In this document: in pieces, positions 1 through 64,000 of the stretch | Layout of the letters: every line of letters begins with the position of its first letter | Position numbering within the stretch: position 1 is the stretch's first letter | NCBI RefSeq assembly: GCF_902859745.1 | Contig: NZ_CADIJW010000002.1 | Location: forward strand, 248,001 to 312,000 | Direction of reading: 5' to 3' | DNA: 64,000 nt | From: Achromobacter dolens | GTDB lineage: Bacteria > Pseudomonadota > Gammaproteobacteria > Burkholderiales > Burkholderiaceae_B | The notes under the pieces: generated by a model | Databases searched by the model: none | What the model was told of the DNA's origin: nothing | Seen by the model: only the letters and a program-made list of their open reading frames with translations | Translations under genes and position numbers: made by a program

Positions 1-560
1 ACGAGCCCAGCAACCACCTGGACGTCGAGACGCGCGAGGCCCTGGCCGCCGCGCTGGCCGAGTTCGGCGGCAGCATGCTGCTGGTCTCGCATGATCGCCA
101 TCTGCTGCGCACCACCGTGGACAGCTTCTGGATCGTGGCCGACGGCGCCGTGCGCGAATTCGACGGCGACCTGGAGGACTACCGCGACTGGCTGGCGGCC
201 CGCAACGCCGGCGAACGCGCCGAGGCCGCCCGCGAGAACGCCGAGAACGGCGAGGCCGTGGTCGACCGCAAGGCGCAACGCCGCGCCGAGGCCGAGCAGC
301 GCCAACGCCTGTCGGCGCTGCGCAAGCCACTGGAAGCCAAGCTCGCCAAGGTCGAGGCCGAGATGGAGAAACTGCGGGCCAAGCTGCAGGCGCTGGACGG
401 CGTCATCGCCGACCCGGACCTGTATTCCGATGCGCGTCGCGCCGAGCGCCAGAAAGTCATGGCCGAACATGGCGAACACGGCAAGCGCATGGAGACGCTG
501 GAGGAACAGTGGCTGGAATTGCAGGGCTCGCTCGAAGAAATCGAACAGGGCGAAGCCTGA
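1..560 (+). CDS. ABC-F family ATPase (YheS-like), C-terminal part
   Basis: Only the end of the gene is present; the reading frame is open from base 3. It begins at the second ATPase cassette, with EPSNHLD (the Walker B/D-loop region) followed by the switch histidine in LLVSHDRHLLR. Next comes a segment GDLEDYRDWL typical of YheS, then a highly charged C-terminal helix pair rich in Glu, Lys and Arg that is predicted coiled coil. ABC-F proteins are soluble tandem-cassette ATPases that act on ribosomes rather than in membranes. The family signature is normally EPTNHLD; here the Thr is Ser. Assignment to the ABC-F family is firm; YheS rather than Uup is inferred from the linker after the H-switch. 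Confidence 0.9.
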   Translation, partial: EPSNHLDVETREALAAALAEFGGSMLLVSHDRHLLRTTVDSFWIVADGAVREFDGDLEDYRDWLAARNAGERAEAARENAENGEAVVDRKAQRRAEAEQRQRLSALRKPLEAKLAKVEAEMEKLRAKLQALDGVIADPDLYSDARRAERQKVMAEHGEHGKRMETLEEQWLELQGSLEEIEQGEA

Positions 561-619
561 GCCGCGGGCGGACGGCATGGGCCGTCCGCCCTTTCCCTCG
601 GGGCGCAACATCCAATAAC

Positions 620-638
620 AATAATAATTATCATTTAT
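620..638 (+). promoter_or_regulatory. Fur-box-like site upstream of the ECF sigma gene
   Basis: An AT-rich stretch, AATAATAATTATCATTTAT, stands out in GC-rich DNA 46 bases before the sigma-factor start. It matches the classical 19-base Fur consensus GATAATGATAATCATTATC at 13 positions. Iron repression of fecI-type genes by Fur is well established in this family, so this is the expected control point. Binding itself is inferred. Confidence 0.6.
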
Positions 639-683
639 AATTCGACGCGAATCTGACTCTATCTGGCGCGAGGCGTCAGCGAC

Positions 684-1172
684 ATGTCTTCGCTTACCGA
701 TGTATTTCTGCGGCACTACCGCGAAGTGCTGGGCTTTCTGGCCATGCGCACTGGCTCGCGCGACGTGGCCCAGGACTGCGCCCAGGACACCTGGATCAAG
801 CTGGCCGAGTTCCAGGACAAGACCCTGCCGGACAACCACCGCGCCTATGTCTTCCGCGTGGCGGCCAACATCGCCACCGACTGGCACCGCCGCCGGGGCC
901 GCGAACTGAACGTGGTGGCCGACTATGCCGCCACGCAGCCGCCCGCCTTCGAGGCCGACACGCTGGAAGTGGCTTCGGCCAACCAACTTCTGCGGCGGCT
1001 CGAAACCGCCCTGCTGCGCCAGCCGCGCCGCAGCCTCGACGTCTTTGTCCTGCATCGCCACGAAGGACTGACCTACCGCGCCATCGCCGAGCGTTTCGCG
1101 ATTTCGGTGAGCGCGGTCGAGAAACACATGATGCGCATCCTGCTGGCCTGCGACCAGGCGCTGTCGGCATGA
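684..1172 (+). CDS. FecI-type ECF sigma factor
   Basis: The 162-residue protein has the two-domain layout of extracytoplasmic-function sigma factors. Region 2 contains DVAQDCAQDTWIKLAE and the -10 recognition helix around AANIATDWHRRRG. Region 4 near the C-terminus is the helix-turn-helix GLTYRAIAERFAISVSAVEKH. FecI-type factors are released by a FecR regulator when a TonB receptor binds its ligand, and then transcribe the receptor gene. The gene overlaps the downstream fecR-like gene by 4 bases and is preceded by a Fur-box-like site, matching iron-responsive sigma genes. Its likely targets are the four TGAGG-N17-CGTCC promoters downstream; no such promoter is seen in front of this gene itself. 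Confidence 0.92.
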   Translation: MSSLTDVFLRHYREVLGFLAMRTGSRDVAQDCAQDTWIKLAEFQDKTLPDNHRAYVFRVAANIATDWHRRRGRELNVVADYAATQPPAFEADTLEVASANQLLRRLETALLRQPRRSLDVFVLHRHEGLTYRAIAERFAISVSAVEKHMMRILLACDQALSA

Positions 1173-2101
1173 GCAAGGCCAGCACCCCGGGCAATTCCGC
1201 CACCGCGGACGAGCAGGCCTCGCGCTGGGTGATCCGCCACAGCGGCCAGCCGCTCGATGCACAGGCGCAGGCCGAGTTCGACGCCTGGTACCACGCCGAT
1301 CCCCGCCATGCCGCCGCCTACGACAGGCTGGCGCGGGTGTGGCGCCGCATGGGCGAGATCGACCGCGGAAAATTGGCTGCCCGCCCGCCGCGCAAGCGCC
1401 ATACGGCGCTGGCGCTGGCACTCGTCGCCGCCACCGGCACGACCGCGTACGCGCTGCGCGACTTCCAGCCTGGCGCCGACTACGCAAGCGACACGCAGCC
1501 GCTGCGCGTCGCCCTGCCCGATGGCTCGCGCGCCATCCTGGACGCGCATTCGGCGATCGCCGTGGACTTCGGCCCCGACAGGCGCGAGGTGCGCCTGCTG
1601 GCCGGCCAGGCGCTGTTCGAGGCCGCGCCGCGCGGCACCGCAGGCCCGGCCTTCAGCGTGGTGACGGCGGACGCCAGCGCCACGGCCCTGGGCACCCGCT
1701 ACGCGGTCGCGCGCGACCGCGACGCGACGCGCGTCACCGTCTACACGCACCAGGTGGCGGTGCAATGCCTGGCCTGTGCGGACCGGCAACCGCAAACGCT
1801 GGACGCCGGGCAACGCATCGCGGTTTCGGCTGAAGGCATGGTCCAGGATGCGGCGCCGCATGAAACCGCGCCCGCCTGGAGCCAGGGAATGCTGGCCTTC
1901 AACAACACCGCATTGCCCGAGGCGGCCGCGCAGTTGGCGCGCTACACGGGCAAGCACATCCTGGTGCTGGGCGAGCTGGCGCGCGACACCCGAGTGTCGG
2001 GCACGGCCGGCGTCGCCGACCCCAAGCGGGCGCTCGACCTGCTGCTGGCGCAGACCAAGGTGCGCATCACCGACCTGCCGGGCCTGTTGATCCTGCGCTG
2101 A
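1169..2101 (+). CDS. FecR-family sigma regulator (anti-sigma factor)
   Basis: The 310-residue protein has the FecR order of domains. An N-terminal cytoplasmic DUF4880-like anti-sigma helix bundle (about residues 10-60, with WVIRHSGQPLD and DPRHAAAYDRL) is followed by one membrane segment (about 70-92). A periplasmic FecR core follows (about 105-200, with LPDGSRAILDAHS and TALGTRYAV), then a C-terminal STN-like domain ending TDLPGLLILR. The ATG overlaps the stop of the sigma gene as ATGA, so the two are translationally coupled. It probably contacts the STN domains of the three downstream receptors and controls the sigma factor across the inner membrane. There is one sigma/anti-sigma pair for three receptors, which is unusual and implies shared signalling. 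Confidence 0.92.
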   Translation: MSKASTPGNSATADEQASRWVIRHSGQPLDAQAQAEFDAWYHADPRHAAAYDRLARVWRRMGEIDRGKLAARPPRKRHTALALALVAATGTTAYALRDFQPGADYASDTQPLRVALPDGSRAILDAHSAIAVDFGPDRREVRLLAGQALFEAAPRGTAGPAFSVVTADASATALGTRYAVARDRDATRVTVYTHQVAVQCLACADRQPQTLDAGQRIAVSAEGMVQDAAPHETAPAWSQGMLAFNNTALPEAAAQLARYTGKHILVLGELARDTRVSGTAGVADPKRALDLLLAQTKVRITDLPGLLILR

Positions 2102-2151
2102 TCACGCCCCCCTGCCCGTTTCGATCAATGCCAATCGTTAAATAAGAATCA

Positions 2152-2167
2152 ATATAAATTATTCATC
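2152..2167 (+). promoter_or_regulatory. AT-rich element shared with the peroxidase promoter
   Basis: ATATAAATTATTCATC lies 10 bases upstream of the TGAGG element of receptor 1. The identical 16 bases occur at 11260-11275, also 10 bases before the TGAGG of the peroxidase gene. It partly resembles a degenerate Fur box (half-site ATTATTCA). Receptors 2 and 3 lack it. Confidence 0.5.
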
Positions 2168-2177
2168 AATTCTGCAA

Positions 2178-2204
2178 TGAGGGGTTGCGTCCTACGCCGC
2201 GTCC
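2178..2204 (+). promoter_or_regulatory. Predicted ECF promoter of TonB receptor 1
   Basis: TGAGG (2178-2182), 17 bases, then CGTCC (2200-2204). The same spacing and elements occur upstream of receptors 2 and 3 and the peroxidase gene. CGTC-type -10 elements are common for ECF sigma factors. Function is inferred from conservation of motif and spacing. Confidence 0.65.
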
Positions 2205-2234
2205 TACGGCTGACATCAACAGCAGCGTAGGACG
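2200..2234 (+). repeat. Inverted repeat joining -10 element and ribosome binding site
   Basis: CGTCCTACG (2200-2208) is exactly complementary to CGTAGGACG (2226-2234). The right arm contains the Shine-Dalgarno core AGGACG, 5 bases before the start codon at 2240. If CGTCC is the -10 element, the left arm may lie at or before the transcript start, so RNA folding is not assured. Confidence 0.55.
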
Positions 2235-2239
2235 TTTTC

Positions 2240-4870
2240 ATGCCTTTCCCTCTTGACCGCAAACGCCGGCCCGGCGCCTCGGCCGCCCTCCTTTGCGTCA
2301 TGCTGGCCATTGCCGCGCCCGTCATCGCCCAGCCGCCCGCGCGCACCATCGCGTATGACCTCCCGTCGCAGCCGCTGGGCGACGCCCTGCTCGCGCTCGG
2401 CCGCCAATCGGGCTTGGAGATCTCGTTCCCGCCAGCCGCCGTGGCCGGCAAGATGTCGCCCGCGCTGCAAGGCGAGTATTCCGCCCTGCTCGCGCTGGAC
2501 CGCCTGCTGGCCGGTTCCGGACTGGCGCTGCGCGCCGAAGGTCCGGGCCGCTATATCGTCTTCGTCGACAAGGCACATCCCTTCTCCACCTCGCGGCTGG
2601 AGCCGGTGCGTGTCTACGGCGAACAGGCCGGCGAACGCACCTATGGCCAGCAGGAGATCGCCGAAACGCCTTCCTCCAACCGCGACCTGAGCACGCTGGT
2701 GGCAAACCACCCGGCGGTGCGCACGAATCCGGGCGCGGCCGGCTCACAGAACCGCGGCTCGCTCAACGTCGAGGACATCTCCTTTCACGGCGCCAGCCCC
2801 TACCAGAACCTGTTCCAGATCGACGGCATCGACGCCACCAACCGCGTCGACCCGGCCAGCAAGAACCTCAACCTGCAGGTCGGCAACGTGCCCAGCAATC
2901 CGCAGTCGTACTTCGTCGACACCAGCCTGCTGGAAGCCGTGCGGGTGTACGACACCTTCGTGCCGGTCGAATACGGCCGCTTCACCGGTGGCGTGGTGGA
3001 TGCGCGGCTGCGCCGCTTTTCCGGCGAGAACCACTTTACATTCGACTACCGCTGGAACACCTCGAAGATGACGCGGCAGCAGGTGTCCGAGGGCGAGGAG
3101 AACAGCTGGGCACAGGGCCAGCCGGGCTATTCCCCTGAATGGAAGAAGCGCTTCTACTCGGCCGTGGGCGATTTCGCCTTCAACGACAAATCCGGCGTGG
3201 TGCTGGCCATGTCGCGCCGGGAATCCGACATCACACGCTGGAACATGGGCGTGGACGACAAGGGCCAGCCGCAGCAAGGCCAGGACACCTACCGCGACCG
3301 CGTCGACAACTTCCTGGGCAAGTTCAGCGTGCGCGCCAGCGCCGACACCACCGCTGACCTGACGCTCAAATACAGCGACCGCAGCGAGACCTTGTCGAGC
3401 TACCTGTTCCGCGACACGCACTGGGACAACAACCACGGCGCCTACGGCCTGAGCGGCAACCTGGACCACCTGTTCCAGGGCGGCCGCGTCTCGCTGCAGG
3501 CCGGCTGGGACCACGCCACCAGCGATCGCCAGTCGGTCGGCGATGAACTGGTGACCTATCAACCCTACCGACTGCCGCAATACACCGCGGGCGGCTTCGG
3601 CAAGGAGCAGACGCGGCAGGACACCTGGACCCTCAAGGGCCGCGTCGACCTGGATCCGGTGCGCACCGGCATCTTCACCCACAGCCTGTACGCGGGCGCC
3701 GATCTGCAACAGGTCGACGCCGGCTTCAAGCGCTTCCAGGATTCGTATTCGTTCCGCCGCGCCTACAACAACAAGGGCACCTACCAGGACTTCAGCAAGG
3801 TCCACTACCTGCCCGGCACGGTCAACGTGAAATACAACATGGCCAGCGTGTACCTGTCCGACCGCATCGAGTGGCAACGGCTGGCGCTGGACGCCGGGTT
3901 GCGCTACGACCGCGAGACCTTCCTGGGCAACGCCAACGTGTCGCCGCGTACCCGCCTGGAATGGGACGTGCTGGGATCGGGCGACACGCTGCTGAGCGCG
4001 GGCTGGTCGCGTTACTACGGCGGCGAGGTGCTGGAGACGGCGCTGGAGGCCGAGCGCAGCCGCCTGCGCCGCCAGGTGCTCGACAGCAAGGGCAGGCCCG
4101 TGGCCGATGGCGGCAAGGAGTACTTTGTGGATTACCGCGGCCTGCGCATGCCGTATGACGATGAATGGGCGGTGTCGCTGCGCCAGCGCATGGCAGGCAT
4201 CGAGGGCTTGCTGAGCTACGTGCATCGCAACGGCCGCGACCAATGGACCAAGAGCGGCACGCAGGCCACCGGCTACACCTACAACAACGACGGCTTCTCC
4301 ACCACCGACGGCGTCAGCCTGACGCTGCGCACGCTGGAGCCCTGGCGCCTGGGGCCGACGCGCTGGAACATGCAGGCATCGTGGAGCTGGCAGAAGCGCA
4401 AGACCAACGGCGACCTGGTCACGGGCTATACCGCCGATGCCCGCGATCCGGATGACCGGGTGATCTACAACGGCTCGGAGATCCGCGCCATCGACCTGCC
4501 GCCCAGCACCTTCTACCAGCCCCAGGTCGCTACGCTCACGCTGATCGGCGCCTACCCGCGCGCCGGCCTGACCTGGAGCAACAAGCTGAACTGGCGCAGC
4601 AAGCGCGACGCCACCATCTACGTTGGCGTCGGCCCGCGCCCGCAATACCTCGACCGCTACGAATCCGGCGAGCTGCCATCGTACTGGACCTGGGACACCA
4701 AGCTGGCGTGGCAGCCGACCTTCGCGCGCAACCTGGAATTCACGGTCGAAGTGCTGAACCTGCTGAACCGCATGCCGGCGGTCACGGCCAGCAATCCCAA
4801 CCTGAAGGCCAACCGCAGCACGTTCCAGTCGGGACGCGAACTGTGGCTGCAGGTGGGATATCGGTTCTGA
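2240..4870 (+). CDS. TonB-dependent receptor 1 with STN signalling domain
   Basis: The 876-residue protein starts with a signal peptide (cleavage after about IAAPVIAQ, residue 31). An STN domain follows (about 38-110, LPSQPLGDALLALGRQSGL), then a TonB-box-like segment (LEPVRVYGE), a plug domain and a 22-strand-type outer-membrane barrel ending in aromatic QVGYRF. STN domains signal to FecR, so this is both transporter and sensor. It is the first of three tandem paralogues and is overall closest to receptor 3. The plug carries conserved FQIDGIDATNRVDPA and GRFTGGVVDARL segments shared by all three. The substrate cannot be read from sequence; a ferric or other metal chelate is the family expectation. 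The start is supported by a Shine-Dalgarno AGGACG. Confidence 0.93.
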   Translation: MPFPLDRKRRPGASAALLCVMLAIAAPVIAQPPARTIAYDLPSQPLGDALLALGRQSGLEISFPPAAVAGKMSPALQGEYSALLALDRLLAGSGLALRAEGPGRYIVFVDKAHPFSTSRLEPVRVYGEQAGERTYGQQEIAETPSSNRDLSTLVANHPAVRTNPGAAGSQNRGSLNVEDISFHGASPYQNLFQIDGIDATNRVDPASKNLNLQVGNVPSNPQSYFVDTSLLEAVRVYDTFVPVEYGRFTGGVVDARLRRFSGENHFTFDYRWNTSKMTRQQVSEGEENSWAQGQPGYSPEWKKRFYSAVGDFAFNDKSGVVLAMSRRESDITRWNMGVDDKGQPQQGQDTYRDRVDNFLGKFSVRASADTTADLTLKYSDRSETLSSYLFRDTHWDNNHGAYGLSGNLDHLFQGGRVSLQAGWDHATSDRQSVGDELVTYQPYRLPQYTAGGFGKEQTRQDTWTLKGRVDLDPVRTGIFTHSLYAGADLQQVDAGFKRFQDSYSFRRAYNNKGTYQDFSKVHYLPGTVNVKYNMASVYLSDRIEWQRLALDAGLRYDRETFLGNANVSPRTRLEWDVLGSGDTLLSAGWSRYYGGEVLETALEAERSRLRRQVLDSKGRPVADGGKEYFVDYRGLRMPYDDEWAVSLRQRMAGIEGLLSYVHRNGRDQWTKSGTQATGYTYNNDGFSTTDGVSLTLRTLEPWRLGPTRWNMQASWSWQKRKTNGDLVTGYTADARDPDDRVIYNGSEIRAIDLPPSTFYQPQVATLTLIGAYPRAGLTWSNKLNWRSKRDATIYVGVGPRPQYLDRYESGELPSYWTWDTKLAWQPTFARNLEFTVEVLNLLNRMPAVTASNPNLKANRSTFQSGRELWLQVGYRF

Positions 4871-4948
4871 AGCGGGCCTGACACGGGGCGCAAGCATTCA
4901 TCCGGTCTGACTTCGACGCGTCACATGGCTTACCGGCCGGTTTGACGC

Positions 4949-4975
4949 TGAGGTTCCCCGTCGACCGCCGCGTCC
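4949..4975 (+). promoter_or_regulatory. Predicted ECF promoter of TonB receptor 2
   Basis: TGAGG (4949-4953), 17 bases, CGTCC (4971-4975), in the 140-base gap after receptor 1. It gives receptor 2 its own predicted start of transcription. The AT-rich element seen before receptor 1 is missing. Confidence 0.62.
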
Positions 4976-5006
4976 TATGGCTGGTTTCCAATCAGCCATA
5001 GGACGC
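4970..5006 (+). repeat. 14-base inverted repeat before receptor 2
   Basis: GCGTCCTATGGCTG (4970-4983) is perfectly complementary to CAGCCATAGGACGC (4993-5006) with a 9-base loop. The right arm includes the ribosome binding site of the gene starting at 5011. It is the longest of the three such repeats in the receptor leaders. Confidence 0.65.
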
Positions 5007-5010
5007 TCGC

Positions 5011-7647
5011 ATGCCTCTCTCATTCAACGGCCGTTTCCGCGCCAACGCGTCGGCCGCGATCTTCTGCGCCACGCTGGCCATGGCCGCCCCCGCCCTGGCC
5101 CAGTCGCCCAACCGCACCTTCGACTATGACATTCCAGCGCAACCGCTGGGCGACGCCTTGCTGGAACTGGGTCGCCTGTCCGGCCTGCAGATCTCGTTCC
5201 CGCCGGCCGCCGTGGCCAATAAGGCCTCGTCCGCCCTGCGGGGAGAAACGTCGGCGCTGGCGGCGCTGAACCAGTTGCTGGCAGGCTCCGGCCTGGCGCT
5301 GCGCGCCGACGGGCCGGGACGCTATATCGTCTTCGAGGACAAGGCCAATCCGTTCTCGGCATCGCGGCTTGAGCCGGTACGCGTCTACGGCGAGCAGATT
5401 GGCGGGCGCCTCTATAGCCGCGAGGAGATCGCGGAAACGCCGTCGTCCAACCGGGACCTGAGCACGTTGGTGGCGACGCATCCGGCAGTCCGCACCGACC
5501 CCGGCGCGGCGGGTTCGAAGAATCGGGGATCGCTGGACGTCGAGGAGATTTCATTCCATGGCGCCAGCCCCTACCAGAATCTGTTCCAGATCGATGGCAT
5601 GGACGCCACCAACCGCGTAGACCCGGCTAGCAAGAATCCGAACCTGGTCGTCAACAACGTGCCCAGCAATTCGCAGTCCTACTTCGTCGACACCAGTCTG
5701 CTGGAATCGGTGCAAGTGCATGACAGCTTCGTGCCTGTGGAATACGGTCACTTCACTGGCGGCGTGGTGGATGCAAAATTGCGCCGGTTCTCCGGGCAGA
5801 ACCATCTGAAGCTGGACTACCGTTGGAACAGCTCCAACATGACCCGACAGCGCACGGCGCATGGCGATGAACAAAAGTGGTCACAGGGCCACTTCGACTA
5901 CTCACCCAAGTGGAAGAAGAACTTCTATTCGGCGCTGGGCGATGTCGCATTCAGCGAAAAGGCCGGCATGGTATTGGCATTGTCTCGTCGCCAATCCGAC
6001 ATCACGCGGGCAGCCATGGGCGTTGACGACAAGGGTCAACCGGAGTTGCGCGAGGGAACCTACCGCAGCCAGATCGATAACCTTCTGGGCAAATTCAGTG
6101 TGCGTCCCGCCCCGGACACCGTCGCCGACCTGACGCTGAAATACAGCGAGTATCGCCAGGCCCTGGCCGACGCCTATTTCCGCGACACCACCTGGGACAA
6201 TTATCACAGCGGACGGGGCGTCGACGGCAATCTGGAACATCGATTCCAGGGCGGACGCTTTTCTCTGCAAGCGGGCTGGGATCGCGCCACCAGCCACCGG
6301 CAATCGGTTCGTGAAGAGTTTGTTTCCTATTTCACTCCGCCGATCAAAAAGGTCCAGTACGCGGTGGTGGGCTTTGGCAAGGAGCAGACGTTGCAGGACA
6401 CCGGCGTTCTCAAGGGCCGCGTTGACCTGGATCCGCTACGCACCGGCATGTTTGCCCACACCGTCTACGCGGGTTCAGAGCTGCGGCAGACCCACGCTCG
6501 ATTCAAGCGATTTCAGGATGCCTATGCGTACCGCCGCAGCCAGTTCGCCGATGGCACTGTCCAAGACAGCAATAGAACCCACTACCTTCCCGGGACGGCC
6601 GCGGTAAAGCATCACACTGCCAGCCTGTATCTGTCGGACCGCATCGAATGGCAACGACTGGCCCTGGATGCCGGGCTGCGCTACGACCGCGACAGCTTTC
6701 TTGGCAACGACAATCTGGCGCCCCGCACGCGCCTGGATTGGGACATGTTCGGAACGGACGACACCGTGCTGAGCATGGGATGGTCGCGCTACTACGGCGC
6801 ACAGATACTGGGCATCGCCATGGAGGCGGAGCGCGCGCGCCTGAAACTGCACGAGACGGACAAGAATGGAAACCCGATCGCGGATGGCCGCAAGCCGTAT
6901 ACGGTGGAATACAAGGGGTTACGCACGCCGTATGACGACGAATGGGCGATATCGCTGCGCCAACGAGTGGCGGGTCTGGAGGGCGCGCTGAACTATGTAC
7001 ATCGCAACGGGCGGGACCAGTGGACAAACGTCAACGTCAACGCCAACACCTCCCGATACAACAGTGATGGTCATTCCACGACCGACGGCATCAACATGAC
7101 CGTGCGTACGCTTCATCCGATTGCCCTGGGAAGGACCCGCTGGACCATGCGCGCCACCTGGGGCTGGCAGCGGCGCCGCGCCAACACCGAGTTGGCCAAG
7201 GGCTATAACGACCACGCGGGGGATCCTGATGAACAGGTGCTATATAACGACGCGCGGATTCGCGCCTTCGACCTGCCAACCAATTCGTTCTTCCAACCGC
7301 AAGTCGCCACCTTGACCCTGACCGGAGCCTACCCGGGCGCGGGCCTCACTTGGAGCAACCAATTCAACTGGCGCAGTGCGCGCGACGCGATTTTCTATAC
7401 AGGCAAAGGTCCGGCTCCGGAATTTCTCAACAGCTACACATCGGAGAAGTTGCCATCCTACTGGACCTGGGACACCAGGTTGAAATGGCAGCCCACGTTC
7501 GCACGCAACCTGGAAATGACCATCGAAGTTCTGAACCTGCTCAATCGCATGCCTGCGGTCACGGGCAATAGACCCAAACTCACGGCGGACCATCGCACCT
7601 ATCAATCCGGACGCGAGCTCTGGTTGCAGGTCGGCTATCGCTTCTGA
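5011..7647 (+). CDS. TonB-dependent receptor 2 with STN signalling domain
   Basis: This 878-residue paralogue of receptors 1 and 3 has a signal peptide (ending near AAPALAQ), an STN domain (IPAQPLGDALLELGRLSGL), TonB-box-like LEPVRVYGE, a plug, and a barrel ending QVGYRF. The plug is highly conserved with its neighbours, while barrel loops differ (for example around residues 430-450 and 540-560), suggesting a related but distinct ligand. Its central part is noticeably less GC-rich than the neighbouring paralogues (27 of 60 bases are G or C at 6301-6360), pointing to a different history. Its last 53 bases match receptor 3 exactly. It has its own ECF-type promoter, so it need not depend on read-through from receptor 1. 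Confidence 0.92.
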   Translation: MPLSFNGRFRANASAAIFCATLAMAAPALAQSPNRTFDYDIPAQPLGDALLELGRLSGLQISFPPAAVANKASSALRGETSALAALNQLLAGSGLALRADGPGRYIVFEDKANPFSASRLEPVRVYGEQIGGRLYSREEIAETPSSNRDLSTLVATHPAVRTDPGAAGSKNRGSLDVEEISFHGASPYQNLFQIDGMDATNRVDPASKNPNLVVNNVPSNSQSYFVDTSLLESVQVHDSFVPVEYGHFTGGVVDAKLRRFSGQNHLKLDYRWNSSNMTRQRTAHGDEQKWSQGHFDYSPKWKKNFYSALGDVAFSEKAGMVLALSRRQSDITRAAMGVDDKGQPELREGTYRSQIDNLLGKFSVRPAPDTVADLTLKYSEYRQALADAYFRDTTWDNYHSGRGVDGNLEHRFQGGRFSLQAGWDRATSHRQSVREEFVSYFTPPIKKVQYAVVGFGKEQTLQDTGVLKGRVDLDPLRTGMFAHTVYAGSELRQTHARFKRFQDAYAYRRSQFADGTVQDSNRTHYLPGTAAVKHHTASLYLSDRIEWQRLALDAGLRYDRDSFLGNDNLAPRTRLDWDMFGTDDTVLSMGWSRYYGAQILGIAMEAERARLKLHETDKNGNPIADGRKPYTVEYKGLRTPYDDEWAISLRQRVAGLEGALNYVHRNGRDQWTNVNVNANTSRYNSDGHSTTDGINMTVRTLHPIALGRTRWTMRATWGWQRRRANTELAKGYNDHAGDPDEQVLYNDARIRAFDLPTNSFFQPQVATLTLTGAYPGAGLTWSNQFNWRSARDAIFYTGKGPAPEFLNSYTSEKLPSYWTWDTRLKWQPTFARNLEMTIEVLNLLNRMPAVTGNRPKLTADHRTYQSGRELWLQVGYRF

Positions 7648-7648
7648 C
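7596..7648 (+). repeat. 53-base identical 3' end, copy in receptor 2
   Basis: This segment, covering the last codons, the stop and one base beyond, is identical base for base to 10319-10371 in receptor 3. The upstream sequences of the two genes diverge much more, including at synonymous sites, which suggests recombination between paralogues. Confidence 0.85.
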
Positions 7649-7688
7649 GAAATCGGACAATATGACCGACCGATCGTTGCTACGCCGC

Positions 7689-7715
7689 TGAGGTCCTGGC
7701 TGGCTTGCGGCGTCC
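7689..7715 (+). promoter_or_regulatory. Predicted ECF promoter of TonB receptor 3
   Basis: TGAGG (7689-7693), 17 bases, CGTCC (7711-7715), in the 101-base gap between receptors 2 and 3. It has the same spacing as the other three sites. Confidence 0.62.
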
Positions 7716-7746
7716 CACTGCCGACATCCACGGAACCCGGGACGCC
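7709..7746 (+). repeat. 8-base inverted repeat before receptor 3
   Basis: GGCGTCCC (7709-7716) pairs with GGGACGCC (7739-7746), which ends two bases before the ATG at 7749 and contains the GGGACG ribosome binding site. It is the counterpart of the repeats at 2200-2234 and 4970-5006, with a changed sequence but preserved complementarity. Confidence 0.5.
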
Positions 7747-7748
7747 TC

Positions 7749-10370
7749 ATGCCACGCCATTTTCCCCCCACACGCACATCCGCGCTTCTTTTCTGCGCCT
7801 TGCTGGCCCTCGCCGCTCCCGTGACGGCCCAACCGCTTACCGACACCATCCGCCTCTGCATCCCCTCCCTGCCGCTGGGCGACGCGCTGGTCGAACTGGG
7901 ACGCCAATCCGGGCTCGAAATCTCGTTCCCGCCCGAGGCGGTGGCGAACAAGATGTCGCCGGTCGTGCGGGGCCGGTTTCCAGCCCGGCTGGCGCTCGAC
8001 CGGATGCTGGAAGGCTCGGGCCTGGCGCTGCGCGCGGACGGCGCGAACCGCTACATCATCTATGTCGACAAGTCGGCCCCAGCCAGCACTTCGCGGCTGG
8101 AGCCCGTTCGCGTCTATGGCGATCAAGTCGGCGAGCGTTTCTACGACCAGCAAGAGATCGCCGCCACGCCATCGTCCAACCGCGACCTCAGCACGCTGGT
8201 GGCGAATCACCCCGCGGTGCGTACCAACCCAGGCGCGGCGGGCTCTCAAAATCGCGGCTCGCTTGATGTCGAGGACATTTCGTTCTACGGCGCCAGCCCC
8301 TACCAGAACCTGTTCCAGATCGATGGTATCGACGCCACCAATCGCGTCGACCCGGCCAACAAGCGGCTGGCCCAGGCGGGGGGCAACGTGCCCAGCAATC
8401 CGCAGTCGTACTTCATCGACACCCTCCTGCTGCAAACCGTGCAGGTGCGCGACAGTTTCATCCCGGTCGAGTACGGACGTTTCAACGGCGGCGTCGTCGA
8501 TGCGCGGCTGCGACGCTTTTCCGGCGAGAGCCACCTGAAGTTAGATTACCGCTGGAATACATCCAACATGACCCAGCAGCGCGTCTCGCCCGGCCAGGAG
8601 AGCAAGTGGGCCGAGGGAGAACCCGGCTTCACGCCGCGATGGAAAAAGCGCTTCTATTCGGCCGTGGCCGATATCGCCGTCAACGACAGGGCAGGCCTGG
8701 TGCTGGCGATGTCGCGCCGGCAGTCCAGGATCGAACGCTGGATCATGCGCGTGGACGACAAGGACAAGCCCCTGCGCACGCCCAACACCTATGGCGATCG
8801 CGTCGATAATTTCCTGGGTAAGTTCAGCGTGCGTGCCAGCGCCGACACGGTGGCCGACCTGACGCTCAAATACAGTGACCGCGGAGAAACGCTGGCCAGC
8901 AACCTGTTCCGCGACACGCATTGGGCCAATAATCATGGCGCATATGGCGTCAGCGGCAACCTGGAACACCGCCTCGGCGGGGGGCGCCTGACGCTGCAAG
9001 CCGGCTGGGACCACGCCATGAGCAACCGCCGCTCGATGAGCCGCGAATGGGTTACGACGCGCCCCTATGGGTTGCCGTCGTACTTCAAGGGCGGTTTCGG
9101 CCGCGAGCAGAAGCAGCAGGACACTTTGGTGCTCAAGAGCCGTATCGATCTCGATCCGCTGAGCACCCGTACATTCACGCACAACATCTACGCGGGGATC
9201 GACGTGCAACAGGTCGACGCCGCCTTCAAGCGCCCGCAACTGTCGACCGCCTACACGCGCACCTACCGCAGCGTCGACGCCTATGCCGATACCAACTTGT
9301 CGCTGTGGCAGCCGGGCACCGTGCGCGCTCGTTCGCGCACGGCCGCGCTGTACTTTTCCGACCGCATCGAGTGGCGGCGCCTGGCGCTGAATGCAGGGCT
9401 GCGTTATGACCGCGAGAGCCTGTTCCGCAGCAACAACGTGGCGCCGCGCACGCGCCTGGATTGGGACGTGTTCGGTTCGGGCGACACCTTGCTGAGCGGC
9501 GGCTGGTCGCGCTACTACGGCGGTCCGGTCCTGGAAACCGCGCTCGAGGCCGGACGCCTGCGGCTGTTGAAACGCGTGACGAACATCAAGGGCGAGCCGG
9601 TACCCGCCGAAGAGCAGGATTTCTCCGTCGACTACAGCGGCCTGCGCATGCCGCATGACGACGAGTGGGCCCTGTCGCTGCGCCAGCGCATGGCAGGACT
9701 GGAAGGCCTGCTGAGCTATGTCCGCCGCATCGGCCGGCAGCAATGGATCAAAGCCGGCAAGATCAGTACGGGCTTCAAATACCGCAACGGCGGCGGCTCC
9801 ACCACTGACGCCGTCAGCCTGACGTTGCGCACGCTGGCACCCTGGCATGCCGGCCCCACGCGCTGGACCATGCAGGCATCCTGGAGTTGGCAGAAACGCA
9901 AGACCAACGCAGATCTGGTCACGGGGTATGGCGGCGACGCGCGCGGCCCTGAAGAGCGTGTGATTTACAACGGCTCGGAGATCCGAGTCATCGACCTGCC
10001 GCCCAGGAGTTTCCACCAGCCCCAGGTCGCCACGCTCGCGCTCACCGGCGCCTGCCCCAAAGCCGGGCTGGCCTGGAGCAACATGCTGAACTGGCGCAGC
10101 AAGCGCGACGGCGTCATGTATATCGGCAAGGGTCCCGCACCATACCGGCTGGATAGCTACAAGTCGGGCGACCTGCCCTCCTACTGGACCTGGGACACGC
10201 AGCTCACCTGGCAGCCCACCTTCCTGCCGCGCCTGGAACTGACGGTGGAAATCCTGAACCTGCTCAACCGCATGCCCGCGATTGTCGCAAGCAATCCCAA
10301 CCTGGCGGCCGACAACACCACCTATCAATCCGGACGCGAGCTCTGGTTGCAGGTCGGCTATCGCTTCTGA
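7749..10370 (+). CDS. TonB-dependent receptor 3 with STN signalling domain
   Basis: The 873-residue third tandem receptor has a signal peptide (ending near APVTAQ) and an STN domain (IPSLPLGDALVELGRQSGL). These are followed by TonB-box-like LEPVRVYGD, a plug with FQIDGIDATNRVDPA and FNGGVVDARL, and a barrel ending QVGYRF. The barrel is closer to receptor 1 than to receptor 2 in most segments, but its last 53 bases are identical to those of receptor 2, suggesting local gene conversion. It has a Cys in the STN strand (RLCIPS) and another in the barrel (TGACPKAG) where receptors 1 and 2 have none. It is likely an outer-membrane importer and sensor acting through the upstream FecR. Confidence 0.92.
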   Translation: MPRHFPPTRTSALLFCALLALAAPVTAQPLTDTIRLCIPSLPLGDALVELGRQSGLEISFPPEAVANKMSPVVRGRFPARLALDRMLEGSGLALRADGANRYIIYVDKSAPASTSRLEPVRVYGDQVGERFYDQQEIAATPSSNRDLSTLVANHPAVRTNPGAAGSQNRGSLDVEDISFYGASPYQNLFQIDGIDATNRVDPANKRLAQAGGNVPSNPQSYFIDTLLLQTVQVRDSFIPVEYGRFNGGVVDARLRRFSGESHLKLDYRWNTSNMTQQRVSPGQESKWAEGEPGFTPRWKKRFYSAVADIAVNDRAGLVLAMSRRQSRIERWIMRVDDKDKPLRTPNTYGDRVDNFLGKFSVRASADTVADLTLKYSDRGETLASNLFRDTHWANNHGAYGVSGNLEHRLGGGRLTLQAGWDHAMSNRRSMSREWVTTRPYGLPSYFKGGFGREQKQQDTLVLKSRIDLDPLSTRTFTHNIYAGIDVQQVDAAFKRPQLSTAYTRTYRSVDAYADTNLSLWQPGTVRARSRTAALYFSDRIEWRRLALNAGLRYDRESLFRSNNVAPRTRLDWDVFGSGDTLLSGGWSRYYGGPVLETALEAGRLRLLKRVTNIKGEPVPAEEQDFSVDYSGLRMPHDDEWALSLRQRMAGLEGLLSYVRRIGRQQWIKAGKISTGFKYRNGGGSTTDAVSLTLRTLAPWHAGPTRWTMQASWSWQKRKTNADLVTGYGGDARGPEERVIYNGSEIRVIDLPPRSFHQPQVATLALTGACPKAGLAWSNMLNWRSKRDGVMYIGKGPAPYRLDSYKSGDLPSYWTWDTQLTWQPTFLPRLELTVEILNLLNRMPAIVASNPNLAADNTTYQSGRELWLQVGYRF

Positions 10371-10371
10371 C
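10319..10371 (+). repeat. 53-base identical 3' end, copy in receptor 3
   Basis: This is the second copy of the segment at 7596-7648. Receptor 1 encodes nearly the same peptide in this region with different synonymous codons, so protein constraint alone does not explain the identity. Confidence 0.85.
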
Positions 10372-10422
10372 CGACAAATCAGACGATGCGGCATGGAGCG
10401 CCGCGGCCTTCGTCCCTAACAT

Positions 10423-10449
10423 GCGCCGTGGCCATCCCGGCCACGGCGC
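10423..10449. repeat. Perfect 11-base stem-loop after receptor 3
   Basis: GCGCCGTGGCC (10423-10433) pairs with GGCCACGGCGC (10439-10449) around a 5-base loop. It lies 52 bases past the receptor 3 stop and about 50 before the next gene. It could terminate the receptor transcript, although no clear U-tract follows, or sit in the leader of the next gene. Confidence 0.6.
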
Positions 10450-10498
10450 GGGTTCTCCATCGGGACGCCAGTCGCGCCGTCACGCAGGAGCTATTTGC

Positions 10499-11161
10499 AT
10501 GGCATTGAGCCGATCCCAGACCGAAATCAAAGCCGCCATCGCGGAACACGGCCGGCAGCGCGGCTTCAGCCCCCCGACCATCCAGATCGCGGCGGACATT
10601 GCCTACATCGAATCGGCGTTCGGCGCCTCGCCGCGGTGCCCCGACGCCAGCTCAAGCGCATCGGGCCTGTTCCAGTACACGGACGAGGCCTGGTACGCGC
10701 ATCATCAAGCCGTGGGCGAAAAGGACGCCCCGGGCAGCCAGATCGCCGCTTTCTACACCGACCTGGCGACCTACGCGGCCTGGTACCACAGTCCCGCCAC
10801 CAATCGCCATATCCCCGACGACATGCCGCTGGGGGAATTCGTCTTCGTCATGCACCACGGCGGGCGGGGCGGACCGGTCTTGTTCAAGGACACCGCGCGC
10901 GATCTCTATCGCAAGCATGTCACCGACGATACCCGGTTGCTGACCGCCACCCATCCCGCCCCCCGCCCCGGCGCGCTCGTGCTCGACGCCGAGGCTTACA
11001 CCGGCTATCCGGTGGCGGGTGACAGCGCGGGATGCATCAAGATCGGCCCGAACGGCGTGGCGTATATCGACTACATCCTGGAACCCCTGCTGTCGCGAGC
11101 GGAACGGCGCGGCATCGTCGAGCGGGATCCCGCCGGGGCATTCCGCCTTCTTGGCGAATGA
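10499..11161 (+). CDS. Lysozyme/transglycosylase-like protein without signal peptide
   Basis: The 220-residue protein looks like a lysozyme-superfamily fold. A helix ending in Glu38 (IAYIESAFG) is followed by a Ser-rich turn and SASGLFQYTDEAW (about residues 53-65), the arrangement seen around the catalytic Glu of soluble transglycosylases. No signal peptide or membrane segment is visible. The start at 10499 is chosen because AGGAG sits 8 bases upstream; an in-frame ATG at 10421 would add 26 low-complexity residues and lies in the stem-loop. It has no TGAGG-N17-CGTCC promoter. The role is unknown: a cytoplasmic or secreted peptidoglycan-active enzyme, possibly a toxin or effector. The family call is tentative. 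Confidence 0.55.
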   Translation: MALSRSQTEIKAAIAEHGRQRGFSPPTIQIAADIAYIESAFGASPRCPDASSSASGLFQYTDEAWYAHHQAVGEKDAPGSQIAAFYTDLATYAAWYHSPATNRHIPDDMPLGEFVFVMHHGGRGGPVLFKDTARDLYRKHVTDDTRLLTATHPAPRPGALVLDAEAYTGYPVAGDSAGCIKIGPNGVAYIDYILEPLLSRAERRGIVERDPAGAFRLLGE

Positions 11162-11259
11162 GGGACCGGCAAGGCAAAGCCAGCCACGACGCGGCGCCAA
11201 TCAAAAGGCGCCTGGCACGGGTCATCGGCCCTCATGCGCCAATCAAAAAATCGATATCC

Positions 11260-11275
11260 ATATAAATTATTCATC
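11260..11275 (+). promoter_or_regulatory. AT-rich element, copy upstream of the peroxidase gene
   Basis: Identical to 2152-2167 and placed at the same 10-base distance from a TGAGG element. Flanking bases are also similar (both regions begin CCAATC about 15-20 bases earlier), so the two promoters look like duplicates. It may be a weak Fur site. Confidence 0.5.
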
Positions 11276-11285
11276 GATTGCGTGC

Positions 11286-11312
11286 TGAGGTATTGCAATC
11301 GTCGCAGCGTCC
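11286..11312 (+). promoter_or_regulatory. Predicted ECF promoter of the di-haem peroxidase gene
   Basis: TGAGG (11286-11290), 17 bases, CGTCC (11308-11312). This is the fourth copy of the pattern found before the three receptors. The leader after it (CTACGCCTGACACCAAC) also resembles that of receptor 1, but the SD-bearing right arm of the inverted repeat is degraded here. Confidence 0.65.
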
Positions 11313-11346
11313 TACGCCTGACACCAACGCGACACGGAACGTATCG

Positions 11347-12732
11347 ATGCCCCTGCGTGGCAAATCCCGGCTCCGGCAGAACGCCCTGGCCGCCTTCCTG
11401 CATGCCATTCCGCTGGCCCTCGTGCTCGCCACCCCGTCCACCGCTTCTGGCCAGCAGCGCGCCGCCACGCCATCCGGCATCGCGCCCAGCGCCGCCGCTT
11501 GCCACGACCCGGCGGGCTGGAACATCGCCTGCCTGCGCGCGCGCTATTCCGGACCCCCGGCCGGTTGGCCCGCGCCCACCATCGACGTCGGCGTGCAATG
11601 GCATGAATGGGCGCCGGTCCCGCCCGTCGCCGACCCGCCGCTGCAATGGACCGCCGCGAATTCCGGCCAGGCCGAACTGGCCGCCGACGTGGCGCGGCCG
11701 GCAATCGTGGCGCTGGGTCAGATGCTGTTCTTCGATACCCGCCTGTCGCGCAAGGGCCAAATCTCCTGTGCCTCCTGCCACCAACCGCAGCGCGCCTTCA
11801 CGGACGGTCTGCCGCTCGCGGTGGGCGAGGACAAGCTGATGGGCCGGCGTCGCTCCACGCCGCTGTATGCCGCGCCGTTCGCGCCCCGGCTGTTCTGGGA
11901 CGGGCGCGCGTCCAGCCTCAAGGAGCAGGTGATGGGGCCGCTGCACGACCCGCGGGAAATGAACCATGACGCCGCCGGGGCAGTGGCGCGGCTGCGGGAG
12001 ACCGACATGTATCCCGCGCGCTTCCTGGACGCGTTCGGCGGCGCGACGGCGGCGTCTTCTCCAGCGACTGCATCGGCTTCATCAACAGTTGCGCCGGCTT
12101 CATCAGCGGCTGGCTCAACGGCATCGGCATCGGCATCGGCATCGGCATCGGCATCGGCATCGGCGGCAATGATACCGACAGCTCAAGCGCCTGGGGCATC
12201 GACCACGGCATCCGCCATCGACGCCGATCGCCTGGCGCGCGCACTGGCCGCCTACGTGGCCTCGCTGCGCCCGGGGAAGACCCGCTTCGACGACTTCCTC
12301 GCTGGCCGCGTTGATGCGCTGGACGACACCGAGCTACTGGGCCTGCACCTGTTCCGCACGCAGGCGCGCTGCATGAACTGCCACAATGGCCCCTTGCTCA
12401 CCGACCATCAGTTCCACAACATCGGCCTGTCGTTCTACGGCCGCCGCAACCAGGACCTGGGGCGCTATGAAGCCACGCGCGACCCCGCCGACCTGGGCAA
12501 GTTCCGCACGCCGAGCCTGCGCAACGTGGCGCAGGCCGGCCCGTGGATGCACAACGGCCTGTTCCCGGATCTGCGGGGGCTGCTGCGGATGTACAACGCC
12601 GGCATCGGCCGAGAGACGCCGCCGGCCGATCCCCCGGACCCGTATGCGCCGCGCAAGTCGGAACACATCAAGCCGCTCGACCTGAGCCCGGCCGAGATCG
12701 ACGCCCTGCTGGCGTTCCTGAAAACGTTGTAG
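11347..12732 (+). CDS. Di-haem cytochrome c peroxidase / MauG-family protein
   Basis: The 461-residue protein has an N-terminal signal peptide (ending around STASGQQ). Two c-type haem motifs are CASCH (141-145) and CMNCH (342-346), the two-domain layout of bacterial di-haem peroxidases. FFDTRLS, FWDGRASSLKEQ and the C-terminal FRTPSLRNVAQAGPWMHNG segments are family landmarks. It acts in the periplasm, reducing peroxide or oxidising a protein or small-molecule substrate. A Ser/Ala/Thr-rich insertion of about 55 residues lies between the haem domains (about 233-290) and contains a hexanucleotide repeat. The start at 11347 is preferred over an upstream in-frame ATG because it gives a clean signal peptide downstream of the promoter. 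The shared promoter links it functionally to the TonB receptors. Confidence 0.9.
   Translation: MPLRGKSRLRQNALAAFLHAIPLALVLATPSTASGQQRAATPSGIAPSAAACHDPAGWNIACLRARYSGPPAGWPAPTIDVGVQWHEWAPVPPVADPPLQWTAANSGQAELAADVARPAIVALGQMLFFDTRLSRKGQISCASCHQPQRAFTDGLPLAVGEDKLMGRRRSTPLYAAPFAPRLFWDGRASSLKEQVMGPLHDPREMNHDAAGAVARLRETDMYPARFLDAFGGATAASSPATASASSTVAPASSAAGSTASASASASASASASAAMIPTAQAPGASTTASAIDADRLARALAAYVASLRPGKTRFDDFLAGRVDALDDTELLGLHLFRTQARCMNCHNGPLLTDHQFHNIGLSFYGRRNQDLGRYEATRDPADLGKFRTPSLRNVAQAGPWMHNGLFPDLRGLLRMYNAGIGRETPPADPPDPYAPRKSEHIKPLDLSPAEIDALLAFLKTL
12121..12162 (+). repeat. Hexanucleotide microsatellite GCATCG x7 inside the peroxidase gene
   Basis: Seven perfect tandem copies of GCATCG encode alternating Ala-Ser at residues 259-272. 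The unit is a multiple of three, so gain or loss of copies changes linker length without breaking the frame. Confidence 0.95.
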
Positions 12733-12756
12733 CGGACGCCGCCGACCCCGCGCCGC

Positions 12757-12790
12757 GGAAAAAAGAATGGCCGCGGCTGGAGCCGCGGCC
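12757..12790 (-). terminator. Rho-independent terminator after the chorismate mutase gene
   Basis: GGCCGCGGC (12769-12777) pairs with GCCGCGGCC (12782-12790) around 4 bases. On the minus strand the stem is followed by a run of T (12763-12758 on the plus strand is A-rich). It lies about 60 bases beyond the stop of the minus-strand gene and also faces the peroxidase stop. Confidence 0.8.
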
Positions 12791-12850
12791 ATGGAACTGC
12801 CGTTGCGCATGGTGACGGCGGCCAAGCAGGCCGCCGGCCACCCCCACGCA

Positions 12851-13156
12851 TCACGAGTAGGGACGCTCGCGCAACCGGGTGTGGTGATCGACCACCGTGT
12901 CGATCACTTCGCGCAGGATGGTTTCGGCCAGGGCCGGGGGCACGCCGGCCTCTTCGGCCAGGCGCCGGATGCGCTGGACCTGCTGGTCTTCGCGCACCGG
13001 GTCCACCAGGTCCATGTCGTTGGCTTGCTTGAGCTCGCCGATCATGTCCGTGCAGCGAAAACGCACGCCCAGCAGCAGGATGATCTGCTGGTCGATCTCG
13101 TCGACTTCGGCGCGCAGCGATGCCAGTTCGGCTTTCGGGGAGTCTTGATTGGCCAT
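12851..13156 (-). CDS. Chorismate mutase, AroQ type
   Basis: The 101-residue all-helical protein carries the AroQ chorismate mutase pattern: LRAEVDEIDQQIILLLGVRF followed by the helix with IGELKQAN, then DPVREDQQVQRIRRLAEEAG. The Arg, Lys and Glu residues of these helices form the active site in the family. It converts chorismate to prephenate for phenylalanine and tyrosine synthesis, though stand-alone AroQ proteins of this size can have other isochorismate-type roles. The ATG at 13156 follows the uvrD stop after 5 bases, so it is the last gene of a three-gene operon. A longer in-frame reading up to 13477 runs through uvrD and is rejected. Confidence 0.85.
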   Translation of the reverse strand: MANQDSPKAELASLRAEVDEIDQQIILLLGVRFRCTDMIGELKQANDMDLVDPVREDQQVQRIRRLAEEAGVPPALAETILREVIDTVVDHHTRLRERPYS

Positions 13157-13161
13157 GTCTA

Positions 13162-15450
13162 TCAACCTTGAACGATATCCAGCTTGGCGATGCCGAGAGC
13201 CAGCGTCTTGGAACCGACATCGCGGAAATGGATTTCCGCCTGCGCGTCCTGCCCCGCGCCGCTCAGGCTGACGATGGTGCCGTCGCCGAAGCGCGCGTGG
13301 TGCACGCCCTGTCCCACACGATACTGCTTGTCGCCCACCGTGACGCCGGAGGCCGTGCCGCGCGGTTGACGCGGCGCAATGGTGTTGGTGGGCTTGCGGC
13401 CGAAGGCGTCGCCGCGGTTGCCGTTCCAGCCGCCGGCGCTCAGCGACGGCGTCAGGCCGGCCTTGGGCGACAGCCACTTCAGGTGCTGCTCGGGGATTTC
13501 GTCGAGAAAGCGCGACCGCATGGCGTAGCGCGTCTGGCCATGCAGCATGCGGCTTTGCGCCAGGCTGATGTACAAGCGCTGGCGCGCGCGGGTGATCGCC
13601 ACGTACATGAGGCGGCGCTCTTCTTCCAGGCCGGACTGTTCCAGGATGCTGTTCTCGTGCGGGAACAGGCCTTCCTCCAGGCCGGTGATGAAGACGGCGT
13701 CGAACTCCAGGCCCTTGGCCGCGTGCACGGTCATGAGCTGCACGGCGTCCTGGCCCTGTTGCGCCTGGTTGTCGCCGGCTTCGAGCGCGGCATGCGACAG
13801 GAAGGCCGCCAGCGGCGTCAGGCCGTCGGACACCACCGGCGCCGCATCGACCACGCCGGGCATCAGCGTGCTGGAGGTGTCCTGGTCGGGCACCACGCCG
13901 GCGGGCATGCCGTCGTAGTTTTCCTCGGACGCGAACACCGCCGCGGCGGTGATCAGTTCGTTCAGGTTTTCGAGGCGCTCGGCGCCTTCGCGCTCGGCCT
14001 TGTAGTGCGCGTTCAGGCCGCTGGCCTCGAGCATGTGCTCGACCATTTCTGGCAGCGGCAGGTCGCGCGTTTCCTCTGTGAGACGATGGATCAACTGGGC
14101 GAACTGGGCCAGGTTGGAGCCGCCCTTGCCGGCCACCAGCGCCACCGCCGAGTACAGGCTGGAATCATGCGCGCGCGCCGCGTCGGCCAGTTGTTCCAGC
14201 GTGCGCGCGCCGATTCCGCGCGTGGGGAAATTCACCACCCGCATCCACGACGTGTCGTCGTGCGGGTTGGCCATCAGGCGCAGGTAGGCGAGCGCGTGCT
14301 TGATTTCCTGGCGCTCGAAGAAGCGCAGGCCGCCGTAGACCTTGTAGGGAATGCCGGCCGAGAAGATGGCGTGTTCGATCACGCGCGACTGCGCGTTGCT
14401 GCGGTAGAGCACGGCGATCTCGCGGCGCAGGCTGCCTTCGTGGATCAGCGAACGGATCTCGTCGACGATCCATTGCGCTTCCATGCCGTCCGAGGGCTGT
14501 TCGATGACGCGCACCGGTTCGCCTTCACCCTGGTCGGTCCAGAGGTTCTTGCCCAGGCGGCCGCTGTTGTGGCCGATGAGCGCGTTGGCCGAATCCAGGA
14601 TGTGGCCGTACGAGCGGTAATTCTGCTCCAGGCGGATGACGGTGCCGCGGGCGTAGTCGCGCTCGAAGTCGGACATGTTGCCGACATTGGCGCCGCGGAA
14701 CGCGTAGATCGACTGGTCGTCGTCGCCCACGGCGAAGATCGCCGCGCCGCCGCCGGCCAGCAGCCGCAGCCACTTGTACTGCAGCGTGTTGGTGTCCTGG
14801 AACTCGTCGACCAGGATGTGGCGGAAACGGCGCTGGTAGTGCTCGCGCACCGGCGCGTTGCGCGACAGCAGTTCGTAGGCGCGCAGCAGCAGCTCGGCGA
14901 AGTCGACCACGCCTTCGCGCTGGCACTGGGCTTCGTAGAGCTGGTAGATCTCGATCAGGCGACGGCGGTGCGCGTCATAGGCTTCGACGTCGGCGGGGCG
15001 CAGGCCCTCTTCCTTGGCGCCGTTGATGAAGCGCTGCACGTCGCGCGGCGGATATTTCTCGTCGTCGACGCCATTGGCCTTCATCAGCCGCTTGATGGCG
15101 GCGAGCTGGTCGGTGACGTCGAGGATCTGGAAGGTCTGCGGCAGGCCGGCGTCGCGATGATGCGCGCGCAGCATGCGGTTGCACAGGCCGTGGAAGGTGC
15201 CGATCCAGAGGCCGCGCGTATCGATCGGCAGGATGGCCGACATGCGCGCCAGCATCTCGCGGGCGGCCTTGTTGGTGAACGTGACGGCCAGCAGCCCAAA
15301 AGGCGAGGCCTGGCCGGTTTGAATCAGCCAGGCCATGCGGGTGGTGAGCACCCGGGTCTTGCCGCTGCCCGCCCCGGCCAGGACCAGGGCGTGCTGCGGT
15401 TCTAACGTTACTGCGGCGCGTTGTTCAGGATTGAGCTTCTCTAGCATCAT
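13162..15450 (-). CDS. uvrD: UvrD/REP-family DNA helicase
   Basis: The 762-residue superfamily 1A helicase shows Walker A GAGSGKTR, motif Ia TFTNKAAREM, motif II DEFQDTN, motif III GDDDQSIYAFRGAN, motif IV QNYRS and motifs V/VI (TVHAAKGLEFD, VAITRARQRLY). The C-terminal tail (VGDKQYRVGQGVHHARFGDG) is the Tudor-like domain of UvrD that contacts RNA polymerase. It unwinds DNA 3'-5' in nucleotide excision and mismatch repair. The start MMLEKLNPEQ at 15450 overlaps the desaturase stop as ATGA; a second ATG follows at 15447. Full length for the family. Confidence 0.95.
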   Translation of the reverse strand: MMLEKLNPEQRAAVTLEPQHALVLAGAGSGKTRVLTTRMAWLIQTGQASPFGLLAVTFTNKAAREMLARMSAILPIDTRGLWIGTFHGLCNRMLRAHHRDAGLPQTFQILDVTDQLAAIKRLMKANGVDDEKYPPRDVQRFINGAKEEGLRPADVEAYDAHRRRLIEIYQLYEAQCQREGVVDFAELLLRAYELLSRNAPVREHYQRRFRHILVDEFQDTNTLQYKWLRLLAGGGAAIFAVGDDDQSIYAFRGANVGNMSDFERDYARGTVIRLEQNYRSYGHILDSANALIGHNSGRLGKNLWTDQGEGEPVRVIEQPSDGMEAQWIVDEIRSLIHEGSLRREIAVLYRSNAQSRVIEHAIFSAGIPYKVYGGLRFFERQEIKHALAYLRLMANPHDDTSWMRVVNFPTRGIGARTLEQLADAARAHDSSLYSAVALVAGKGGSNLAQFAQLIHRLTEETRDLPLPEMVEHMLEASGLNAHYKAEREGAERLENLNELITAAAVFASEENYDGMPAGVVPDQDTSSTLMPGVVDAAPVVSDGLTPLAAFLSHAALEAGDNQAQQGQDAVQLMTVHAAKGLEFDAVFITGLEEGLFPHENSILEQSGLEEERRLMYVAITRARQRLYISLAQSRMLHGQTRYAMRSRFLDEIPEQHLKWLSPKAGLTPSLSAGGWNGNRGDAFGRKPTNTIAPRQPRGTASGVTVGDKQYRVGQGVHHARFGDGTIVSLSGAGQDAQAEIHFRDVGSKTLALGIAKLDIVQG

Positions 15451-16655
15451 GCCGCGTAGCGGCGCAGACGTTGAGCGAATTGCTCGAGCCCGGCGATGCC
15501 GCTTTGCTGGGCGCGCTGGCACCAGGCCTGCAGGTCATGGAGGAGCTGTTCGCTGCTGGCGCTGGAGCTTTCCCAGATACGGCCGAGTTCGCGGCGCATC
15601 TGCACCAGCGTCGACAGCGACTTGTTCTGGGCGATGGCCTTGTCCACGGCTTCGAGCTGTTCCGGCTGGAGGATGTCCTCGTTGCGGTGGATGGCGCGGC
15701 GCACCTTGTGCAGCTTGGTCCAGCCGCAATCGGCGTTGCCGTCCTGGCGCGAGGCCTTCAGCTTGGCGAGTTCCTCGCGGGCGGCGCTCTTGATCACGTC
15801 CGCGTAGCGGGCCATGACTTCGTAGCGGTGCGTGATCACGCCCTGCAGCGTGCGCAGGTCGATGCCGGTCTTGGAATCATCCAGCTTGAGCTTGGGCGCG
15901 ACCTTCTTGATCTTGGCCAGGCCCAGGAACTTCAGGATGTTGATGTAGCACCAGCCAATGTCGAACTCGTACCACTTGGCCGAAAACTTGGCCGACGTGC
16001 CGTGGGCGTGGTGGTTGTTGTGCAGCTCTTCGCCGCCGATCACGATGCCCCAGGGGAACACGTTGGTGCTGGTGTCCGGGCTGTTGTAGTTGCGGTAGCC
16101 CCAGTAGTGGCCGATGCCGTTGACGACGCCAGCCGCCCAGAAGGGGATCCAGGCCATCTGCACCGCCCACACCGTGACGCCGATCGCGCCGAACAGGGCG
16201 ATGTCGATGGCGAGCATGGTCAGCACGCCCCACAGGCTGTGCTTGCTGTAGACGTTGCGTTCGAGCCAGTCGTCAGGCGTGCCGTGGCCGAACTTGGCCA
16301 TGGTTTCCTTGTTGTTGGATTCTTCGCGGTAGAGCTCGGCGCCGCGGAACAGCACCTTCCAGATGCCGAACAGGATGGGCGAATGGGGATCGCCTTCCTT
16401 TTCGCACTTGGCGTGGTGCTTGCGGTGGATGGCAACCCATTCCTTGGTGACCATGCCGGTCGTCATCCAGAGCCAGAAGCGGAAGAAGTGCATGACGGCC
16501 GGATGCAGGTCCAGGCCCCGGTGCGCCTGGCTGCGGTGCAGGAAGACGGTGACGGACACAATGGTGATGTGCGTCATGACCAGGGTGAAAACGACGATCT
16601 GCCACCAAGTGGCTTGGGTCAGACCGCCGGCAATGAAGGAGAGGATGTAATCCAT
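15447..16655 (-). CDS. Acyl-CoA/fatty acid delta-9-type desaturase
   Basis: The 402-residue integral membrane protein has the three histidine boxes of the membrane di-iron desaturases: HRSQAH (40-45), HRKHH (77-81) and HNNHH (212-216). Paired hydrophobic segments lie around residues 5-37, 145-180 and near box 3. It introduces a double bond into acyl chains, adjusting membrane fluidity. The C-terminal extension after about residue 260 is soluble, charged and helical, and longer than in the minimal bacterial enzymes. It is the first gene of an operon with uvrD and the chorismate mutase gene, overlapping uvrD by 4 bases. Confidence 0.92.
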   Translation of the reverse strand: MDYILSFIAGGLTQATWWQIVVFTLVMTHITIVSVTVFLHRSQAHRGLDLHPAVMHFFRFWLWMTTGMVTKEWVAIHRKHHAKCEKEGDPHSPILFGIWKVLFRGAELYREESNNKETMAKFGHGTPDDWLERNVYSKHSLWGVLTMLAIDIALFGAIGVTVWAVQMAWIPFWAAGVVNGIGHYWGYRNYNSPDTSTNVFPWGIVIGGEELHNNHHAHGTSAKFSAKWYEFDIGWCYINILKFLGLAKIKKVAPKLKLDDSKTGIDLRTLQGVITHRYEVMARYADVIKSAAREELAKLKASRQDGNADCGWTKLHKVRRAIHRNEDILQPEQLEAVDKAIAQNKSLSTLVQMRRELGRIWESSSASSEQLLHDLQAWCQRAQQSGIAGLEQFAQRLRRYAA

Positions 16656-16981
16656 AAAGCTGTAATGAGCCTCGCTTGAAGAGTGCCTGAAGTTTAGCTT
16701 ACCTTTGCCGCGTTATGACAATGGAGTTTCAAAATAGTTTTTGAGGGAAATCAAGGACTAAGCCCTGCTTTTGACCACACTACGCCAGGCGCGCGACCGA
16801 GTCGGCGCGACCCTTGGCGACGATGACGACGCATCCCGGGCCGGGACGCGCCCACGTCGGACACTTCGTTTTGGCTACGCGTCGCGATTAAAGTTCCTGT
16901 CAGGCTGGCACGCGCTGTCTTGCGGGCGCCACGGGTCTGGCGCACACTTCGGTCCGCTATCACCGTCTCTTCCGCCTCACG
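16656..16981. other. Intergenic region, 326 bases, between divergent genes
   Basis: This stretch must contain the promoters of the minus-strand desaturase operon and the plus-strand small exported protein. A short AT-rich tract (about 16690-16760) is present on the desaturase side. No convincing paired -35/-10 elements, stem-loop, RNA gene or extra ORF could be identified. Confidence 0.5.
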
Positions 16982-17377
16982 ATGTTCCGCGAAAAAATCT
17001 GTCCCTATTTTATTGCCCTCCTGACCGCGGCCGGTCTGGCCGCCGCGGCGCCCACGCATGCCCAGTCGCTGAAAATTGGGGACGTTACCGTGCTGGCGTC
17101 CTATTACGAGATCCGTGGCTCGGACTGCCTGGCGCTGCGCGCGCCCCGCGTCACCATCACGCTGCAACCGCGCCTGGGGGTCGCCAGCATCGTCCAGACG
17201 CGCGGCCAGTCCGGCGACTCGGGACGTTGCGCGTACAAGACAGTGCCGGTGGCGCAACTGGTCTACCAGGCCAACCAACCCGGGTCGGATTCGCTGGCTT
17301 GGGAAGTGAAATACCAGAATAAGACCATCGGAACGCGCCGGTACAGCGCGACGCTGGGCATCGCGCCGGCTCCCTGA
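16982..17377 (+). CDS. Small exported protein of unknown function
   Basis: The 131-residue protein begins with a typical signal peptide (MFREKICPYFIALLTAAGLA, cleavage likely after THAQ, about residue 28). The mature part is about 100 residues, rich in beta-strand-like sequence, with two cysteines (in SDCLAL and GRCAYK) that could form a disulphide in the periplasm. No known domain was recognised. The start codon has no clear Shine-Dalgarno sequence, but the signal peptide supports it. It converges with the rsmB-like gene. Function is unknown. Confidence 0.65.
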   Translation: MFREKICPYFIALLTAAGLAAAAPTHAQSLKIGDVTVLASYYEIRGSDCLALRAPRVTITLQPRLGVASIVQTRGQSGDSGRCAYKTVPVAQLVYQANQPGSDSLAWEVKYQNKTIGTRRYSATLGIAPAP

Positions 17378-17400
17378 GCCAGCGCGGGGCCAGCCGCCGC

Positions 17401-19551
17401 TCAGGAAGCCGGCCTGGCCTGATCCGCCTCGCTGGACGCTTCCGCGGCCACCGGTTCCAGGGCCTCCTGGGCGACGGGCGCCTCGGCAGTGCCGACACCC
17501 TCTTCGTGCGGCGCTTCGGCGTCCGACTGCGCCTCGGCTTCGCCTTCCGCTGCGGTGACAGCCTTCTTGCGGCGCTCGAACACGGCGGCGAAGAAGCCGT
17601 CGGTGCCATGCAGGTCCGGACGCAGTTGGACGTAGGGCCCCTCCAGCTTCAGGTTGTCGCAACGGGCAGCCAGGATCTCGGCCGCGTCCACCCGCTCGAA
17701 ATCCGGATGGCTGGCCAGGAAGCGGTCGGCCTGCACTTCGTTTTCCTCGGCCAGCAGGCTGCAGGTGGCGTACACCAGGCGGCCGCCGGGCGCCACGCAG
17801 CGCGCGGCGCTATTGAGGATGCGTTCCTGCAGTTGCCCCAGTTCAGCCAGCGACTCGGGGTGCTGGCGCCACTTCAGGTCGGGGTTGCGGCGCAAGGTGC
17901 CGATGCCGCTGCAGGGCGCGTCGACCAGCACGCGCTGGGCCTTGCCGGCCAGGCGCTTGACGCGGGCGTCGTTCTCGCTGTCGATCGCCACCGGCACCAC
18001 GTTCGACAGGCCGCTGCGTGCAAAGCGCGGCTTGGCTCGCGCCAGGCGGGCGGCCGAGACGTCAAAGGCGTAGAGGCGGCCGGTCGAGCGCATCAGCGCG
18101 CCCAGCAGCAGGGTCTTGCCGCCGGCGCCGGCGCAGAAATCGATGATCATTTCGCCGCGGCGCGGCGCCACCAGCAGGGCCAGCAACTGGCTGCCTTCGT
18201 CCTGCACCTCGATACTGCCGTTCTCGAACTGCGGCCAGCGATTGATGGCCGGACGGCCTTCCATGCGGATGCCCCAGGGCGAGTACGGCATTGCCACGGG
18301 TTCGTAGCGGCCGGCGCTCTGCTGCAGTTCCGCCAGCATGGCGTCACGCTCGACCTTGAGCGGGTTGACCCGCAGGTCCAGGCTGGCCTGGCGGTTGAGG
18401 GCCTCGATCAGGGTTTCGGGGCTTTCCATGGCGCCCAGGCGCTCGTCGAGCCAGTCAGGGATGCTGCCGCGCACGGCGCGCGGCAGCGTCGCCAGGTCGA
18501 TCTGCAGCACGCGTTGCAGCCATTCCGCCTCGGCCGCGTCCAGGCCTTCACGCAGCGCTTCCGTGCCGAGGGTGGCGGCCAGGCCCAGGATGGCCAGGCG
18601 GCGCGAAGCCGGCCCGACGCCGCTTTCGCCGAACTGGCGGTAGCGGCGCAGGTGGCGCAGCACGTCGTAGACGGCTTCGGCCACTTCCGAACGGTCGCGC
18701 GCGCCCAGGCCGGGATGGCCACGCAGCCAGTGCGACAAGGCGGCGTCTGCCGGGTAGGTCCATTGCAGGATCTCGCCCAGCACGCGCTGCACCTGGTCGA
18801 TACGGCTGGCGGCATACGACAGGCGCGGCCGGTTGAATTGCGGCTTTTGCGGGGCGGCGTCACGCCGGCCCTGGCCTTCGCGGCGGTCGGAACCGGGGAA
18901 ACCACGCTCGCCGCCACGGCCTTCGCCGCGCGGAGCGTCGTAGGACGGGCGCGAATCCGGACGACCGAAGGCTTCACGGCGATCCGAACCGAAGGAGCCG
19001 CGCTCGCCGCCGCGGCCTTCGCCGCGCGAAGCGCCATGGGAGGGACGCGAATCCGGTCGACCCTGGCCTTCGCGGCGGTCCGAACCGAAGGAGCCGCGCT
19101 CGCCGCCACGGCCTTCGCCGCGCGAAGCGCCGTAGGACGGGCGCGAATCCGGACGGCCGTAGCCTTCGCGGCGGTCCGAACCGAAGGAACCCCGTTCACC
19201 GCCATGGCCTTGGCCCTCACGGCGCTCCGAGCCGTACGAGCCACGCTCGCCACGCGGCGCGTCATAGGAAGGGCGCGGCGTCGGGCGGCCCGAGCCTTCG
19301 CGCCGGTCGCCGCCGAAGGAACCGCGTTCGCCGCGGCCTTCGCCGCGTGGCGCGTCATAGGACGGACGTGGGGTCGGACGGCTGTCGCGGCGCTCGTCCG
19401 AACGGCCTTCGCGGCCGCCGGCGGCGCGCTCGGGGCGCGGCGCGCGTTCCTGGGCGACGCGGGCCTCGCCCTTGGGGCGCGAGAAGAAGGACCGGCCGTC
19501 ACGCTCTCCGGCGGCTGCCGGGCGGGAACGCGGGGATTGGGGTTTGCTCAT
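17401..19551 (-). CDS. RsmB/NOP-family RNA (cytosine-5) methyltransferase with RG-rich extension
   Basis: The C-terminal two-thirds is a classical m5C methyltransferase. SAM-binding motif I is DFCAGAGGKT, the motif IV catalytic region is DAPCSGIGTLRRNPDLKW, and motif VI is YATCS with the second conserved Cys. A NusB-like helical domain lies before it (about residues 250-350). RsmB methylates C967 of 16S rRNA. The first 230 or so residues are unusual: disordered, very rich in Arg, Gly, Ser and Asp, and built from tandem units of about 31 residues. An Ala/Glu-rich tail ends the protein. The ATG at 19551 is preferred; an in-frame GTG at 19575 is the alternative. It probably forms an operon with purN, which lies 85 bases upstream. 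Confidence 0.88.
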   Translation of the reverse strand: MSKPQSPRSRPAAAGERDGRSFFSRPKGEARVAQERAPRPERAAGGREGRSDERRDSRPTPRPSYDAPRGEGRGERGSFGGDRREGSGRPTPRPSYDAPRGERGSYGSERREGQGHGGERGSFGSDRREGYGRPDSRPSYGASRGEGRGGERGSFGSDRREGQGRPDSRPSHGASRGEGRGGERGSFGSDRREAFGRPDSRPSYDAPRGEGRGGERGFPGSDRREGQGRRDAAPQKPQFNRPRLSYAASRIDQVQRVLGEILQWTYPADAALSHWLRGHPGLGARDRSEVAEAVYDVLRHLRRYRQFGESGVGPASRRLAILGLAATLGTEALREGLDAAEAEWLQRVLQIDLATLPRAVRGSIPDWLDERLGAMESPETLIEALNRQASLDLRVNPLKVERDAMLAELQQSAGRYEPVAMPYSPWGIRMEGRPAINRWPQFENGSIEVQDEGSQLLALLVAPRRGEMIIDFCAGAGGKTLLLGALMRSTGRLYAFDVSAARLARAKPRFARSGLSNVVPVAIDSENDARVKRLAGKAQRVLVDAPCSGIGTLRRNPDLKWRQHPESLAELGQLQERILNSAARCVAPGGRLVYATCSLLAEENEVQADRFLASHPDFERVDAAEILAARCDNLKLEGPYVQLRPDLHGTDGFFAAVFERRKKAVTAAEGEAEAQSDAEAPHEEGVGTAEAPVAQEALEPVAAEASSEADQARPAS
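18880..19430 (-). repeat. Tandem repeat of about 93 bases encoding RG-rich units
   Basis: Roughly five to six imperfect units encode variations of SDRREGxGRPDSRPSY then a small-residue/Ala turn, RGEGRGGERGSFG. The period is 31 codons. The repeat is in frame in the methyltransferase gene, so copy-number change would only alter extension length. Boundaries are approximate. Confidence 0.8.
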
Positions 19552-19636
19552 GGTGTATTCCAGTGGGGCGGACACATGCCGCCCGATAAATGCGATTCAG
19601 GGCCGTCGGCGGCCCGGCTGCGCGGCTGGCGTCGGC

Positions 19637-20302
19637 TCAGGCCGCCGCGGACCAGGTGAACAGGCGGTCGGGATCTCCCTGCACGTCCACCCGGTGGTCA
19701 TTCGTCAGGGTAACCCGGCCTTCGGCGAGCCAGCGCACGGCGGTCGGAAAAGCCTGGTGCTCGACTTCCAGCACGCGTTCGGCCAGCATTTCGGGCGTGT
19801 CGCCAGCCAGGACCGGCACGCAGCCCTGGGCAATGATGGGGCCATGGTCCAGCACCGGCGTCACGAAATGCACGGTGCAGCCATGCACCCGCACCCCGGT
19901 GGCCAGCGCCTGGGCGTGCGTGTGCAGCCCCGGGAACGCCGGCAGCAGCGACGGATGGATGTTGACCAGGCGGCCGCTATAGCGATTGACGAAGCCGGGG
20001 GTCAGCACCCGCATGAAGCCGGCCAGGATGACGTAGTCCGGCGCGTGCAGGTCGATTTCCGTGGCCAGCGCGGCGTCGAACGCTTCGCGGCTGGCATAGT
20101 CCTTGTGGTACAGCGCCGCCGTGGCGATGCCCTGGGCCGCGGCCCATTCCAGGCCGGCGGCGTCCGGCCGACTGGCGATCACGGCGGCGATCGTGGCGGG
20201 CCAGCCCTGTTGGCGACAGGCCTGGACCAGCGCCTGCATGTTGCTGCCTCGTCCCGAGATCAGGATGACGATGCGGCGCGGTGGTGTAGAAGTTTCCGGC
20301 AA
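19637..20302 (-). CDS. purN: Phosphoribosylglycinamide formyltransferase
   Basis: The 221-residue protein is PurN: it opens with RRIVILISGRGSNMQAL and carries the catalytic region with NIHPSLLPAFPGLHTHAQAL and HFVTPVLDHGPIIAQ. The conserved Asn, His and Asp residues used for formyl transfer from 10-formyltetrahydrofolate to GAR are all present. It acts in de novo purine synthesis in the cytoplasm. No ATG is available near the conserved N-terminus. A TTG at 20302 (MPETSTPPRR) is chosen because it places the first strand as in the family and has GGA about 9 bases upstream. The gene is divergent from ribF with 63 bases between starts. Confidence 0.9.
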   Translation of the reverse strand: MPETSTPPRRIVILISGRGSNMQALVQACRQQGWPATIAAVIASRPDAAGLEWAAAQGIATAALYHKDYASREAFDAALATEIDLHAPDYVILAGFMRVLTPGFVNRYSGRLVNIHPSLLPAFPGLHTHAQALATGVRVHGCTVHFVTPVLDHGPIIAQGCVPVLAGDTPEMLAERVLEVEHQAFPTAVRWLAEGRVTLTNDHRVDVQGDPDRLFTWSAAA

Positions 20303-20365
20303 GATGAGCGATCCAAATTGGGGATGACGAACAATCCCGTAATCCAAAATTGTAAACTCTCGCTC

Positions 20366-21331
20366 GTGAAACCACCGCTGCGCATCCACCGATCCCTTCC
20401 GCCGCCCGCCCAGCGCGCTCCCAGCGCGCTGACCATCGGCAATTTCGACGGCGTCCACCGAGGACACCAGGCCATGCTGGCGCGCGTCTGCCAGGTCGCG
20501 CGCGACCGCGGCCTGACGCCCGCCGTGATGACCTTCGAGCCGCACCCGCGCGAGTACTTCGCCACGCTGAACCAGCGTCCCGAGCTGGCGCCCACCCGCA
20601 TTTCCGGGCTGCGCGACAAGCTGGCGGCGCTGGCCCGCTATGGCGTATCCCAGGTCGTGGTCGAGCGCTTCAACGCCCGCCTGGCCGAAATGTCGGCCAA
20701 CGCCTTCATCGAGAACCTGCTGGTGCGGGGGATGGATACCAAGTGGCTGCTGGTGGGCGAGGACTTCCGCTTCGGCCACAAGCGCAGCGGCGACATCGAC
20801 CTGCTGCGCGAAGCCGGCCTGCGCCATGGCTTCGAGGTACAGACCCTGGCCGACGTCACCGACCGCCACGGCCACCGCATTTCCAGCTCGGAAGTGCGCA
20901 CCGCCCTGGCCGTGGGCGACCTGGACCGGGCCCGCCACCTGCTGGGCCACCCCTTCCATATCAGCGGTCACGTGATCCACGGCCAGAAGCTGGGTCGCAC
21001 CCTGGGCTATCCGACCATGAACCTGCGGGTGGCCGAGCGCTGCGCGGCCCGCTCCGGCATCTACGTGGTACAGGTGTATGGCCTGGCCGAGCGCGCCCTG
21101 CCGGCAGTGGCCAGCCTTGGCGTGCGCCCGACCGTCGAGGACCGCGGCCGCGTGCTGCTGGAAGCGCACCTGCTCGACGAGACCGTCAACGCATACGGTA
21201 AACTCGTGCGTGTCGAATTCCTGCAAAAGCTGCGGGACGAAGAAAAATTTCCTGATCTCCCTTCCCTGACTGCCGCCATCGCCGAAGACGCGCGAAACGC
21301 GCGCGCCTATTTTGCCGTTCATGGACTATAA
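20366..21331 (+). CDS. ribF: Bifunctional riboflavin kinase / FAD synthetase
   Basis: The 321-residue protein has the N-terminal FMN adenylyltransferase domain ([14 protein letters not shown], then [12 protein letters not shown] and SSSEVRTAL). The C-terminal riboflavin kinase domain contains [12 protein letters not shown] and [11 protein letters not shown]. It converts riboflavin to FMN and FAD in the cytoplasm. The GTG at 20366 gives [10 protein letters not shown], aligning with the usual N-terminus; an in-frame ATG at 20324 would add 14 residues. Its end overlaps the ileS start by 11 bases, forming a ribF-ileS-lspA operon as in many proteobacteria. Confidence 0.93.
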
Positions 21332-24182
21332 AAAGACCCTCAACCTGCCCGATACCCCCTTCCCCATGCGGGGCGACCTCGCCAAACGCGAGCCCGCCTG
21401 GATTGCGCAGTGGGAGGAAAACCACGTCTACCAGGCGATCCGCGCCGCCAGCCGCGGCCGTCCGCGCTTCGTGCTGCACGACGGCCCGCCCTACGCCAAC
21501 GGCGACATCCACATCGGCCACGCGGTCAACAAGATCCTGAAGGACATCATCGTCAAGAGCCGCAACATGGCCGGCTACGACGCGCACTACGTGCCGGGCT
21601 GGGATTGCCACGGCATGCCGATCGAGATCCAGATCGAGAAGAAATACGGCAAGCACCTGCCGGTGGCCGAGGTGCAGTCCAAGGCCCGCGCCTACGCGCT
21701 CGAGCAGATCGACCGCCAGCGCAAGGACTTCAAGCGCCTGGGCGTGCTGGGCGAGTGGGATCGTCCCTACATGACGATGAACTTCAGCAATGAAGCCGAC
21801 GAGATCCGCGCCCTGGGCCGCATCCTGGACAAGGGCTACGTGTTCCGCGGCCTCAAGCCCGTGAACTGGTGTTTCGACTGTGGCTCGGCGCTGGCCGAGG
21901 CCGAGGTCGAATACGCCGACCGCGTCGACCCGGCGGTGGACGTGGCCTTCCCGTTCGCCGAGCACGACAAGCTGGCCAAGGCCTTCGGCCTGGACAAGGT
22001 CGACGACGGCGCCATCGTCATCTGGACCACCACGCCCTGGACCATCCCGTCCAACCAGGCGCTGAACCTGCATCCCGAAATCGAATACGCGCTGGTGCGC
22101 GTGTCGCCCGCCCCCAAGTTCGGCCCGCTGCTGCTGATCGCGCGCGACCGGGTCGAGGCCTGCCTGAAGGGTTGGAACCTGGAAGGCGAAGTCATCGCCA
22201 CCGCCCCGGGCGCGGCGCTGTCGGGCATCGAGTTCCGCCATCCTCTGGCGCAGTTCGAAGCCGCCTACGACCGCAAGGCCCCGGTCTACCTGGGCGAGTA
22301 CGTCACGGCTGACTCCGGCACTGGCGTGGTGCACTCGGCCCCCGCCTACGGTATCGAGGACTTCATCTCGTGCAAGGAGCACGGCATGAAGGACACCGAC
22401 TTCATCAGCCCGGTCATGGGCGACGGCAAGTACGTCGACAGCCTGGCGCTGTTCGGCGGCCTGTCGATCTGGGACGCCAACCCCAAGATCGTCGAGGCCC
22501 TGAAGGAAGCCGGCGCGCTGATGCACGTCGAAAAGCACAAGCACAGCTACATGCACTGCTGGCGCCACAAGACGCCCATCATCTACCGCGCCACCAGCCA
22601 ATGGTTCGCCGGCATGGACATCAAGCCCAAGGACGGCGGCCCGACCCTGCGCGAATCGGCGCTGGCCGGCATCGACGCCACCGCCTTCTACCCGGCCTGG
22701 GGCCGCGCCCGCCTGCACGCCATGATCGCCAACCGTCCGGACTGGACCCTGTCGCGCCAGCGCCAGTGGGGCACGCCGATGGCCTTCTTCGTGCACAAGG
22801 AAACCGGCGCGCTGCATCCGCGCACCTCCGAATTGCTGGAACAGGTCGCGCAACGCGTCGAGCAAGGCGGCATCGAGGCCTGGCAAACGCTGGACCCGCG
22901 CGAGCTGCTGGGCGACGAAGCCGATCAATACGAAAAGAACCGCGACACGCTGGACGTGTGGTTCGACTCGGGCAGCACCCACGCCACCGTGCTGGGCGGC
23001 AAGGACGGCGATTTCGCCGGCTCGCATGGCGCCGAACTGGGTTGGCCCGCCGACCTCTACCTGGAAGGCTCCGACCAGCACCGCGGCTGGTTCCATTCGT
23101 CGCTGCTGACTGGCTGCATGCTGTATGGCCAGCCGCCCTACAAGGCCCTGCTGACGCACGGCTTCGTGGTGGACGGCCAGGGCCGCAAGATGAGCAAGTC
23201 GGTCGGCAACGTGATCGCGCCGCAAAAGGTGTCCGATTCGCTGGGCGCCGAGATCCTGCGCCTGTGGGTCGCCTCCACCGACTACTCGGGCGAGCTGTCG
23301 ATCTCTGACGAGATCCTCAAGCGCGTGGTCGAAGGCTACCGCCGCATCCGCAACACGCTGCGCTTCCTGCTGGCCAACCTGGCCGACTTCGACGCCGTGT
23401 CGCAGTCCGTGCCCTACGGCGAGCTGTTCGAGATCGACCGCTATGCACTGGCCATGACGGCGCAGATGCAGGCCGAGGTGCAGGGCCACTACGAACGCTA
23501 CGACTTCCACCCGGCGGTTTCGCGCCTGCAGACGTTCTGCTCGGAAGACCTGGGCGCGTTCTACCTGGATATCCTGAAAGACCGCCTGTACACCTCGAAG
23601 GTGGACAGCGTGGCCCGCCGCTCGGCCCAGACCGCGCTGCTGGACATCACCCAGACGCTGCTCAAGCTGATGGCGCCGATCCTGTCTTTCACGGCCGAAG
23701 AGGCCTGGAAGGAACTGGTCGGCTCGGCCCTGAAGCACCAGGCCGACGCCGCCCGCGTCACCATCTTCACCGAGGTCTACCACGCGCTGCCGCCGTTCGC
23801 GGACGCCGAGGCCCTGTCGGCCAAGTGGACGCGCCTGCGCGCCATCCGCGCCGAGGTCCAGCGCAAGCTGGAAGAGGTGCGCACGGCCGGCGACATCGGT
23901 TCGTCGCTGCAGGCCGAGGTCGACCTGTACGCCAGCGGCGAAGACCAGCAATTGCTGGCCAGCCTGGGCGACGACCTGCGCTTCGTGCTGATCGTCTCGC
24001 GCGCCGCCGTGCACGCAGGCGAAGGCGAGACGCGCATCGAGGTCACGCCGTCCAAGCACAAGAAGTGCGAGCGCTGCTGGCACTGGCGCCTGGACGTGGG
24101 CCAGGATCCGGATCACCCCGAGATCTGCGGCCGCTGCGTGTCCAACCTGTTCGGCTCGGGCGAAGCCCGCGACAAGGCCTGA
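21321..24182 (+). CDS. ileS: Isoleucyl-tRNA synthetase
   Basis: The 953-residue class I synthetase has HIGH (residues 64-67 in [10 protein letters not shown]), the editing domain (about 190-400, with [14 protein letters not shown]), KMSKS (623-627) and a C-terminal zinc ribbon with CERCWHW and CGRC. It charges tRNA-Ile and edits valine. The start at 21321 ([10 protein letters not shown]) matches the family N-terminus and overlaps the ribF stop; an earlier TTG adds only three residues. The stop is 2 bases before the lspA ATG, so the genes are co-translated. Confidence 0.97.
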
Positions 24183-24184
24183 GC

Positions 24185-24709
24185 ATGGCCGGCCCTCAAG
24201 GCACGGCCACCGGGGCATCCGCCGGCGCGCCCCCCGCAAGGGTGGGCCGCTGGCTGGGCATCGCGCTGGCCATCGTCGTGCTGGACCAGCTGACCAAGGT
24301 GTACTTCAACACCTCATACCAGTATGGCGAGCGCCTGAACCTGCTGCCGTTCTTCGACTTCACGCTGCTGTATAACCGCGGCGCGGCATTCAGCTTCCTG
24401 GCATCCGAGGAAGGCTGGCAGCGCTGGCTGTTCACGGCGCTGGGCCTCGTCGCCGCCGTGGTCATCACCGTGATCCTGCGCCGCACCCGCGGCCAGCCGC
24501 GCTTCTGCCTGGCGCTGGCGATGATCCTGGGCGGCGCCATCGGCAACGTGATCGACCGCGTGGTGTATGGCCACGTGGTGGACTTCCTGCTGTTCTATTG
24601 GCGCGACTGGTACTACCCCGCCTTCAATGTGGCGGACGTGGGGATCACCTGCGGCGCGGTACTGCTGGTGCTGGACGAGCTGCTGCGGGCCCGCAAGCCG
24701 CGCGCCTGA
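24185..24709 (+). CDS. lspA: Lipoprotein signal peptidase (signal peptidase II)
   Basis: The 174-residue membrane protein has four hydrophobic segments (about 22-38, 80-98, 106-124, 150-166). The two catalytic aspartates are Asp124 in GNVIDRVV and Asp151 in FNVADVGI; the conserved YNRGAAFS segment is also present. It cleaves the signal peptide of prolipoproteins after lipidation, in the inner membrane. It follows ileS after 2 bases and is closed by a strong terminator, which ends the ribF-ileS-lspA unit. Confidence 0.96.
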   Translation: MAGPQGTATGASAGAPPARVGRWLGIALAIVVLDQLTKVYFNTSYQYGERLNLLPFFDFTLLYNRGAAFSFLASEEGWQRWLFTALGLVAAVVITVILRRTRGQPRFCLALAMILGGAIGNVIDRVVYGHVVDFLLFYWRDWYYPAFNVADVGITCGAVLLVLDELLRARKPRA

Positions 24710-24732
24710 CGCCCTCCCCCGCCCCCCTTCGA

Positions 24733-24757
24733 AACCCGGCCCCTGGCCGGGTTTTTT
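24733..24757 (+). terminator. Rho-independent terminator after lspA
   Basis: AACCCGGCC (24733-24741) pairs with GGCCGGGTT (24745-24753) around a 3-base loop, followed by a run of T to 24757. Confidence 0.92.
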
Positions 24758-24865
24758 CCTGTTTGAGCCCCCCTGCACGCATGGCGAACGGCGCGATGCG
24801 GCAATGCGGAATAAAATCACTGTCCGTTCCCTGATTCGACGGCATCCAAACGCCGTCCGACGCCC

Positions 24866-26062
24866 ATGCTCGACCTCGCCCGCAAACGCATCGTCCTCGG
24901 CCTGACCGGTGGCATCGCCTGCTACAAAATCGCCGAGCTGGTGCGGCGCATGACCGAACAAGGCGCCGTCGTCGACGTAGTGATGACCGAGGCGGCCACG
25001 CACTTCATCACGCCGGTGACCATGCAGGCCCTGTCCGGCCGTCCGGTGTTCGTCGATGCCTGGGACCCGCGGGTGCCCAACAACATGGCGCACATCGACC
25101 TGACGCGCGGCGCCGACGCCGTGCTGATCGCGCCGGCCAGCACCGACTTCATGGCCAAGCTGGCTCACGGCATGGCCGACGACCTGCTGTCGACGCTGTG
25201 CGTGGCGCGCGCCTGCCCGCTGCTCGTCGCGCCCGCCATGAACCGCGAGATGTGGGCCAACCCGGCGACCCAGCGCAACGTGGCGCAACTGCGCGCCGAC
25301 GGCATCAGCATCCTGGGCCCGGCCGCCGGCGAACAGGCCTGTGGCGAGACCGGCGACGGGCGCATGCTCGAAGCCCATGAAATCCTCGCCGACCTGATCG
25401 CCTTCTTCCAGCCCAAGCTGCTGGCCGGCCGTCACGTGCTGCTGACCGCCGGCCCCACCTCCGAGCCGGTCGATCCGGTGCGCGTGCTGAGCAACCGCTC
25501 GTCGGGCAAGACCGGCTACGCCCTGGCCCGGGCCGCGCGCGAAGCCGGCGCCCGCGTCACGCTGATCACCGGCGCCACCGCCCTGCCCGTGCCGCGCGGC
25601 GTCACCGCCCTGTCGGTGATGACGGCGCGCCAGATGCACGACGCCGTGATGGCCAGCGCCGCCGACGCCGACATCTTCATCGCCGTGGCCGCCGTGGCCG
25701 ACTGGCGCGTCAAGAACGTCAGCAACCAGAAGCTGAAGAAGACCAGCGAAGGCGGCGGCGCGCCGCAGATGGAGTTCGAGCCCAACCCCGACATCCTGGC
25801 CGAAGTGGCCAAACTGAAGGACGGGCCGTGGTGCGTGGGTTTTGCGGCAGAGACCGAAAAGCTGGCCGAGCACGCCGAGGCCAAGCGCCAGCGCAAGGGC
25901 ATTCCGCTGCTGGTGGGCAACCTGGCGCACAAGGTGATGGACGCCGACACCACCGAACTGGTGCTGTTCGACGCGCAGGGCGCGCACCCGCTGCCGGCCG
26001 CCGACAAGCTGGACGCCGCGCGCCGCCTGATCGCCGAGATCGCGGCGCGGCTGCCGGACTGA
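24866..26062 (+). CDS. coaBC: Phosphopantothenoylcysteine decarboxylase / phosphopantothenate-cysteine ligase
   Basis: The 398-residue bifunctional enzyme of coenzyme A synthesis begins with the flavin-binding CoaC domain (LTGGIACYKIAELVRR, the substrate-recognition region ending PAMNREMW and ACGETGDGRM). It continues with the CoaB ligase domain (LLTAGPTSEPVDPVR, LSNRSSGKTGYALA, and a Lys-rich loop VSNQKLKKTSEGG). The CoaB domain joins cysteine to 4'-phosphopantothenate, and the CoaC domain decarboxylates the product. It is transcribed alone and converges on a bidirectional terminator. Confidence 0.95.
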   Translation: MLDLARKRIVLGLTGGIACYKIAELVRRMTEQGAVVDVVMTEAATHFITPVTMQALSGRPVFVDAWDPRVPNNMAHIDLTRGADAVLIAPASTDFMAKLAHGMADDLLSTLCVARACPLLVAPAMNREMWANPATQRNVAQLRADGISILGPAAGEQACGETGDGRMLEAHEILADLIAFFQPKLLAGRHVLLTAGPTSEPVDPVRVLSNRSSGKTGYALARAAREAGARVTLITGATALPVPRGVTALSVMTARQMHDAVMASAADADIFIAVAAVADWRVKNVSNQKLKKTSEGGGAPQMEFEPNPDILAEVAKLKDGPWCVGFAAETEKLAEHAEAKRQRKGIPLLVGNLAHKVMDADTTELVLFDAQGAHPLPAADKLDAARRLIAEIAARLPD

Positions 26063-26083
26063 TCCCGCCCGTCCGCGAGACCC

Positions 26084-26119
26084 AACAAAAACGCCAGACG
26101 CGAGTCTGGCGTTTTTGTT
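26084..26119. terminator. Bidirectional terminator between coaBC and the Bug gene
   Basis: A perfect 16-base stem (26084-26099 with 26104-26119) has a 4-base loop and A-rich and T-rich feet, so it can act on both converging transcripts. Confidence 0.92.
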
Positions 26120-26166
26120 TGCGGCGCGCGCCGCGCCTGCTGGCAACGGCAGACGCGACAGCCTGC

Positions 26167-27156
26167 TTATTGCTCCAGGCTGATGTTGGCGGCGCGCACG
26201 ATGTCGGCCCACTGCTTGCGGTCGTTCTCCAGGAACCGGCCGAACTGCTCGGGCGTCATGCCGGTGACCGGTTCCGAACCCAGGCCGGCCATCTTCTCCT
26301 TCACGGCGGGCTGCTTGAGCACGTCCTGCAGCGCCGCGTAGTAGGCTGCCAGCACGTCGGCCGGCAGCCCGGCCGGCGCGAACACGCCCTGCCAGGTCGG
26401 CATGTCGAAGCCCTTCAGGCCCTGCTCGTCCAGCGTGGGCACGTCGGGCAGTTGCGGCGAGCGCTTGAGCGAGGCCACGCCGATGGCCTTGACCTTGCCC
26501 TGCAGCGCCAGCGGCGCGGCGGTGGAGATGTTGTCCATCGTCATCGCGATATGGCCGCCCAGCAGGTCGGTGATGACCGGCGCGGCGCCACGGTAGGCCG
26601 CGTGGGGCACCTTCACGCCCAGCTTGTACAGCATGGTCTCGGCGATCAGGTGGTTGGAGATGCCCACGCCGGCGGTGCCGTAGGTGGCGGTCGGCGTCTT
26701 CTGGAAGTAGTCCTTCAGTTCGGCCAGGTTGTTGGCCGGCACGTCCTTGTTGACGATGACCACGTTGGGCTGCACCGCCGCCAGCGTAATGGGCGTGAAG
26801 TCGGTCGGCTTGTAGCTGGTGCCCTTGGCGTTGAGCACATGGGTGATGGCCATGGAGCCGGCCGCCGCGATGCCGATGGTGTAGCCGTCGGGCTGCGATT
26901 GCGACAGGCGGTACGCCATGATGTTGCCGCCGGCGCCCGCCAGGTTCTCTACCACCACCGTCTGGCCCAGGCGCTGCGACAGCGGCTCGGCCAGCAGGCG
27001 CGCCAGCGTGTCGGCGGAACCGCCGGGCGCGAAACCGACCAGGAGGCGCACCGGCTTGGTCGGTTTCCAGGCGTCCGCGGCCAGGACCGGCGCGGCCGAC
27101 ATGGCGCCGACGACGAACAGTGCGCCCACGGCGCGTTGCAAACTACGGCTGAACAT
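26167..27156 (-). CDS. Bug/TctC-family periplasmic solute-binding protein
   Basis: The 329-residue protein has a signal peptide (ending near SAAPVLAA) and the Bug fold landmarks: PVRLLVGFAPGGSADTLARL near the mature N-terminus, VVENLAGAGGNI, and a C-terminal helix region with TPEQFGRFLENDRKQW. These are high-affinity receptors for carboxylates and related small acids, very numerous in Bordetella relatives. No TctA/TctB membrane partners are adjacent, which is common for the family. It is the last gene of the cluster headed by the IclR regulator and follows the aroM-like gene after 12 bases, so it probably captures the substrate of that pathway. Confidence 0.9.
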   Translation of the reverse strand: MFSRSLQRAVGALFVVGAMSAAPVLAADAWKPTKPVRLLVGFAPGGSADTLARLLAEPLSQRLGQTVVVENLAGAGGNIMAYRLSQSQPDGYTIGIAAAGSMAITHVLNAKGTSYKPTDFTPITLAAVQPNVVIVNKDVPANNLAELKDYFQKTPTATYGTAGVGISNHLIAETMLYKLGVKVPHAAYRGAAPVITDLLGGHIAMTMDNISTAAPLALQGKVKAIGVASLKRSPQLPDVPTLDEQGLKGFDMPTWQGVFAPAGLPADVLAAYYAALQDVLKQPAVKEKMAGLGSEPVTGMTPEQFGRFLENDRKQWADIVRAANISLEQ

Positions 27157-27168
27157 GAAGAGGATCCC

Positions 27169-27858
27169 TTATTCCAGAATTTGCGCAAGCATCTGCGCCA
27201 CAACACGATTCGACAGCAGCACCGGGCGACCCGATGCCTGCGCCACCGCCTGGCGCATGCGTTCGGCGTAGCCCATGCAATGCATGACGATGAAATCGCA
27301 GTCAGCCAATGCGCGGCCGGCCTGCGTGAAATTGGCGGCCGCGCGCGCCGCGTCCGTTTCGTAGGGCGAGGCATGCACCACCGTCGCCGGGCATTCCAGC
27401 GGCACGGCCATGTGGAACGCATCGACCTGGGCTTCCAGCGGCACCACCAGCCCGACATGGCGACCGTGCTGCGACAGGCCCGCGACCAGGTGGTCCACCA
27501 CCTGCTGCGGCTCGACCACCAGCGTGCGCATCGGCGCGATCGCGGTGCCCGTGCACAACGGCACCAGCAGGTCGTAGCCGGCAGCGTCGACCTGACGCAT
27601 CACCTGCGCCAGGCGGGCCTCGGCGGCGGCCGCGTCCAGTTCGATCTGGCTGCCGTCGCGCATGCGCGTGGCGAAGCGGTATTCGCCCGGACGCGGCGCC
27701 AGCGCGGCCAGCGCCGCGGCGTCCAAGCCGTCGAGCGCGCCGAATTCGTCGACGCGCACGTGCTCGCCCAGCAAGGGAGCCATCTCGGGCACCACGTCGC
27801 TGCGCGGCGACTGGCCGATGGTGAAGAACGCCACGCGACGCGGCTTGGGCGCGCTCAT
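27169..27858 (-). CDS. AroM-family protein
   Basis: The 229-residue protein starts MSAPKPRRVAFFTIGQSPRS, the opening typical of the AroM family. Cys102 in PLCTGTAIAP and Cys194 in MHCMGYAER are spaced and placed much like the two catalytic cysteines of aspartate/glutamate-racemase-type enzymes, suggesting a related cofactor-free isomerase fold. No biochemical role is established for AroM. The ATG at 27858 overlaps the stop of the DUF1177 gene by 4 bases, implying a coupled product. The upstream extension to 27933 runs through the neighbouring gene and is rejected. Confidence 0.82.
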   Translation of the reverse strand: MSAPKPRRVAFFTIGQSPRSDVVPEMAPLLGEHVRVDEFGALDGLDAAALAALAPRPGEYRFATRMRDGSQIELDAAAAEARLAQVMRQVDAAGYDLLVPLCTGTAIAPMRTLVVEPQQVVDHLVAGLSQHGRHVGLVVPLEAQVDAFHMAVPLECPATVVHASPYETDAARAAANFTQAGRALADCDFIVMHCMGYAERMRQAVAQASGRPVLLSNRVVAQMLAQILE

Positions 27859-28784
27859 TGCGCGCCCCCGGGTTCCCGGCCGGTGGTCTGCAGGTGCGCC
27901 ATCGAGCCGTAGCGGGCCTGCAGCGCGCGCCATTCGGCGTCGTCAAAGAAAGTCAGCGCGCCCTGCCCGAACAGCTTGGCGATCTCGATGCAGAAGCGCA
28001 TGGCGACGTCGGCGTCGACCGCGTTGGTGACGCCGGTGGCGCAGCCCGGCACGGCGGTCTGCGCGGTCAGCGCCACGCCCACTACCGGCGCGTCGGTGAC
28101 GATGGCCGGCTGCATCAGCGAATTGACGTGCCACAGGCCGTTCTCGTAGGGCGTGATGTCCTGTGTGGTCAACGGCAGCGTCAGGGGCAACTGGCCGCTG
28201 ACCCAGCCGATCACGTCCAGCATGGTTTCGGGAATGCGCAGCAGGTAACCCTGCTTGGCCACCGGCGTGAGGGCCACGCCGCGCTGGTTCACCAGGCGGT
28301 TGCCGCGGGTGGTGTCGACCGACAGGATCGCGTCCATGCGCGGATCGACTTCGTGCGACATCATCTCGCGCATCGGGAACGGCGAGCGCATCATCGGCAC
28401 CGGGTGGTGCGGACGGGTGCCGGCGCGCGGGCAGATGTGGGTGCGGATGCGCACGGTGCCGGGCAGCACGTCGCCCTGGCGCGCCATGGCCATCAGCTTG
28501 AGCGCGGTGGCCACGGCGACCACGGCGCCATCGCTGTCGGACACCAGGCCGGTGACGGCCGGACGCGCGCCGATGCCGCCCAGGCGGCCGACGATGCCCA
28601 GTTGCGGCGCGTTGGCGTCGGAACCCGGGATGACAATGGAGAGAAAGTCGGTGGCCAGGCCGTCGCGCTCGAGCCGAGTGACTTCGACTTCGCAATGGCC
28701 CGCCTCGCGCAGGACCTGCGCCACCGCTTCGCCCGTGACATGCGCCGAGGACAGCAGCTCGATAGTGTCGATGACCTGTTTCAT
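27855..28784 (-). CDS. DUF1177 family protein
   Basis: The 309-residue protein is recognised as a DUF1177 member. Notable conserved stretches are VTRLERDGLATDFLSIVIPG, the His-rich ICPRAGTRPHHPVPMM, DAILSVDTTRGNRLVNQRG and AQTAVPGCATGVTNAVDADV. The His/Cys/Asp content and the amidase-like neighbour suggest a hydrolase or metal enzyme, but this is inference. It has no signal peptide and is cytoplasmic. It overlaps the pepE-like gene by 4 bases upstream and the aroM-like gene by 4 bases downstream, so all three are translated as one unit. Confidence 0.82.
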   Translation of the reverse strand: MKQVIDTIELLSSAHVTGEAVAQVLREAGHCEVEVTRLERDGLATDFLSIVIPGSDANAPQLGIVGRLGGIGARPAVTGLVSDSDGAVVAVATALKLMAMARQGDVLPGTVRIRTHICPRAGTRPHHPVPMMRSPFPMREMMSHEVDPRMDAILSVDTTRGNRLVNQRGVALTPVAKQGYLLRIPETMLDVIGWVSGQLPLTLPLTTQDITPYENGLWHVNSLMQPAIVTDAPVVGVALTAQTAVPGCATGVTNAVDADVAMRFCIEIAKLFGQGALTFFDDAEWRALQARYGSMAHLQTTGREPGGAQ

Positions 28785-29485
28785 GCCGGGATCTCCACCA
28801 CCCCGGGCTGGAACACGCGCGGCTCGTTGCCGCCCAGGAACAGCGGCGCATCGTGCGGACCGACCAGCGTGATGGCGGCGCCGCGCACGCGCAGCGCGGC
28901 GCCTTCGGGCAGGCCCAGCACCGGCATCGTCGGGTTCAGCGTGCAGAACTCAGCCAGGCGCTGTGCGCGGGTCTCGCCGCGGTGGCCGGGAGGATGGGCG
29001 TTGGTGTAGTGCGGATTGATCTGGAAGGACAGCAGGCCGAGCGCGTCGAAGCCCGCGGGATCGGTGATCGGCATGTCGTTGGTGGTGCAGATGCTGGGGC
29101 AGGCCAGGTTGGAGCCGGCGCTCCAGCCCAGGTAGGCGGCGCCTTCGCGCACGCGGCGCGCCACCACGCTCAACAGGCCCCGGCGGCGCAGCTCGCCAAG
29201 CAGATTGAAGGTGTTGCCGCCGCCGACGATGATGACCGCGGCCCTTTCCAGTGCGGCCACCGGATCGGCGGCGCGGTGCAGCGGCTCGATGTCCAGGCCG
29301 GTGTCGGCCAGCGCCGTCACCACCATCGCGGTGTAGTCGTCCCAGTTGCGGGTGACGCCTGCGTACGGCACGAACACCGCCGGCGCGCCGGCTGGCAGCG
29401 TGGCGATCAGTTCGCGGATGTCGGGCAAGGCGTGCACCAGGTAGCCGGCGTCGCTGCTGGAATTGCTGAGGAGCAGAAGGTTCAT
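28781..29485 (-). CDS. pepE: Peptidase E (alpha-aspartyl dipeptidase) family protein
   Basis: The 234-residue protein begins MNLLLLSNSSSDAGYL, closely matching PepE. The nucleophile Ser122 is in GWSAGSN and a glycine-rich IIVGGGNTFNLL precedes it, as in this class I glutamine-amidotransferase-like serine peptidase family. PepE removes N-terminal aspartate from dipeptides in the cytoplasm. In this context the true substrate may be another aspartyl or beta-amide compound. The ATG at 29485 is chosen over a TTG two codons earlier. It is the first enzyme gene after the IclR regulator. Confidence 0.88.
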   Translation of the reverse strand: MNLLLLSNSSSDAGYLVHALPDIRELIATLPAGAPAVFVPYAGVTRNWDDYTAMVVTALADTGLDIEPLHRAADPVAALERAAVIIVGGGNTFNLLGELRRRGLLSVVARRVREGAAYLGWSAGSNLACPSICTTNDMPITDPAGFDALGLLSFQINPHYTNAHPPGHRGETRAQRLAEFCTLNPTMPVLGLPEGAALRVRGAAITLVGPHDAPLFLGGNEPRVFQPGVVEIPA

Positions 29486-29560
29486 GTGCAAAGTTCCGTG
29501 GAGTCGTTGGCTCGGAGCGCCGCATGCGGGCGGCCAGATAGCGGGAATCGGTAACAGGGA

Positions 29561-30328
29561 TCAGTCCAGCCAGTAGGGGTCGTTCAGTTCGCGCCCCAAC
29601 GCGGCGACCTGCTGTGTCAGGGCGTCGCGCAACGCGGCGACGCGGGCGGCATCGACCTGGAACGACACGAAGGACAGGCACAGGCCGCGCAATTCACCGC
29701 TGGACGGATCGCGCACCGCCGCCGCCACGGCGCCGATGCCGGGCATCGCCTGGTCGATGGCAACCCCGTAATGGTCGGCGCGGGTCTGCGCCACGCGCTG
29801 CGCCAGTTCGCCGACGGTGGCCGGACAATCCTTGCCTTCCATCGGCAGCGACTGCGTGGGGTCGGCGCCGTAGAGCGCGTCGAACTCGGCCTGGCTCAGG
29901 CGCGACAGCAGCGCCCGCCCCATGGCCGTGCCCGAAGCGGCGCGACGCGAGCCGGGCGGCGACAGCACCTGCACCGGGTGCGAGCCGTTCAGGCGCTGCA
30001 GCACCACGGTTTCGCGCTGGTTCAAGGTGGACAGGTAGGCGGTCAGGCCGCTGTCCGCCGACAGGCGCGCCAGCACCTTGCGGCAGGCGTCATCCAGCGG
30101 GGTAGCGGCCAGGCCGGCGCGCACCGCCTGCGATAGCAGCAGGCCGGGACGATAACGGCGCGAGGCCGCGTCCTGGTCGAGCATGCCGTAGTGCTGCATC
30201 TGGTTGAGCAGGCGCGATGCCGTGCTCTTGGGCATGGATAACCGCTGCGCCACGTCGGTGAAGCTGAGCTCCGCAGCGCCCTCCGCATAAAGCGCAAGCA
30301 CGCGTTGGACGCCGTCGAGAATACTCAT
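29561..30328 (-). CDS. IclR-family transcriptional regulator
   Basis: The 255-residue protein has an N-terminal winged helix-turn-helix (residues about 8-60, LSFTDVAQRLSMPKSTASRLLNQM) and a C-terminal IclR effector-binding domain (about 75-245, with SGLTAYLSTLNQRETVVLQ, GTAMGRALLS and HYGVAIDQAMPGIGAVAAAV). It is the first gene of the minus-strand cluster with pepE, DUF1177, aroM and the Bug receptor and most likely controls them. A GTTCC/GGAAC inverted repeat just upstream of its start is a good candidate autoregulatory site. Confidence 0.92.
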   Translation of the reverse strand: MSILDGVQRVLALYAEGAAELSFTDVAQRLSMPKSTASRLLNQMQHYGMLDQDAASRRYRPGLLLSQAVRAGLAATPLDDACRKVLARLSADSGLTAYLSTLNQRETVVLQRLNGSHPVQVLSPPGSRRAASGTAMGRALLSRLSQAEFDALYGADPTQSLPMEGKDCPATVGELAQRVAQTRADHYGVAIDQAMPGIGAVAAAVRDPSSGELRGLCLSFVSFQVDAARVAALRDALTQQVAALGRELNDPYWLD

Positions 30329-30332
30329 CGAT

Positions 30333-30358
30333 GTTCCATAAAACGGAACTACTGTTCC
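30333..30358 (-). promoter_or_regulatory. Candidate IclR operator
   Basis: GTTCC (30333-30337) and GGAAC (30345-30349) form an inverted repeat with a 7-base spacer. A third GTTCC half-site lies at 30354-30358. They sit 5-30 bases upstream of the iclR-like start, in an AT-rich patch. IclR-type regulators commonly bind such repeats; binding here is inferred. Confidence 0.55.
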
Positions 30359-30434
30359 TTAATATCGAACAAGAATAATGCAGGGTCGGACCGCCGGTCA
30401 ATACGGGGCCCGTGCCGGGGCAGCGCCGGAACAT

Positions 30435-30460
30435 GAAAAACCCGCCGGATCGCGGCGGGT
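30435..30460 (-). terminator. Terminator after the YdjM-like gene
   Basis: ACCCGCCG (30440-30447) pairs with CGGCGGGT (30453-30460). On the minus strand the stem is followed by TTTTT, 36 bases beyond the stop codon at 30497. Confidence 0.85.
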
Positions 30461-30496
30461 CATATCAGGCGGTGTGGCGAGCCAATGCGGACCGGC

Positions 30497-31537
30497 TCAT
30501 CGCGTGGCGCTCTCCGCCCACTGCGCCAGCGGCAGCGGCGGCTGGGCATGCAGGACGCGGGCCAGCAGCAGCTTGAGCTCGGCCCAGCCGCCCCGCTCGC
30601 CCGGCCAACTGGACGGCGTCACCGGCCGCCAGGTGCCATCCGGCGCGCGCTCCGCCATCTTGAAGCGGAAGTTGTAGTGACCGGCCATGCCCATGCGCAA
30701 ATCAGTCACCACCAGCGCATCGCCCAGCGCGTCATAGCGCAGCCAGTCATCGGTGAACCAGCGCAGTCGCTCATGCAGCGGCACGCCCGCCAGCGCCTGG
30801 CCCAGATCCGGGTGAAGCGGCTGGCGCAGCCATTCCGGCGGCTCGCGGTCGAACCAACTGCTGACGGCCTCGTAGTAATGGCCATCGGGCGTCTTGGCGA
30901 TAACGCGCCACAGCAGCGTGTTGAGCGGCATGGGAACGGCCCGCAGCTCGGTGACGACGATGCCTCGCGCCTGCATCGCATCGCGCACCCGCTGCTCGGC
31001 GGCGATGCGGCCCGCCAGGCCGAACGCCAGGTAGGCCGTGCTGAAGATCAGCGCCCCCGCCAGCAGTCGCCGGGCGTTGCGCGTCATGCCCGCGATGATC
31101 GCGTAGACCGCCGCCAGCAACAGCGGCACGGTGTAGACCGGATCGATGATGAAAATCGCCGACCAGCTTTCCGGAATCGACGCCAGCGGCCAGAACAACT
31201 GCGTGCCGTAGACGGTGAAGGCGTCCAGCAGTGGATGCGTCACCAATACCAACCACAGTGTCAGGAACAATCGCCTGCCGCTGTAGGGTGCCTGTGGCCA
31301 GTATCGGCGTATCAGGCAGGCCAGGAGCAGCGCCAGACCCGTCAGCACGAAGATCGAATGCGAGAAGCCCCGGTGATAGGTCATCAGTGACACCGGGTCC
31401 GGGTAACGCATCAACACGTCCAGATCCGGCACCGTGGCCAGCGCCGCGCCGTAGATCAGCGCTCGCCGTCCCTGCACGCGCCCCAGCAGCGCCCCCTGTA
31501 TGCCCGCGCCCAGCACGGCTTGTGTAACCGAATCCAT
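30497..31537 (-). CDS. YdjM/DUF457-family membrane-bound hydrolase-like protein
   Basis: The 346-residue protein has four to five membrane segments in its first 195 residues. The family motifs PDLDVLMRYP, YHRGFSHSIF and VTHPLLDAFTVYGTQLF carry His and Asp residues thought to bind metal. The C-terminal 150 residues form a soluble domain with many Trp and Tyr. The family is annotated as inner-membrane metal-dependent hydrolase, but its activity is unknown. The start at 31537 (MDSVTQAVLGAG) is supported by GGAG 5 bases upstream. It diverges from the DedA gene. Confidence 0.85.
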   Translation of the reverse strand: MDSVTQAVLGAGIQGALLGRVQGRRALIYGAALATVPDLDVLMRYPDPVSLMTYHRGFSHSIFVLTGLALLLACLIRRYWPQAPYSGRRLFLTLWLVLVTHPLLDAFTVYGTQLFWPLASIPESWSAIFIIDPVYTVPLLLAAVYAIIAGMTRNARRLLAGALIFSTAYLAFGLAGRIAAEQRVRDAMQARGIVVTELRAVPMPLNTLLWRVIAKTPDGHYYEAVSSWFDREPPEWLRQPLHPDLGQALAGVPLHERLRWFTDDWLRYDALGDALVVTDLRMGMAGHYNFRFKMAERAPDGTWRPVTPSSWPGERGGWAELKLLLARVLHAQPPLPLAQWAESATR

Positions 31538-31641
31538 AGAACTCCGACGATAGCCTTCGGTGGACGCCGCTTTCACGCGGCGCCCACAATGCAGGCGTTA
31601 AGATACCCGATTGCGTTCAGCTAATTTTCAACTTTTGCCTC

Positions 31642-32280
31642 ATGGACCAATACATCGACAAGATCGGCGTGCTGATCGAGACCAACCAGGCCTGGGCCGG
31701 CCCCATCACCTTCCTGCTCACGCTGGGAGAATCGATGGTGCTGCTGGGCCTGTTCATTCCCGCGACCGCGCTGATGCTGCTGACGGGCGGCCTGATCGGG
31801 GCCGGCACGCTGGATCCATGGAGCATCATGGCCTGGGGCGTCGCTGGCGCCATCGTCGGCGACGCGCTGTCCTACGGGCTGGGCCGCTGGGCGGGTCCCA
31901 GCGTGCTGCGGCGCTGGCCGCTCAAGCAGCAGCGCACCGCCGTCGCCCGCGCCCGGCTGTTCTTCTACCGCTATGGCTTCGCCTCGGTGCTGATCGGCCG
32001 CTTCCTGGGACCGATCCGCTCGACCATCCCGACGGTGGCCGGCGTCATGGGCATGGCGCATGGCCGTTTCCAGATGGCCAATGTGCTTTCGGCCATCCTG
32101 TGGATGCCGCTGATGCTGGCGCCGGGCTACATCACCGCGCGCAGCCTGGGCGCCGCGGAAAACGCCCAGCAGATCGCCATGATGATCGGCGCGGGTTTCT
32201 CGGTGCTGCTAGGATGCGGACTTCTGGTCGCGATGATGCGCAAGCGCCGGCAGCCGGCGCGGATCCGTCGCGGCAATTAG
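31642..32280 (+). CDS. DedA-family membrane protein
   Basis: The 212-residue protein has about five hydrophobic segments and the DedA signatures: a membrane-embedded acidic residue in LTLGESMVLLGLFIPATALM, and the GRFLGPIRSTIP loop with its conserved Arg. DedA proteins of the inner membrane are linked to lipid-carrier (undecaprenyl phosphate) or phospholipid translocation and to envelope and drug resistance. The gene is followed after 11 bases by a small membrane protein gene on the same strand, suggesting an operon. Confidence 0.9.
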   Translation: MDQYIDKIGVLIETNQAWAGPITFLLTLGESMVLLGLFIPATALMLLTGGLIGAGTLDPWSIMAWGVAGAIVGDALSYGLGRWAGPSVLRRWPLKQQRTAVARARLFFYRYGFASVLIGRFLGPIRSTIPTVAGVMGMAHGRFQMANVLSAILWMPLMLAPGYITARSLGAAENAQQIAMMIGAGFSVLLGCGLLVAMMRKRRQPARIRRGN

Positions 32281-32291
32281 CGGAGAACAGC

Positions 32292-32828
32292 ATGGCTATC
32301 GACATGGAGCCAAAGAACGGCGACTTCGCGCGCTACATCGAAAATCTTTCGCGCGCCGGTGGCGCCACGCCTGGACGGGTGCCGAGCAAGGCCGAGACCA
32401 AGCGCCAGGCCGCCATGCCGGCGCCGACGCCCTCCCCCGCCCCGGACCAGGGTTCCCTGAACGACCTGACCTGGGGCAAGACAGCCCCGCCGCCGCTGCA
32501 ATCGCGTCGCGCCGACAGCGTGCCGCCCACCGTCGCGCCCGGCCAGACGGACGCCGAGGCGGTGTCGCTGGCCAAGCGCGCGCGCCAGCGCAAGCAGGGC
32601 ATTTTCCTGACCATCGCCGGCGCGGTGGCCGGCTGGGCCGCGGTCAACGTCGCCTTCAAGGCGCTGCACGCGCCGCGCTTCGACCTGGACGATTTCATGC
32701 CGGCGGTGTTCCTGGGCTTCTTCGCGCTGATGCTGTTCAAGGCCGCCAGCGGCGCCCGCGACCCGCGCAAGCGGCCGCTGGAAAAGCTGCCGCCGCTCAA
32801 GACCTCGTCGTACCGCAAGGATGCGTGA
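32292..32828 (+). CDS. Small membrane protein of unknown function
   Basis: The 178-residue protein has a Pro/Ala-rich, probably disordered N-terminal half (residues 20-95) and two closely spaced hydrophobic segments (about 105-122 and 135-150), followed by a basic tail. No domain was recognised. GGAGAAC lies a few bases before the ATG at 32292; the longer in-frame reading upstream to 31611 runs through dedA and is rejected. Co-transcription with dedA is likely from the 11-base spacing. Confidence 0.75.
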   Translation: MAIDMEPKNGDFARYIENLSRAGGATPGRVPSKAETKRQAAMPAPTPSPAPDQGSLNDLTWGKTAPPPLQSRRADSVPPTVAPGQTDAEAVSLAKRARQRKQGIFLTIAGAVAGWAAVNVAFKALHAPRFDLDDFMPAVFLGFFALMLFKAASGARDPRKRPLEKLPPLKTSSYRKDA

Positions 32829-32904
32829 GAGGGCGCGGCCGCGGCGGCAATGGTGCTAACATTTCCGCCGCTGTCGAACAGACCCCACGAATACCGGAGT
32901 GAAA

Positions 32905-33573
32905 GTGAATAACGTTGTCGGATTGAACCAGGCCCAGGCGGCCACGATGCTGAAGCTGCAAGGCGACCTGAACAGCATGATCAATCCGGACTGGATCAAC
33001 GGCGGCGCCCGCTTCCTGCGCGCCGCCTTCGTCGAATCGGCCGAGGCCCTGGAGCATTACGGCTGGAAGTGGTGGAAGAAGCAGACCATCGACCTGCCGC
33101 AGGTGCAGATGGAACTGGTCGACATCCTGCATTTCTACCTGTCGCACACCATCGTGCAGGCCAAGGGCGACGTCAACGCCGCCGCCGCCGCGCTGGTGGC
33201 CGACCTGGCCGGCCCCGCCTCGATCACGCTGGACGGCAAGAGCTACGCGCTGGCCAGCCTGAACGTGCCCGAACTGCTGGAACTGATCGGCGGCCTGGCG
33301 GTGTGCGGCCGCGCCAGCTTCAAGCTGCTCGAGCAGAGCATGAGCGCCTGCGAGATGAGCTGGAACGATGCCTACACCCAGTACGTTTCCAAGAACGTGC
33401 TGAACATCTTCCGCCAGCAGCATGGCTACAAGGAAGGCACCTACATCAAGATCTGGAACGGCGAAGAGGACAACGTGGTGCTGGCGCGCCTGCTGTCGCA
33501 GCACGACGCCGCCCGCGCCGACTTCGCGGACATCCTGCATCGCGAACTGGAAGCGGCGTATTCGCGCCTGTAA
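32905..33573 (+). CDS. Dimeric (MazG-like) dUTP diphosphatase
   Basis: The 222-residue all-alpha protein has the metal-binding pattern of dimeric dUTPases: E44-x-x-E47 in VESAEALEHYGWKWWKK and E70-x-x-D73 in MELVDILHFYL. It hydrolyses dUTP to dUMP, keeping uracil out of DNA. The GTG at 32905 is preferred because GGAG lies 5 bases upstream; an in-frame GTG at 32899 overlaps that site. This all-alpha type is less common in bacteria than the trimeric dUTPase. A terminator follows directly. Confidence 0.88.
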   Translation: MNNVVGLNQAQAATMLKLQGDLNSMINPDWINGGARFLRAAFVESAEALEHYGWKWWKKQTIDLPQVQMELVDILHFYLSHTIVQAKGDVNAAAAALVADLAGPASITLDGKSYALASLNVPELLELIGGLAVCGRASFKLLEQSMSACEMSWNDAYTQYVSKNVLNIFRQQHGYKEGTYIKIWNGEEDNVVLARLLSQHDAARADFADILHRELEAAYSRL

Positions 33574-33592
33574 GCGCGCACCGTCCGCCCAT

Positions 33593-33621
33593 GAAAAACG
33601 CCGCGTCACGCGGCGTTTTTC
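33593..33621. terminator. Bidirectional terminator after the dUTPase gene
   Basis: A 13-base perfect stem (33593-33605 with 33609-33621) with a 3-base loop has A and T runs at its feet, between two convergent genes. Confidence 0.93.
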
Positions 33622-33640
33622 TTTGGACGACGGTCGCGCG

Positions 33641-34753
<1,113 letters not shown>

Positions 34754-34902
34754 GCGTAAGGCTCCGGGCGATGGACGCGGATGCACAGCATAGCGCCGGC
34801 ATCCGCCCGCGCGGCCAATCCCGACGCCCGCGTGGGGATTTAGGGTGGGACGAGGCCCGCCCTTTAGGCCCGTCCTTTAGGCCCGCCGCTTATTACCGCG
34901 AC

Positions 34903-35673
34903 TTATTGCCCCTCGATCACGCTGTCCAGAAATTGCCGGGTGCGCGCCTCCTTCGGATCGCTGAACAGCGTCTGCGATTCGGCGTCCTCGACGATGTTGC
35001 CCTGGTCGAAGAACAGCGTGCGGTCCGAGCTGCGCTCGGCGAACTTCATCTGGTGGGTGACGATGATCATGGTCATGCTCTTGCGCGCCGACAGGTCGCG
35101 CAGGATCTGCAGGATGCCGCCCACCAGCTCCGGGTCGAGCGCCGAGGTGACCTCGTCGAACAGCATGATCTCCGGGCACATCGCCAGCGCGCGGGCGATG
35201 CCGACGCGTTGCTTCTGGCCGCCCGACAACTGCGCCGGGTAGACGTCGAGCTTGTCGCCCAGCCCCACCATCTCCAGGTATTCCACCGCGCGCTCGCGGG
35301 CCTGGTCGCGCGACAGCCCCAGCACGTGCACCGGCGCCTCCATGGCGTTGCCCAGCGCGGTCATGTGCGGGAACAGGTTGAAGTGCTGGAACACCATGCC
35401 GATCTTGCCGCGCACCTTGCGCAGGTGCTCGGAATTGGGGCCGGCCGGGCGGCCCTCGGCGTCGGTCCACATCGGCTCGCCGTCGATCTCGATCTCGCCG
35501 CTGCTGGGCTGGTCCAGGGTCATCAGTACGCGCAGCAGGGTCGATTTGCCGGAGCCGGACGGCCCTATCACGGCCACCGTCTGGCCCGCCGGAATCTCCA
35601 GGTTGATGCCTTTGAGCACCTCCAGCTCGCCATAGCGCTTGTGCAGGTTCTTGATGGTGATGCTGGAACTCAT
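34903..35673 (-). CDS. ehuA: Polar amino acid/ectoine-type ABC transporter ATP-binding protein
   Basis: The 256-residue ATPase has Walker A GPSGSGKST, a Q-loop in MVFQHFNLFPHM, signature LSGGQKQRVGIARAL, Walker B IMLFDEVTSALDPE and an H-switch in THQMKF. It belongs to the polar amino acid uptake class. Gene order (binding protein, two permeases, ATPase) and the EhuB-like binding protein support the ehu designation. GGAGGAAAG lies before the ATG, and the start overlaps the stop of the second permease by 4 bases. Confidence 0.85.
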   Translation of the reverse strand: MSSSITIKNLHKRYGELEVLKGINLEIPAGQTVAVIGPSGSGKSTLLRVLMTLDQPSSGEIEIDGEPMWTDAEGRPAGPNSEHLRKVRGKIGMVFQHFNLFPHMTALGNAMEAPVHVLGLSRDQARERAVEYLEMVGLGDKLDVYPAQLSGGQKQRVGIARALAMCPEIMLFDEVTSALDPELVGGILQILRDLSARKSMTMIIVTHQMKFAERSSDRTLFFDQGNIVEDAESQTLFSDPKEARTRQFLDSVIEGQ

Positions 35674-36341
35674 CGCTTTCCTCCATATCGTTGCAGGCGG
35701 GCCTCCAGGCCGCGCACGCCCCAGGCCGCGATCAGGCTCAACGCCAGGAACAGCACGCCGACCAGCGTCAGGGGCTCGGTGTAGCGGAAGGTGGTGGAGC
35801 CGATCATCTTGCTCTGCTGCAGCAGCTCGACCACCGTGATCGCCGACAGCAGCGGCGTGTCCTTGAACATGGCCACCAGGTAGTTGCCCAGCGCCGGCAC
35901 CACCGGCGGGATCGCCTGCGGCAGCACCACGCCCACGGCCGTGCGCCACGGCGACATGTTCAGCGCCCGCGCCGCTTCCAGTTGGCCGCGCGGCACCGCC
36001 TCGATGCCGGCGCGGTAGACCTCGGCGCAATAGGTGGCGTAGTGCAGCCCGAGCGCCACGATGCCGGTCGCCAGGGGCGACATCTGCACCCCGGTCAGGG
36101 GCAGCACGTAGAACAGGAAATACATCTGCACCAGCAGCGGCGTGCTGCGCACGAACTCGATCACGAACGCCGTGGGCAAGGACAGCAGCGCCAGGCGCGA
36201 ACGCCGCAGCAGCGCCAGCGCAAGGCCAAGCGTCACGGCCACCAGCATGCCCAGCACCGTGGCCTGGATGGTGATGACCAGCGCCGAACCCAGCGTGGGC
36301 AGGATCTCCAGCGCGAAGGACCAGTCGAATATCGGTTTCAT
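35670..36341 (-). CDS. ehuD: ABC transporter permease, EhuD-like
   Basis: The 223-residue inner-membrane permease has five hydrophobic segments. Its EAA loop (EAARALNMSPWRTAVGVVLPQA) couples to the ATPase; FVRSTPLLVQMYFLFYVLP is typical of HisM/GlnP-type permeases. It pairs with the next permease to form the translocation channel. It overlaps its neighbours by 4 bases on both sides. Confidence 0.85.
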   Translation of the reverse strand: MKPIFDWSFALEILPTLGSALVITIQATVLGMLVAVTLGLALALLRRSRLALLSLPTAFVIEFVRSTPLLVQMYFLFYVLPLTGVQMSPLATGIVALGLHYATYCAEVYRAGIEAVPRGQLEAARALNMSPWRTAVGVVLPQAIPPVVPALGNYLVAMFKDTPLLSAITVVELLQQSKMIGSTTFRYTEPLTLVGVLFLALSLIAAWGVRGLEARLQRYGGKR

Positions 36342-36991
36342 CGGACGCGGACCCTCCGTTCAAGCAGGCGCACGCCGGCGGTGATGAGCAGCGCCACCGC
36401 GAAGTACAGCAGCAGCATGAGCGTGAAGATCTCGGTGGTGCGCAGGGTTTCGCTGCGCAGCAGTTGGCCGCGGAAGGTCAGGTCGGTGATGGTGATGAGC
36501 GACACCAGCGCGGTGTTCTTGAGCAGTTCGATCAGCAGGTTGCCGGCCGGCGGCAGCATGGCCGGAATGGCCTGCGGCACCACGATGCGGCGCATGATCT
36601 GGCCAGGCGTCAGGTTCAGCGCCACGCCGGCCTCGCGCTGGCCCGGCGGCACCGCGCGGATCGCGCCGCGCACCACCTCGGCGCCATAGGCGCCGGCATT
36701 GAGCGCCAGCACCACGATGCCCACCAGCATGGCCGGCAGTTGCACGCCAAACAGCGGCAGCACGAAATAGAACCAGAACAGTTGCACCAGCGCCGACGTG
36801 CCGCGGAACACCTCGACGTAGATCGACGCCAGCCAGCGCACGGGGCGCACGGTCGACAGGCGCCCCACCCCGGCCGCCAGCGCCAGCGGCACCGCCAGCA
36901 CGACGGCGCCCGCCATGATTTCCAGCGTCACCGCCAGGCCCTCCAGCAGCGGCGGTACCAGCTCGGCGATATGTTCGGATATGAGCTGCAT
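36338..36991 (-). CDS. ehuC: ABC transporter permease, EhuC-like
   Basis: The 217-residue permease of the polar amino acid class has FRGTSALVQLFWFYFVLPLFG near TM2 and an EAA-type loop REAGVALNLTPGQIMRRIV. It probably forms a heterodimer with the EhuD-like permease. It begins 9 bases after the stop of the binding-protein gene and overlaps ehuD by 4 bases. Confidence 0.85.
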   Translation of the reverse strand: MQLISEHIAELVPPLLEGLAVTLEIMAGAVVLAVPLALAAGVGRLSTVRPVRWLASIYVEVFRGTSALVQLFWFYFVLPLFGVQLPAMLVGIVVLALNAGAYGAEVVRGAIRAVPPGQREAGVALNLTPGQIMRRIVVPQAIPAMLPPAGNLLIELLKNTALVSLITITDLTFRGQLLRSETLRTTEIFTLMLLLYFAVALLITAGVRLLERRVRVR

Positions 36992-37000
36992 CGGCGCCCC

Positions 37001-37912
37001 CTAGTTCGCGGCGCAGAGCTTGGCGGCCGTGACGTCCTTGGGCAGTTCCTCGGGCGTGAAGCCGAACGGCGCCACCAGTTTCTTGTGTTCCTCGGTGCCG
37101 ATGAACTTGGCCAGCTCGGCATTGAAGGCGTCGGCAAAGGCCTTGTCGTCGGTGCGGAAAGCATAGGCGCCATAGCCGCGCACGCCCTTGCCGTCGATCA
37201 CCGGATCGGTGAATGGTTCGGCTTTTTCCAGGCCGCTGCCGTCGTTGGTCTTGCCCATCAGGTCGTTGACCGTCAACGCCGTGGCCGCGTAGGCGTCGGC
37301 GCGGCCGGCCTGCACGCCGGACAGCGCGCTCACGGCATCCGGGAACACCACGATCTGGCCGGCCGGCACTTTCACCTTGGAGGCGTATTCGGCTTCGATG
37401 GCGCCCACCACCACGCCCAGCCTGGCGTCCGGGTTCTTGACCACGTCCTCGTAGCTGTGCAGGTTCTTCGGGTTGCCCTGCTTGACCAGGAACGCCTGGC
37501 CCACGCCATAGGTCGGGTTCGAGAACGCCACCTGGCCGCAGCGCTCGGGCGTCACGTACATGCCCGCCGCGATGATGTCGAATCGCTTGGCCTGCAGGCC
37601 CGGGATCAGCGAGCCGAACTCGGTCAGCACGCCTTCGACCTCGTTGATGCCCATGCGCTTGAGCACCACCCGCGCGATTTCCACCGATTCACCGGTGACC
37701 TTGGCTTCCTTGCTGTCCATGAAGGCGAACGGCGCCTCGTTGGCGTAGCCGATGCGGATCTTGCCGGCGGCCTTGGCGGCCGCCAGCGTGTCGCCGCCAG
37801 CGGCGGGCGCGCTGGCCCCCTGTGCGGGCTTGTCCGAGCCGGAGTCGGAGCAGGCGGCCAGCAGGCCCAGGCTCAGGGCCAGCAGGACGCGGCGGGTGCG
37901 TTGGACGATCAT
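37001..37912 (-). CDS. ehuB: Ectoine/hydroxyectoine-type ABC substrate-binding lipoprotein, EhuB-like
   Basis: The 303-residue protein has a lipoprotein signal with lipobox LLAAC (Cys21). The mature protein shows the EhuB-like stretches IRIGYANEAPFAFMD, GVLTEFGSLIPGLQAKRFD, AAGMYVTPERCGQVAFSNP and GQAFLVKQGNPKNLHSYEDV. EhuB binds ectoine and hydroxyectoine for uptake as nutrients or osmoprotectants. Assignment is by recognisable sequence similarity and gene order; the ligand could be another zwitterionic compound. The gene leads the ehuBCDA operon, with an AT-rich promoter region at about 37913-38000. Confidence 0.8.
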   Translation of the reverse strand: MIVQRTRRVLLALSLGLLAACSDSGSDKPAQGASAPAAGGDTLAAAKAAGKIRIGYANEAPFAFMDSKEAKVTGESVEIARVVLKRMGINEVEGVLTEFGSLIPGLQAKRFDIIAAGMYVTPERCGQVAFSNPTYGVGQAFLVKQGNPKNLHSYEDVVKNPDARLGVVVGAIEAEYASKVKVPAGQIVVFPDAVSALSGVQAGRADAYAATALTVNDLMGKTNDGSGLEKAEPFTDPVIDGKGVRGYGAYAFRTDDKAFADAFNAELAKFIGTEEHKKLVAPFGFTPEELPKDVTAAKLCAAN

Positions 37913-38005
37913 GGTCTTATTTCTCCCGAATTTATTTCTAGGTACATGGCTTCGCTAAAAATGATACGACATTAAATCATTTCACCTCTAATGATATGGA
38001 CGAAA

Positions 38006-38029
38006 AAAAGCAGGCCGAAGCCTGCTTTT
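38006..38029. terminator. Terminator after the branched-chain-type binding protein gene
   Basis: AAAAGCAGGC (38006-38015) pairs with GCCTGCTTTT (38020-38029) around CGAA. It lies about 60 bases past the stop at 38090 on the minus strand and isolates that gene from the ehu operon. Confidence 0.88.
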
Positions 38030-38089
38030 CCCCGTCCCGCCCTATGGCGGGTGAGCACTCGTTACGAACCGTACGGGACTATGTCGTCC

Positions 38090-39259
38090 CTATTTTTTCC
38101 CCGCCGCGTCCGCGTAGGAGAACTTGCCATTGCGCACCACGCCCATCACGCGGGCGCGCTCGTCGAAGCCCTGGTGGTTGTCCTTGGAGATGTTCAGCAC
38201 GCCGTTGGGCACGATCAGGTCGCGGGTGTTCTCCAGCGCGTCGCGCAGGGCGATGCGGAATTCGGGGGTGCCTGGCTTGGCGCCGGTCTTGAGGGCGCGC
38301 GCCACCGCGGAATCGAGCAGCATCCAGGCGCCATAGGCGTCGCCGGCGAACTGCGTCAGGGTGTTGGCCCCATACTGGCGCTCGTACTTGTCGGCGAATT
38401 CCACCGCCACCTTCTTCACAGGGTTCGAATCCGGCAGCTCGCGCGCCACCACGCCGGGGCCGGTGGGGAACAGCGTGCCTTCGACGTCGCGCCCGCCGAC
38501 CTGCAGGAATTCCAGCGTGCCGATGCCGTGGGTCTGATAGATGGTGCCGGTGTAGCCACGCTCGAGCAGCGTCTTCTGCGGCAGCGCCGAGGGCGTGCCG
38601 GCGCCGGCCACCAGCACCGCGTCCGGCTTGGCGGCGATCACCTTGAGCACCTGGCCCACCACCGACGCGTCGGTGCGCTGGAAGCGTTCCTGCGCCACGA
38701 TCTTGATGTCATTGCCGGCGGCCGCGGAGAATTCCTTCCACCAACTGTCGCCGTAGGAATCGGCGAAGCCGATGAAGGCCACGTTCTTGAAGCCCTTCTT
38801 CTTCATGTCCTCGACCAGCACGGTCGCCATCAGCGAATCGTTCTGCGGCATCTTGAAGGCCCAGGCGCGCTTGGGATCGGACAGCGGCTCGACGATCACG
38901 CTGGAAGCCGCCAGCGCGATCATCGGCGTGCCGGTCTCGGCCAGCACGTCCAGCCCGGCCAGGGCGGCGGCGGTGGTGTTGGGGCCGACGATGGCGTCGA
39001 CCTTGTCTTCCGAGGTCAGCTTGCGCAGGTTCTTGACCGCGCGGCTGACGTCCGTGCCGTCGTCCAGCACCACGTAGCGCGCCGGCTCGCCGCCCAGCGT
39101 ATTGGGCCACAGGCGAATGGCGTTGTTGGTCTGGATGCCGATCGCCGCGGCCGGGCCGGTGGTGGAGACATCCACGCCGATCACGATCTCGGCATGGACG
39201 GACAGGGCGGGAACGGCCAGCGCGACAGCGCAGGCGTAGCGGACGAAGAAGCGGGACAT
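38090..39259 (-). CDS. Branched-chain amino acid-type (LivK-like) periplasmic binding protein
   Basis: The 389-residue protein has a signal peptide (ending near ALSVHA) and the periplasmic-binding-protein type 1 fold: EIVIGVDVSTTGPAAAIG at the mature start, VDAIVGPNTTAAALAGLDVLAETGTPMIAL, and AFIGFADSYGDSWWKEF. Such proteins feed LivHMGF-type transporters with amino acids or aromatic acids. No permease or ATPase genes are adjacent, so it is an orphan receptor. It lies 37 bases after the ornithine cyclodeaminase gene on the same strand, suggesting they handle the same compound. Confidence 0.88.
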   Translation of the reverse strand: MSRFFVRYACAVALAVPALSVHAEIVIGVDVSTTGPAAAIGIQTNNAIRLWPNTLGGEPARYVVLDDGTDVSRAVKNLRKLTSEDKVDAIVGPNTTAAALAGLDVLAETGTPMIALAASSVIVEPLSDPKRAWAFKMPQNDSLMATVLVEDMKKKGFKNVAFIGFADSYGDSWWKEFSAAAGNDIKIVAQERFQRTDASVVGQVLKVIAAKPDAVLVAGAGTPSALPQKTLLERGYTGTIYQTHGIGTLEFLQVGGRDVEGTLFPTGPGVVARELPDSNPVKKVAVEFADKYERQYGANTLTQFAGDAYGAWMLLDSAVARALKTGAKPGTPEFRIALRDALENTRDLIVPNGVLNISKDNHQGFDERARVMGVVRNGKFSYADAAGKK

Positions 39260-39296
39260 GACGACAGCTCGCAGGATGAAAAAACAGCGGATGGCG

Positions 39297-40241
39297 CTAT
39301 TTTGCCTGACCGCCGCAGGCCTCGTAGACCAGCGCGGCCAGCGTCAGGTCCTCCAGCGCGCTGCCGACCGCCTTGAACACGGTCACTTCATCCGCCCGGG
39401 TGCGGCCCGGCGCCTGGCCGCGTACCAGGTCGGTGAGGTTGCCGCGGATGTCCTCGCGCGCCAGCACGCCGGCCTCGAACGCGGCCAGCAGGTCGCCGGC
39501 CTTGGTCGGCGCCTCGTCGGTATCCACGTAGACCGTGGCGCCGTCGAAGCAGGCCGTGTCGGTCTCGATCATGTCGGGCTTGAAGCTGCCGATCAGGTCC
39601 AGGTGGGCGCCCGGGCGCAGCCAGTCGCCCCGCACCAGCGGCACGGTCGACAGCGTCGCGCAACTGACGATGTCGGCCTGGCGCACGGCCTGCTCCAGAT
39701 CGAGGGTGCTGCTGGCGTCGAAGCCCTGCTCGCGCAGCGCCGTCGCCAGCGCCTCGGCGCCGGCCGGCCGCACGTTCCAGACCCATACCTTGTCGATCGG
39801 CCGCACCGTGCGCATGGCCTGCGCCACCAGCCCGGCGATGCGCCCCGAGCCGACGATGGTCAGCACCCGCGCATCCTCGCGCGCCAGGTAGGACGCGCCC
39901 AGCGCCGCCGCGCCGGCGGTGCGGAACACCGTCACCAGGTCGCCGTCCACCTGCGCCAGCGGCACGCCGGTGCGGGCGCTGTACAGGTTGTAGGTGGCGT
40001 GCAGGCCCGGCAGCGACTGGCGCGTGTTCTCGGGAAAGATGTTGATGACCTTGACGCCGAAGTAACCCTGCTCGTTCCAGGCCGGCATGATCAGCGTGGT
40101 CCCGTGCGCGCCGCCCGATTCGATCGCGTGGACATGGCGCGCGGGCACATGGGCGCCCTGGCGGAACGCCTCGCGCAAGGCCGGAATCGCCGCGTCGAAC
40201 GACAATGCGCGGCGGGTTTGTTCGGTGTCGATCACTACCAT
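39297..40241 (-). CDS. Ornithine cyclodeaminase / mu-crystallin family protein
   Basis: The 314-residue protein has the family's NAD-binding Rossmann region (VLTIVGSGRIAGLVAQAM) and the conserved N-terminal half with ALREAFRQG, LIMPAWNEQGYFGVKVINIFPEN and VDGDLVTVFRTAGAAALGA. Members convert ornithine to proline or reduce cyclic imino acids; EutC of ectoine use also belongs here. The nearby ehu genes make an ectoine-related role possible, but no other ectoine-degradation gene is present. The start MVVIDTEQTR at 40241 is chosen because it fits the family N-terminus. Confidence 0.85.
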   Translation of the reverse strand: MVVIDTEQTRRALSFDAAIPALREAFRQGAHVPARHVHAIESGGAHGTTLIMPAWNEQGYFGVKVINIFPENTRQSLPGLHATYNLYSARTGVPLAQVDGDLVTVFRTAGAAALGASYLAREDARVLTIVGSGRIAGLVAQAMRTVRPIDKVWVWNVRPAGAEALATALREQGFDASSTLDLEQAVRQADIVSCATLSTVPLVRGDWLRPGAHLDLIGSFKPDMIETDTACFDGATVYVDTDEAPTKAGDLLAAFEAGVLAREDIRGNLTDLVRGQAPGRTRADEVTVFKAVGSALEDLTLAALVYEACGGQAK

Positions 40242-40490
40242 CTGTATCCAATGCCTGTTCGGGTTGAGCCAGGGGCGAAGTGTGACGGCGCCGCGCGGCG
40301 CTGGCAAGGCGCCGCAAGCGGCGGTTACATCGGCTTGCCGGATGCGGGCGGCCGACAGGCGACGCCCCGCCGCGCCCGCCGTATCATGGTCCATGCCCCT
40401 TCCGGCAACGCGCGCCGCCATCGGGCCGGCCGCGCGCTCCCCCAACCGGACGCGTCCGTTTCGGGCGCGTTCCTTCAACAGGAGTCACGC

Positions 40491-40916
40491 ATGAAGAAAA
40501 CCGCAACCGCCGCCTGGTCGGGCGATCTGAAGACGGGCAAGGGTACGATTTCCACGCAGAGCGGCGCGCTCAAGAACCAGCCCTATGGCTTCAACACGCG
40601 CTTCGGCGACACCCCGGGCACCAATCCCGAGGAACTGCTGGGCGCTGCCCACGCGGGCTGCTTCACCATGGCGCTGTCCAACATCCTGAGCGAGGCCGGC
40701 CTGGCCCCGCAAAAGCTGGACACGCAGGCCGAGGTCACGCTGGACAAGGTCGACGGCGGCTTCGCCATCACGGCCGTGCACCTGACCGTGGAGGCCGTGA
40801 TTCCGGGCGCCAGCGCCGAAGCCTTCGACGAGGCCGCGCGCAAGGCCGAAAAGGGCTGCCCGGTCTCCAAGGTGCTCAACGCCAAGATCACCATGGACGC
40901 CAAGCTCAAGTCCTGA
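40491..40916 (+). CDS. osmC: OsmC-family organic hydroperoxide reductase
   Basis: The 141-residue protein has the OsmC landmarks: NPEELLGAAHAGCFTMALS with peroxidatic Cys57 and KGCPVSKVLNAKI with Cys123, the same spacing as in E. coli OsmC. It reduces organic hydroperoxides in the cytoplasm. AGGAG lies 6 bases before the ATG. Transcribed singly, it is followed by mntH on the same strand after 121 bases. Confidence 0.92.
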   Translation: MKKTATAAWSGDLKTGKGTISTQSGALKNQPYGFNTRFGDTPGTNPEELLGAAHAGCFTMALSNILSEAGLAPQKLDTQAEVTLDKVDGGFAITAVHLTVEAVIPGASAEAFDEAARKAEKGCPVSKVLNAKITMDAKLKS

Positions 40917-41013
40917 CCGGCCGCGGCAGGCCCGGATGGGGCGACGCCATTGGCCCGCCCTATCCGGGGCTTGCTGAAAATCAATTTGACGGTCATGCCG
41001 GAGATATGGAAAA

Positions 41014-41028
41014 TGAGAACCATTCTCA
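41014..41028 (+). promoter_or_regulatory. Fur-type palindrome at mntH
   Basis: TGAGAACCATTCTCA is a 6-3-6 inverted repeat with the hallmark TGAGAA...TTCTCA arms of Fur boxes in GC-rich proteobacteria. It ends 9 bases before the mntH ATG, so a bound repressor would block the ribosome-binding/early transcribed region. Confidence 0.72.
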
Positions 41029-41037
41029 GGAACAAAC

Positions 41038-42327
41038 ATGACCCGATTCATCTACGCGATTTCAGGCGGTAAGGCAGCGTACCCTCAGGACGCCCAGGTC
41101 TCGGCCAACCTGCGCCGGGTGGTCGGCTCCGGCATCCTGGTGGCGGTGGGCTATATCGACCCGGGCAACTGGGCCACGGACATCGCCGGGGGCAGCGGCT
41201 TCGGCTACGGCCTGCTGCTGGTGGTGATCGCCTCGGCCATCCTGGCGCTGGGCTTCCAGGTGCTGGTGTCGCGCCTGGCACTGGCCACCGGCGAAGACCT
41301 GGCCACCCTCACCGCCCGCCACCTGTCCCCGCGCACCGCCAAGGCCGCCTGGCTGGCCGGCGAGGCCGCCATCCTGGCCACCGCGCTGGCCGAACTCATC
41401 GGCGGCGCCATCGCGCTGCGCCTGCTGTTCAACCTGCCGCTGCTGGGCGGCGTCGCGGTCACCGGCGTCGGCACCTTCGCCGTGCTGGCCCTGACGCGCG
41501 GCAACGCCGACCGCCACGAGCGCGTCATCGCCGTGCTGCTGTCGATCGTGGCAGCCTCGTTCGTGTTCCTGCTGTTCAAGGCCAACCCGGCCTGGACCGA
41601 CGTGGCCCATGGCATGACGCAGACCGGCCGCGCGCTGCGCGACCCGCAAGGCTTCCTGATCGCGCTGGGCATCCTGGGCGCGACGTTGATGCCGCATAAC
41701 CTCTACCTGCATTCCGGGTCGCTGGCGCAGCGCGCCCGCGTGCTGCCGGCCGACGCCCGCGACCTGGCCATGCGCGTGGCGCGCAACGACACCGTGGTGT
41801 CGCTGGGCGTGGCCATGTTGATCAATTCGGCCATCATGATCGTCGCCGCGGCCTCGTTGTCCGGCTCCGGCATCATCGTCTCCAGCCTGGACGACGCCCA
41901 TGCCGTGATCGGCCAGACCTTCGGCATCGGCGCGGCCATCGTGTTCGCGATCGCGCTGTACGCGGCGGGCCAAAGCTCCACCATCACCGGCGTGCTGGCC
42001 GGCCGCATGCTGTCGCAAGGCTTCCAGATCAACAGCGGCTGGTCCGATCGCCGCCGCGCGCTGGCCACGCGGCTGATCGCCGGCACCGTGGCCGCCGCCC
42101 TGCTGGCCTTCACCGGCGGCCAGGACCCAGACCAGTTGCTGGTGCTGAGCCAGGTCATCCTGAGCCTGGCCCTGCCGTTCGCGCTGGGGCCGCTGGTGGT
42201 ATTGGCCTGCCGCAAGCAGGTAATGGGCCGCCACGTCCTGCGCGGCGCCTGGGCCTGGGCAGCCGTGGTCGCCACCGTTGGCATCATCCTGCTGGACGGC
42301 TACCTGCTGGTGGACATGGCGCTGTGA
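41038..42327 (+). CDS. mntH: NRAMP-family divalent metal transporter
   Basis: The 429-residue protein has about eleven hydrophobic segments. The NRAMP metal-site motifs are GYIDPGNWATDIAGG (TM1, Asp and Asn) and ATLMPHNLYLHSG (TM6, Met and His). It imports Mn2+ and/or Fe2+ with protons across the inner membrane. A Fur-type palindrome immediately upstream predicts metal repression, iron-dependent if Fur binds, so it may belong to the same iron response as the receptor cluster. A strong terminator follows. Confidence 0.93.
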   Translation: MTRFIYAISGGKAAYPQDAQVSANLRRVVGSGILVAVGYIDPGNWATDIAGGSGFGYGLLLVVIASAILALGFQVLVSRLALATGEDLATLTARHLSPRTAKAAWLAGEAAILATALAELIGGAIALRLLFNLPLLGGVAVTGVGTFAVLALTRGNADRHERVIAVLLSIVAASFVFLLFKANPAWTDVAHGMTQTGRALRDPQGFLIALGILGATLMPHNLYLHSGSLAQRARVLPADARDLAMRVARNDTVVSLGVAMLINSAIMIVAAASLSGSGIIVSSLDDAHAVIGQTFGIGAAIVFAIALYAAGQSSTITGVLAGRMLSQGFQINSGWSDRRRALATRLIAGTVAAALLAFTGGQDPDQLLVLSQVILSLALPFALGPLVVLACRKQVMGRHVLRGAWAWAAVVATVGIILLDGYLLVDMAL

Positions 42328-42349
42328 CACCCACCACGGCGCTCCCATG

Positions 42350-42377
42350 AAAAACGCCAGCGATCGCTGGCGTTTTT
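42350..42377. terminator. Bidirectional terminator after mntH
   Basis: A 28-base perfect palindrome (14 + 14) with A and T runs lies between mntH and the convergent small-protein gene. Confidence 0.93.
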
Positions 42378-42396
42378 TCTGGCGCGGATCCGCGGT

Positions 42397-42618
42397 TCAA
42401 CGATGGGCGGAAATCACAGGATGCTGGCGGCGGCCGGCGTCCATGTCGTGCAGCACCTCGCCGACGGCGCCGCCGAACCGGCGCAGGCGCAGCTTCAACC
42501 GACGCCAGCCCATGCGCGAGAACGGGCCGGACAGGGTTTCCGCCTTGATGGCCTCGCGGATCAGGGACCGCTCCAGCGCATCCGACATGCGGGCATTTTT
42601 CAACGCGGTATCGCTCAT
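42397..42618 (-). CDS. Small basic protein of unknown function
   Basis: The 73-residue protein starts MSDTALKNARMSDALERS and has a basic, amphipathic middle (GWRRLKLRLRRFGGAVGEV). AAGGAGAG lies about 5 bases before the ATG at 42618, a strong ribosome binding site that supports it as a real gene. No membrane segment, signal peptide or known domain was seen. It is isolated between two terminators or promoters. Confidence 0.65.
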   Translation of the reverse strand: MSDTALKNARMSDALERSLIREAIKAETLSGPFSRMGWRRLKLRLRRFGGAVGEVLHDMDAGRRQHPVISAHR

Positions 42619-42748
42619 GATTCTCTCCTTGAGAAAGCGCGATGGGGGACCAGCACGAGTCCATCTTAGACCCGTGCATGCTGCGTTGCAATAAAAATGC
42701 CTAGCATTATTTTTGGCGTTGCGAAATAAGTACAAACACCACCACAAC

Positions 42749-42763
42749 GGTGCATGATGCACC
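42749..42763. repeat. Short palindrome in the small-protein promoter region
   Basis: GGTGCATGATGCACC is a 6-3-6 inverted repeat in the otherwise AT-rich gap between the tetR-like gene and the small basic protein. It may be a regulator site; no direct support. Confidence 0.35.
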
Positions 42764-42800
42764 ACATCCGGCACCGATATTGTGCGGCGCAATAACCGCT

Positions 42801-43418
42801 TTACGGGCTGCCCAGATGGGCTTCGATGAGCTGGTCCGCGATCTGCGCTACCCGGCCCGCCGGTCCGCCCTCGCCAAACAACTGGCTGGAGACGAAGGCC
42901 CCTTCGATCAGCAACAACAGCCCGTCCCCCAAGGCGACCGGATCCGGCGCGCCCATCTCGCGGGCCATCGCGGTCAGGCGCCGCCGCAGTTCCAGCTTGT
43001 GCGCGACCGCGACCTCACGCGCCGGATGGCCGGCCTCCGGATACTCGACCGCCGCATTGGTCAGGCCGCAGCCCCGGTAGCCGCATTGAACCGCCCGCAC
43101 ACTCAGGCCGGACAGATAGGCGCGCAACTGCGCCCGCGGATCACCCGGATGGGCGTCGCAGGCGACGTTGAAACGCCCCCAGAATTCCGCGTCGTAGTCG
43201 CGCAGGTAGGCCGCCGCCAACTCGTCCTTGGACGAAAAGCTGCGATACAGGCTGGGCTTGGTCACGCCGGCCTGGTGGACGATGGCGTCCACCCCCACCG
43301 CGCGGATGCCATCGCGGTAGAACATTTCGCGGGCCGTCCGGCGGATGCGGTCGGCCGCCAGCAGGGGTTTGGCGGTGGATTCGGCGGGCTTGCCGTCCGC
43401 CGTAGGTTTATTGGCCAT
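42801..43418 (-). CDS. TetR-family transcriptional repressor
   Basis: The 205-residue protein has an N-terminal TetR helix-turn-helix (about 20-66, AREMFYRDGIRAVGVDAIVHQAGVTK then PSLYRSFSSKDEL) and a helical ligand-binding domain with several cysteines (QCGYRGCGL). It is divergent from the MFS transporter gene, with a perfect paired inverted repeat between them, so it most likely represses both genes until a transported compound binds. Confidence 0.92.
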   Translation of the reverse strand: MANKPTADGKPAESTAKPLLAADRIRRTAREMFYRDGIRAVGVDAIVHQAGVTKPSLYRSFSSKDELAAAYLRDYDAEFWGRFNVACDAHPGDPRAQLRAYLSGLSVRAVQCGYRGCGLTNAAVEYPEAGHPAREVAVAHKLELRRRLTAMAREMGAPDPVALGDGLLLLIEGAFVSSQLFGEGGPAGRVAQIADQLIEAHLGSP

Positions 43419-43493
43419 GCGAGCGCCTCCTTGCGGCCGTCACTGCCAGCCGCGCCAAGAACAGGACCATCAAGAAAATATCGCTTGACGGTG

Positions 43494-43544
43494 TTACTGA
43501 CCGGTACGTACTATTCGCAAACCCAAATACGTACCGGTCAGTAA
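43494..43544. promoter_or_regulatory. TetR operator: 17-base perfect inverted repeat
   Basis: TTACTGACCGGTACGTA (43494-43510) and its exact reverse complement (43528-43544) are separated by 17 bases. Each arm contains an ACCGGT core with GTACGT/ACGTAC, typical of TetR sites. The right arm ends one base before the MFS start codon. Two helical turns separate the arm centres by about 34 bases, consistent with two dimers. Confidence 0.82.
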
Positions 43545-43545
43545 C

Positions 43546-44829
43546 ATGAGTATAGCCCAACCGCCCTTCCCCTTCCGCCGCACGGGACAGAAGTATGCTT
43601 TTGTCGTCGTCGCCGTGATCTTCCTGGCGCTCCTGGTCTCGGCCGGGCTGCGCGCGTCCCCCGGCGTGCTGCTGGTGCCTCTGGAGGAAAGCTTCGGCTG
43701 GAGCCGCGGCATCACGTCGTTCTCCGCCGCGGTGGGCATTTTCCTCTACGGCCTCGTGGGGCCGTTCGCCGCGGCCGCGATGGAACGCTTCGGCCTGCGC
43801 CGCGTGCTGATCGGCGCGCTGGCGGTGATGTCGCTGTCCACCGCCGCCAGCGCCTACATGACGCAACCCTGGCATCTGCTGCTGACCTGGGGCGTGTTCT
43901 CCGGCGTGGGGTCGGGCGCGGTCGCGGTGGTGATGGGCGCCACCGTAGTCAACCGCTGGTTCAGCAAGCACCGCGGCCTGATGATGGGGCTGCTGACGGC
44001 CAGCACCGCCACTGGCACGCTGATCTTCCTGCCCATTCTCGCGGCGCTGGCGTCGTCGGGCGACTGGACCCGGGTGGTGTGGACCGTGGCCGGCGCCGCC
44101 GCCGCCCTGGTGCCGCTGGCCTGGTGGCTGGTGCCGGACCGCCCCGCCAGCGTCGGCCTGACGCCGTTCGGCAGTGACCCACATGCGCCGCCCGCGCCCA
44201 CCGCGCCGCGCACCGGCATGATCGCCGCCACTTTCGGCGCCCTGGGACGCGCCGCCAGGACCCGCACTTTCTGGTTCCTGTTCGCCACCTTCTTCATCTG
44301 CGGTTTCACCACCAACGGCCTGGTCGGCACCCACCTGATCGCGCTCTGCGGCGACCATGGCATGCCCGAAGTGCAGGCGGCCGGCCTGTTGGCGATCATG
44401 GGCATCTTCGACCTGTTCGGCACCACCGCTTCGGGCTGGCTGACCGATCGCTACGATCCGCGCAAGCTGCTGTTCGTCTATTACGGATTGCGCGGCCTGG
44501 CCTTGATGTACCTGCCCTATTCCGATTTTTCGTTCTACAGCCTGGCGATCTTCGCCGTGTTCTTCGGCCTGGACTGGATCGCCACGGTGCCGCCCACGCT
44601 GCGCCTGGCCACGGAGGCGTTCGGCGACCGCGAGGCGCCCATCGTGTTCGGCTGGATCGTCGCCGGCCACCAGTTGGGCGCGGCCAGCGCGGCCTGGATG
44701 GCGGGCGTGGTGCGCGAGTCGCAAGGCAGCTACCTGATGGCCTTCGTCGCAGCCGGCGCCACCGGCCTGATCGCCGCCGTCATCGCCCTGCTGATCGGGC
44801 GCGAGCGGGTCGTGCCGCAGCCTGCCTGA
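43546..44829 (+). CDS. Major facilitator superfamily transporter
   Basis: The 427-residue protein has twelve predicted membrane segments. The MFS loop 2-3 region is around PFAAAAMERFGLRRVLIGAL and the central loop near residues 195-225. The sequence resembles the monocarboxylate/oxalate-formate antiporter-like branch (GVLLVPLEESFGWSRG, NRWFSKHRGLMMGLLTAS). It is controlled by the divergent TetR regulator through the repeat overlapping its start. Substrate unknown; a small organic acid or drug is plausible. Confidence 0.88.
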   Translation: MSIAQPPFPFRRTGQKYAFVVVAVIFLALLVSAGLRASPGVLLVPLEESFGWSRGITSFSAAVGIFLYGLVGPFAAAAMERFGLRRVLIGALAVMSLSTAASAYMTQPWHLLLTWGVFSGVGSGAVAVVMGATVVNRWFSKHRGLMMGLLTASTATGTLIFLPILAALASSGDWTRVVWTVAGAAAALVPLAWWLVPDRPASVGLTPFGSDPHAPPAPTAPRTGMIAATFGALGRAARTRTFWFLFATFFICGFTTNGLVGTHLIALCGDHGMPEVQAAGLLAIMGIFDLFGTTASGWLTDRYDPRKLLFVYYGLRGLALMYLPYSDFSFYSLAIFAVFFGLDWIATVPPTLRLATEAFGDREAPIVFGWIVAGHQLGAASAAWMAGVVRESQGSYLMAFVAAGATGLIAAVIALLIGRERVVPQPA

Positions 44830-44913
44830 GCCGGCCTTCCCGCCAGCGCGCCGGCGGCGACGCCGCCCCGTTGACGCTGGCGCCGGCGATTTGATAGGAT
44901 GGCTGCACTTTGA

Positions 44914-44945
44914 AAACGCCCTCCCGGTCCGCCGGGAGGGCGTTT
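44914..44945 (+). terminator. Terminator between the MFS and hydrolase genes
   Basis: A 14-base stem (44914-44927 with 44932-44945) with loop TCCG is followed by T-rich sequence, ending 33 bases before the hydrolase start. Confidence 0.85.
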
Positions 44946-44978
44946 CGTTTTCGTTCCCCTCACACAAGGAAACCTGGA

Positions 44979-45776
44979 ATGAAGACGTCCCTTGAAATCC
45001 ATCCCGGCTCGCCGGCCGGTCTCGGCTACGCGCGCCTGGGCCACGGCCCGATCCCCGTGCTGGTCCTGCACGACTGGCTCGGCGACCATGGCAGCTACGA
45101 TGCCGTCATGCCCTGGCTCGACGGCCAGGCCTTCACCTACGTGTTCGCCGACCTGCGCGGCTACGGCCAGTCCATCGCGCTCACCGGCGCCTGCACGGTC
45201 GAGGAAATCGCCGCCGACTGCCTCGCGCTCACCGACCGGCTCGGCTGGCGGCGGTTCCACATCATCGGCCACTCGATGACCGGCATGATCACGCAACGCC
45301 TGGCGGCGGACGCGCCGTCACGCATCGCCAGCGCCATCGCGGTGTGCCCCGTCTCCGCCGCCGGCAACCCCCTGGGGCCGGAGGCCCTGGCGTTCTTCGC
45401 CAGCACGACCGAGGACGACGACGCCTTGCGCCGGCTGTTCCGGCATGTCTCCAGCAGCCTGTCCGACGGCTGGGCCGACGCCAAGGTCCGCCACAACCGC
45501 GCGACCGTGGCACCCGCCTGCCGGCGCAAGTACCTCGACATGCTGGTGACGGCGGACTTCGTCGACGCCGTGCGTGGAATCGAGACACCGTTCCTGGTCG
45601 TGGTCGGCGATCGGGACCCGGGAATCGACGCGCAAGCGATGCAAGGCAGCTTCCTGGCCTGGCATCCCAACGCGACGCTGCACGTCATTGCGCATTGCGG
45701 CCATTACCCGATGCAGGAGTGCCCGCCCGCCTTCGCCGCCCTGATCGAGGGCTTCCTCAAGCGCCAGGCCGGCTGA
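44979..45776 (+). CDS. Alpha/beta hydrolase
   Basis: The 265-residue alpha/beta hydrolase has nucleophile Ser99 in IIGHSMTG, an acid in VVGDRDPG and a His in HCGHYPMQE; the oxyanion-hole region is LHDWLGDHGSY. It resembles small-ester or lactone hydrolases and C-C hydrolases. AAGGA lies 8 bases before the ATG at 44979. It is bracketed by terminators and seems transcribed alone. Substrate unknown. Confidence 0.87.
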   Translation: MKTSLEIHPGSPAGLGYARLGHGPIPVLVLHDWLGDHGSYDAVMPWLDGQAFTYVFADLRGYGQSIALTGACTVEEIAADCLALTDRLGWRRFHIIGHSMTGMITQRLAADAPSRIASAIAVCPVSAAGNPLGPEALAFFASTTEDDDALRRLFRHVSSSLSDGWADAKVRHNRATVAPACRRKYLDMLVTADFVDAVRGIETPFLVVVGDRDPGIDAQAMQGSFLAWHPNATLHVIAHCGHYPMQECPPAFAALIEGFLKRQAG

Positions 45777-45789
45777 GTCCGACGCGCAT

Positions 45790-45819
45790 AAAAAAAGCCC
45801 GGCATGGCCGGGCTCTTTT
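45790..45819. terminator. Bidirectional terminator between the hydrolase gene and livF
   Basis: AGCCCGGC (45796-45803) pairs with GCCGGGCT (45807-45814), with an A run before and a T run after, between convergent genes. Confidence 0.9.
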
Positions 45820-45838
45820 ATGCGGCAGAGGGACAGGC

Positions 45839-46572
45839 CTACGCCTCTTCCACTTCCCCCAGGTATGCCGCGCGCACCTTGGGATCGTGGAGCATGTCGG
45901 CGGCGGGACCGGACAGCGTGATCTCGCCGGATTCCATCACGTAGCCGCGGTGGCTGTTCTCCAGCGCCAGGCGGGCGTTCTGCTCGATCAGCAGGATCGT
46001 GACGCCTTCGCTGGCGATGGTGCGCACCACTTCGAAGACCTTCTCGACCATCAGCGGCGCCAGTCCCATCGAGGGTTCGTCCAGCAACAGCAGCTTCGGC
46101 CGCGCGATCATCGCGCGGCCCATCGCCACCATCTGTTGCTCGCCGCCCGACAGCGTGCCGGCCGCCTGCTTGCGGCGCTCGGCCAGGCGCGGGAACAGCG
46201 TGAACACGCGGTCGGTGTCCTGCCGCACCTGCGCGGCGTCGCGCCGGATGTAGGCGCCCATCGCCAGGTTTTCCTCGATGGTGAGCTGGCCGAAGATGCC
46301 GCGGCCCTCGGGCACCATCACCAGGCCCTGGCGCACCAGCTCGTGCGACTTCTGGCCGCCGATGGACTGGCCGCCGTAGACCACTTCGCCGCCGGCCAGC
46401 GGCACCAGGCCGCAGATGGCGCGCAGGGTCGTGCTCTTGCCGGCGCCGTTGGCGCCGATCAGGCACACCAGTTCGCCTTCGTCCACGCGCAGGTCGATGC
46501 CACGCACCGCGCGGATGCCGCCGTAGGCGACCTGCAGGCCGCGCAGTTCCAGTAGGGGTTTGCTTGCCGTCG

Positions 46573-46576
<4 letters not shown>
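45839..46576 (-). CDS. livF: Branched-chain amino acid ABC transporter ATP-binding protein LivF
   Basis: The 245-residue ATPase has Walker A GANGAGKST, signature LSGGEQQMVAMGRAM and Walker B LLLLDEPSMGLAP, with the LivF-type ending DPKVRAAYLGEVEEA. It drives import together with LivG. It overlaps livG by 4 bases and is the last gene of the livKHMGF cluster. Confidence 0.94.
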
Positions 46577-47369
<793 letters not shown>

Positions 47370-47373
<4 letters not shown>

Positions 47374-48458
47374 GCCGCGCCTCCCTGCGTCTTGGTGGCC
47401 AGCTCGCGCTTGCGCACGGCGGACGGCCACAGGCCGGCGGGACGGAACAGCATCACGCACACCATCGCCAGGCCGAACAGCAGCATGCGGATGCCCTCGG
47501 GATCCAGCACCACGGCGCCGAACACCATCTGCTGCACCGGCTCGACCACGGCGCGCAGGAATTCCGGCAACGCGGCCAGGATCAGCGCGCCCAGGATCAC
47601 GCCCGGGATGTGGCCCATGCCGCCCAGCACCACCATGCACAGGATGGAAATGGATTCCATCAGCGAGAAGCTCTCGGGGCTGACGAAACCCTGCATCGAC
47701 GCGAACAGCGCGCCCGCCACGCCGCCGAACGAGGCGCCCATGGCGAAGGCCAGCAGCTTGATGTTACGGGTGTTGATGCCCATCGCCTTGGCGGCGATCT
47801 CGTCTTCACGGATCGCTTCCCAGGCGCGGCCGATGCGCGAGTTCTGCAGGCGCACGCACACCAGGATGATGATCAGCGTCAGCGCCAGCAGCAGGTAGTA
47901 GTACTTCTCCGGCCCGGTCACGCGGATGCCCAGCAGGCTCTCGGTGCGGCCAAAGGCGAACTCGCCCACCTTGAAAGTATCGATGCGGTTGATGCCCTGC
48001 GGGCCGTTGGTGATGTTGACCGGCGCGTTCAGGTTGTTCAGGAAGATGCGGATGATCTCGCCGAAGCCCAGCGTCACGATGGCCAGGTAATCGCCGCGCA
48101 ACTTGAGCGTCGGCGCCCCCAGCAGCACCCCGAACAGGCACGCCACCGCCAGCGCGATCGGCAGGATCGCCCAGAACGGCAGGTGCAGCCCGAAGTGCGG
48201 CGAGGCCAGCAGCGCCCAGGTGTAGGCGCCCACCGCGTAGAACGCGATGTAGCCCAGGTCCAGCAGGCCGGCAAAGCCCACCACGATGTTCAGGCCCAGC
48301 GACAGCATCACGTACAGCAGCGCGAAGTTCAGGATGCGGACCCAGCTCTGGCCGGCCATGCCGATCACGAACGGCAGCACCGCCAGCACGATGCCGATCA
48401 GCGCGATGCCGATCAGGTTGCGGGTCGACAGCCCGCTGTGTTTCAGGGTGGTGCTCAT
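47370..48458 (-). CDS. livM: Branched-chain amino acid ABC transporter permease LivM
   Basis: The 362-residue permease has about nine hydrophobic segments and LivM landmarks (SLGLNIVVGFAGLLDLGYIA, GDYLAIVTLGFGEIIRI, AWEAIREDEIAAKAMGIN). The latter is the coupling loop to the ATPases. The start at 48458 overlaps the livH stop by 4 bases. Confidence 0.94.
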
Positions 48459-49384
48459 GCGCGGTCCCCCACACGCTCGCCCAGCAGGCCGGACGGACGG
48501 AAAATCAGCACCAGCACCAGCACGAAGAACGCGAACACGTCCTGGTAGTGGCTGCCCAGGAAGCCGCCGGTCAGGTCGCCGATGTAGCCGGCGCCCAGTG
48601 ATTCGATGATGCCCAGCAGCAGGCCGCCCGCCATGGCGCCGACCAGGTTGCCGATGCCGCCCAGCACCGCGGCCGTGAAGGCCTTCAGGCCCAGCATGAA
48701 GCCCATCGTGTACTGCGACACGCCGTAGTAGGTGGCCACCATCATGCCGGCCACCGCGGCCAGCGCCGAGCCGATCAGGAACGCCGCCGAGATCACGGTG
48801 TTGATGTTCACGCCCATCAGGCCGGCCACTTCGCGGTTCTGCGCGGTGGCGCGCATGGCGGTGCCCAGGCGCGTCTTGTGCACCACGGCCAGCAATCCGC
48901 CCATGATGAGCGCGGCGATCGCGACGATGGCGATCTGCAGCGTGCTCATGCGCGCGCCGAAGATCTCGAACACCCGCGGCGACAGCACCTGCGGGAAGTT
49001 CAGGTAGTTGCGGCCCCAACCCATCATCGCCACGTTCTGCAGGATGATGGACACGCCGATGGCGGTGATCAGGGCGGCCAGGCGCGGCGCGCGGCGCAGC
49101 GGCCGGTAGGCCACGCGCTCGGCGGTCCAGCCCACGGCCATGCACAGCGGCACGGACACCAGCAGGCCCAGGCCCAGCACCATGAAGGCGGAAGCGGACG
49201 GGTCGCCGCCGACCAGCGAGATGGCGATCGTGGTGGCCGCCATCGCGCCGATCATGACGACGTCGCCATGCGCGAAGTTGATCAGCCCGATGATGCCGTA
49301 CACCATGGTGTAGCCAAGGGCGACCAGGGCGTACACGCTGCCGAGCGTGACGCCGTTAATCAGTTGTTGAATGAAGATATCCAT
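48455..49384 (-). CDS. livH: Branched-chain amino acid ABC transporter permease LivH
   Basis: The 309-residue permease begins MDIFIQQLINGVTLGSVYAL and contains GLINFAHGDVVMIGA and the coupling loop MRATAQNREVAGLMGVN typical of LivH. It pairs with LivM. The start at 49384 is fixed by the conserved N-terminus; the extension to 49495 is unlikely. A 161-base gap separates it from livK upstream. Confidence 0.94.
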   Translation of the reverse strand: MDIFIQQLINGVTLGSVYALVALGYTMVYGIIGLINFAHGDVVMIGAMAATTIAISLVGGDPSASAFMVLGLGLLVSVPLCMAVGWTAERVAYRPLRRAPRLAALITAIGVSIILQNVAMMGWGRNYLNFPQVLSPRVFEIFGARMSTLQIAIVAIAALIMGGLLAVVHKTRLGTAMRATAQNREVAGLMGVNINTVISAAFLIGSALAAVAGMMVATYYGVSQYTMGFMLGLKAFTAAVLGGIGNLVGAMAGGLLLGIIESLGAGYIGDLTGGFLGSHYQDVFAFFVLVLVLIFRPSGLLGERVGDRA

Positions 49385-49545
49385 AGGGGCCGTGGAAATA
49401 AGCCTGGAAAAATCGCGCGAGGATCGGATGCGGCGCGGCCCGGGGGCCGCCTTCGCGCAAATCGCCGCCGCGCCGGGCGGCGCGCGCGGGGTCAATCAGG
49501 ATGGCCAGGCACGGCGGCGCCGCGTCCTGGCCGGGTCAGGCGGCC

Positions 49546-50691
49546 TTAGTTGGCCTGGCTGACCATCGTTTCAACCATCTCCCACTTGCCGTTCTTGACT
49601 TCGTAGATGGTGACGGAGATTTCCTTCAGGTCGCCGTTCTTGTCGTAGGCGATGTGCTCGCTGGTCGCGCCCTTGCGGTTCAGCTTGGCCAGTTCCGGCA
49701 GGTACTTCTCGGGCTTGGCCGAGCCGGCCGCTTCGATCGCCGCGATCATGTTCCAGGCGCCGTCATAGGCGTAGGGCGCGTAGACGCCGGGGGCCTTCTT
49801 GAAGCGCTCTTGGTAGCGCTTTTCGAAGTCCTTGCCCGCGGCCATCTTGTCCAGCGGCACGCCGGCCAGCGAGGCGAAAGTGCCGTCGGCGGCGTCGCCG
49901 GCCAGCTTGATGAAGGTGTCGCTGCGGGTCATTTCGCCCGAAACCAGCGGCGACTTCAGGCCCAACGTGGCCAACTGGCGCTTCATCGGGCCGGACTGCG
50001 CGTCCAGGCCGCCGTAGAAGATGGCGTCGGGCGCCGAGCCCTTGATGTTGGTCAGGATGGCCGTGAAGTCGTTGGCCTTGTCGGTCGTGTACTCGCGGCG
50101 CACCACCTGGCCGCCGGCGGCCTTGACGGCCTTCTCGACCTCGTCGGCCAGGCCCTGGCCGTAGGCGGTGCGGTCATCGATGATGGCGACCTTCTTGGCC
50201 TTCAGGCTCTGCACCATGAACTTGCCGACCGCGGCGCCCTGCTGGGTGTCGCTGGTCATCATGCGGAAGGTGGTTTCGTAGCCCTGCTTGGTGTACTCGG
50301 GCGACGTGGCCATGGCGATCTGCGGCAGGCCGGCTTCGTGGTAGACGCGCGAGGCGGGGATCGTGGTGCCCGAATTGAAGTGGCCCAGGATGCCGACCAC
50401 GTTCTCGTCGACCAGTTGCTGCGCCACCTGCACGCCGACGCGCGGATCGGCCTGGTCATCGCGCGACACCAGCACGAACTTGGCGGGCTGGCCGTCGACC
50501 TTGATGCCCTTCTTGTTGGCTTCTTCCAGGGCCAGGTTCAGGCCGTTTTGCATGTCCTCGCCGTAGTGCGACTGGGGACCGGTCAGGGGCGCGGCAAAGC
50601 CGAACTTGACGTCGGCGGCCTGCGCGGCGGCGGCCATGCCGACGGCGGCGATGCTGGCGGCGACAAGCTTCAAAGTGGTGCGAAACTTCAT
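49546..50691 (-). CDS. livK: Branched-chain amino acid ABC transporter substrate-binding protein LivK-type
   Basis: The 381-residue protein has a signal peptide (ending near AAAAQAA) and the LivJ/LivK type 1 binding fold: FGFAAPLTGPQSHYGEDMQNG, VVGILGHFNSGTTIPAS, and AIIDDRTAYGQGLADEVEKA. It delivers leucine/isoleucine/valine or related amino acids to LivHMGF encoded just downstream. The 187-base region upstream (50692-50878) must hold its promoter; no clear operator was found. Confidence 0.93.
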   Translation of the reverse strand: MKFRTTLKLVAASIAAVGMAAAAQAADVKFGFAAPLTGPQSHYGEDMQNGLNLALEEANKKGIKVDGQPAKFVLVSRDDQADPRVGVQVAQQLVDENVVGILGHFNSGTTIPASRVYHEAGLPQIAMATSPEYTKQGYETTFRMMTSDTQQGAAVGKFMVQSLKAKKVAIIDDRTAYGQGLADEVEKAVKAAGGQVVRREYTTDKANDFTAILTNIKGSAPDAIFYGGLDAQSGPMKRQLATLGLKSPLVSGEMTRSDTFIKLAGDAADGTFASLAGVPLDKMAAGKDFEKRYQERFKKAPGVYAPYAYDGAWNMIAAIEAAGSAKPEKYLPELAKLNRKGATSEHIAYDKNGDLKEISVTIYEVKNGKWEMVETMVSQAN

Positions 50692-50840
50692 GGGAATCCT
50701 CCGGTATGTCGGATGTGGCTTTGTTATACCTGGGCTTTTGGGCCAGGTGATCTATTTGAGTGCGATTGCCGGGTTGCCACAATCGAACTTCAGGTGCGAC
50801 CGGATTTTGCTTCCAGTGCAACCTCGCTAGATATTGGAGA

Positions 50841-50864
50841 TAACCCTTGGTTTCCCAAGGGTTA
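50841..50864 (-). terminator. Stem-loop after putA
   Basis: TAACCCTTGG (50841-50850) pairs with CCAAGGGTTA (50855-50864) around 4 bases (GAAA loop on the minus strand). It lies 14 bases past the putA stop. No T-run follows, so termination is uncertain; it could protect the mRNA end. Confidence 0.55.
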
Positions 50865-50878
50865 CCCCTCGGTCACGT

Positions 50879-53800
50879 TCAACCGATGGTCATGAGGCTG
50901 GCGTTGCCGCCGGCCGCCGCCGTATTGACGCTGATGGAACGCTCCGTCAGCAGGCGCTCGGGCACATACGAGGCGCCGGCCGCCAGGGCATCCGAGGTCA
51001 ATCCATGCACCGCCAGGATGGCGCCGGGGCGTTGCGCGATGCGCTGGTTCAGCGTGCGCAGCGTGTCGCCATCGCCTTCGAACAGCACCGCATGGTAATC
51101 GGCGTGGTCGACCTCGGCATCGGCCAGAATGCCCGCCTGCCCCTGCTGCTCGGCGTCCAATCCCGCCAGCAGCGCCTGCGCCGCCGGCGTATCGGCGAAC
51201 CACGCGTGATTGCCGGTCAGACGCGCCGCCGCCCATTGGGCACGCGCGCCGGCCTCCGTGGCCGCCACACAATAGACCGCGCCGCGCGGCTCGACCATAT
51301 AAGTGTTGGTCTCGCCAGTGGGACCCGGCAATGCAATGCGCTGCGGCAACGGCGCGGCCGCGTCCAGCGCCGGCGGCAACCCCTCGGGGCGCGTGCCCAG
51401 CAGGCGGTACATATATAGCGGGCCGCCAGCCTTGGGACCGGTGCCCGACAGGCACTCGCCGCCGAACGGCTGCACGCCGACCACCGCGCCGACGATGTTG
51501 CGATTGACGTAGACGTTGCCGGCGTGGACCTGGCCGGTCACGTGGGCGATGGTCTCGTCGATGCGGGTATGCACGCCGAAGGTCAGGCCATAGCCGGTGC
51601 CGTTGATGGCGTCCAGCAGCCCGTCCAGCTCGTCGCGGGCGTAGCGCACCACGTGCAGCACCGGACCGAACACCTCGCGGGTCAGTTCGCTGATGTGGTC
51701 GATCTCGATGATGGTGGGCGCCACGAACGTGCCGTGGCGGCATTCGCCATTCAACTCCACCTGGTCCACGCGGTGGCCCGCCGTGCGCATCGCATCGATG
51801 TGGCGCTGGATATTGTTGCGCGCCTCCGTATCGATGACCGGTCCGACGTCGACCGACAGGCGGTCGGGATTGCCCACGCTGAGCTCGCGCATGGCGCCGC
51901 GCAGCATGGTCAGGACGTGATCGGCATTGTCTTCCTGCACGCACAGCACGCGCAGCGCGGAACAGCGCTGGCCGGCCGAATCGAATGCGGAGCTGAGCAC
52001 ATCGAACACCACCTGCTCGGCCAGCGCCGACGAGTCGACCACCATGGCGTTCTGGCCGCCGGTCTCGGCGATCAGCGGGATGGTGTGGCCGTCGTCGTCC
52101 AGGCGGTCGGCCAGCGTGCGCGCGATGATGCGCGCCACGTCGGTCGAGCCGGTGAACATCACGCCGCGCACGCCGGGGCTGGCCACCAGTTGCGCGCCCA
52201 CGGTTTCGCCGCGGCCCGGCAGCAGTTGCACGGCGCCCGGCGGCACGCCGGCGGCGCGCAGGATCGCCACCGCCTGCGCCGCGATCAGCGGCGTCTGCTC
52301 GGCGGGCTTGGCCAGCACGGTATTGCCGGCCGCCAGCGCGGCCGCGACCTGGCCGGTGAAAATGGCCAGCGGGAAATTCCAGGGGCTGATGCACAGCACC
52401 GTCCCGAGCGGACGATGGGTGTCGTTGCTGAATTCGCGGTCGGCCTGGTCGGCGTAGTAGCGCAGGAAGTCCACCGCTTCGCGCACCTCGGCGATGGCGT
52501 TGGGCAGCGACTTGCCGGCCTCGCGCACGATCAGGCCCAGCAGGGTCTGCATCTGCTCTTCCAGCATTTGCGCGGCGCGGCGCAGGCATTGCGCGCGCTC
52601 GGCCACCGGGGTCGACTGCCAGATGGGCGCGGCATTGGCGGCGGCGCGCAGGGCGGCCTCGGCTTCCTCGCCATTGGCTTCGATGACGTGGCCAACCACG
52701 TCGTGCAGGTTGGCGGGGTTGCGCACCTCGATGGCCCGCGCCGTGTCCCAGGCGCCATCGCCCTCGCCCAGCATGGGCGCGGCGCGCCAGGGCGTGGCGG
52801 CGCTGGTCAGCAGCGCGGCCGAGAGCGAGCCCAGGCGGTGTTCGTTGCTCAGATCCAGGCCGGCGGAGTTGGCGCGCGCGCCCTGCTGCGGATTGCCGTA
52901 GAGTTCGCGCGGCAGCGGGATCTTCTCGTGCGGCGCGCCCAACGGCACGATGCGCGAGGCGGCCTCGACCGGATCGGCCACCAGCGTCTCGACCGGGATG
53001 CTCTCGTCGCCGATCAGGTTGACGAACGAGGTGTTGGCGCCGTTTTCCAGCAGGCGGCGCACCAGGTAGGCCAGCAGCGTTTCGTGCGTGCCGACCGGCG
53101 CGTAGATGCGGCAGGGGCGGTTCAGCTTGCCCTGCGCCAGCGGTCCGACCACTTCGTCGTACAGCGGCTCGCCCATGCCATGCAGGCACTGGAATTCATA
53201 CTGGCCGGGGTAGTAGTTCTGGCCGGCCAGTTGGTAGATCGCCGACAGCGTGTAGGCGTTGTGGGTGGCGAACTGCGGATACACGGCTTCCGGCGCGCCC
53301 AGCAGCTTGCGGGCGCAGGCCAGGTAGGCCACGTCGGTGTAGACCTTGCGGGTGTAGACCGGATAGCCCTCCAGGCCGTCGACCTGGGCGCGCTTGATCT
53401 CGCTGTCCCAGTAGGCGCCCTTGACCAGACGCACCATCACGCGATGACGGCTGCGGCGGGCCAGGTCGATGACGTAGTCGATCACGAACGGCGCGCGCTT
53501 CTGGTAGGCCTGGATGACGAAGCCGATGCCGTTCCAGCCCTCCAGCTCGGGCGTGAAGCACAGCGCCTCCAGCAGATCCAGCGAGATCTCCAGGCGGTCG
53601 GCTTCCTCGGCATCGATGTTCAGGCCGATGTCGTAGCTGCGCGCCAGGATGGTCAGCGCCTTCACGCGCGGCAGCAGCTCGGCCATGACGCGTTCGCGCT
53701 GGGCGCGCGAATAGCGCGGATGCAGCGCCGAAAGCTTGATGGAGATGCCGGGGCCTTCGTAGATGCCGCGGCCGGCGGCGGCCTTGCCGATGGCGTGGAT

Positions 53801-54700
53801 GGCCTGTTCGTACGAGGCGTAATAGCGGTCGGCGTCCTCGGCCGTGGTGGCCGCTTCGCCCAGCATGTCGTATGAATAGCGGAAGCCGCGGCTTTCCATC
53901 TTGCGGTTGTTGGCCAGCGCTTCGGAAATGGTCTGGCCCGACACGAACTGCTCGCCCATCATGCGCATGGCGATGTTCACGCCCTTGCGCACCAGCGGTT
54001 CGCCGCCCTTGCCGATCAGGCGCGTCAGCGCCTTGGACAGCGACTGCTCGCTGCTCACGGCCACCAGCTTGCCGGTGATCATCAGGCCCCAGGTGGCGGC
54101 ATTGACGAACAGCGACTGCGAGCCGCCCATGTGCGACTTCCAGTCGCCGCGCGCGACCTTGTCGCGGATCAGCGCGTCGCGCGTGGCGCGGTCGGGAATG
54201 CGCAGCAGCGCCTCGGCCAGGCACATCAGCGCCACGCCTTCCTGGCTCGACAGCGAGAATTCCTGGATCAGGCCTTCGACCCCGCCGCCGGTGCGCTTGC
54301 CGCGCAGCTTCTTGACTAGGTCAGTGGCCATCGCATGCACTTTTTCCAGGTTCGGCATGCGCGCCTGGCCCAGCAGCAGCGGCACGCATTCCGGCTCGGG
54401 GCGGCGGTAGGCGGCGGTAATGGCCGCGCGCAGCACCGATTGCGGCTGCACGTCCTGGCCGAATTCGTAGAACGGCGGCGTGGCGGCGGCCTGGTGTTCG
54501 CCCCCCTCGTCATCGCCTCCCTCTTCCCCGCCCAGATGGGACATCTCGGCGGGCAGGTGGCCGCGCTCGATCTTGTCCAGGTAGGCAAGGATCGCCTGCT
54601 TGTGCAGCCAGTGTGGCGTGCAGTTGAGTTTGTGCGCGGCGGCCTTCAGGCGATCGCGTAGCGCGTCATCGACCTTGACGCCGAGGGTGGTGCTGGCCAT
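50879..54700 (-). CDS. putA: Trifunctional proline utilisation protein PutA
   Basis: The 1,273-residue protein has an N-terminal ribbon-helix-helix DNA-binding domain (residues about 4-48, STTLGVKVDDALRDRLKAAA). The FAD proline dehydrogenase barrel follows (about 240-590, with GISIKLSALHPRY, GLNIDAEEADRLE and FATHNAYTL). The P5C dehydrogenase comes next (about 650-1120, with Glu in AETGGQNAM and Cys in FDSAGQRCSAL), then a C-terminal domain. It oxidises proline to glutamate at the membrane and represses its own gene when reduced proline is absent. The start at 54700 (MASTTLGVK) is chosen for the RHH domain. Palindromes lie 80-125 bases upstream. Confidence 0.95.
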   Translation of the reverse strand: MASTTLGVKVDDALRDRLKAAAHKLNCTPHWLHKQAILAYLDKIERGHLPAEMSHLGGEEGGDDEGGEHQAAATPPFYEFGQDVQPQSVLRAAITAAYRRPEPECVPLLLGQARMPNLEKVHAMATDLVKKLRGKRTGGGVEGLIQEFSLSSQEGVALMCLAEALLRIPDRATRDALIRDKVARGDWKSHMGGSQSLFVNAATWGLMITGKLVAVSSEQSLSKALTRLIGKGGEPLVRKGVNIAMRMMGEQFVSGQTISEALANNRKMESRGFRYSYDMLGEAATTAEDADRYYASYEQAIHAIGKAAAGRGIYEGPGISIKLSALHPRYSRAQRERVMAELLPRVKALTILARSYDIGLNIDAEEADRLEISLDLLEALCFTPELEGWNGIGFVIQAYQKRAPFVIDYVIDLARRSRHRVMVRLVKGAYWDSEIKRAQVDGLEGYPVYTRKVYTDVAYLACARKLLGAPEAVYPQFATHNAYTLSAIYQLAGQNYYPGQYEFQCLHGMGEPLYDEVVGPLAQGKLNRPCRIYAPVGTHETLLAYLVRRLLENGANTSFVNLIGDESIPVETLVADPVEAASRIVPLGAPHEKIPLPRELYGNPQQGARANSAGLDLSNEHRLGSLSAALLTSAATPWRAAPMLGEGDGAWDTARAIEVRNPANLHDVVGHVIEANGEEAEAALRAAANAAPIWQSTPVAERAQCLRRAAQMLEEQMQTLLGLIVREAGKSLPNAIAEVREAVDFLRYYADQADREFSNDTHRPLGTVLCISPWNFPLAIFTGQVAAALAAGNTVLAKPAEQTPLIAAQAVAILRAAGVPPGAVQLLPGRGETVGAQLVASPGVRGVMFTGSTDVARIIARTLADRLDDDGHTIPLIAETGGQNAMVVDSSALAEQVVFDVLSSAFDSAGQRCSALRVLCVQEDNADHVLTMLRGAMRELSVGNPDRLSVDVGPVIDTEARNNIQRHIDAMRTAGHRVDQVELNGECRHGTFVAPTIIEIDHISELTREVFGPVLHVVRYARDELDGLLDAINGTGYGLTFGVHTRIDETIAHVTGQVHAGNVYVNRNIVGAVVGVQPFGGECLSGTGPKAGGPLYMYRLLGTRPEGLPPALDAAAPLPQRIALPGPTGETNTYMVEPRGAVYCVAATEAGARAQWAAARLTGNHAWFADTPAAQALLAGLDAEQQGQAGILADAEVDHADYHAVLFEGDGDTLRTLNQRIAQRPGAILAVHGLTSDALAAGASYVPERLLTERSISVNTAAAGGNASLMTIG

Positions 54701-54782
54701 AAGAGATTGCTTCCTGTCGCATGGCAAAGGTCACACCGGACCCGCAAGGGGGCCCGGCATCGGTAGGACCGTATGCTAGTCA

Positions 54783-54792
54783 GGTTGCAACC
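54783..54792 (-). promoter_or_regulatory. Candidate PutA operator
   Basis: GGTTGCAACC, a 10-base palindrome 82 bases before the putA start, contains GTTGCA, the core known to be bound by the PutA ribbon-helix-helix domain in E. coli. Self-repression is inferred from this match and the presence of the RHH domain. Confidence 0.6.
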
Positions 54793-54805
54793 GGGTTTGT
54801 ATTAA

Positions 54806-54825
54806 GGTTAACCCTAGGGTTAACC
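54806..54825. promoter_or_regulatory. 20-base perfect palindrome upstream of putA
   Basis: GGTTAACCCTAGGGTTAACC reads the same on both strands. It lies 105 bases before the putA start and 43 bases past the pqiC stop. It may be a second regulator site, for example for an Lrp-type activator or PutA itself; the binding protein is unknown. Confidence 0.6.
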
Positions 54826-54867
54826 GATTGAGATCGCGGCAGGTTTTGGCACCCTGCCCGTCCCTTT

Positions 54868-55560
54868 TTATGGCTTGTCGGCATCGGGCAGCGGCGAGCA
54901 GCCCAGCATCCGCACCGCGCCGCTGCTGTCGGGCGTCTGCCCGCGGATGGCGGACGCCATGGCGCCCGCCAGCGCCGCCACCGCGCGCTGCTGCGCGGCG
55001 ACCAGCGCGGGGATGCCGGCCTCCGACACGGTTTCGGTGACGACGCTGCGGCACAGCAGGCCGTTACCCTTGAGATTGACCGGCCGCACCCGCCAGGTGG
55101 CGTCCAGTTGCGCCATGCTGCCGGACACCAGGTCGAACCGCTGCACGTCGGTCTGCACCCGCCAGACCGGCGCGGTGGGCGCGGGCTTGACCACCTGCAC
55201 GTCCAGCGCGCCCAGGTCGTGCTTGAGCGCGTCGGACAGCGCACCGCGAATCTCGTCCCCCAAGGGCGAACTCCAGCGCTCGGAATACATCGCCGCCACG
55301 CTGCCGTCGCCGGTGCGGACCATCAATTGAGGCTGGTCGGCCTGGGCCGCCACATTGACGCCCTGCACTTCCAGCAGGAACGGCGCGGCGGCGCGCGGCA
55401 CGGCCGGGGGCTGGGGCGCCGGCCCTTGCAGCGTGTAGTAGTGCACGGGCGGCGACGAGGCGCAGGCGGCCAGCAGCAGCGGCAGCGCCAACAGCGCCAG
55501 GCCGCGCGCAAACGGGCCGGGGCGGGAGGTCGGGAAGGGACGGAAATCGAGTCGGGTCAT
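54868..55560 (-). CDS. pqiC: PqiC-like ABC-type transport auxiliary lipoprotein
   Basis: The 230-residue lipoprotein has Cys33 in LLLAACASSP. The mature part has the PqiC/ApbE-like auxiliary component pattern: VHYYTLQGPAP at the start, then YSERWSSPLGDEIRGALSDAL. It is an outer-membrane-anchored partner of PqiB in envelope lipid transport. It is the last gene of pqiABC, following pqiB after 4 bases. Confidence 0.88.
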   Translation of the reverse strand: MTRLDFRPFPTSRPGPFARGLALLALPLLLAACASSPPVHYYTLQGPAPQPPAVPRAAAPFLLEVQGVNVAAQADQPQLMVRTGDGSVAAMYSERWSSPLGDEIRGALSDALKHDLGALDVQVVKPAPTAPVWRVQTDVQRFDLVSGSMAQLDATWRVRPVNLKGNGLLCRSVVTETVSEAGIPALVAAQQRAVAALAGAMASAIRGQTPDSSGAVRMLGCSPLPDADKP

Positions 55561-55564
55561 GGGT

Positions 55565-57229
55565 TCAGTTCCTGACGGGGCCGGCGCCCGGAATCGGGTC
55601 CTGGCCGCGGCCGCGCAACAGCGCTTCGGGGTTGGACTGCAGGAAGTCCGCCAACGCGCGCAGCGAGCGGGCGGCGCGGCTCAGTTCCTGCATGGCCTTC
55701 TCGGCATTGACCGGCAACGACGAATCCGACGCCACCAGGGCGTTGAGGCTGGCCATGGACTCGCGCGCCTGCTTGAGCACGCCTTGCGCCTCGGGCGCCA
55801 CCTGCTTGTCCAGGCGGTTCATCAGCTTGGACGTGCTGGCCAGCGTGGTGCGCAGGTCCTCGCCGATCTTGTCGAACGGAATCTTGTCGATCTTGGCGAC
55901 GATATTGCTGACCTGCTGCTGCAACTGATCGAGCTGGCCCGGCACGGTCGGGATCATCGCCGGCGTGGTCATCTTGAATTCCACCGGCTTGACGTTGGGG
56001 AACTCGTCCAGCACCACGTACAACTGGCCGGTCAACAGGTTGGCGGTGCGCAACTGGGCGCGCAGGCCGTGCTTGACCATGATGCCCAGCAGGCGCCCGC
56101 CGGCCTCGTCGCCGTCCTTGATGGCGTGCTCGCGCACTTCGTCGTACACGCGGCCCAGGCGTTCCGGATACAGCGTCGCATCCACCAGCGCGAAGAAGCG
56201 CTTGCTGACGGGATCGAAGTCCATGTTGATCTGCGTGACGTTGCCCAGCGTGATGCCCGAGAAGTCGATCGCCGCGCCCACCGCCAGGCCGCGGATCGAC
56301 TGATCGAAGCGCATGCGGATCGGGAAGGCTTCGCCGTCGGGGTTGGCCTTGGCGGCCGCCTCGGTGGCGTATAGCTCGAAGTGCGAATCGGCCGCCGCCG
56401 GGGTGTTGGCGTCACGCGCGCTGTAGACCGGCTCGAATGCCACGCCGCCCACGGCCATCGACACCAGCGACTGGGTCCGCACCTTCAGGCCCTCGGCGTT
56501 GACGCTGAAATCCACGCCGCTGGCGTTCCAGAAGCGGGTGCCGTTGGTCACGAACTTGTCGTTGGGCGCGTCGACGAATACTTCGACGTTGACGGCATTG
56601 CCGGTCTTGTCCAGTGCGTAACCGATCACGCGGCCGACGTTGATGCGGCGGAAATACACCGGCGACCCGATATCCAGCGACCCCAGGTCCGCGGCCTTCA
56701 GCTTGAAGCGCTTGCCGGCGCGGTCGTGCGTCACGGCCGGCGGCGTCTCCAGGCCGACGAAATGCAGTTTGGTCGCCTTCTTGGACGAGTCCTTGCCCTC
56801 GACCGCGTCCACGCCGATGTAGGCGCCGGACAACAAGGTGCCCAGGCCGGACACGCCGCTGACGTCCAGGCGCGGGCGCACCACCCAGAAGTTGGTGCCC
56901 TCGCGCGCCAGGTCGGCGACTTCCCTGGACAGCTCGGCCTGCACCACCACCTTGCTGCGATCGGCGTTGAAACCGATCGACTTGACGGTGCCGACGTTCA
57001 CGTCCTTGTAGCGCAACTGGGTCTTGCCGACCTCCAGCCCCTCGGCCGTATTGAACTCGATCGACAGATCAGGGCCGGCCTGCATCCAGGTCCGCACCAC
57101 CAGCGACAGGCCCATCAACGCCGCAACGACCGGCACGAGCCAGATCCATGAAATCCGGCTCTTGCGCTTGCGCGAGATCGTGGGCGACGCATACTTCTCT
57201 TCACCAGATCCAGGTGCTTGGTCGGACAT
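55565..57229 (-). CDS. pqiB: PqiB-like MCE-domain protein
   Basis: The 554-residue protein has one N-terminal membrane segment (about 26-47, ISWIWLVPVVAALMGLSLVV). Three tandem MCE domains follow (first opening PDLSIEFNTAEGLEVGKTQLRYKDVNVG; repeats near residues 165 and 290), and a long C-terminal helical region ends it. PqiB hexamers form a tube that carries lipids between inner and outer membranes. It is flanked by pqiA (66 bases upstream) and pqiC. Confidence 0.92.
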   Translation of the reverse strand: MSDQAPGSGEEKYASPTISRKRKSRISWIWLVPVVAALMGLSLVVRTWMQAGPDLSIEFNTAEGLEVGKTQLRYKDVNVGTVKSIGFNADRSKVVVQAELSREVADLAREGTNFWVVRPRLDVSGVSGLGTLLSGAYIGVDAVEGKDSSKKATKLHFVGLETPPAVTHDRAGKRFKLKAADLGSLDIGSPVYFRRINVGRVIGYALDKTGNAVNVEVFVDAPNDKFVTNGTRFWNASGVDFSVNAEGLKVRTQSLVSMAVGGVAFEPVYSARDANTPAAADSHFELYATEAAAKANPDGEAFPIRMRFDQSIRGLAVGAAIDFSGITLGNVTQINMDFDPVSKRFFALVDATLYPERLGRVYDEVREHAIKDGDEAGGRLLGIMVKHGLRAQLRTANLLTGQLYVVLDEFPNVKPVEFKMTTPAMIPTVPGQLDQLQQQVSNIVAKIDKIPFDKIGEDLRTTLASTSKLMNRLDKQVAPEAQGVLKQARESMASLNALVASDSSLPVNAEKAMQELSRAARSLRALADFLQSNPEALLRGRGQDPIPGAGPVRN

Positions 57230-57295
57230 TGGTATTTCCTTTTCTTCTTTGAACGGCGCGCGGGGAGGTTTCCGTCCACCGCGATCATGCCGGCA

Positions 57296-58615
57296 TCAGC
57301 CCGCTTGCGCGCCGGCTGCGGACGCCCCGCGCCCGCCACCGGCCGGCGCGGCTTCGTCCAACTCACTCACATCCTCGAGGTCCCAACTGCGGCGCAGGTC
57401 GAAACTCATGGCGGCCAGCATGGTCAGGATGACGACCACGCCGAACGCAGCGGCCCCCGCGCCGGCACTGATTTCCATCAGGCCCTGGAAATCGGCCAGG
57501 GCTGCCAGCAGGATCACGACAAAGACATCCAGCATCGACCATTGGCCGATGAACTCGACCATCTGGTACAGGCGGGTGCGCGGACGCAGGTTGGTGGTGC
57601 TGCGCCATTGCTCGGTCAGCAGCAGCAGGATCAGCGCCAGCAACTTGGTCAAGGGCACCGCCACACTGGCGATGAAGACGATCAGCGCGATGTCCCAGGA
57701 GCCCATGTTCCACAGTTCCACGACGCCGCCCAGGATGGTGTGGGCGCTGTCGCCCAGCACCGAACTGACCTTCATCACCGGCAAGACATTGGCGGGAATA
57801 TAGAACACCATCGCAGCCAGCAACAGCGCCCAGGTGCGGGCCAGGTGGTCGGGCTTGCGGTAGTGCACCACCGCGTGACAGCGCACGCAGTGGTGCTCCG
57901 CTTCGGGGTCGTCGGCGCGCGGCACCGCCTGAACCTGGCCACACACATGACAGCCCGTCAGCACCGCGTCGGGCCCTGCCTCGGGCACATGCACGGGCAC
58001 CACGCCGCCGGATTCGGCGTAGCGCCACAACACATGCGGGGTCAGCCGGCCCAGCATGGTCAGGAAAATGGTCAGGACGCCAAAGGCGAACAGGCCGACG
58101 CCGGGCGCCACCGCGGCCATGCCCGCCAGCTTCACCACGGCGACCAGCACCCCCAGCAGGAAAACCGGCACCATGCACCACGGCCGCAGAAGACCCAACA
58201 GGCGCATCGCGCCGCGAAATTCCGCCGGCTCGACGCCGCGCGACAGGGGCCCCAGCACCCACAGCAGCACGATCAACTGGAACAGCGGCAGCACGAAACC
58301 CGCCAGCCCGGTCATGACCGCCACCACGTAATGTCCCTGGCGCCAGGTGATGTCGATGGCATCCAGCAGCGAAGCCTGCTGCACCATGCCCTGCACCGAC
58401 ATCGACGCGACCGGATAGGCGTTGGCCACGCCGAAGACGATCAGCGCGGCGATCGCGAGCGCCAGCCAATTGGACAAAGTAAGCCCGCTGTAGCGCCATA
58501 GAATGGTGCCGCAGCGGGCGCAATTGGCGGTCTCGCCAGGTTCGAGCGGATGTCGGCGATAGATGCTTGCGCAGTGCTCGCACTCGATCAGCGGCTGGCT
58601 CTCCGCGCTACTCAT
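57296..58615 (-). CDS. pqiA: PqiA-like membrane protein
   Basis: The 439-residue protein is two homologous halves, each starting with a zinc-ribbon-like cysteine set (CEHC...CARC near residues 12-37; CHVC...CVRC near 230-260) followed by four membrane segments. PqiA is the inner-membrane partner of PqiB. The ATG at 58615 is only 4 bases after the clpA stop, so pqiABC is likely translated from a message beginning with clpA or earlier. The Ala/Gly-rich C-terminal tail is unusual. Confidence 0.9.
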   Translation of the reverse strand: MSSAESQPLIECEHCASIYRRHPLEPGETANCARCGTILWRYSGLTLSNWLALAIAALIVFGVANAYPVASMSVQGMVQQASLLDAIDITWRQGHYVVAVMTGLAGFVLPLFQLIVLLWVLGPLSRGVEPAEFRGAMRLLGLLRPWCMVPVFLLGVLVAVVKLAGMAAVAPGVGLFAFGVLTIFLTMLGRLTPHVLWRYAESGGVVPVHVPEAGPDAVLTGCHVCGQVQAVPRADDPEAEHHCVRCHAVVHYRKPDHLARTWALLLAAMVFYIPANVLPVMKVSSVLGDSAHTILGGVVELWNMGSWDIALIVFIASVAVPLTKLLALILLLLTEQWRSTTNLRPRTRLYQMVEFIGQWSMLDVFVVILLAALADFQGLMEISAGAGAAAFGVVVILTMLAAMSFDLRRSWDLEDVSELDEAAPAGGGRGASAAGAQAG

Positions 58616-58619
58616 GGGC

Positions 58620-60929
58620 CTATTCGACGAGCTCGACTTCCTGCTTGTCGGGCGCGGCCGACGGCGGCTTGCCGTGGTCGTCGAAGTCCAGCGTGACCTT
58701 GCCGGCCTCGTCCAGGTCCACGGTGACGGTGCCGCCATCGACGAGCTTGCCGAACAGCAGCTCGTCGGCCAGCGCGCGCCGGATGGTGTCCTGGATCAGG
58801 CGCTGCATCGGCCGCGCGCCCATCAGCGGGTCGAAGCCTTCCTTGGCCAGGTGCTCGCGCAGGGCCGTGGTGAACACGGCTTCGACGCGGCGCTCGTGCA
58901 GTTGGTCTTCGAGCTGCATCAGGAACTTGTCGACCACGCGCAGGATGATCTCGCGGTCCAGCGGCGCGAACGGGATGATCGCATCCAGCCGGTTGCGGAA
59001 CTCGGGCGTGAACATGCGGCGGATTTCCGCCATTTCGTCGCCCACCACGCGCGAATTGGCGAAGCCGATGGACGGACGGTTCAAGGTCTCGGCGCCCGCG
59101 TTGGTCGTCATGATGAGGATGACGTTGCGGAAGTCCGCCTTGCGGCCGTTGTTGTCCGTCAGCGTGCCATGGTCCATGACCTGCAGCAGGATGTTGAAGA
59201 CGTCCGGATGGGCCTTTTCGATTTCATCGAGCAGCAGCACGCAATGCGGCTGCTTGGTGATGGCCTCGGTCAAGAGACCGCCCTGGTCGAAACCGACGTA
59301 TCCCGGCGGCGCGCCGATCAGGCGCGAGACGGCGTGGCGTTCCATGTACTCGGACATGTCGAAGCGCAGCAGCTCCACGCCCAGCGTGAACGCCAACTGG
59401 CGCGCGACTTCGGTCTTGCCGACGCCGGTGGGGCCGGAGAACAGGAAGGCGCCGATCGGCTTTTCCGGCTTGCCCAGGCCCGAGCGCGCCATCTTGATGG
59501 CGGCCGACAACGCCTCGATGGCGTTGTCCTGGCCGAACACCACGGTCTTGAGGTCGCGGTCGAGCGTGGCAAGCTTGCTGCGGTCGTCGTTGGAGACGGA
59601 CTGCGGCGGAATGCGCGCGATCTTGGAAACGATGTTCTCGATGTCGACCTTGCCGATCACCTTCTTCTGGCGCGAACGCGGCAGCAGACGCTGGGCGGCG
59701 CCGGCCTCGTCGATCACGTCGATGGCCTTGTCCGGCAGATGGCGGTCGTTGATGAAACGCGCCGACAGCTCGGCGGCGGCCGACAGCGCCGCGGCCGAGT
59801 AGCGCACGTTGTGGTGTTCCTCGAAGCGGCTCTTCAGGCCGCGCAGGATCTGCACGGTCTGCTCGACGCTGGGCTCGGCCACGTCGATCTTCTGGAAGCG
59901 GCGCGACAGCGCGTGGTCTTTCTCGAAAACCCCGCGGTATTCCGTATACGTGGTGGCACCGATGCACTTGAGCTGACCCGAGGACAGGGCCGGCTTGAGC
60001 AGGTTGGACGCGTCCAGCGTGCCGCCCGACGCCGACCCGGCGCCGATCAGCGTGTGGATTTCGTCGATGAACAGGATCGCGTCGGGATTGCCGCGGATCT
60101 GCTTGAGCACGCCCTTCAGGCGTTGCTCGAAATCGCCGCGGTACTTGGTGCCCGCCAGCAGCGCGCCCATGTCCAGCGCGAACACTTGGGCCGCCTGCAG
60201 GATCTCGGGGACCTCGCCGCGCGTGATGCGCCAGGCCAGGCCCTCGGCGATCGCGGTCTTGCCCACGCCTGCCTCGCCGACCAGCAGCGGGTTGTTCTTG
60301 CGGCGGCGGCACAACACCTGGATCACGCGTTCGACTTCGTGCTCGCGCCCGATCAGCGGATCGATGCGGCCGGCCAACGCCGCGGCGTTCAGGTCGGTCG
60401 CATACTGGTCCAGCGGCGACTGGCGCGATTCGCCCTGTTCTTCACCATTGGTTTGCTGCTCTTTCTGCACGGCGGCGGACTCCACCTGTGGCTGTTTGGT
60501 AATGCCATGCGACAGGAAATTCACCACGTCCAGCCGCGTGACGCCCTGCTGTTGCAGGTAGTACACGGCGTGCGAATCCTTTTCGCCGAAAATGGCCACG
60601 AGCACGTTCGCGCCGGTGACCGGCTTCTTGCCGGTGCCGCCCGCGGACACGTGCATGATCGCGCGCTGGATGACGCGCTGGAAACCCAGCGTGGGCTGGG
60701 TGTCGACTTCCGCGCCGCTGGGGATCACCGGCGTGTTTTCCGAAACGAACTGACGCAGGTTGCGGCGCAGGTCATCCAGGTTGGCGGCGCAGGCGCGCAA
60801 CACTTCAACGGCCGAAGCGTTATCGAGCAGCGCGAGCAACAGGTGCTCGACGGTAATAAATTCGTGCCGGGCCGAACGGGCCTCGACAAAAGCCATATGC
60901 AGGCTGACTTCAAGCTCTTGGGAAATCAC
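58620..60929 (-). CDS. clpA: ATP-dependent Clp protease ATP-binding subunit ClpA
   Basis: The 769-residue AAA+ unfoldase has the N-domain ([34 protein letters not shown]), AAA module 1 ([22 protein letters not shown]) and AAA module 2 ([28 protein letters not shown]). It feeds proteins to ClpP. A GTG at 60929 is preferred because GGAGG lies 6 bases upstream and the first residues match ClpA; an ATG 12 codons earlier is the alternative. The adaptor gene clpS, often immediately upstream, is absent here: pbpC ends 55 bases upstream. Confidence 0.95.
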
Positions 60930-60984
60930 GCTTCCTCCGTAACGCATCGAAGCGGGCAAATACACGATTCATATTCTATGCCGA

Positions 60985-63252
60985 TCAGGGCGTAACGCCA
61001 GCGATTTCAAAAACCACGCTGTCATGACGGCCTTGCGCGTCCATGACGGTAAGCGTATACCGTCCGTCCCGCGTCAGCACCAGATTAAACGGACGACCCG
61101 ACGCGGCATGACCCACCACGCGACCATCGAGCATCCACCAAACTTCGCCTTCGGCGCCCTGCACATCCACATCCACCGCCACCTGCGCACTGCCAGGCAC
61201 CGGCCGCAACACCGATCCGGTGGCCACGCCCCCCAGGCGCAACGGCCCCTGCGTGGCATCGGCATAGCCGGCGAACGACGGCGGCACCGTGTCGTTCAAG
61301 GCCCACGCCGCGCGCTGCTCGGGGCATTCCCCCGACGGCACGCTGCCGAGCCGGTAACCCAGCGGCCAACACGTCACGACCGCCTGCACCGAGGCAGGCC
61401 GCACGCGCACGTGCTGGGCGCCTTCCGGCAACGCCGCCACGATATCCTGCAGTAGCGGCGCCGCCACATTCGCCCCGAAAAACCCGGGATTCGGCGTGCC
61501 GTCGGGACGGCCCACCCATACCCCGATCGTCCAACTGTCGGTCACCCCGACGGCCCAGGCGTCCCGGAATCCGAAACTCGTCCCGGTTTTCCAGGCCAGT
61601 TGCTTCGCCGGGCTGCCCGATTGGTAAAACGGCCGGTCCGGGTGGCCGCCGCCCTCCAGGATGTCGCGGACAATCCAGGCCGCGCCAGCACTCATCATAC
61701 GGGACTCGACCCGCGGCTGCTCCGGCCGCAGGCGCGGACGCCCGGAGATGCCGCCACGGGCCAGGGCCCGATAAGCGCCCACCAGTTCTTCCAATGTGGT
61801 GCCGCCCCCGCCCAAAATCAAGCTCAGATTGGGCTCGGCGCCGGCCGGCAAACGTAACCAGACCCCGCCCGTCAGCATAACCGAGGCGAAACGGGTGGGC
61901 CCGACGCGGTCCAGCAGGTCCACGGCCGGCACGTTGAGCGAGCGTTGCAGCGCCTGCGCCACACTGACCGGCCCCGAGAACGACGCCTGAAAATTGCCCG
62001 GCGCGTAGCCGCCGAACGACAACGGCGCGTCGATCAGCAGGCTTTCCGAGTGGATCAGGCCGTCGTCCAGCGCCTGCGCATACAGGAATGGCTTGAGGGT
62101 CGAGCCGGGCGAACGCACGCCGCGCACCATATCCACGTGGGCGTATCGGGAATCATCGGAAAAGTCGGCCGAGCCGGCGTAGGCCTTGACTTCCAGCGTG
62201 TCGTTGTCCATCACCAGCACCGCCATCGAGACCTTGGGCGGCAGGTTGTCGACCCGATCCAGCAGCATGCGCTCGACCGCGGCCTGCATGTCCGCATCCA
62301 GGGTCGAGGTCAGCAGCGGCGGGCGGGCGCCGGGGCGGCGCGAACCGGCTGCGGGACGGCCGGCCTCCTGTAACAGCCGCTGGGCAGCCAACGGCGCCAG
62401 CCAGCGGGCGCGCAACGGCGGCGCCACCACCTGCTCGATCTTGGCGTCGGCCACCTCGGCCGGGGTCCAGCGGCCCAGTTCCACCATGCGGTCCAGCACC
62501 TTGTCGCGCGCGGTCTGCGCGGCCTGGGGATGGCGGTCCGGCCGCAGCCGCGACGGGGCCTGCGGCAAGGCGGTCAGCATGGCGGCCTCGGCCGGGCTGA
62601 GATCGCGCGCCGGCTTGCCCAGCCACAGGCGCGAGCCCATTTCGACGCCTTCGACGATGCCGCCCATGGGCGCGTGGGTCAGGTACAGCGACAGGATCTC
62701 GTCCTTGCTGTAGTGCATTTCCAACTGCACCGCGCGCCACGCCTGGCGCAGCTTGGCGCTCATCGAGCGCGACGGCTTGCCAGCCAGTTGCGGGTCGATC
62801 AGGCGCGCCACCTGCATCGTCAGGGTCGAACCGCCCGAGACGATGCGGCGGTTGGTGGCCCATTGCCAGCCAGCGCGCGCCAGCGACACCGGGTTGACGC
62901 CGGGGTGCCAGTAGAACCAGCGGTCCTCGTAGGTCAGCAGCGTATCGAGGTAGTGCGGCGAGACCTGGTCAGGCTTGACCGGGTAGCGCCAGATGCCGTC
63001 GCGGCTGGGATAGTTGCGCAGCGGCGTGCCGTCCGCGGCGACCACCACGGCCGCGCCGCCGGAATCGATGGGAGGCAGGGGATAGAGGCGGTCGAACACG
63101 AATAACAACGCGGCCAGCGCGAGTAGCACGCTGGCCGCGAAGAGTCCGCGCCGCCGCCAGCGGCGGGCGCGCGAGGCGCCCGCCGGCGGGGTGGCGGCGG
63201 TGTTCAAGGACGCTGCTTGGCGCTGCGATCGCGGATTTCGACCGTGCTCCAT
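60985..63252 (-). CDS. pbpC: Penicillin-binding protein 1C
   Basis: The 755-residue bifunctional peptidoglycan synthase has one N-terminal membrane segment (about 36-55). The glycosyltransferase domain contains TYEDRWFYWHPGVNP and GGSTLTMQVARL; the transpeptidase domain contains SPGSTLKPF (catalytic Ser), SLN and KTGTSFGFRDAW. The C-terminal BiPBP domain ends the protein (about 665-755). It sits next to an alpha-2-macroglobulin-like gene, its usual partner. The ATG at 63252 overlaps that gene by 49 bases; a TTG at 63207 overlapping the stop as TTGA is an alternative start. Confidence 0.93.
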   Translation of the reverse strand: MEHGRNPRSQRQAASLNTAATPPAGASRARRWRRRGLFAASVLLALAALLFVFDRLYPLPPIDSGGAAVVVAADGTPLRNYPSRDGIWRYPVKPDQVSPHYLDTLLTYEDRWFYWHPGVNPVSLARAGWQWATNRRIVSGGSTLTMQVARLIDPQLAGKPSRSMSAKLRQAWRAVQLEMHYSKDEILSLYLTHAPMGGIVEGVEMGSRLWLGKPARDLSPAEAAMLTALPQAPSRLRPDRHPQAAQTARDKVLDRMVELGRWTPAEVADAKIEQVVAPPLRARWLAPLAAQRLLQEAGRPAAGSRRPGARPPLLTSTLDADMQAAVERMLLDRVDNLPPKVSMAVLVMDNDTLEVKAYAGSADFSDDSRYAHVDMVRGVRSPGSTLKPFLYAQALDDGLIHSESLLIDAPLSFGGYAPGNFQASFSGPVSVAQALQRSLNVPAVDLLDRVGPTRFASVMLTGGVWLRLPAGAEPNLSLILGGGGTTLEELVGAYRALARGGISGRPRLRPEQPRVESRMMSAGAAWIVRDILEGGGHPDRPFYQSGSPAKQLAWKTGTSFGFRDAWAVGVTDSWTIGVWVGRPDGTPNPGFFGANVAAPLLQDIVAALPEGAQHVRVRPASVQAVVTCWPLGYRLGSVPSGECPEQRAAWALNDTVPPSFAGYADATQGPLRLGGVATGSVLRPVPGSAQVAVDVDVQGAEGEVWWMLDGRVVGHAASGRPFNLVLTRDGRYTLTVMDAQGRHDSVVFEIAGVTP

Positions 63253-64000
63253 TGCTCGCCTACGCCACGGATCTCGGGCCGGTACATGTCTTCGGCCACG
63301 GTCGACGGCACCGCGTAGCGGCCCGGCGTCACGACCCGCACCAGGTAGAACACGTCCACCTTGCCGCGACCCAGCGAGACCGCCGCAACATACCGGTCAT
63401 CGCGGAATTCGCGGTGCTTGATGTTGGGGTCGGCCATTGCGTCGGCCACGCGGCGCCCGCCGATGCTCCAGTCCTGCATCTCGGGGCTTTGCGACAGGTT
63501 CAGGTTCTCGACCTCGAAGCCGGCCGGCACGCGATCCACCAGCAGGCCGTCCGGAATGTTCTGGTTGGCGCTGGCCTGGACCCATACCACCAGCATGTCG
63601 CCGGTCTGCAGCGTGCCGCCATCCCACGGCTTGCCGTCGGGACGGTACCAACCGCGCTTGAGCTGAATCACGTCGTTGCGCGGCGCCGGCACCGTGGTCG
63701 GGCTGCCCTGGATGTCGTACTCGACGAAGATCGACTGGCTGCCGGTGTTGAGCAACTGCGTGCCGGCCAGCTCGGCCGCGCTCAGCGACACGGTGCGGTC
63801 GGACCTGCCGCCTTCCAGCTCCTTGCGCACGCCATTGACCGTCAGCGCGGCCTGCCACGGCGTCGACTTGTCGCCGCCCGCGGCGCGCGCGGCCAGCAAC
63901 AGGGCCATCTGTTCCTGGGTCGACAGGTACGAACGGTTGCCCAGGCGCGCGGCCAGTTGCGTCATCAGGTTCTCGACGCGGTCATGGCGCAGCTCGTACT
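63204..64000 (-). CDS. Alpha-2-macroglobulin-like protein (YfhM type), C-terminal part
   Basis: About 265 C-terminal residues are present; the frame is open to the window edge. They include TQLAARLGNRSYLSTQEQMA and the C-terminal VDRVPAGFEVENLNLS and PGRYAVPSTVAEDMYRPEIRG segments typical of bacterial alpha-2-macroglobulins, inner-membrane lipoproteins that trap proteases. The thioester domain lies upstream outside the window. Its pairing with pbpC, transcribed downstream, is the standard arrangement and suggests a joint role in wall repair and defence against host proteases. Confidence 0.9.
   Translation of the reverse strand, partial: YELRHDRVENLMTQLAARLGNRSYLSTQEQMALLLAARAAGGDKSTPWQAALTVNGVRKELEGGRSDRTVSLSAAELAGTQLLNTGSQSIFVEYDIQGSPTTVPAPRNDVIQLKRGWYRPDGKPWDGGTLQTGDMLVVWVQASANQNIPDGLLVDRVPAGFEVENLNLSQSPEMQDWSIGGRRVADAMADPNIKHREFRDDRYVAAVSLGRGKVDVFYLVRVVTPGRYAVPSTVAEDMYRPEIRGVGEQWSTVEIRDRSAKQRP

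Follow-up and report, generated by a model that had tools for sequence, protein, structure and literature searches.

A candidate ECF promoter motif and a possible leader fold-back in a three-receptor FecI-type locus of Achromobacter dolens

The sigma-receptor locus and its promoter motif

The window analyzed here, a stretch of 64,000 nucleotides from Achromobacter dolens, carries a FecI-like ECF sigma gene, an adjoining FecR-like regulator gene, three TonB-dependent receptor genes, and a di-haem peroxidase gene, all on the same strand (Table 1). Three features of a FecIRA-type system are present: ECF sigma regions 2 and 4, the FecR-domain regulator, and an STN receptor. The STN score of receptor 1 lies above the cut-off (29.0 versus 28.4), with those of receptors 2 and 3 slightly under it (27.4 and 27.7), and by sequence receptor 1 matches FusA-type receptors. 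The gene without a Pfam match that precedes the peroxidase occupies the same place in five of six three-receptor loci. By profile comparison, the peroxidase matches the models of both MbnH and MauG, di-haem enzymes, yet its score against the MbnH family TIGR04039 (172.8 bits) is well short of the curated cut-off of 362.85 bits. A mechanical call opens its ORF at a TTG just 5' of P4; we used the ATG instead.

Table 1. Features of the sigma-receptor locus (positions in the window)
Feature	Position	Strand	Evidence or remark
Fur-like site 5' of the sigma gene	614..638	.	15/19 and 14/19 versus the Fur consensus
FecI-like ECF sigma gene	684..1172	+	Pfam Sigma70_r2 and Sigma70_r4_2, both over cut-off
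FecR-like anti-sigma/regulator gene, adjoins sigma gene	1169..2101	+	Pfam FecR 55.6 bits, DUF4880 40.5 bits
Conserved AT-rich element 5' of P1	2132..2167	.	weakly Fur-like (12/19)
P1, TGAGG-N17-CGTCC	2178..2204	+	putative ECF promoter of receptor 1
P1 5' hairpin arm	2199..2212	+	-10 and following bases
P1 3' hairpin arm	2220..2235	+	includes Shine-Dalgarno AGGA 2229-2232
TonB-dependent receptor 1	2240..4870	+	Pfam, N-terminal STN domain; sequence relatives 6ofr, FusA 4zgv
P2, TGAGG-N17-CGTCC	4949..4975	+	putative promoter of receptor 2
P2 hairpin	4970..5006	+	13-bp perfect core; Shine-Dalgarno AGGA 5000-5003
TonB-dependent receptor 2	5011..7647	+	Pfam
P3, TGAGG-N17-CGTCC	7689..7715	+	putative promoter of receptor 3
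P3 hairpin, GGCGTCCC/GGGACGCC across Shine-Dalgarno	7709..7746	+	weak evidence; z -3.1, short leader
TonB-dependent receptor 3	7749..10370	+	Pfam; STN and Plug slightly below cut-offs
Gene without Pfam match, between receptor 3 and peroxidase	10499..11161	+	
P4, TGAGG-N17-CGTCC	11286..11312	+	putative promoter of peroxidase
Di-haem peroxidase, MauG/MbnH-like	11347..12732	+	two CxxCH; ATG at 11347

An earlier note on this DNA had reported four copies of TGAGG-N17-CGTCC, each upstream of one of the three receptors or the peroxidase, and this holds exactly: all four lie on the + strand with a spacer of precisely 17, and the gap from CGTCC to the ATG is confined to 33-35 nt (35 at P1 and P2, 33 at P3, 34 at P4). 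With up to one mismatch, the window yields 8 matches against 6.3 expected from shuffles, and a count of 8 or more arose in 32 of 100 shuffles; in the window, chance is exceeded only by the exact set in shared orientation.

Genome-wide, the exact motif is not enriched (10 matches versus 10 for the reversed pattern), and we dropped the count as proof of the motif. The same note had named equal frequency at random places as grounds for rejecting its proposal; by count that applies, but position and conservation still back the motif. Of the six exact matches outside the locus, mechanical ORFs enclose four; a doubtful TTG ORF of 202 aa begins 34 nt 3' of another, and the last lies 83 nt 5' of an ORF that by eye resembles a short-chain dehydrogenase, so that one copy elsewhere may precede a redox gene. 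A relaxed but longer motif gave three matches in the genome, all in the locus. What survives of the proposed regulon is the local set of P1-P4 genes, with no genome-wide regulon found.

Conservation of the motif in Achromobacter and beyond

It is conservation, not count, that shows the TGAGG-N17-CGTCC motif to be real. All 10 bases of the boxes stay the same across 27 orthologs of P1, whereas each of the 17 spacer positions varies; the spacers share a mean pairwise identity of 43%. Both boxes, at the 17-bp spacing, stand before the first receptor in all 27 sigma-bearing Achromobacter genomes found. In the six three-receptor loci, the motif precedes all 24 receptor and peroxidase genes; in the 21 one-receptor loci, the peroxidase lies directly 3' of the receptor and lacks a motif of its own. 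Since P2-P4 are confined to 6 of the 27 loci, where the genes behind them are paralogous receptors and the peroxidase, they look more like copies of a single promoter that spread than like promoters recruited independently.

We searched 43 genomes of the genus for an extended motif, with YAYG added to TGAGG-N17-CGTCC. It gave 41 matches in 28 genomes, 37 of them in the locus, against 6 for the reversed control. All 27 genomes with the sigma gene carry it in the locus, versus one stray copy among the 16 genomes without the gene, two of which are only 57% and 78% complete. This co-occurrence has a Fisher p of about 1e-10, with related species treated as independent; the genomes with the receptor are the same 27 that have the sigma gene. 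The motif's travel with the sigma gene, together with its conserved boxes and spacing, supports the earlier assignment of the motif to this sigma factor: TGAGG (-35), 17 bp, and CGTC(C) (-10) very probably form a promoter read by the adjacent FecI-like sigma.

Outside the genus, many relatives of the sigma factor, with identities down to about 33-35%, keep TGAGG-N17-CGT 5' of a receptor, among them those of Bordetella, Azoarcus, Zoogloea, Allopusillimonas, and many Pseudomonas; 10 of the 61 scanned loci of sigma relatives have no match. In a phylum-wide sample of the best sigma matches with a FecR gene, the motif occurs at 4 of 24 loci when N16-18 is allowed, two of them at N17, and the close sigma matches L246-L249 of this sample are without it.

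Two further elements, the Fur-like sites and the inverted repeat described below, add to the earlier note. The scores of the Fur-like sites 5' of the sigma gene are among the three best in the window, and the best Fur-like 19-mer at the 27 loci matches 12-16 of 19 positions. The AT-rich element 5' of P1 is strongly conserved in the 27 orthologs; as a Fur site it is matched equally well by 25 window positions.

Pairing between the -10 region and the ribosome site

At P1 and P2, the -10 region and the bases after it can pair with the Shine-Dalgarno region. A complement of the ribosome site lies 5' of the predicted start at P1 and P2 and is weak at P3, and P4 offers neither a sufficient complement nor a good hairpin; the start of P1 is presumably at about 2212, given the usual ECF spacing. 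TCC in a -10 element and GGA in a Shine-Dalgarno sequence make some pairing trivially expected. In a scan of 29 window genes, receptor 2 (z -7.0) and receptor 1 (z -5.9) stand apart from the next gene (z -2.2); nothing distinguishes receptor 3 (z -0.4, p 0.34) or the peroxidase (z -0.8, p 0.20). The genus has 28 distinct P1-P3 leaders, and in every one the fold pairs the -10 arm with the Shine-Dalgarno arm. With P4 counted as well, 18 of the 31 distinct leaders rank in the best 5% relative to mononucleotide shuffles; for P4 leaders themselves, stability does not exceed that of shuffles. The predicted exposure of the Shine-Dalgarno sequence in RNA from the promoter's own start versus read-through RNA is 0.25 versus 0.03 for 27 P1s and 0.33 versus 0.003 for 6 P2s, with no difference at P3 (0.21 versus 0.20) or P4 (0.49 versus 0.47).

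It is possible, and we propose tentatively, that the -10 arm doubles as an anti-Shine-Dalgarno, such that translation of the receptor would require RNA whose synthesis its own sigma factor had initiated, and the promoter would embed a read-through insulator suited to same-strand clusters. We infer this fold-back layer for receptors 1 and 2; receptor 3 and the peroxidase lack it in the gene scan, nor is it a general trait of FecI systems. Leaders of FecI loci reach p<=0.05 at 4 of 20 loci of this genome including receptor 1 (3 of the 19 others), at 6 of 18 in class and order samples that repeat some own-genome loci, and at 3 of 56 in named contigs, mostly Pseudomonas. Left out of this survey were 19 loci where no ORF or start follows, plus loci without a recognized FecR gene, and the start chosen is plainly wrong at L138 and L201 at least. 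With so few significant loci, we rejected the pairing as a universal rule of FecI leaders.

A plausible reading, though short of a likely one, is that the motif is a promoter only and that the inverted repeat arises incidentally from an invariant -10 TCC lying some 30 nt 5' of a GGA-type ribosome site, kept or spread through duplication in the cluster. The ordinary scores of receptor 3 and the peroxidase fit it, as does the alignment evidence: the core pairs GTCC/GGAC are nearly invariant and hence uninformative, covariation in a fixed alignment of 18 leaders shows no excess over shuffles (0.061 versus 0.064), and the consensus fold keeps four pairs with zero double changes. Yet the arms at P1 and P2 pair over at least 13 bp, well past Shine-Dalgarno length, and exceed 27 other window genes, and own arms outpair arms swapped across lineages. 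No permutation out of 100,000 equaled the latter result when 13 classes or lineages were exchanged, with P4 and misses counted; for six non-Achromobacter lineages alone, a set that leaves out Pseudomonas, Azotobacter, Caulobacter, Burkholderia, and the Achromobacter paralog, 553 of 100,000 did so. Leaders of Allopusillimonas, B. trematum, and Azoarcus pair by means of other sequences. Pairing is not significant in Bordetella genomosp. 5, Zoogloea, three Pseudomonas, Azotobacter, Caulobacter, the Achromobacter paralog, and Burkholderia, whose leader is uninformative, with a start too near the promoter, and is still counted. The near-duplicate loci L142, L162, L189, and L190 were excluded from this cross-genus test, and the non-Achromobacter leaders had been viewed by eye ahead of both the pairing and the arm-swap tests. 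Within one promoter class, own arms barely beat sister arms (mean -16.1 versus -15.8).

The 3' arm could instead be a DNA element near the start site, a downstream promoter element or regulator site, that affects transcription and not translation. We regard this as unlikely, even though mutations 3' of the start site of E. coli fecA are reported to cut transcription strongly (PMC9249621) and about a dozen bases 3' of CGTCC are nearly invariant in P1. The arms change together between promoter classes, unlike a fixed protein site, and an antisense promoter-like match occurs at just 1 of 45 promoters.

A start 5' of TGAGG, which would place both boxes in the RNA and make the hairpin a riboregulator of all transcripts, is highly improbable. 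It would agree with the conserved AT-rich block about 11 bp 5' of TGAGG at P1 and the similar one at P4 (about 11253-11275), but P2 and P3 keep both boxes without such a block, and invariant boxes around a spacer of free letters and fixed length are promoter-like. We found no sigma-70-like match in 500-13200 and no Rfam family match in the window; across six sources, the Rfam scan returned tRNAs alone, in two of them. Finally, the genome-wide parity with the reversed control would suit chance recurrence of a short pattern, a reading of negligible probability that is already refuted by conservation, with 27 of 27 loci keeping the motif at exact spacing and in company with the sigma gene.

Proposed regulation and relation to known systems

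Taking the motif as a sigma-dependent promoter and the fold-back as a second layer, regulation might proceed as follows. Under plentiful iron, Fur would probably hold the sigma and fecR genes off through the putative Fur sites. Once loaded, a receptor would relay the signal by way of its STN domain and FecR, and the sigma factor thereby released would fire P1-P4. The -10 arm that complements the Shine-Dalgarno region at P1 and P2 would remain untranscribed; judging from the -10 position, RNA from the ECF promoter would begin within the hairpin loop and be translatable. RNA that reads through from fecIR or from a receptor further 5' would include the arm, and its folding back would hide the translation start, leaving the sigma-driven start of each gene as the sole source of receptors 1 and 2.

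The locus resembles E. coli FecI-FecR-FecA in the gene order sigma-FecR-receptor, the FecR and STN domains, the Fur-like site at the sigma gene, and the separate promoter of the receptor. It differs in having up to three receptors and a peroxidase, with no fecBCDE-like genes among those identified, and in its -35, TGAGG; TGAGG-N17-CGTC is absent from the DNA upstream of E. coli fecA. HxuI-HxuR-HxuA of Pseudomonas aeruginosa is a circuit of the same type, but the TGAGG-N17-CGT found here differs from the MEME motif published for that system, MTGAAWRACDWKKTTTWKCADTCGCRWWT (PMC8768829). The motifs of ECF05-10 are described as AT-rich (PMC6180224). A precedent for the fold-back would be IS10 and the early transcripts of phage T4 gene e. 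There, an arm carried by read-through RNA hides the ribosome site, and RNA from the proper promoter lacks the arm. In our case, the arm would come from the -10 region of a promoter presumed to be of ECF type, and the predicted function would serve chromosomal uptake genes.

For an S. meliloti FecI, no promoter motif could be found in one study (PMC6180224). TGAGG-N17-CGT offers a testable -35/-10 rule for a subfamily of FecI factors that we encountered in beta- and gamma-proteobacteria. A scan for forward terminator-like sites found none in 500 to 13200 and yields no more than it does in shuffles. The fold-back, if true, would explain how receptors 3' of an iron-regulated sigma operon, with no such site found between, stay silent without ligand, and it would constitute a translational second lock within a transcriptional promoter.

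Conservation of the motif at the sigma locus

A pattern search of the window confirmed the four exact TGAGG-N17-CGTCC matches at the coordinates claimed in the earlier note, upstream of three TonB receptors (P1 to P3) and a di-haem peroxidase (P4). CGTCC is separated from the ATG by 35, 35, and 33 nucleotides at receptors 1 to 3 and by 34 nucleotides at the peroxidase. The locus also encodes an ECF sigma factor, whose nearest named ortholog is that of A. ruhlandii (98%), and an FecR protein; the receptors have STN domains, two of the three just below the Pfam cut-off, and the peroxidase has two CxxCH motifs.

Features of the window and predicted transcription starts
Feature	Position	Predicted +1 (CGTCCT at -12 to -7)	Remarks
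Hairpin CTGGCGC..GCGTCAG	663-679		A few bases 5' of the sigma-gene ATG; clear Shine-Dalgarno sequence absent; present in 6/9 loci folded
ECF sigma gene	684-1172
P1	2178-2204	about 2212
P1 spacer	2183-2199		Contains an additional GCGTCCTACG copy
P2	4949-4975	about 4983
P3	7689-7715	about 7723
Gene without Pfam match	10499-11161		Between receptor 3 and peroxidase
P4	11286-11312
GGCATC repeat	12120-12165		Within peroxidase gene; encodes a Ser-Ala run
Single ORF	15447-16655 (-)		Fatty acid desaturase match (residues 17-219) and ISL3-type transposase piece (277-401)
Second strong Fur-like site	41009-41027		15/19; just 5' of the gene start picked at 41038

Genome counts gave no enrichment: the 6.29-Mb genome holds 10 exact matches and 10 to the reversed pattern, and the window has 8 matches at up to one mismatch versus 6.3 expected. 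Counts do not separate the motif from chance, but conservation does. Close orthologs of the sigma factor (79-98%) occur in 26 other Achromobacter genomes, so that 27 of the 43 genomes compared from the genus have it; the receptor occurs in exactly these genomes. We compared a 13-17 kb stretch from each of the 26 genomes. The order sigma-fecR-receptor-peroxidase is conserved across loci, six of which carry three receptors plus a peroxidase with its own promoter. In the other 21, one receptor is followed directly by the peroxidase, whose ATG overlaps the receptor end in 15 according to one fixed start pattern; the arrangement in the remaining six was judged by eye. The exact motif precedes the first receptor in every locus. 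In three-receptor loci it stands 5' of each receptor and peroxidase gene (24/24); in one-receptor loci the peroxidase lacks a copy of its own (0/21). The two boxes do not vary among the 27 P1 sequences, every spacer position does, and the spacer length stays at 17 bp. Copies similar to GCGTCCTACG, some of them imperfect, occur in the other five three-receptor loci. A YAYG-extended pattern has 41 matches in 28 of the 43 genomes, 37 at the sigma locus and four strays, versus six for its reversed control; it is present in 27/27 genomes with the sigma factor and 1/16 without. Conservation in 27/27 loci and co-occurrence with the sigma gene thus back the earlier proposal: TGAGG-N17-CGTCC is very probably a promoter with predicted dependence on the adjacent sigma factor.

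P4 has an AT-rich block and promoter core in common with P1. The N-terminus of the window peroxidase differs from those in one-receptor loci and, by eye, resembles a receptor start, which suggests that the peroxidase captured a receptor promoter and start via duplication. The neighboring gene without a Pfam match occurs in 5/6 three-receptor loci and in 0/21 one-receptor stretches; L043 has a second copy. The minus-strand ORF may represent either a fusion or an insertion remnant.

Distribution outside the genus

At relatives of the sigma factor, TGAGG-N17-CGTC lies 5' of the receptor in two Bordetella, Azoarcus, Allopusillimonas, and two Zoogloea; two Caulobacter have N16 instead of N17, an Achromobacter paralog and a Burkholderia have TAGGG-N17-CGTC (by eye), and the Pseudomonas version is TGAGG-N17-CGTGTAG. 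A scan of 61 such loci for T[GA][AG]GG-N16-18-CGT found 54 matches, distributed over 51 loci; 52 of the matches have N17, and at least three are positioned elsewhere than the promoter. The other 10 loci had no match. Among the best profile matches of a phylum-wide sample, from which five loci were dropped for want of a recognised FecR, the motif occurs in 4 of 24 loci with an FecR gene, two at N17, and is missing in four close matches (sequences L246-L249). It is present in few loci of the class and order samples, and most other FecR loci of the A. dolens genome have T-rich stretches in its place (by eye). Given these exceptions, the TGAGG box belongs to part of the FecI family.

An inverted repeat at the -10 element and Shine-Dalgarno region

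Overlooked in the earlier note, an inverted repeat pairs bases from the -10 element onward (5' arm) with the Shine-Dalgarno (SD) region (3' arm). Its core is a perfect 13 bp at P2, nearly as long at P1, shorter at P3, and poor at P4. If CGTCCT lies at -12 to -7, the usual placement in ECF promoters, the predicted starts of P1 to P3 fall at or near the 5' arm end, and RNA made from these promoters would therefore lack the arm.

The 45 promoters yield 31 distinct leaders, of which 18 rank in the best 5% relative to mononucleotide shuffles. The arm pairs with the SD in the folds of all 28 P1-P3 types; two of three P4 types pair weakly, none of the three being more stable than shuffles. When 29 window genes were run through one fixed procedure, receptors 2 (z -7.0) and 1 (z -5.9) ranked first, ahead of the next gene (-2.2); neither receptor 3 (z -0.4, p 0.34) nor the peroxidase (z -0.8, p 0.20) stood out.

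Cognate arms outpair exchanged arms among the 31 leaders (0/20000 permutations as good), a gain that lies between promoter classes and hardly inside them. The advantage holds over 13 classes or lineages, P4 and misses included (0/100000), and in six non-Achromobacter lineages (553/100000). A fixed test was run on 13 rows from outside P1-P4. With arm shuffling, four are at the 0.05 level (B. trematum, Azoarcus, Allopusillimonas, and genome G323), and with leader shuffling three; the combined p is ~1e-4 either way, and pairing is not significant in nine. The Pseudomonas leaders under TGAGG-N17-CGTGTAG (L250, L251, L147-L199) have, by eye, a common inner TGCGA..TCGCA palindrome and frequent CTACAC complementary to the -10; their pairing is not significant in the fixed test. 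In leaders of other FecI loci, the repeat is only occasional. A single alignment of 18 leaders gave pair statistics no higher than shuffles, and RNAalifold retained four pairs; we read this as an invariant core with outer pairs shifting register between classes.

Possible fold-back of read-through RNA and the proposed regulatory circuit

A scan of positions 500-13200 detected seven terminator-like sites (8.5 expected from shuffles), all on the reverse strand and none forward, which makes read-through from fecIR, and from one receptor to the next, plausible. In such RNA the -10 arm could fold back on the SD region, for which the nearest precedents are IS10 and phage T4 gene e. Predicted SD exposure differs between own-start and read-through RNA at P1 and P2 and is not separated at P3 or P4. 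The main rival explanation treats the downstream arm as a DNA element, since in E. coli transcription falls when sequence 3' of the fecA start is changed (PMC9249621).

Neither the TGAGG-N17-CGTCC consensus nor an FecI -10/SD fold-back appears among the matches listed or in the portions covered of PMC9249621, PMC8768829, PMC3597554, PMC2729926, PMC12772443, PMC6180224, and PMC5493296, and the consensus may already be in print. The circuit itself is of a known kind; its variant features are a G-rich -35 box at a constant spacing of 17 bp and, possibly, the fold-back leader. The sigma factor, with a putative Fur-like site at its gene, would be held by FecR until a ligand-loaded receptor signals via STN and FecR, as is established for FecIRA (PMC9249621). 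It would then activate P1-P4, and under the fold-back proposal the arm would block translation of read-through RNA at receptors 1 and 2.
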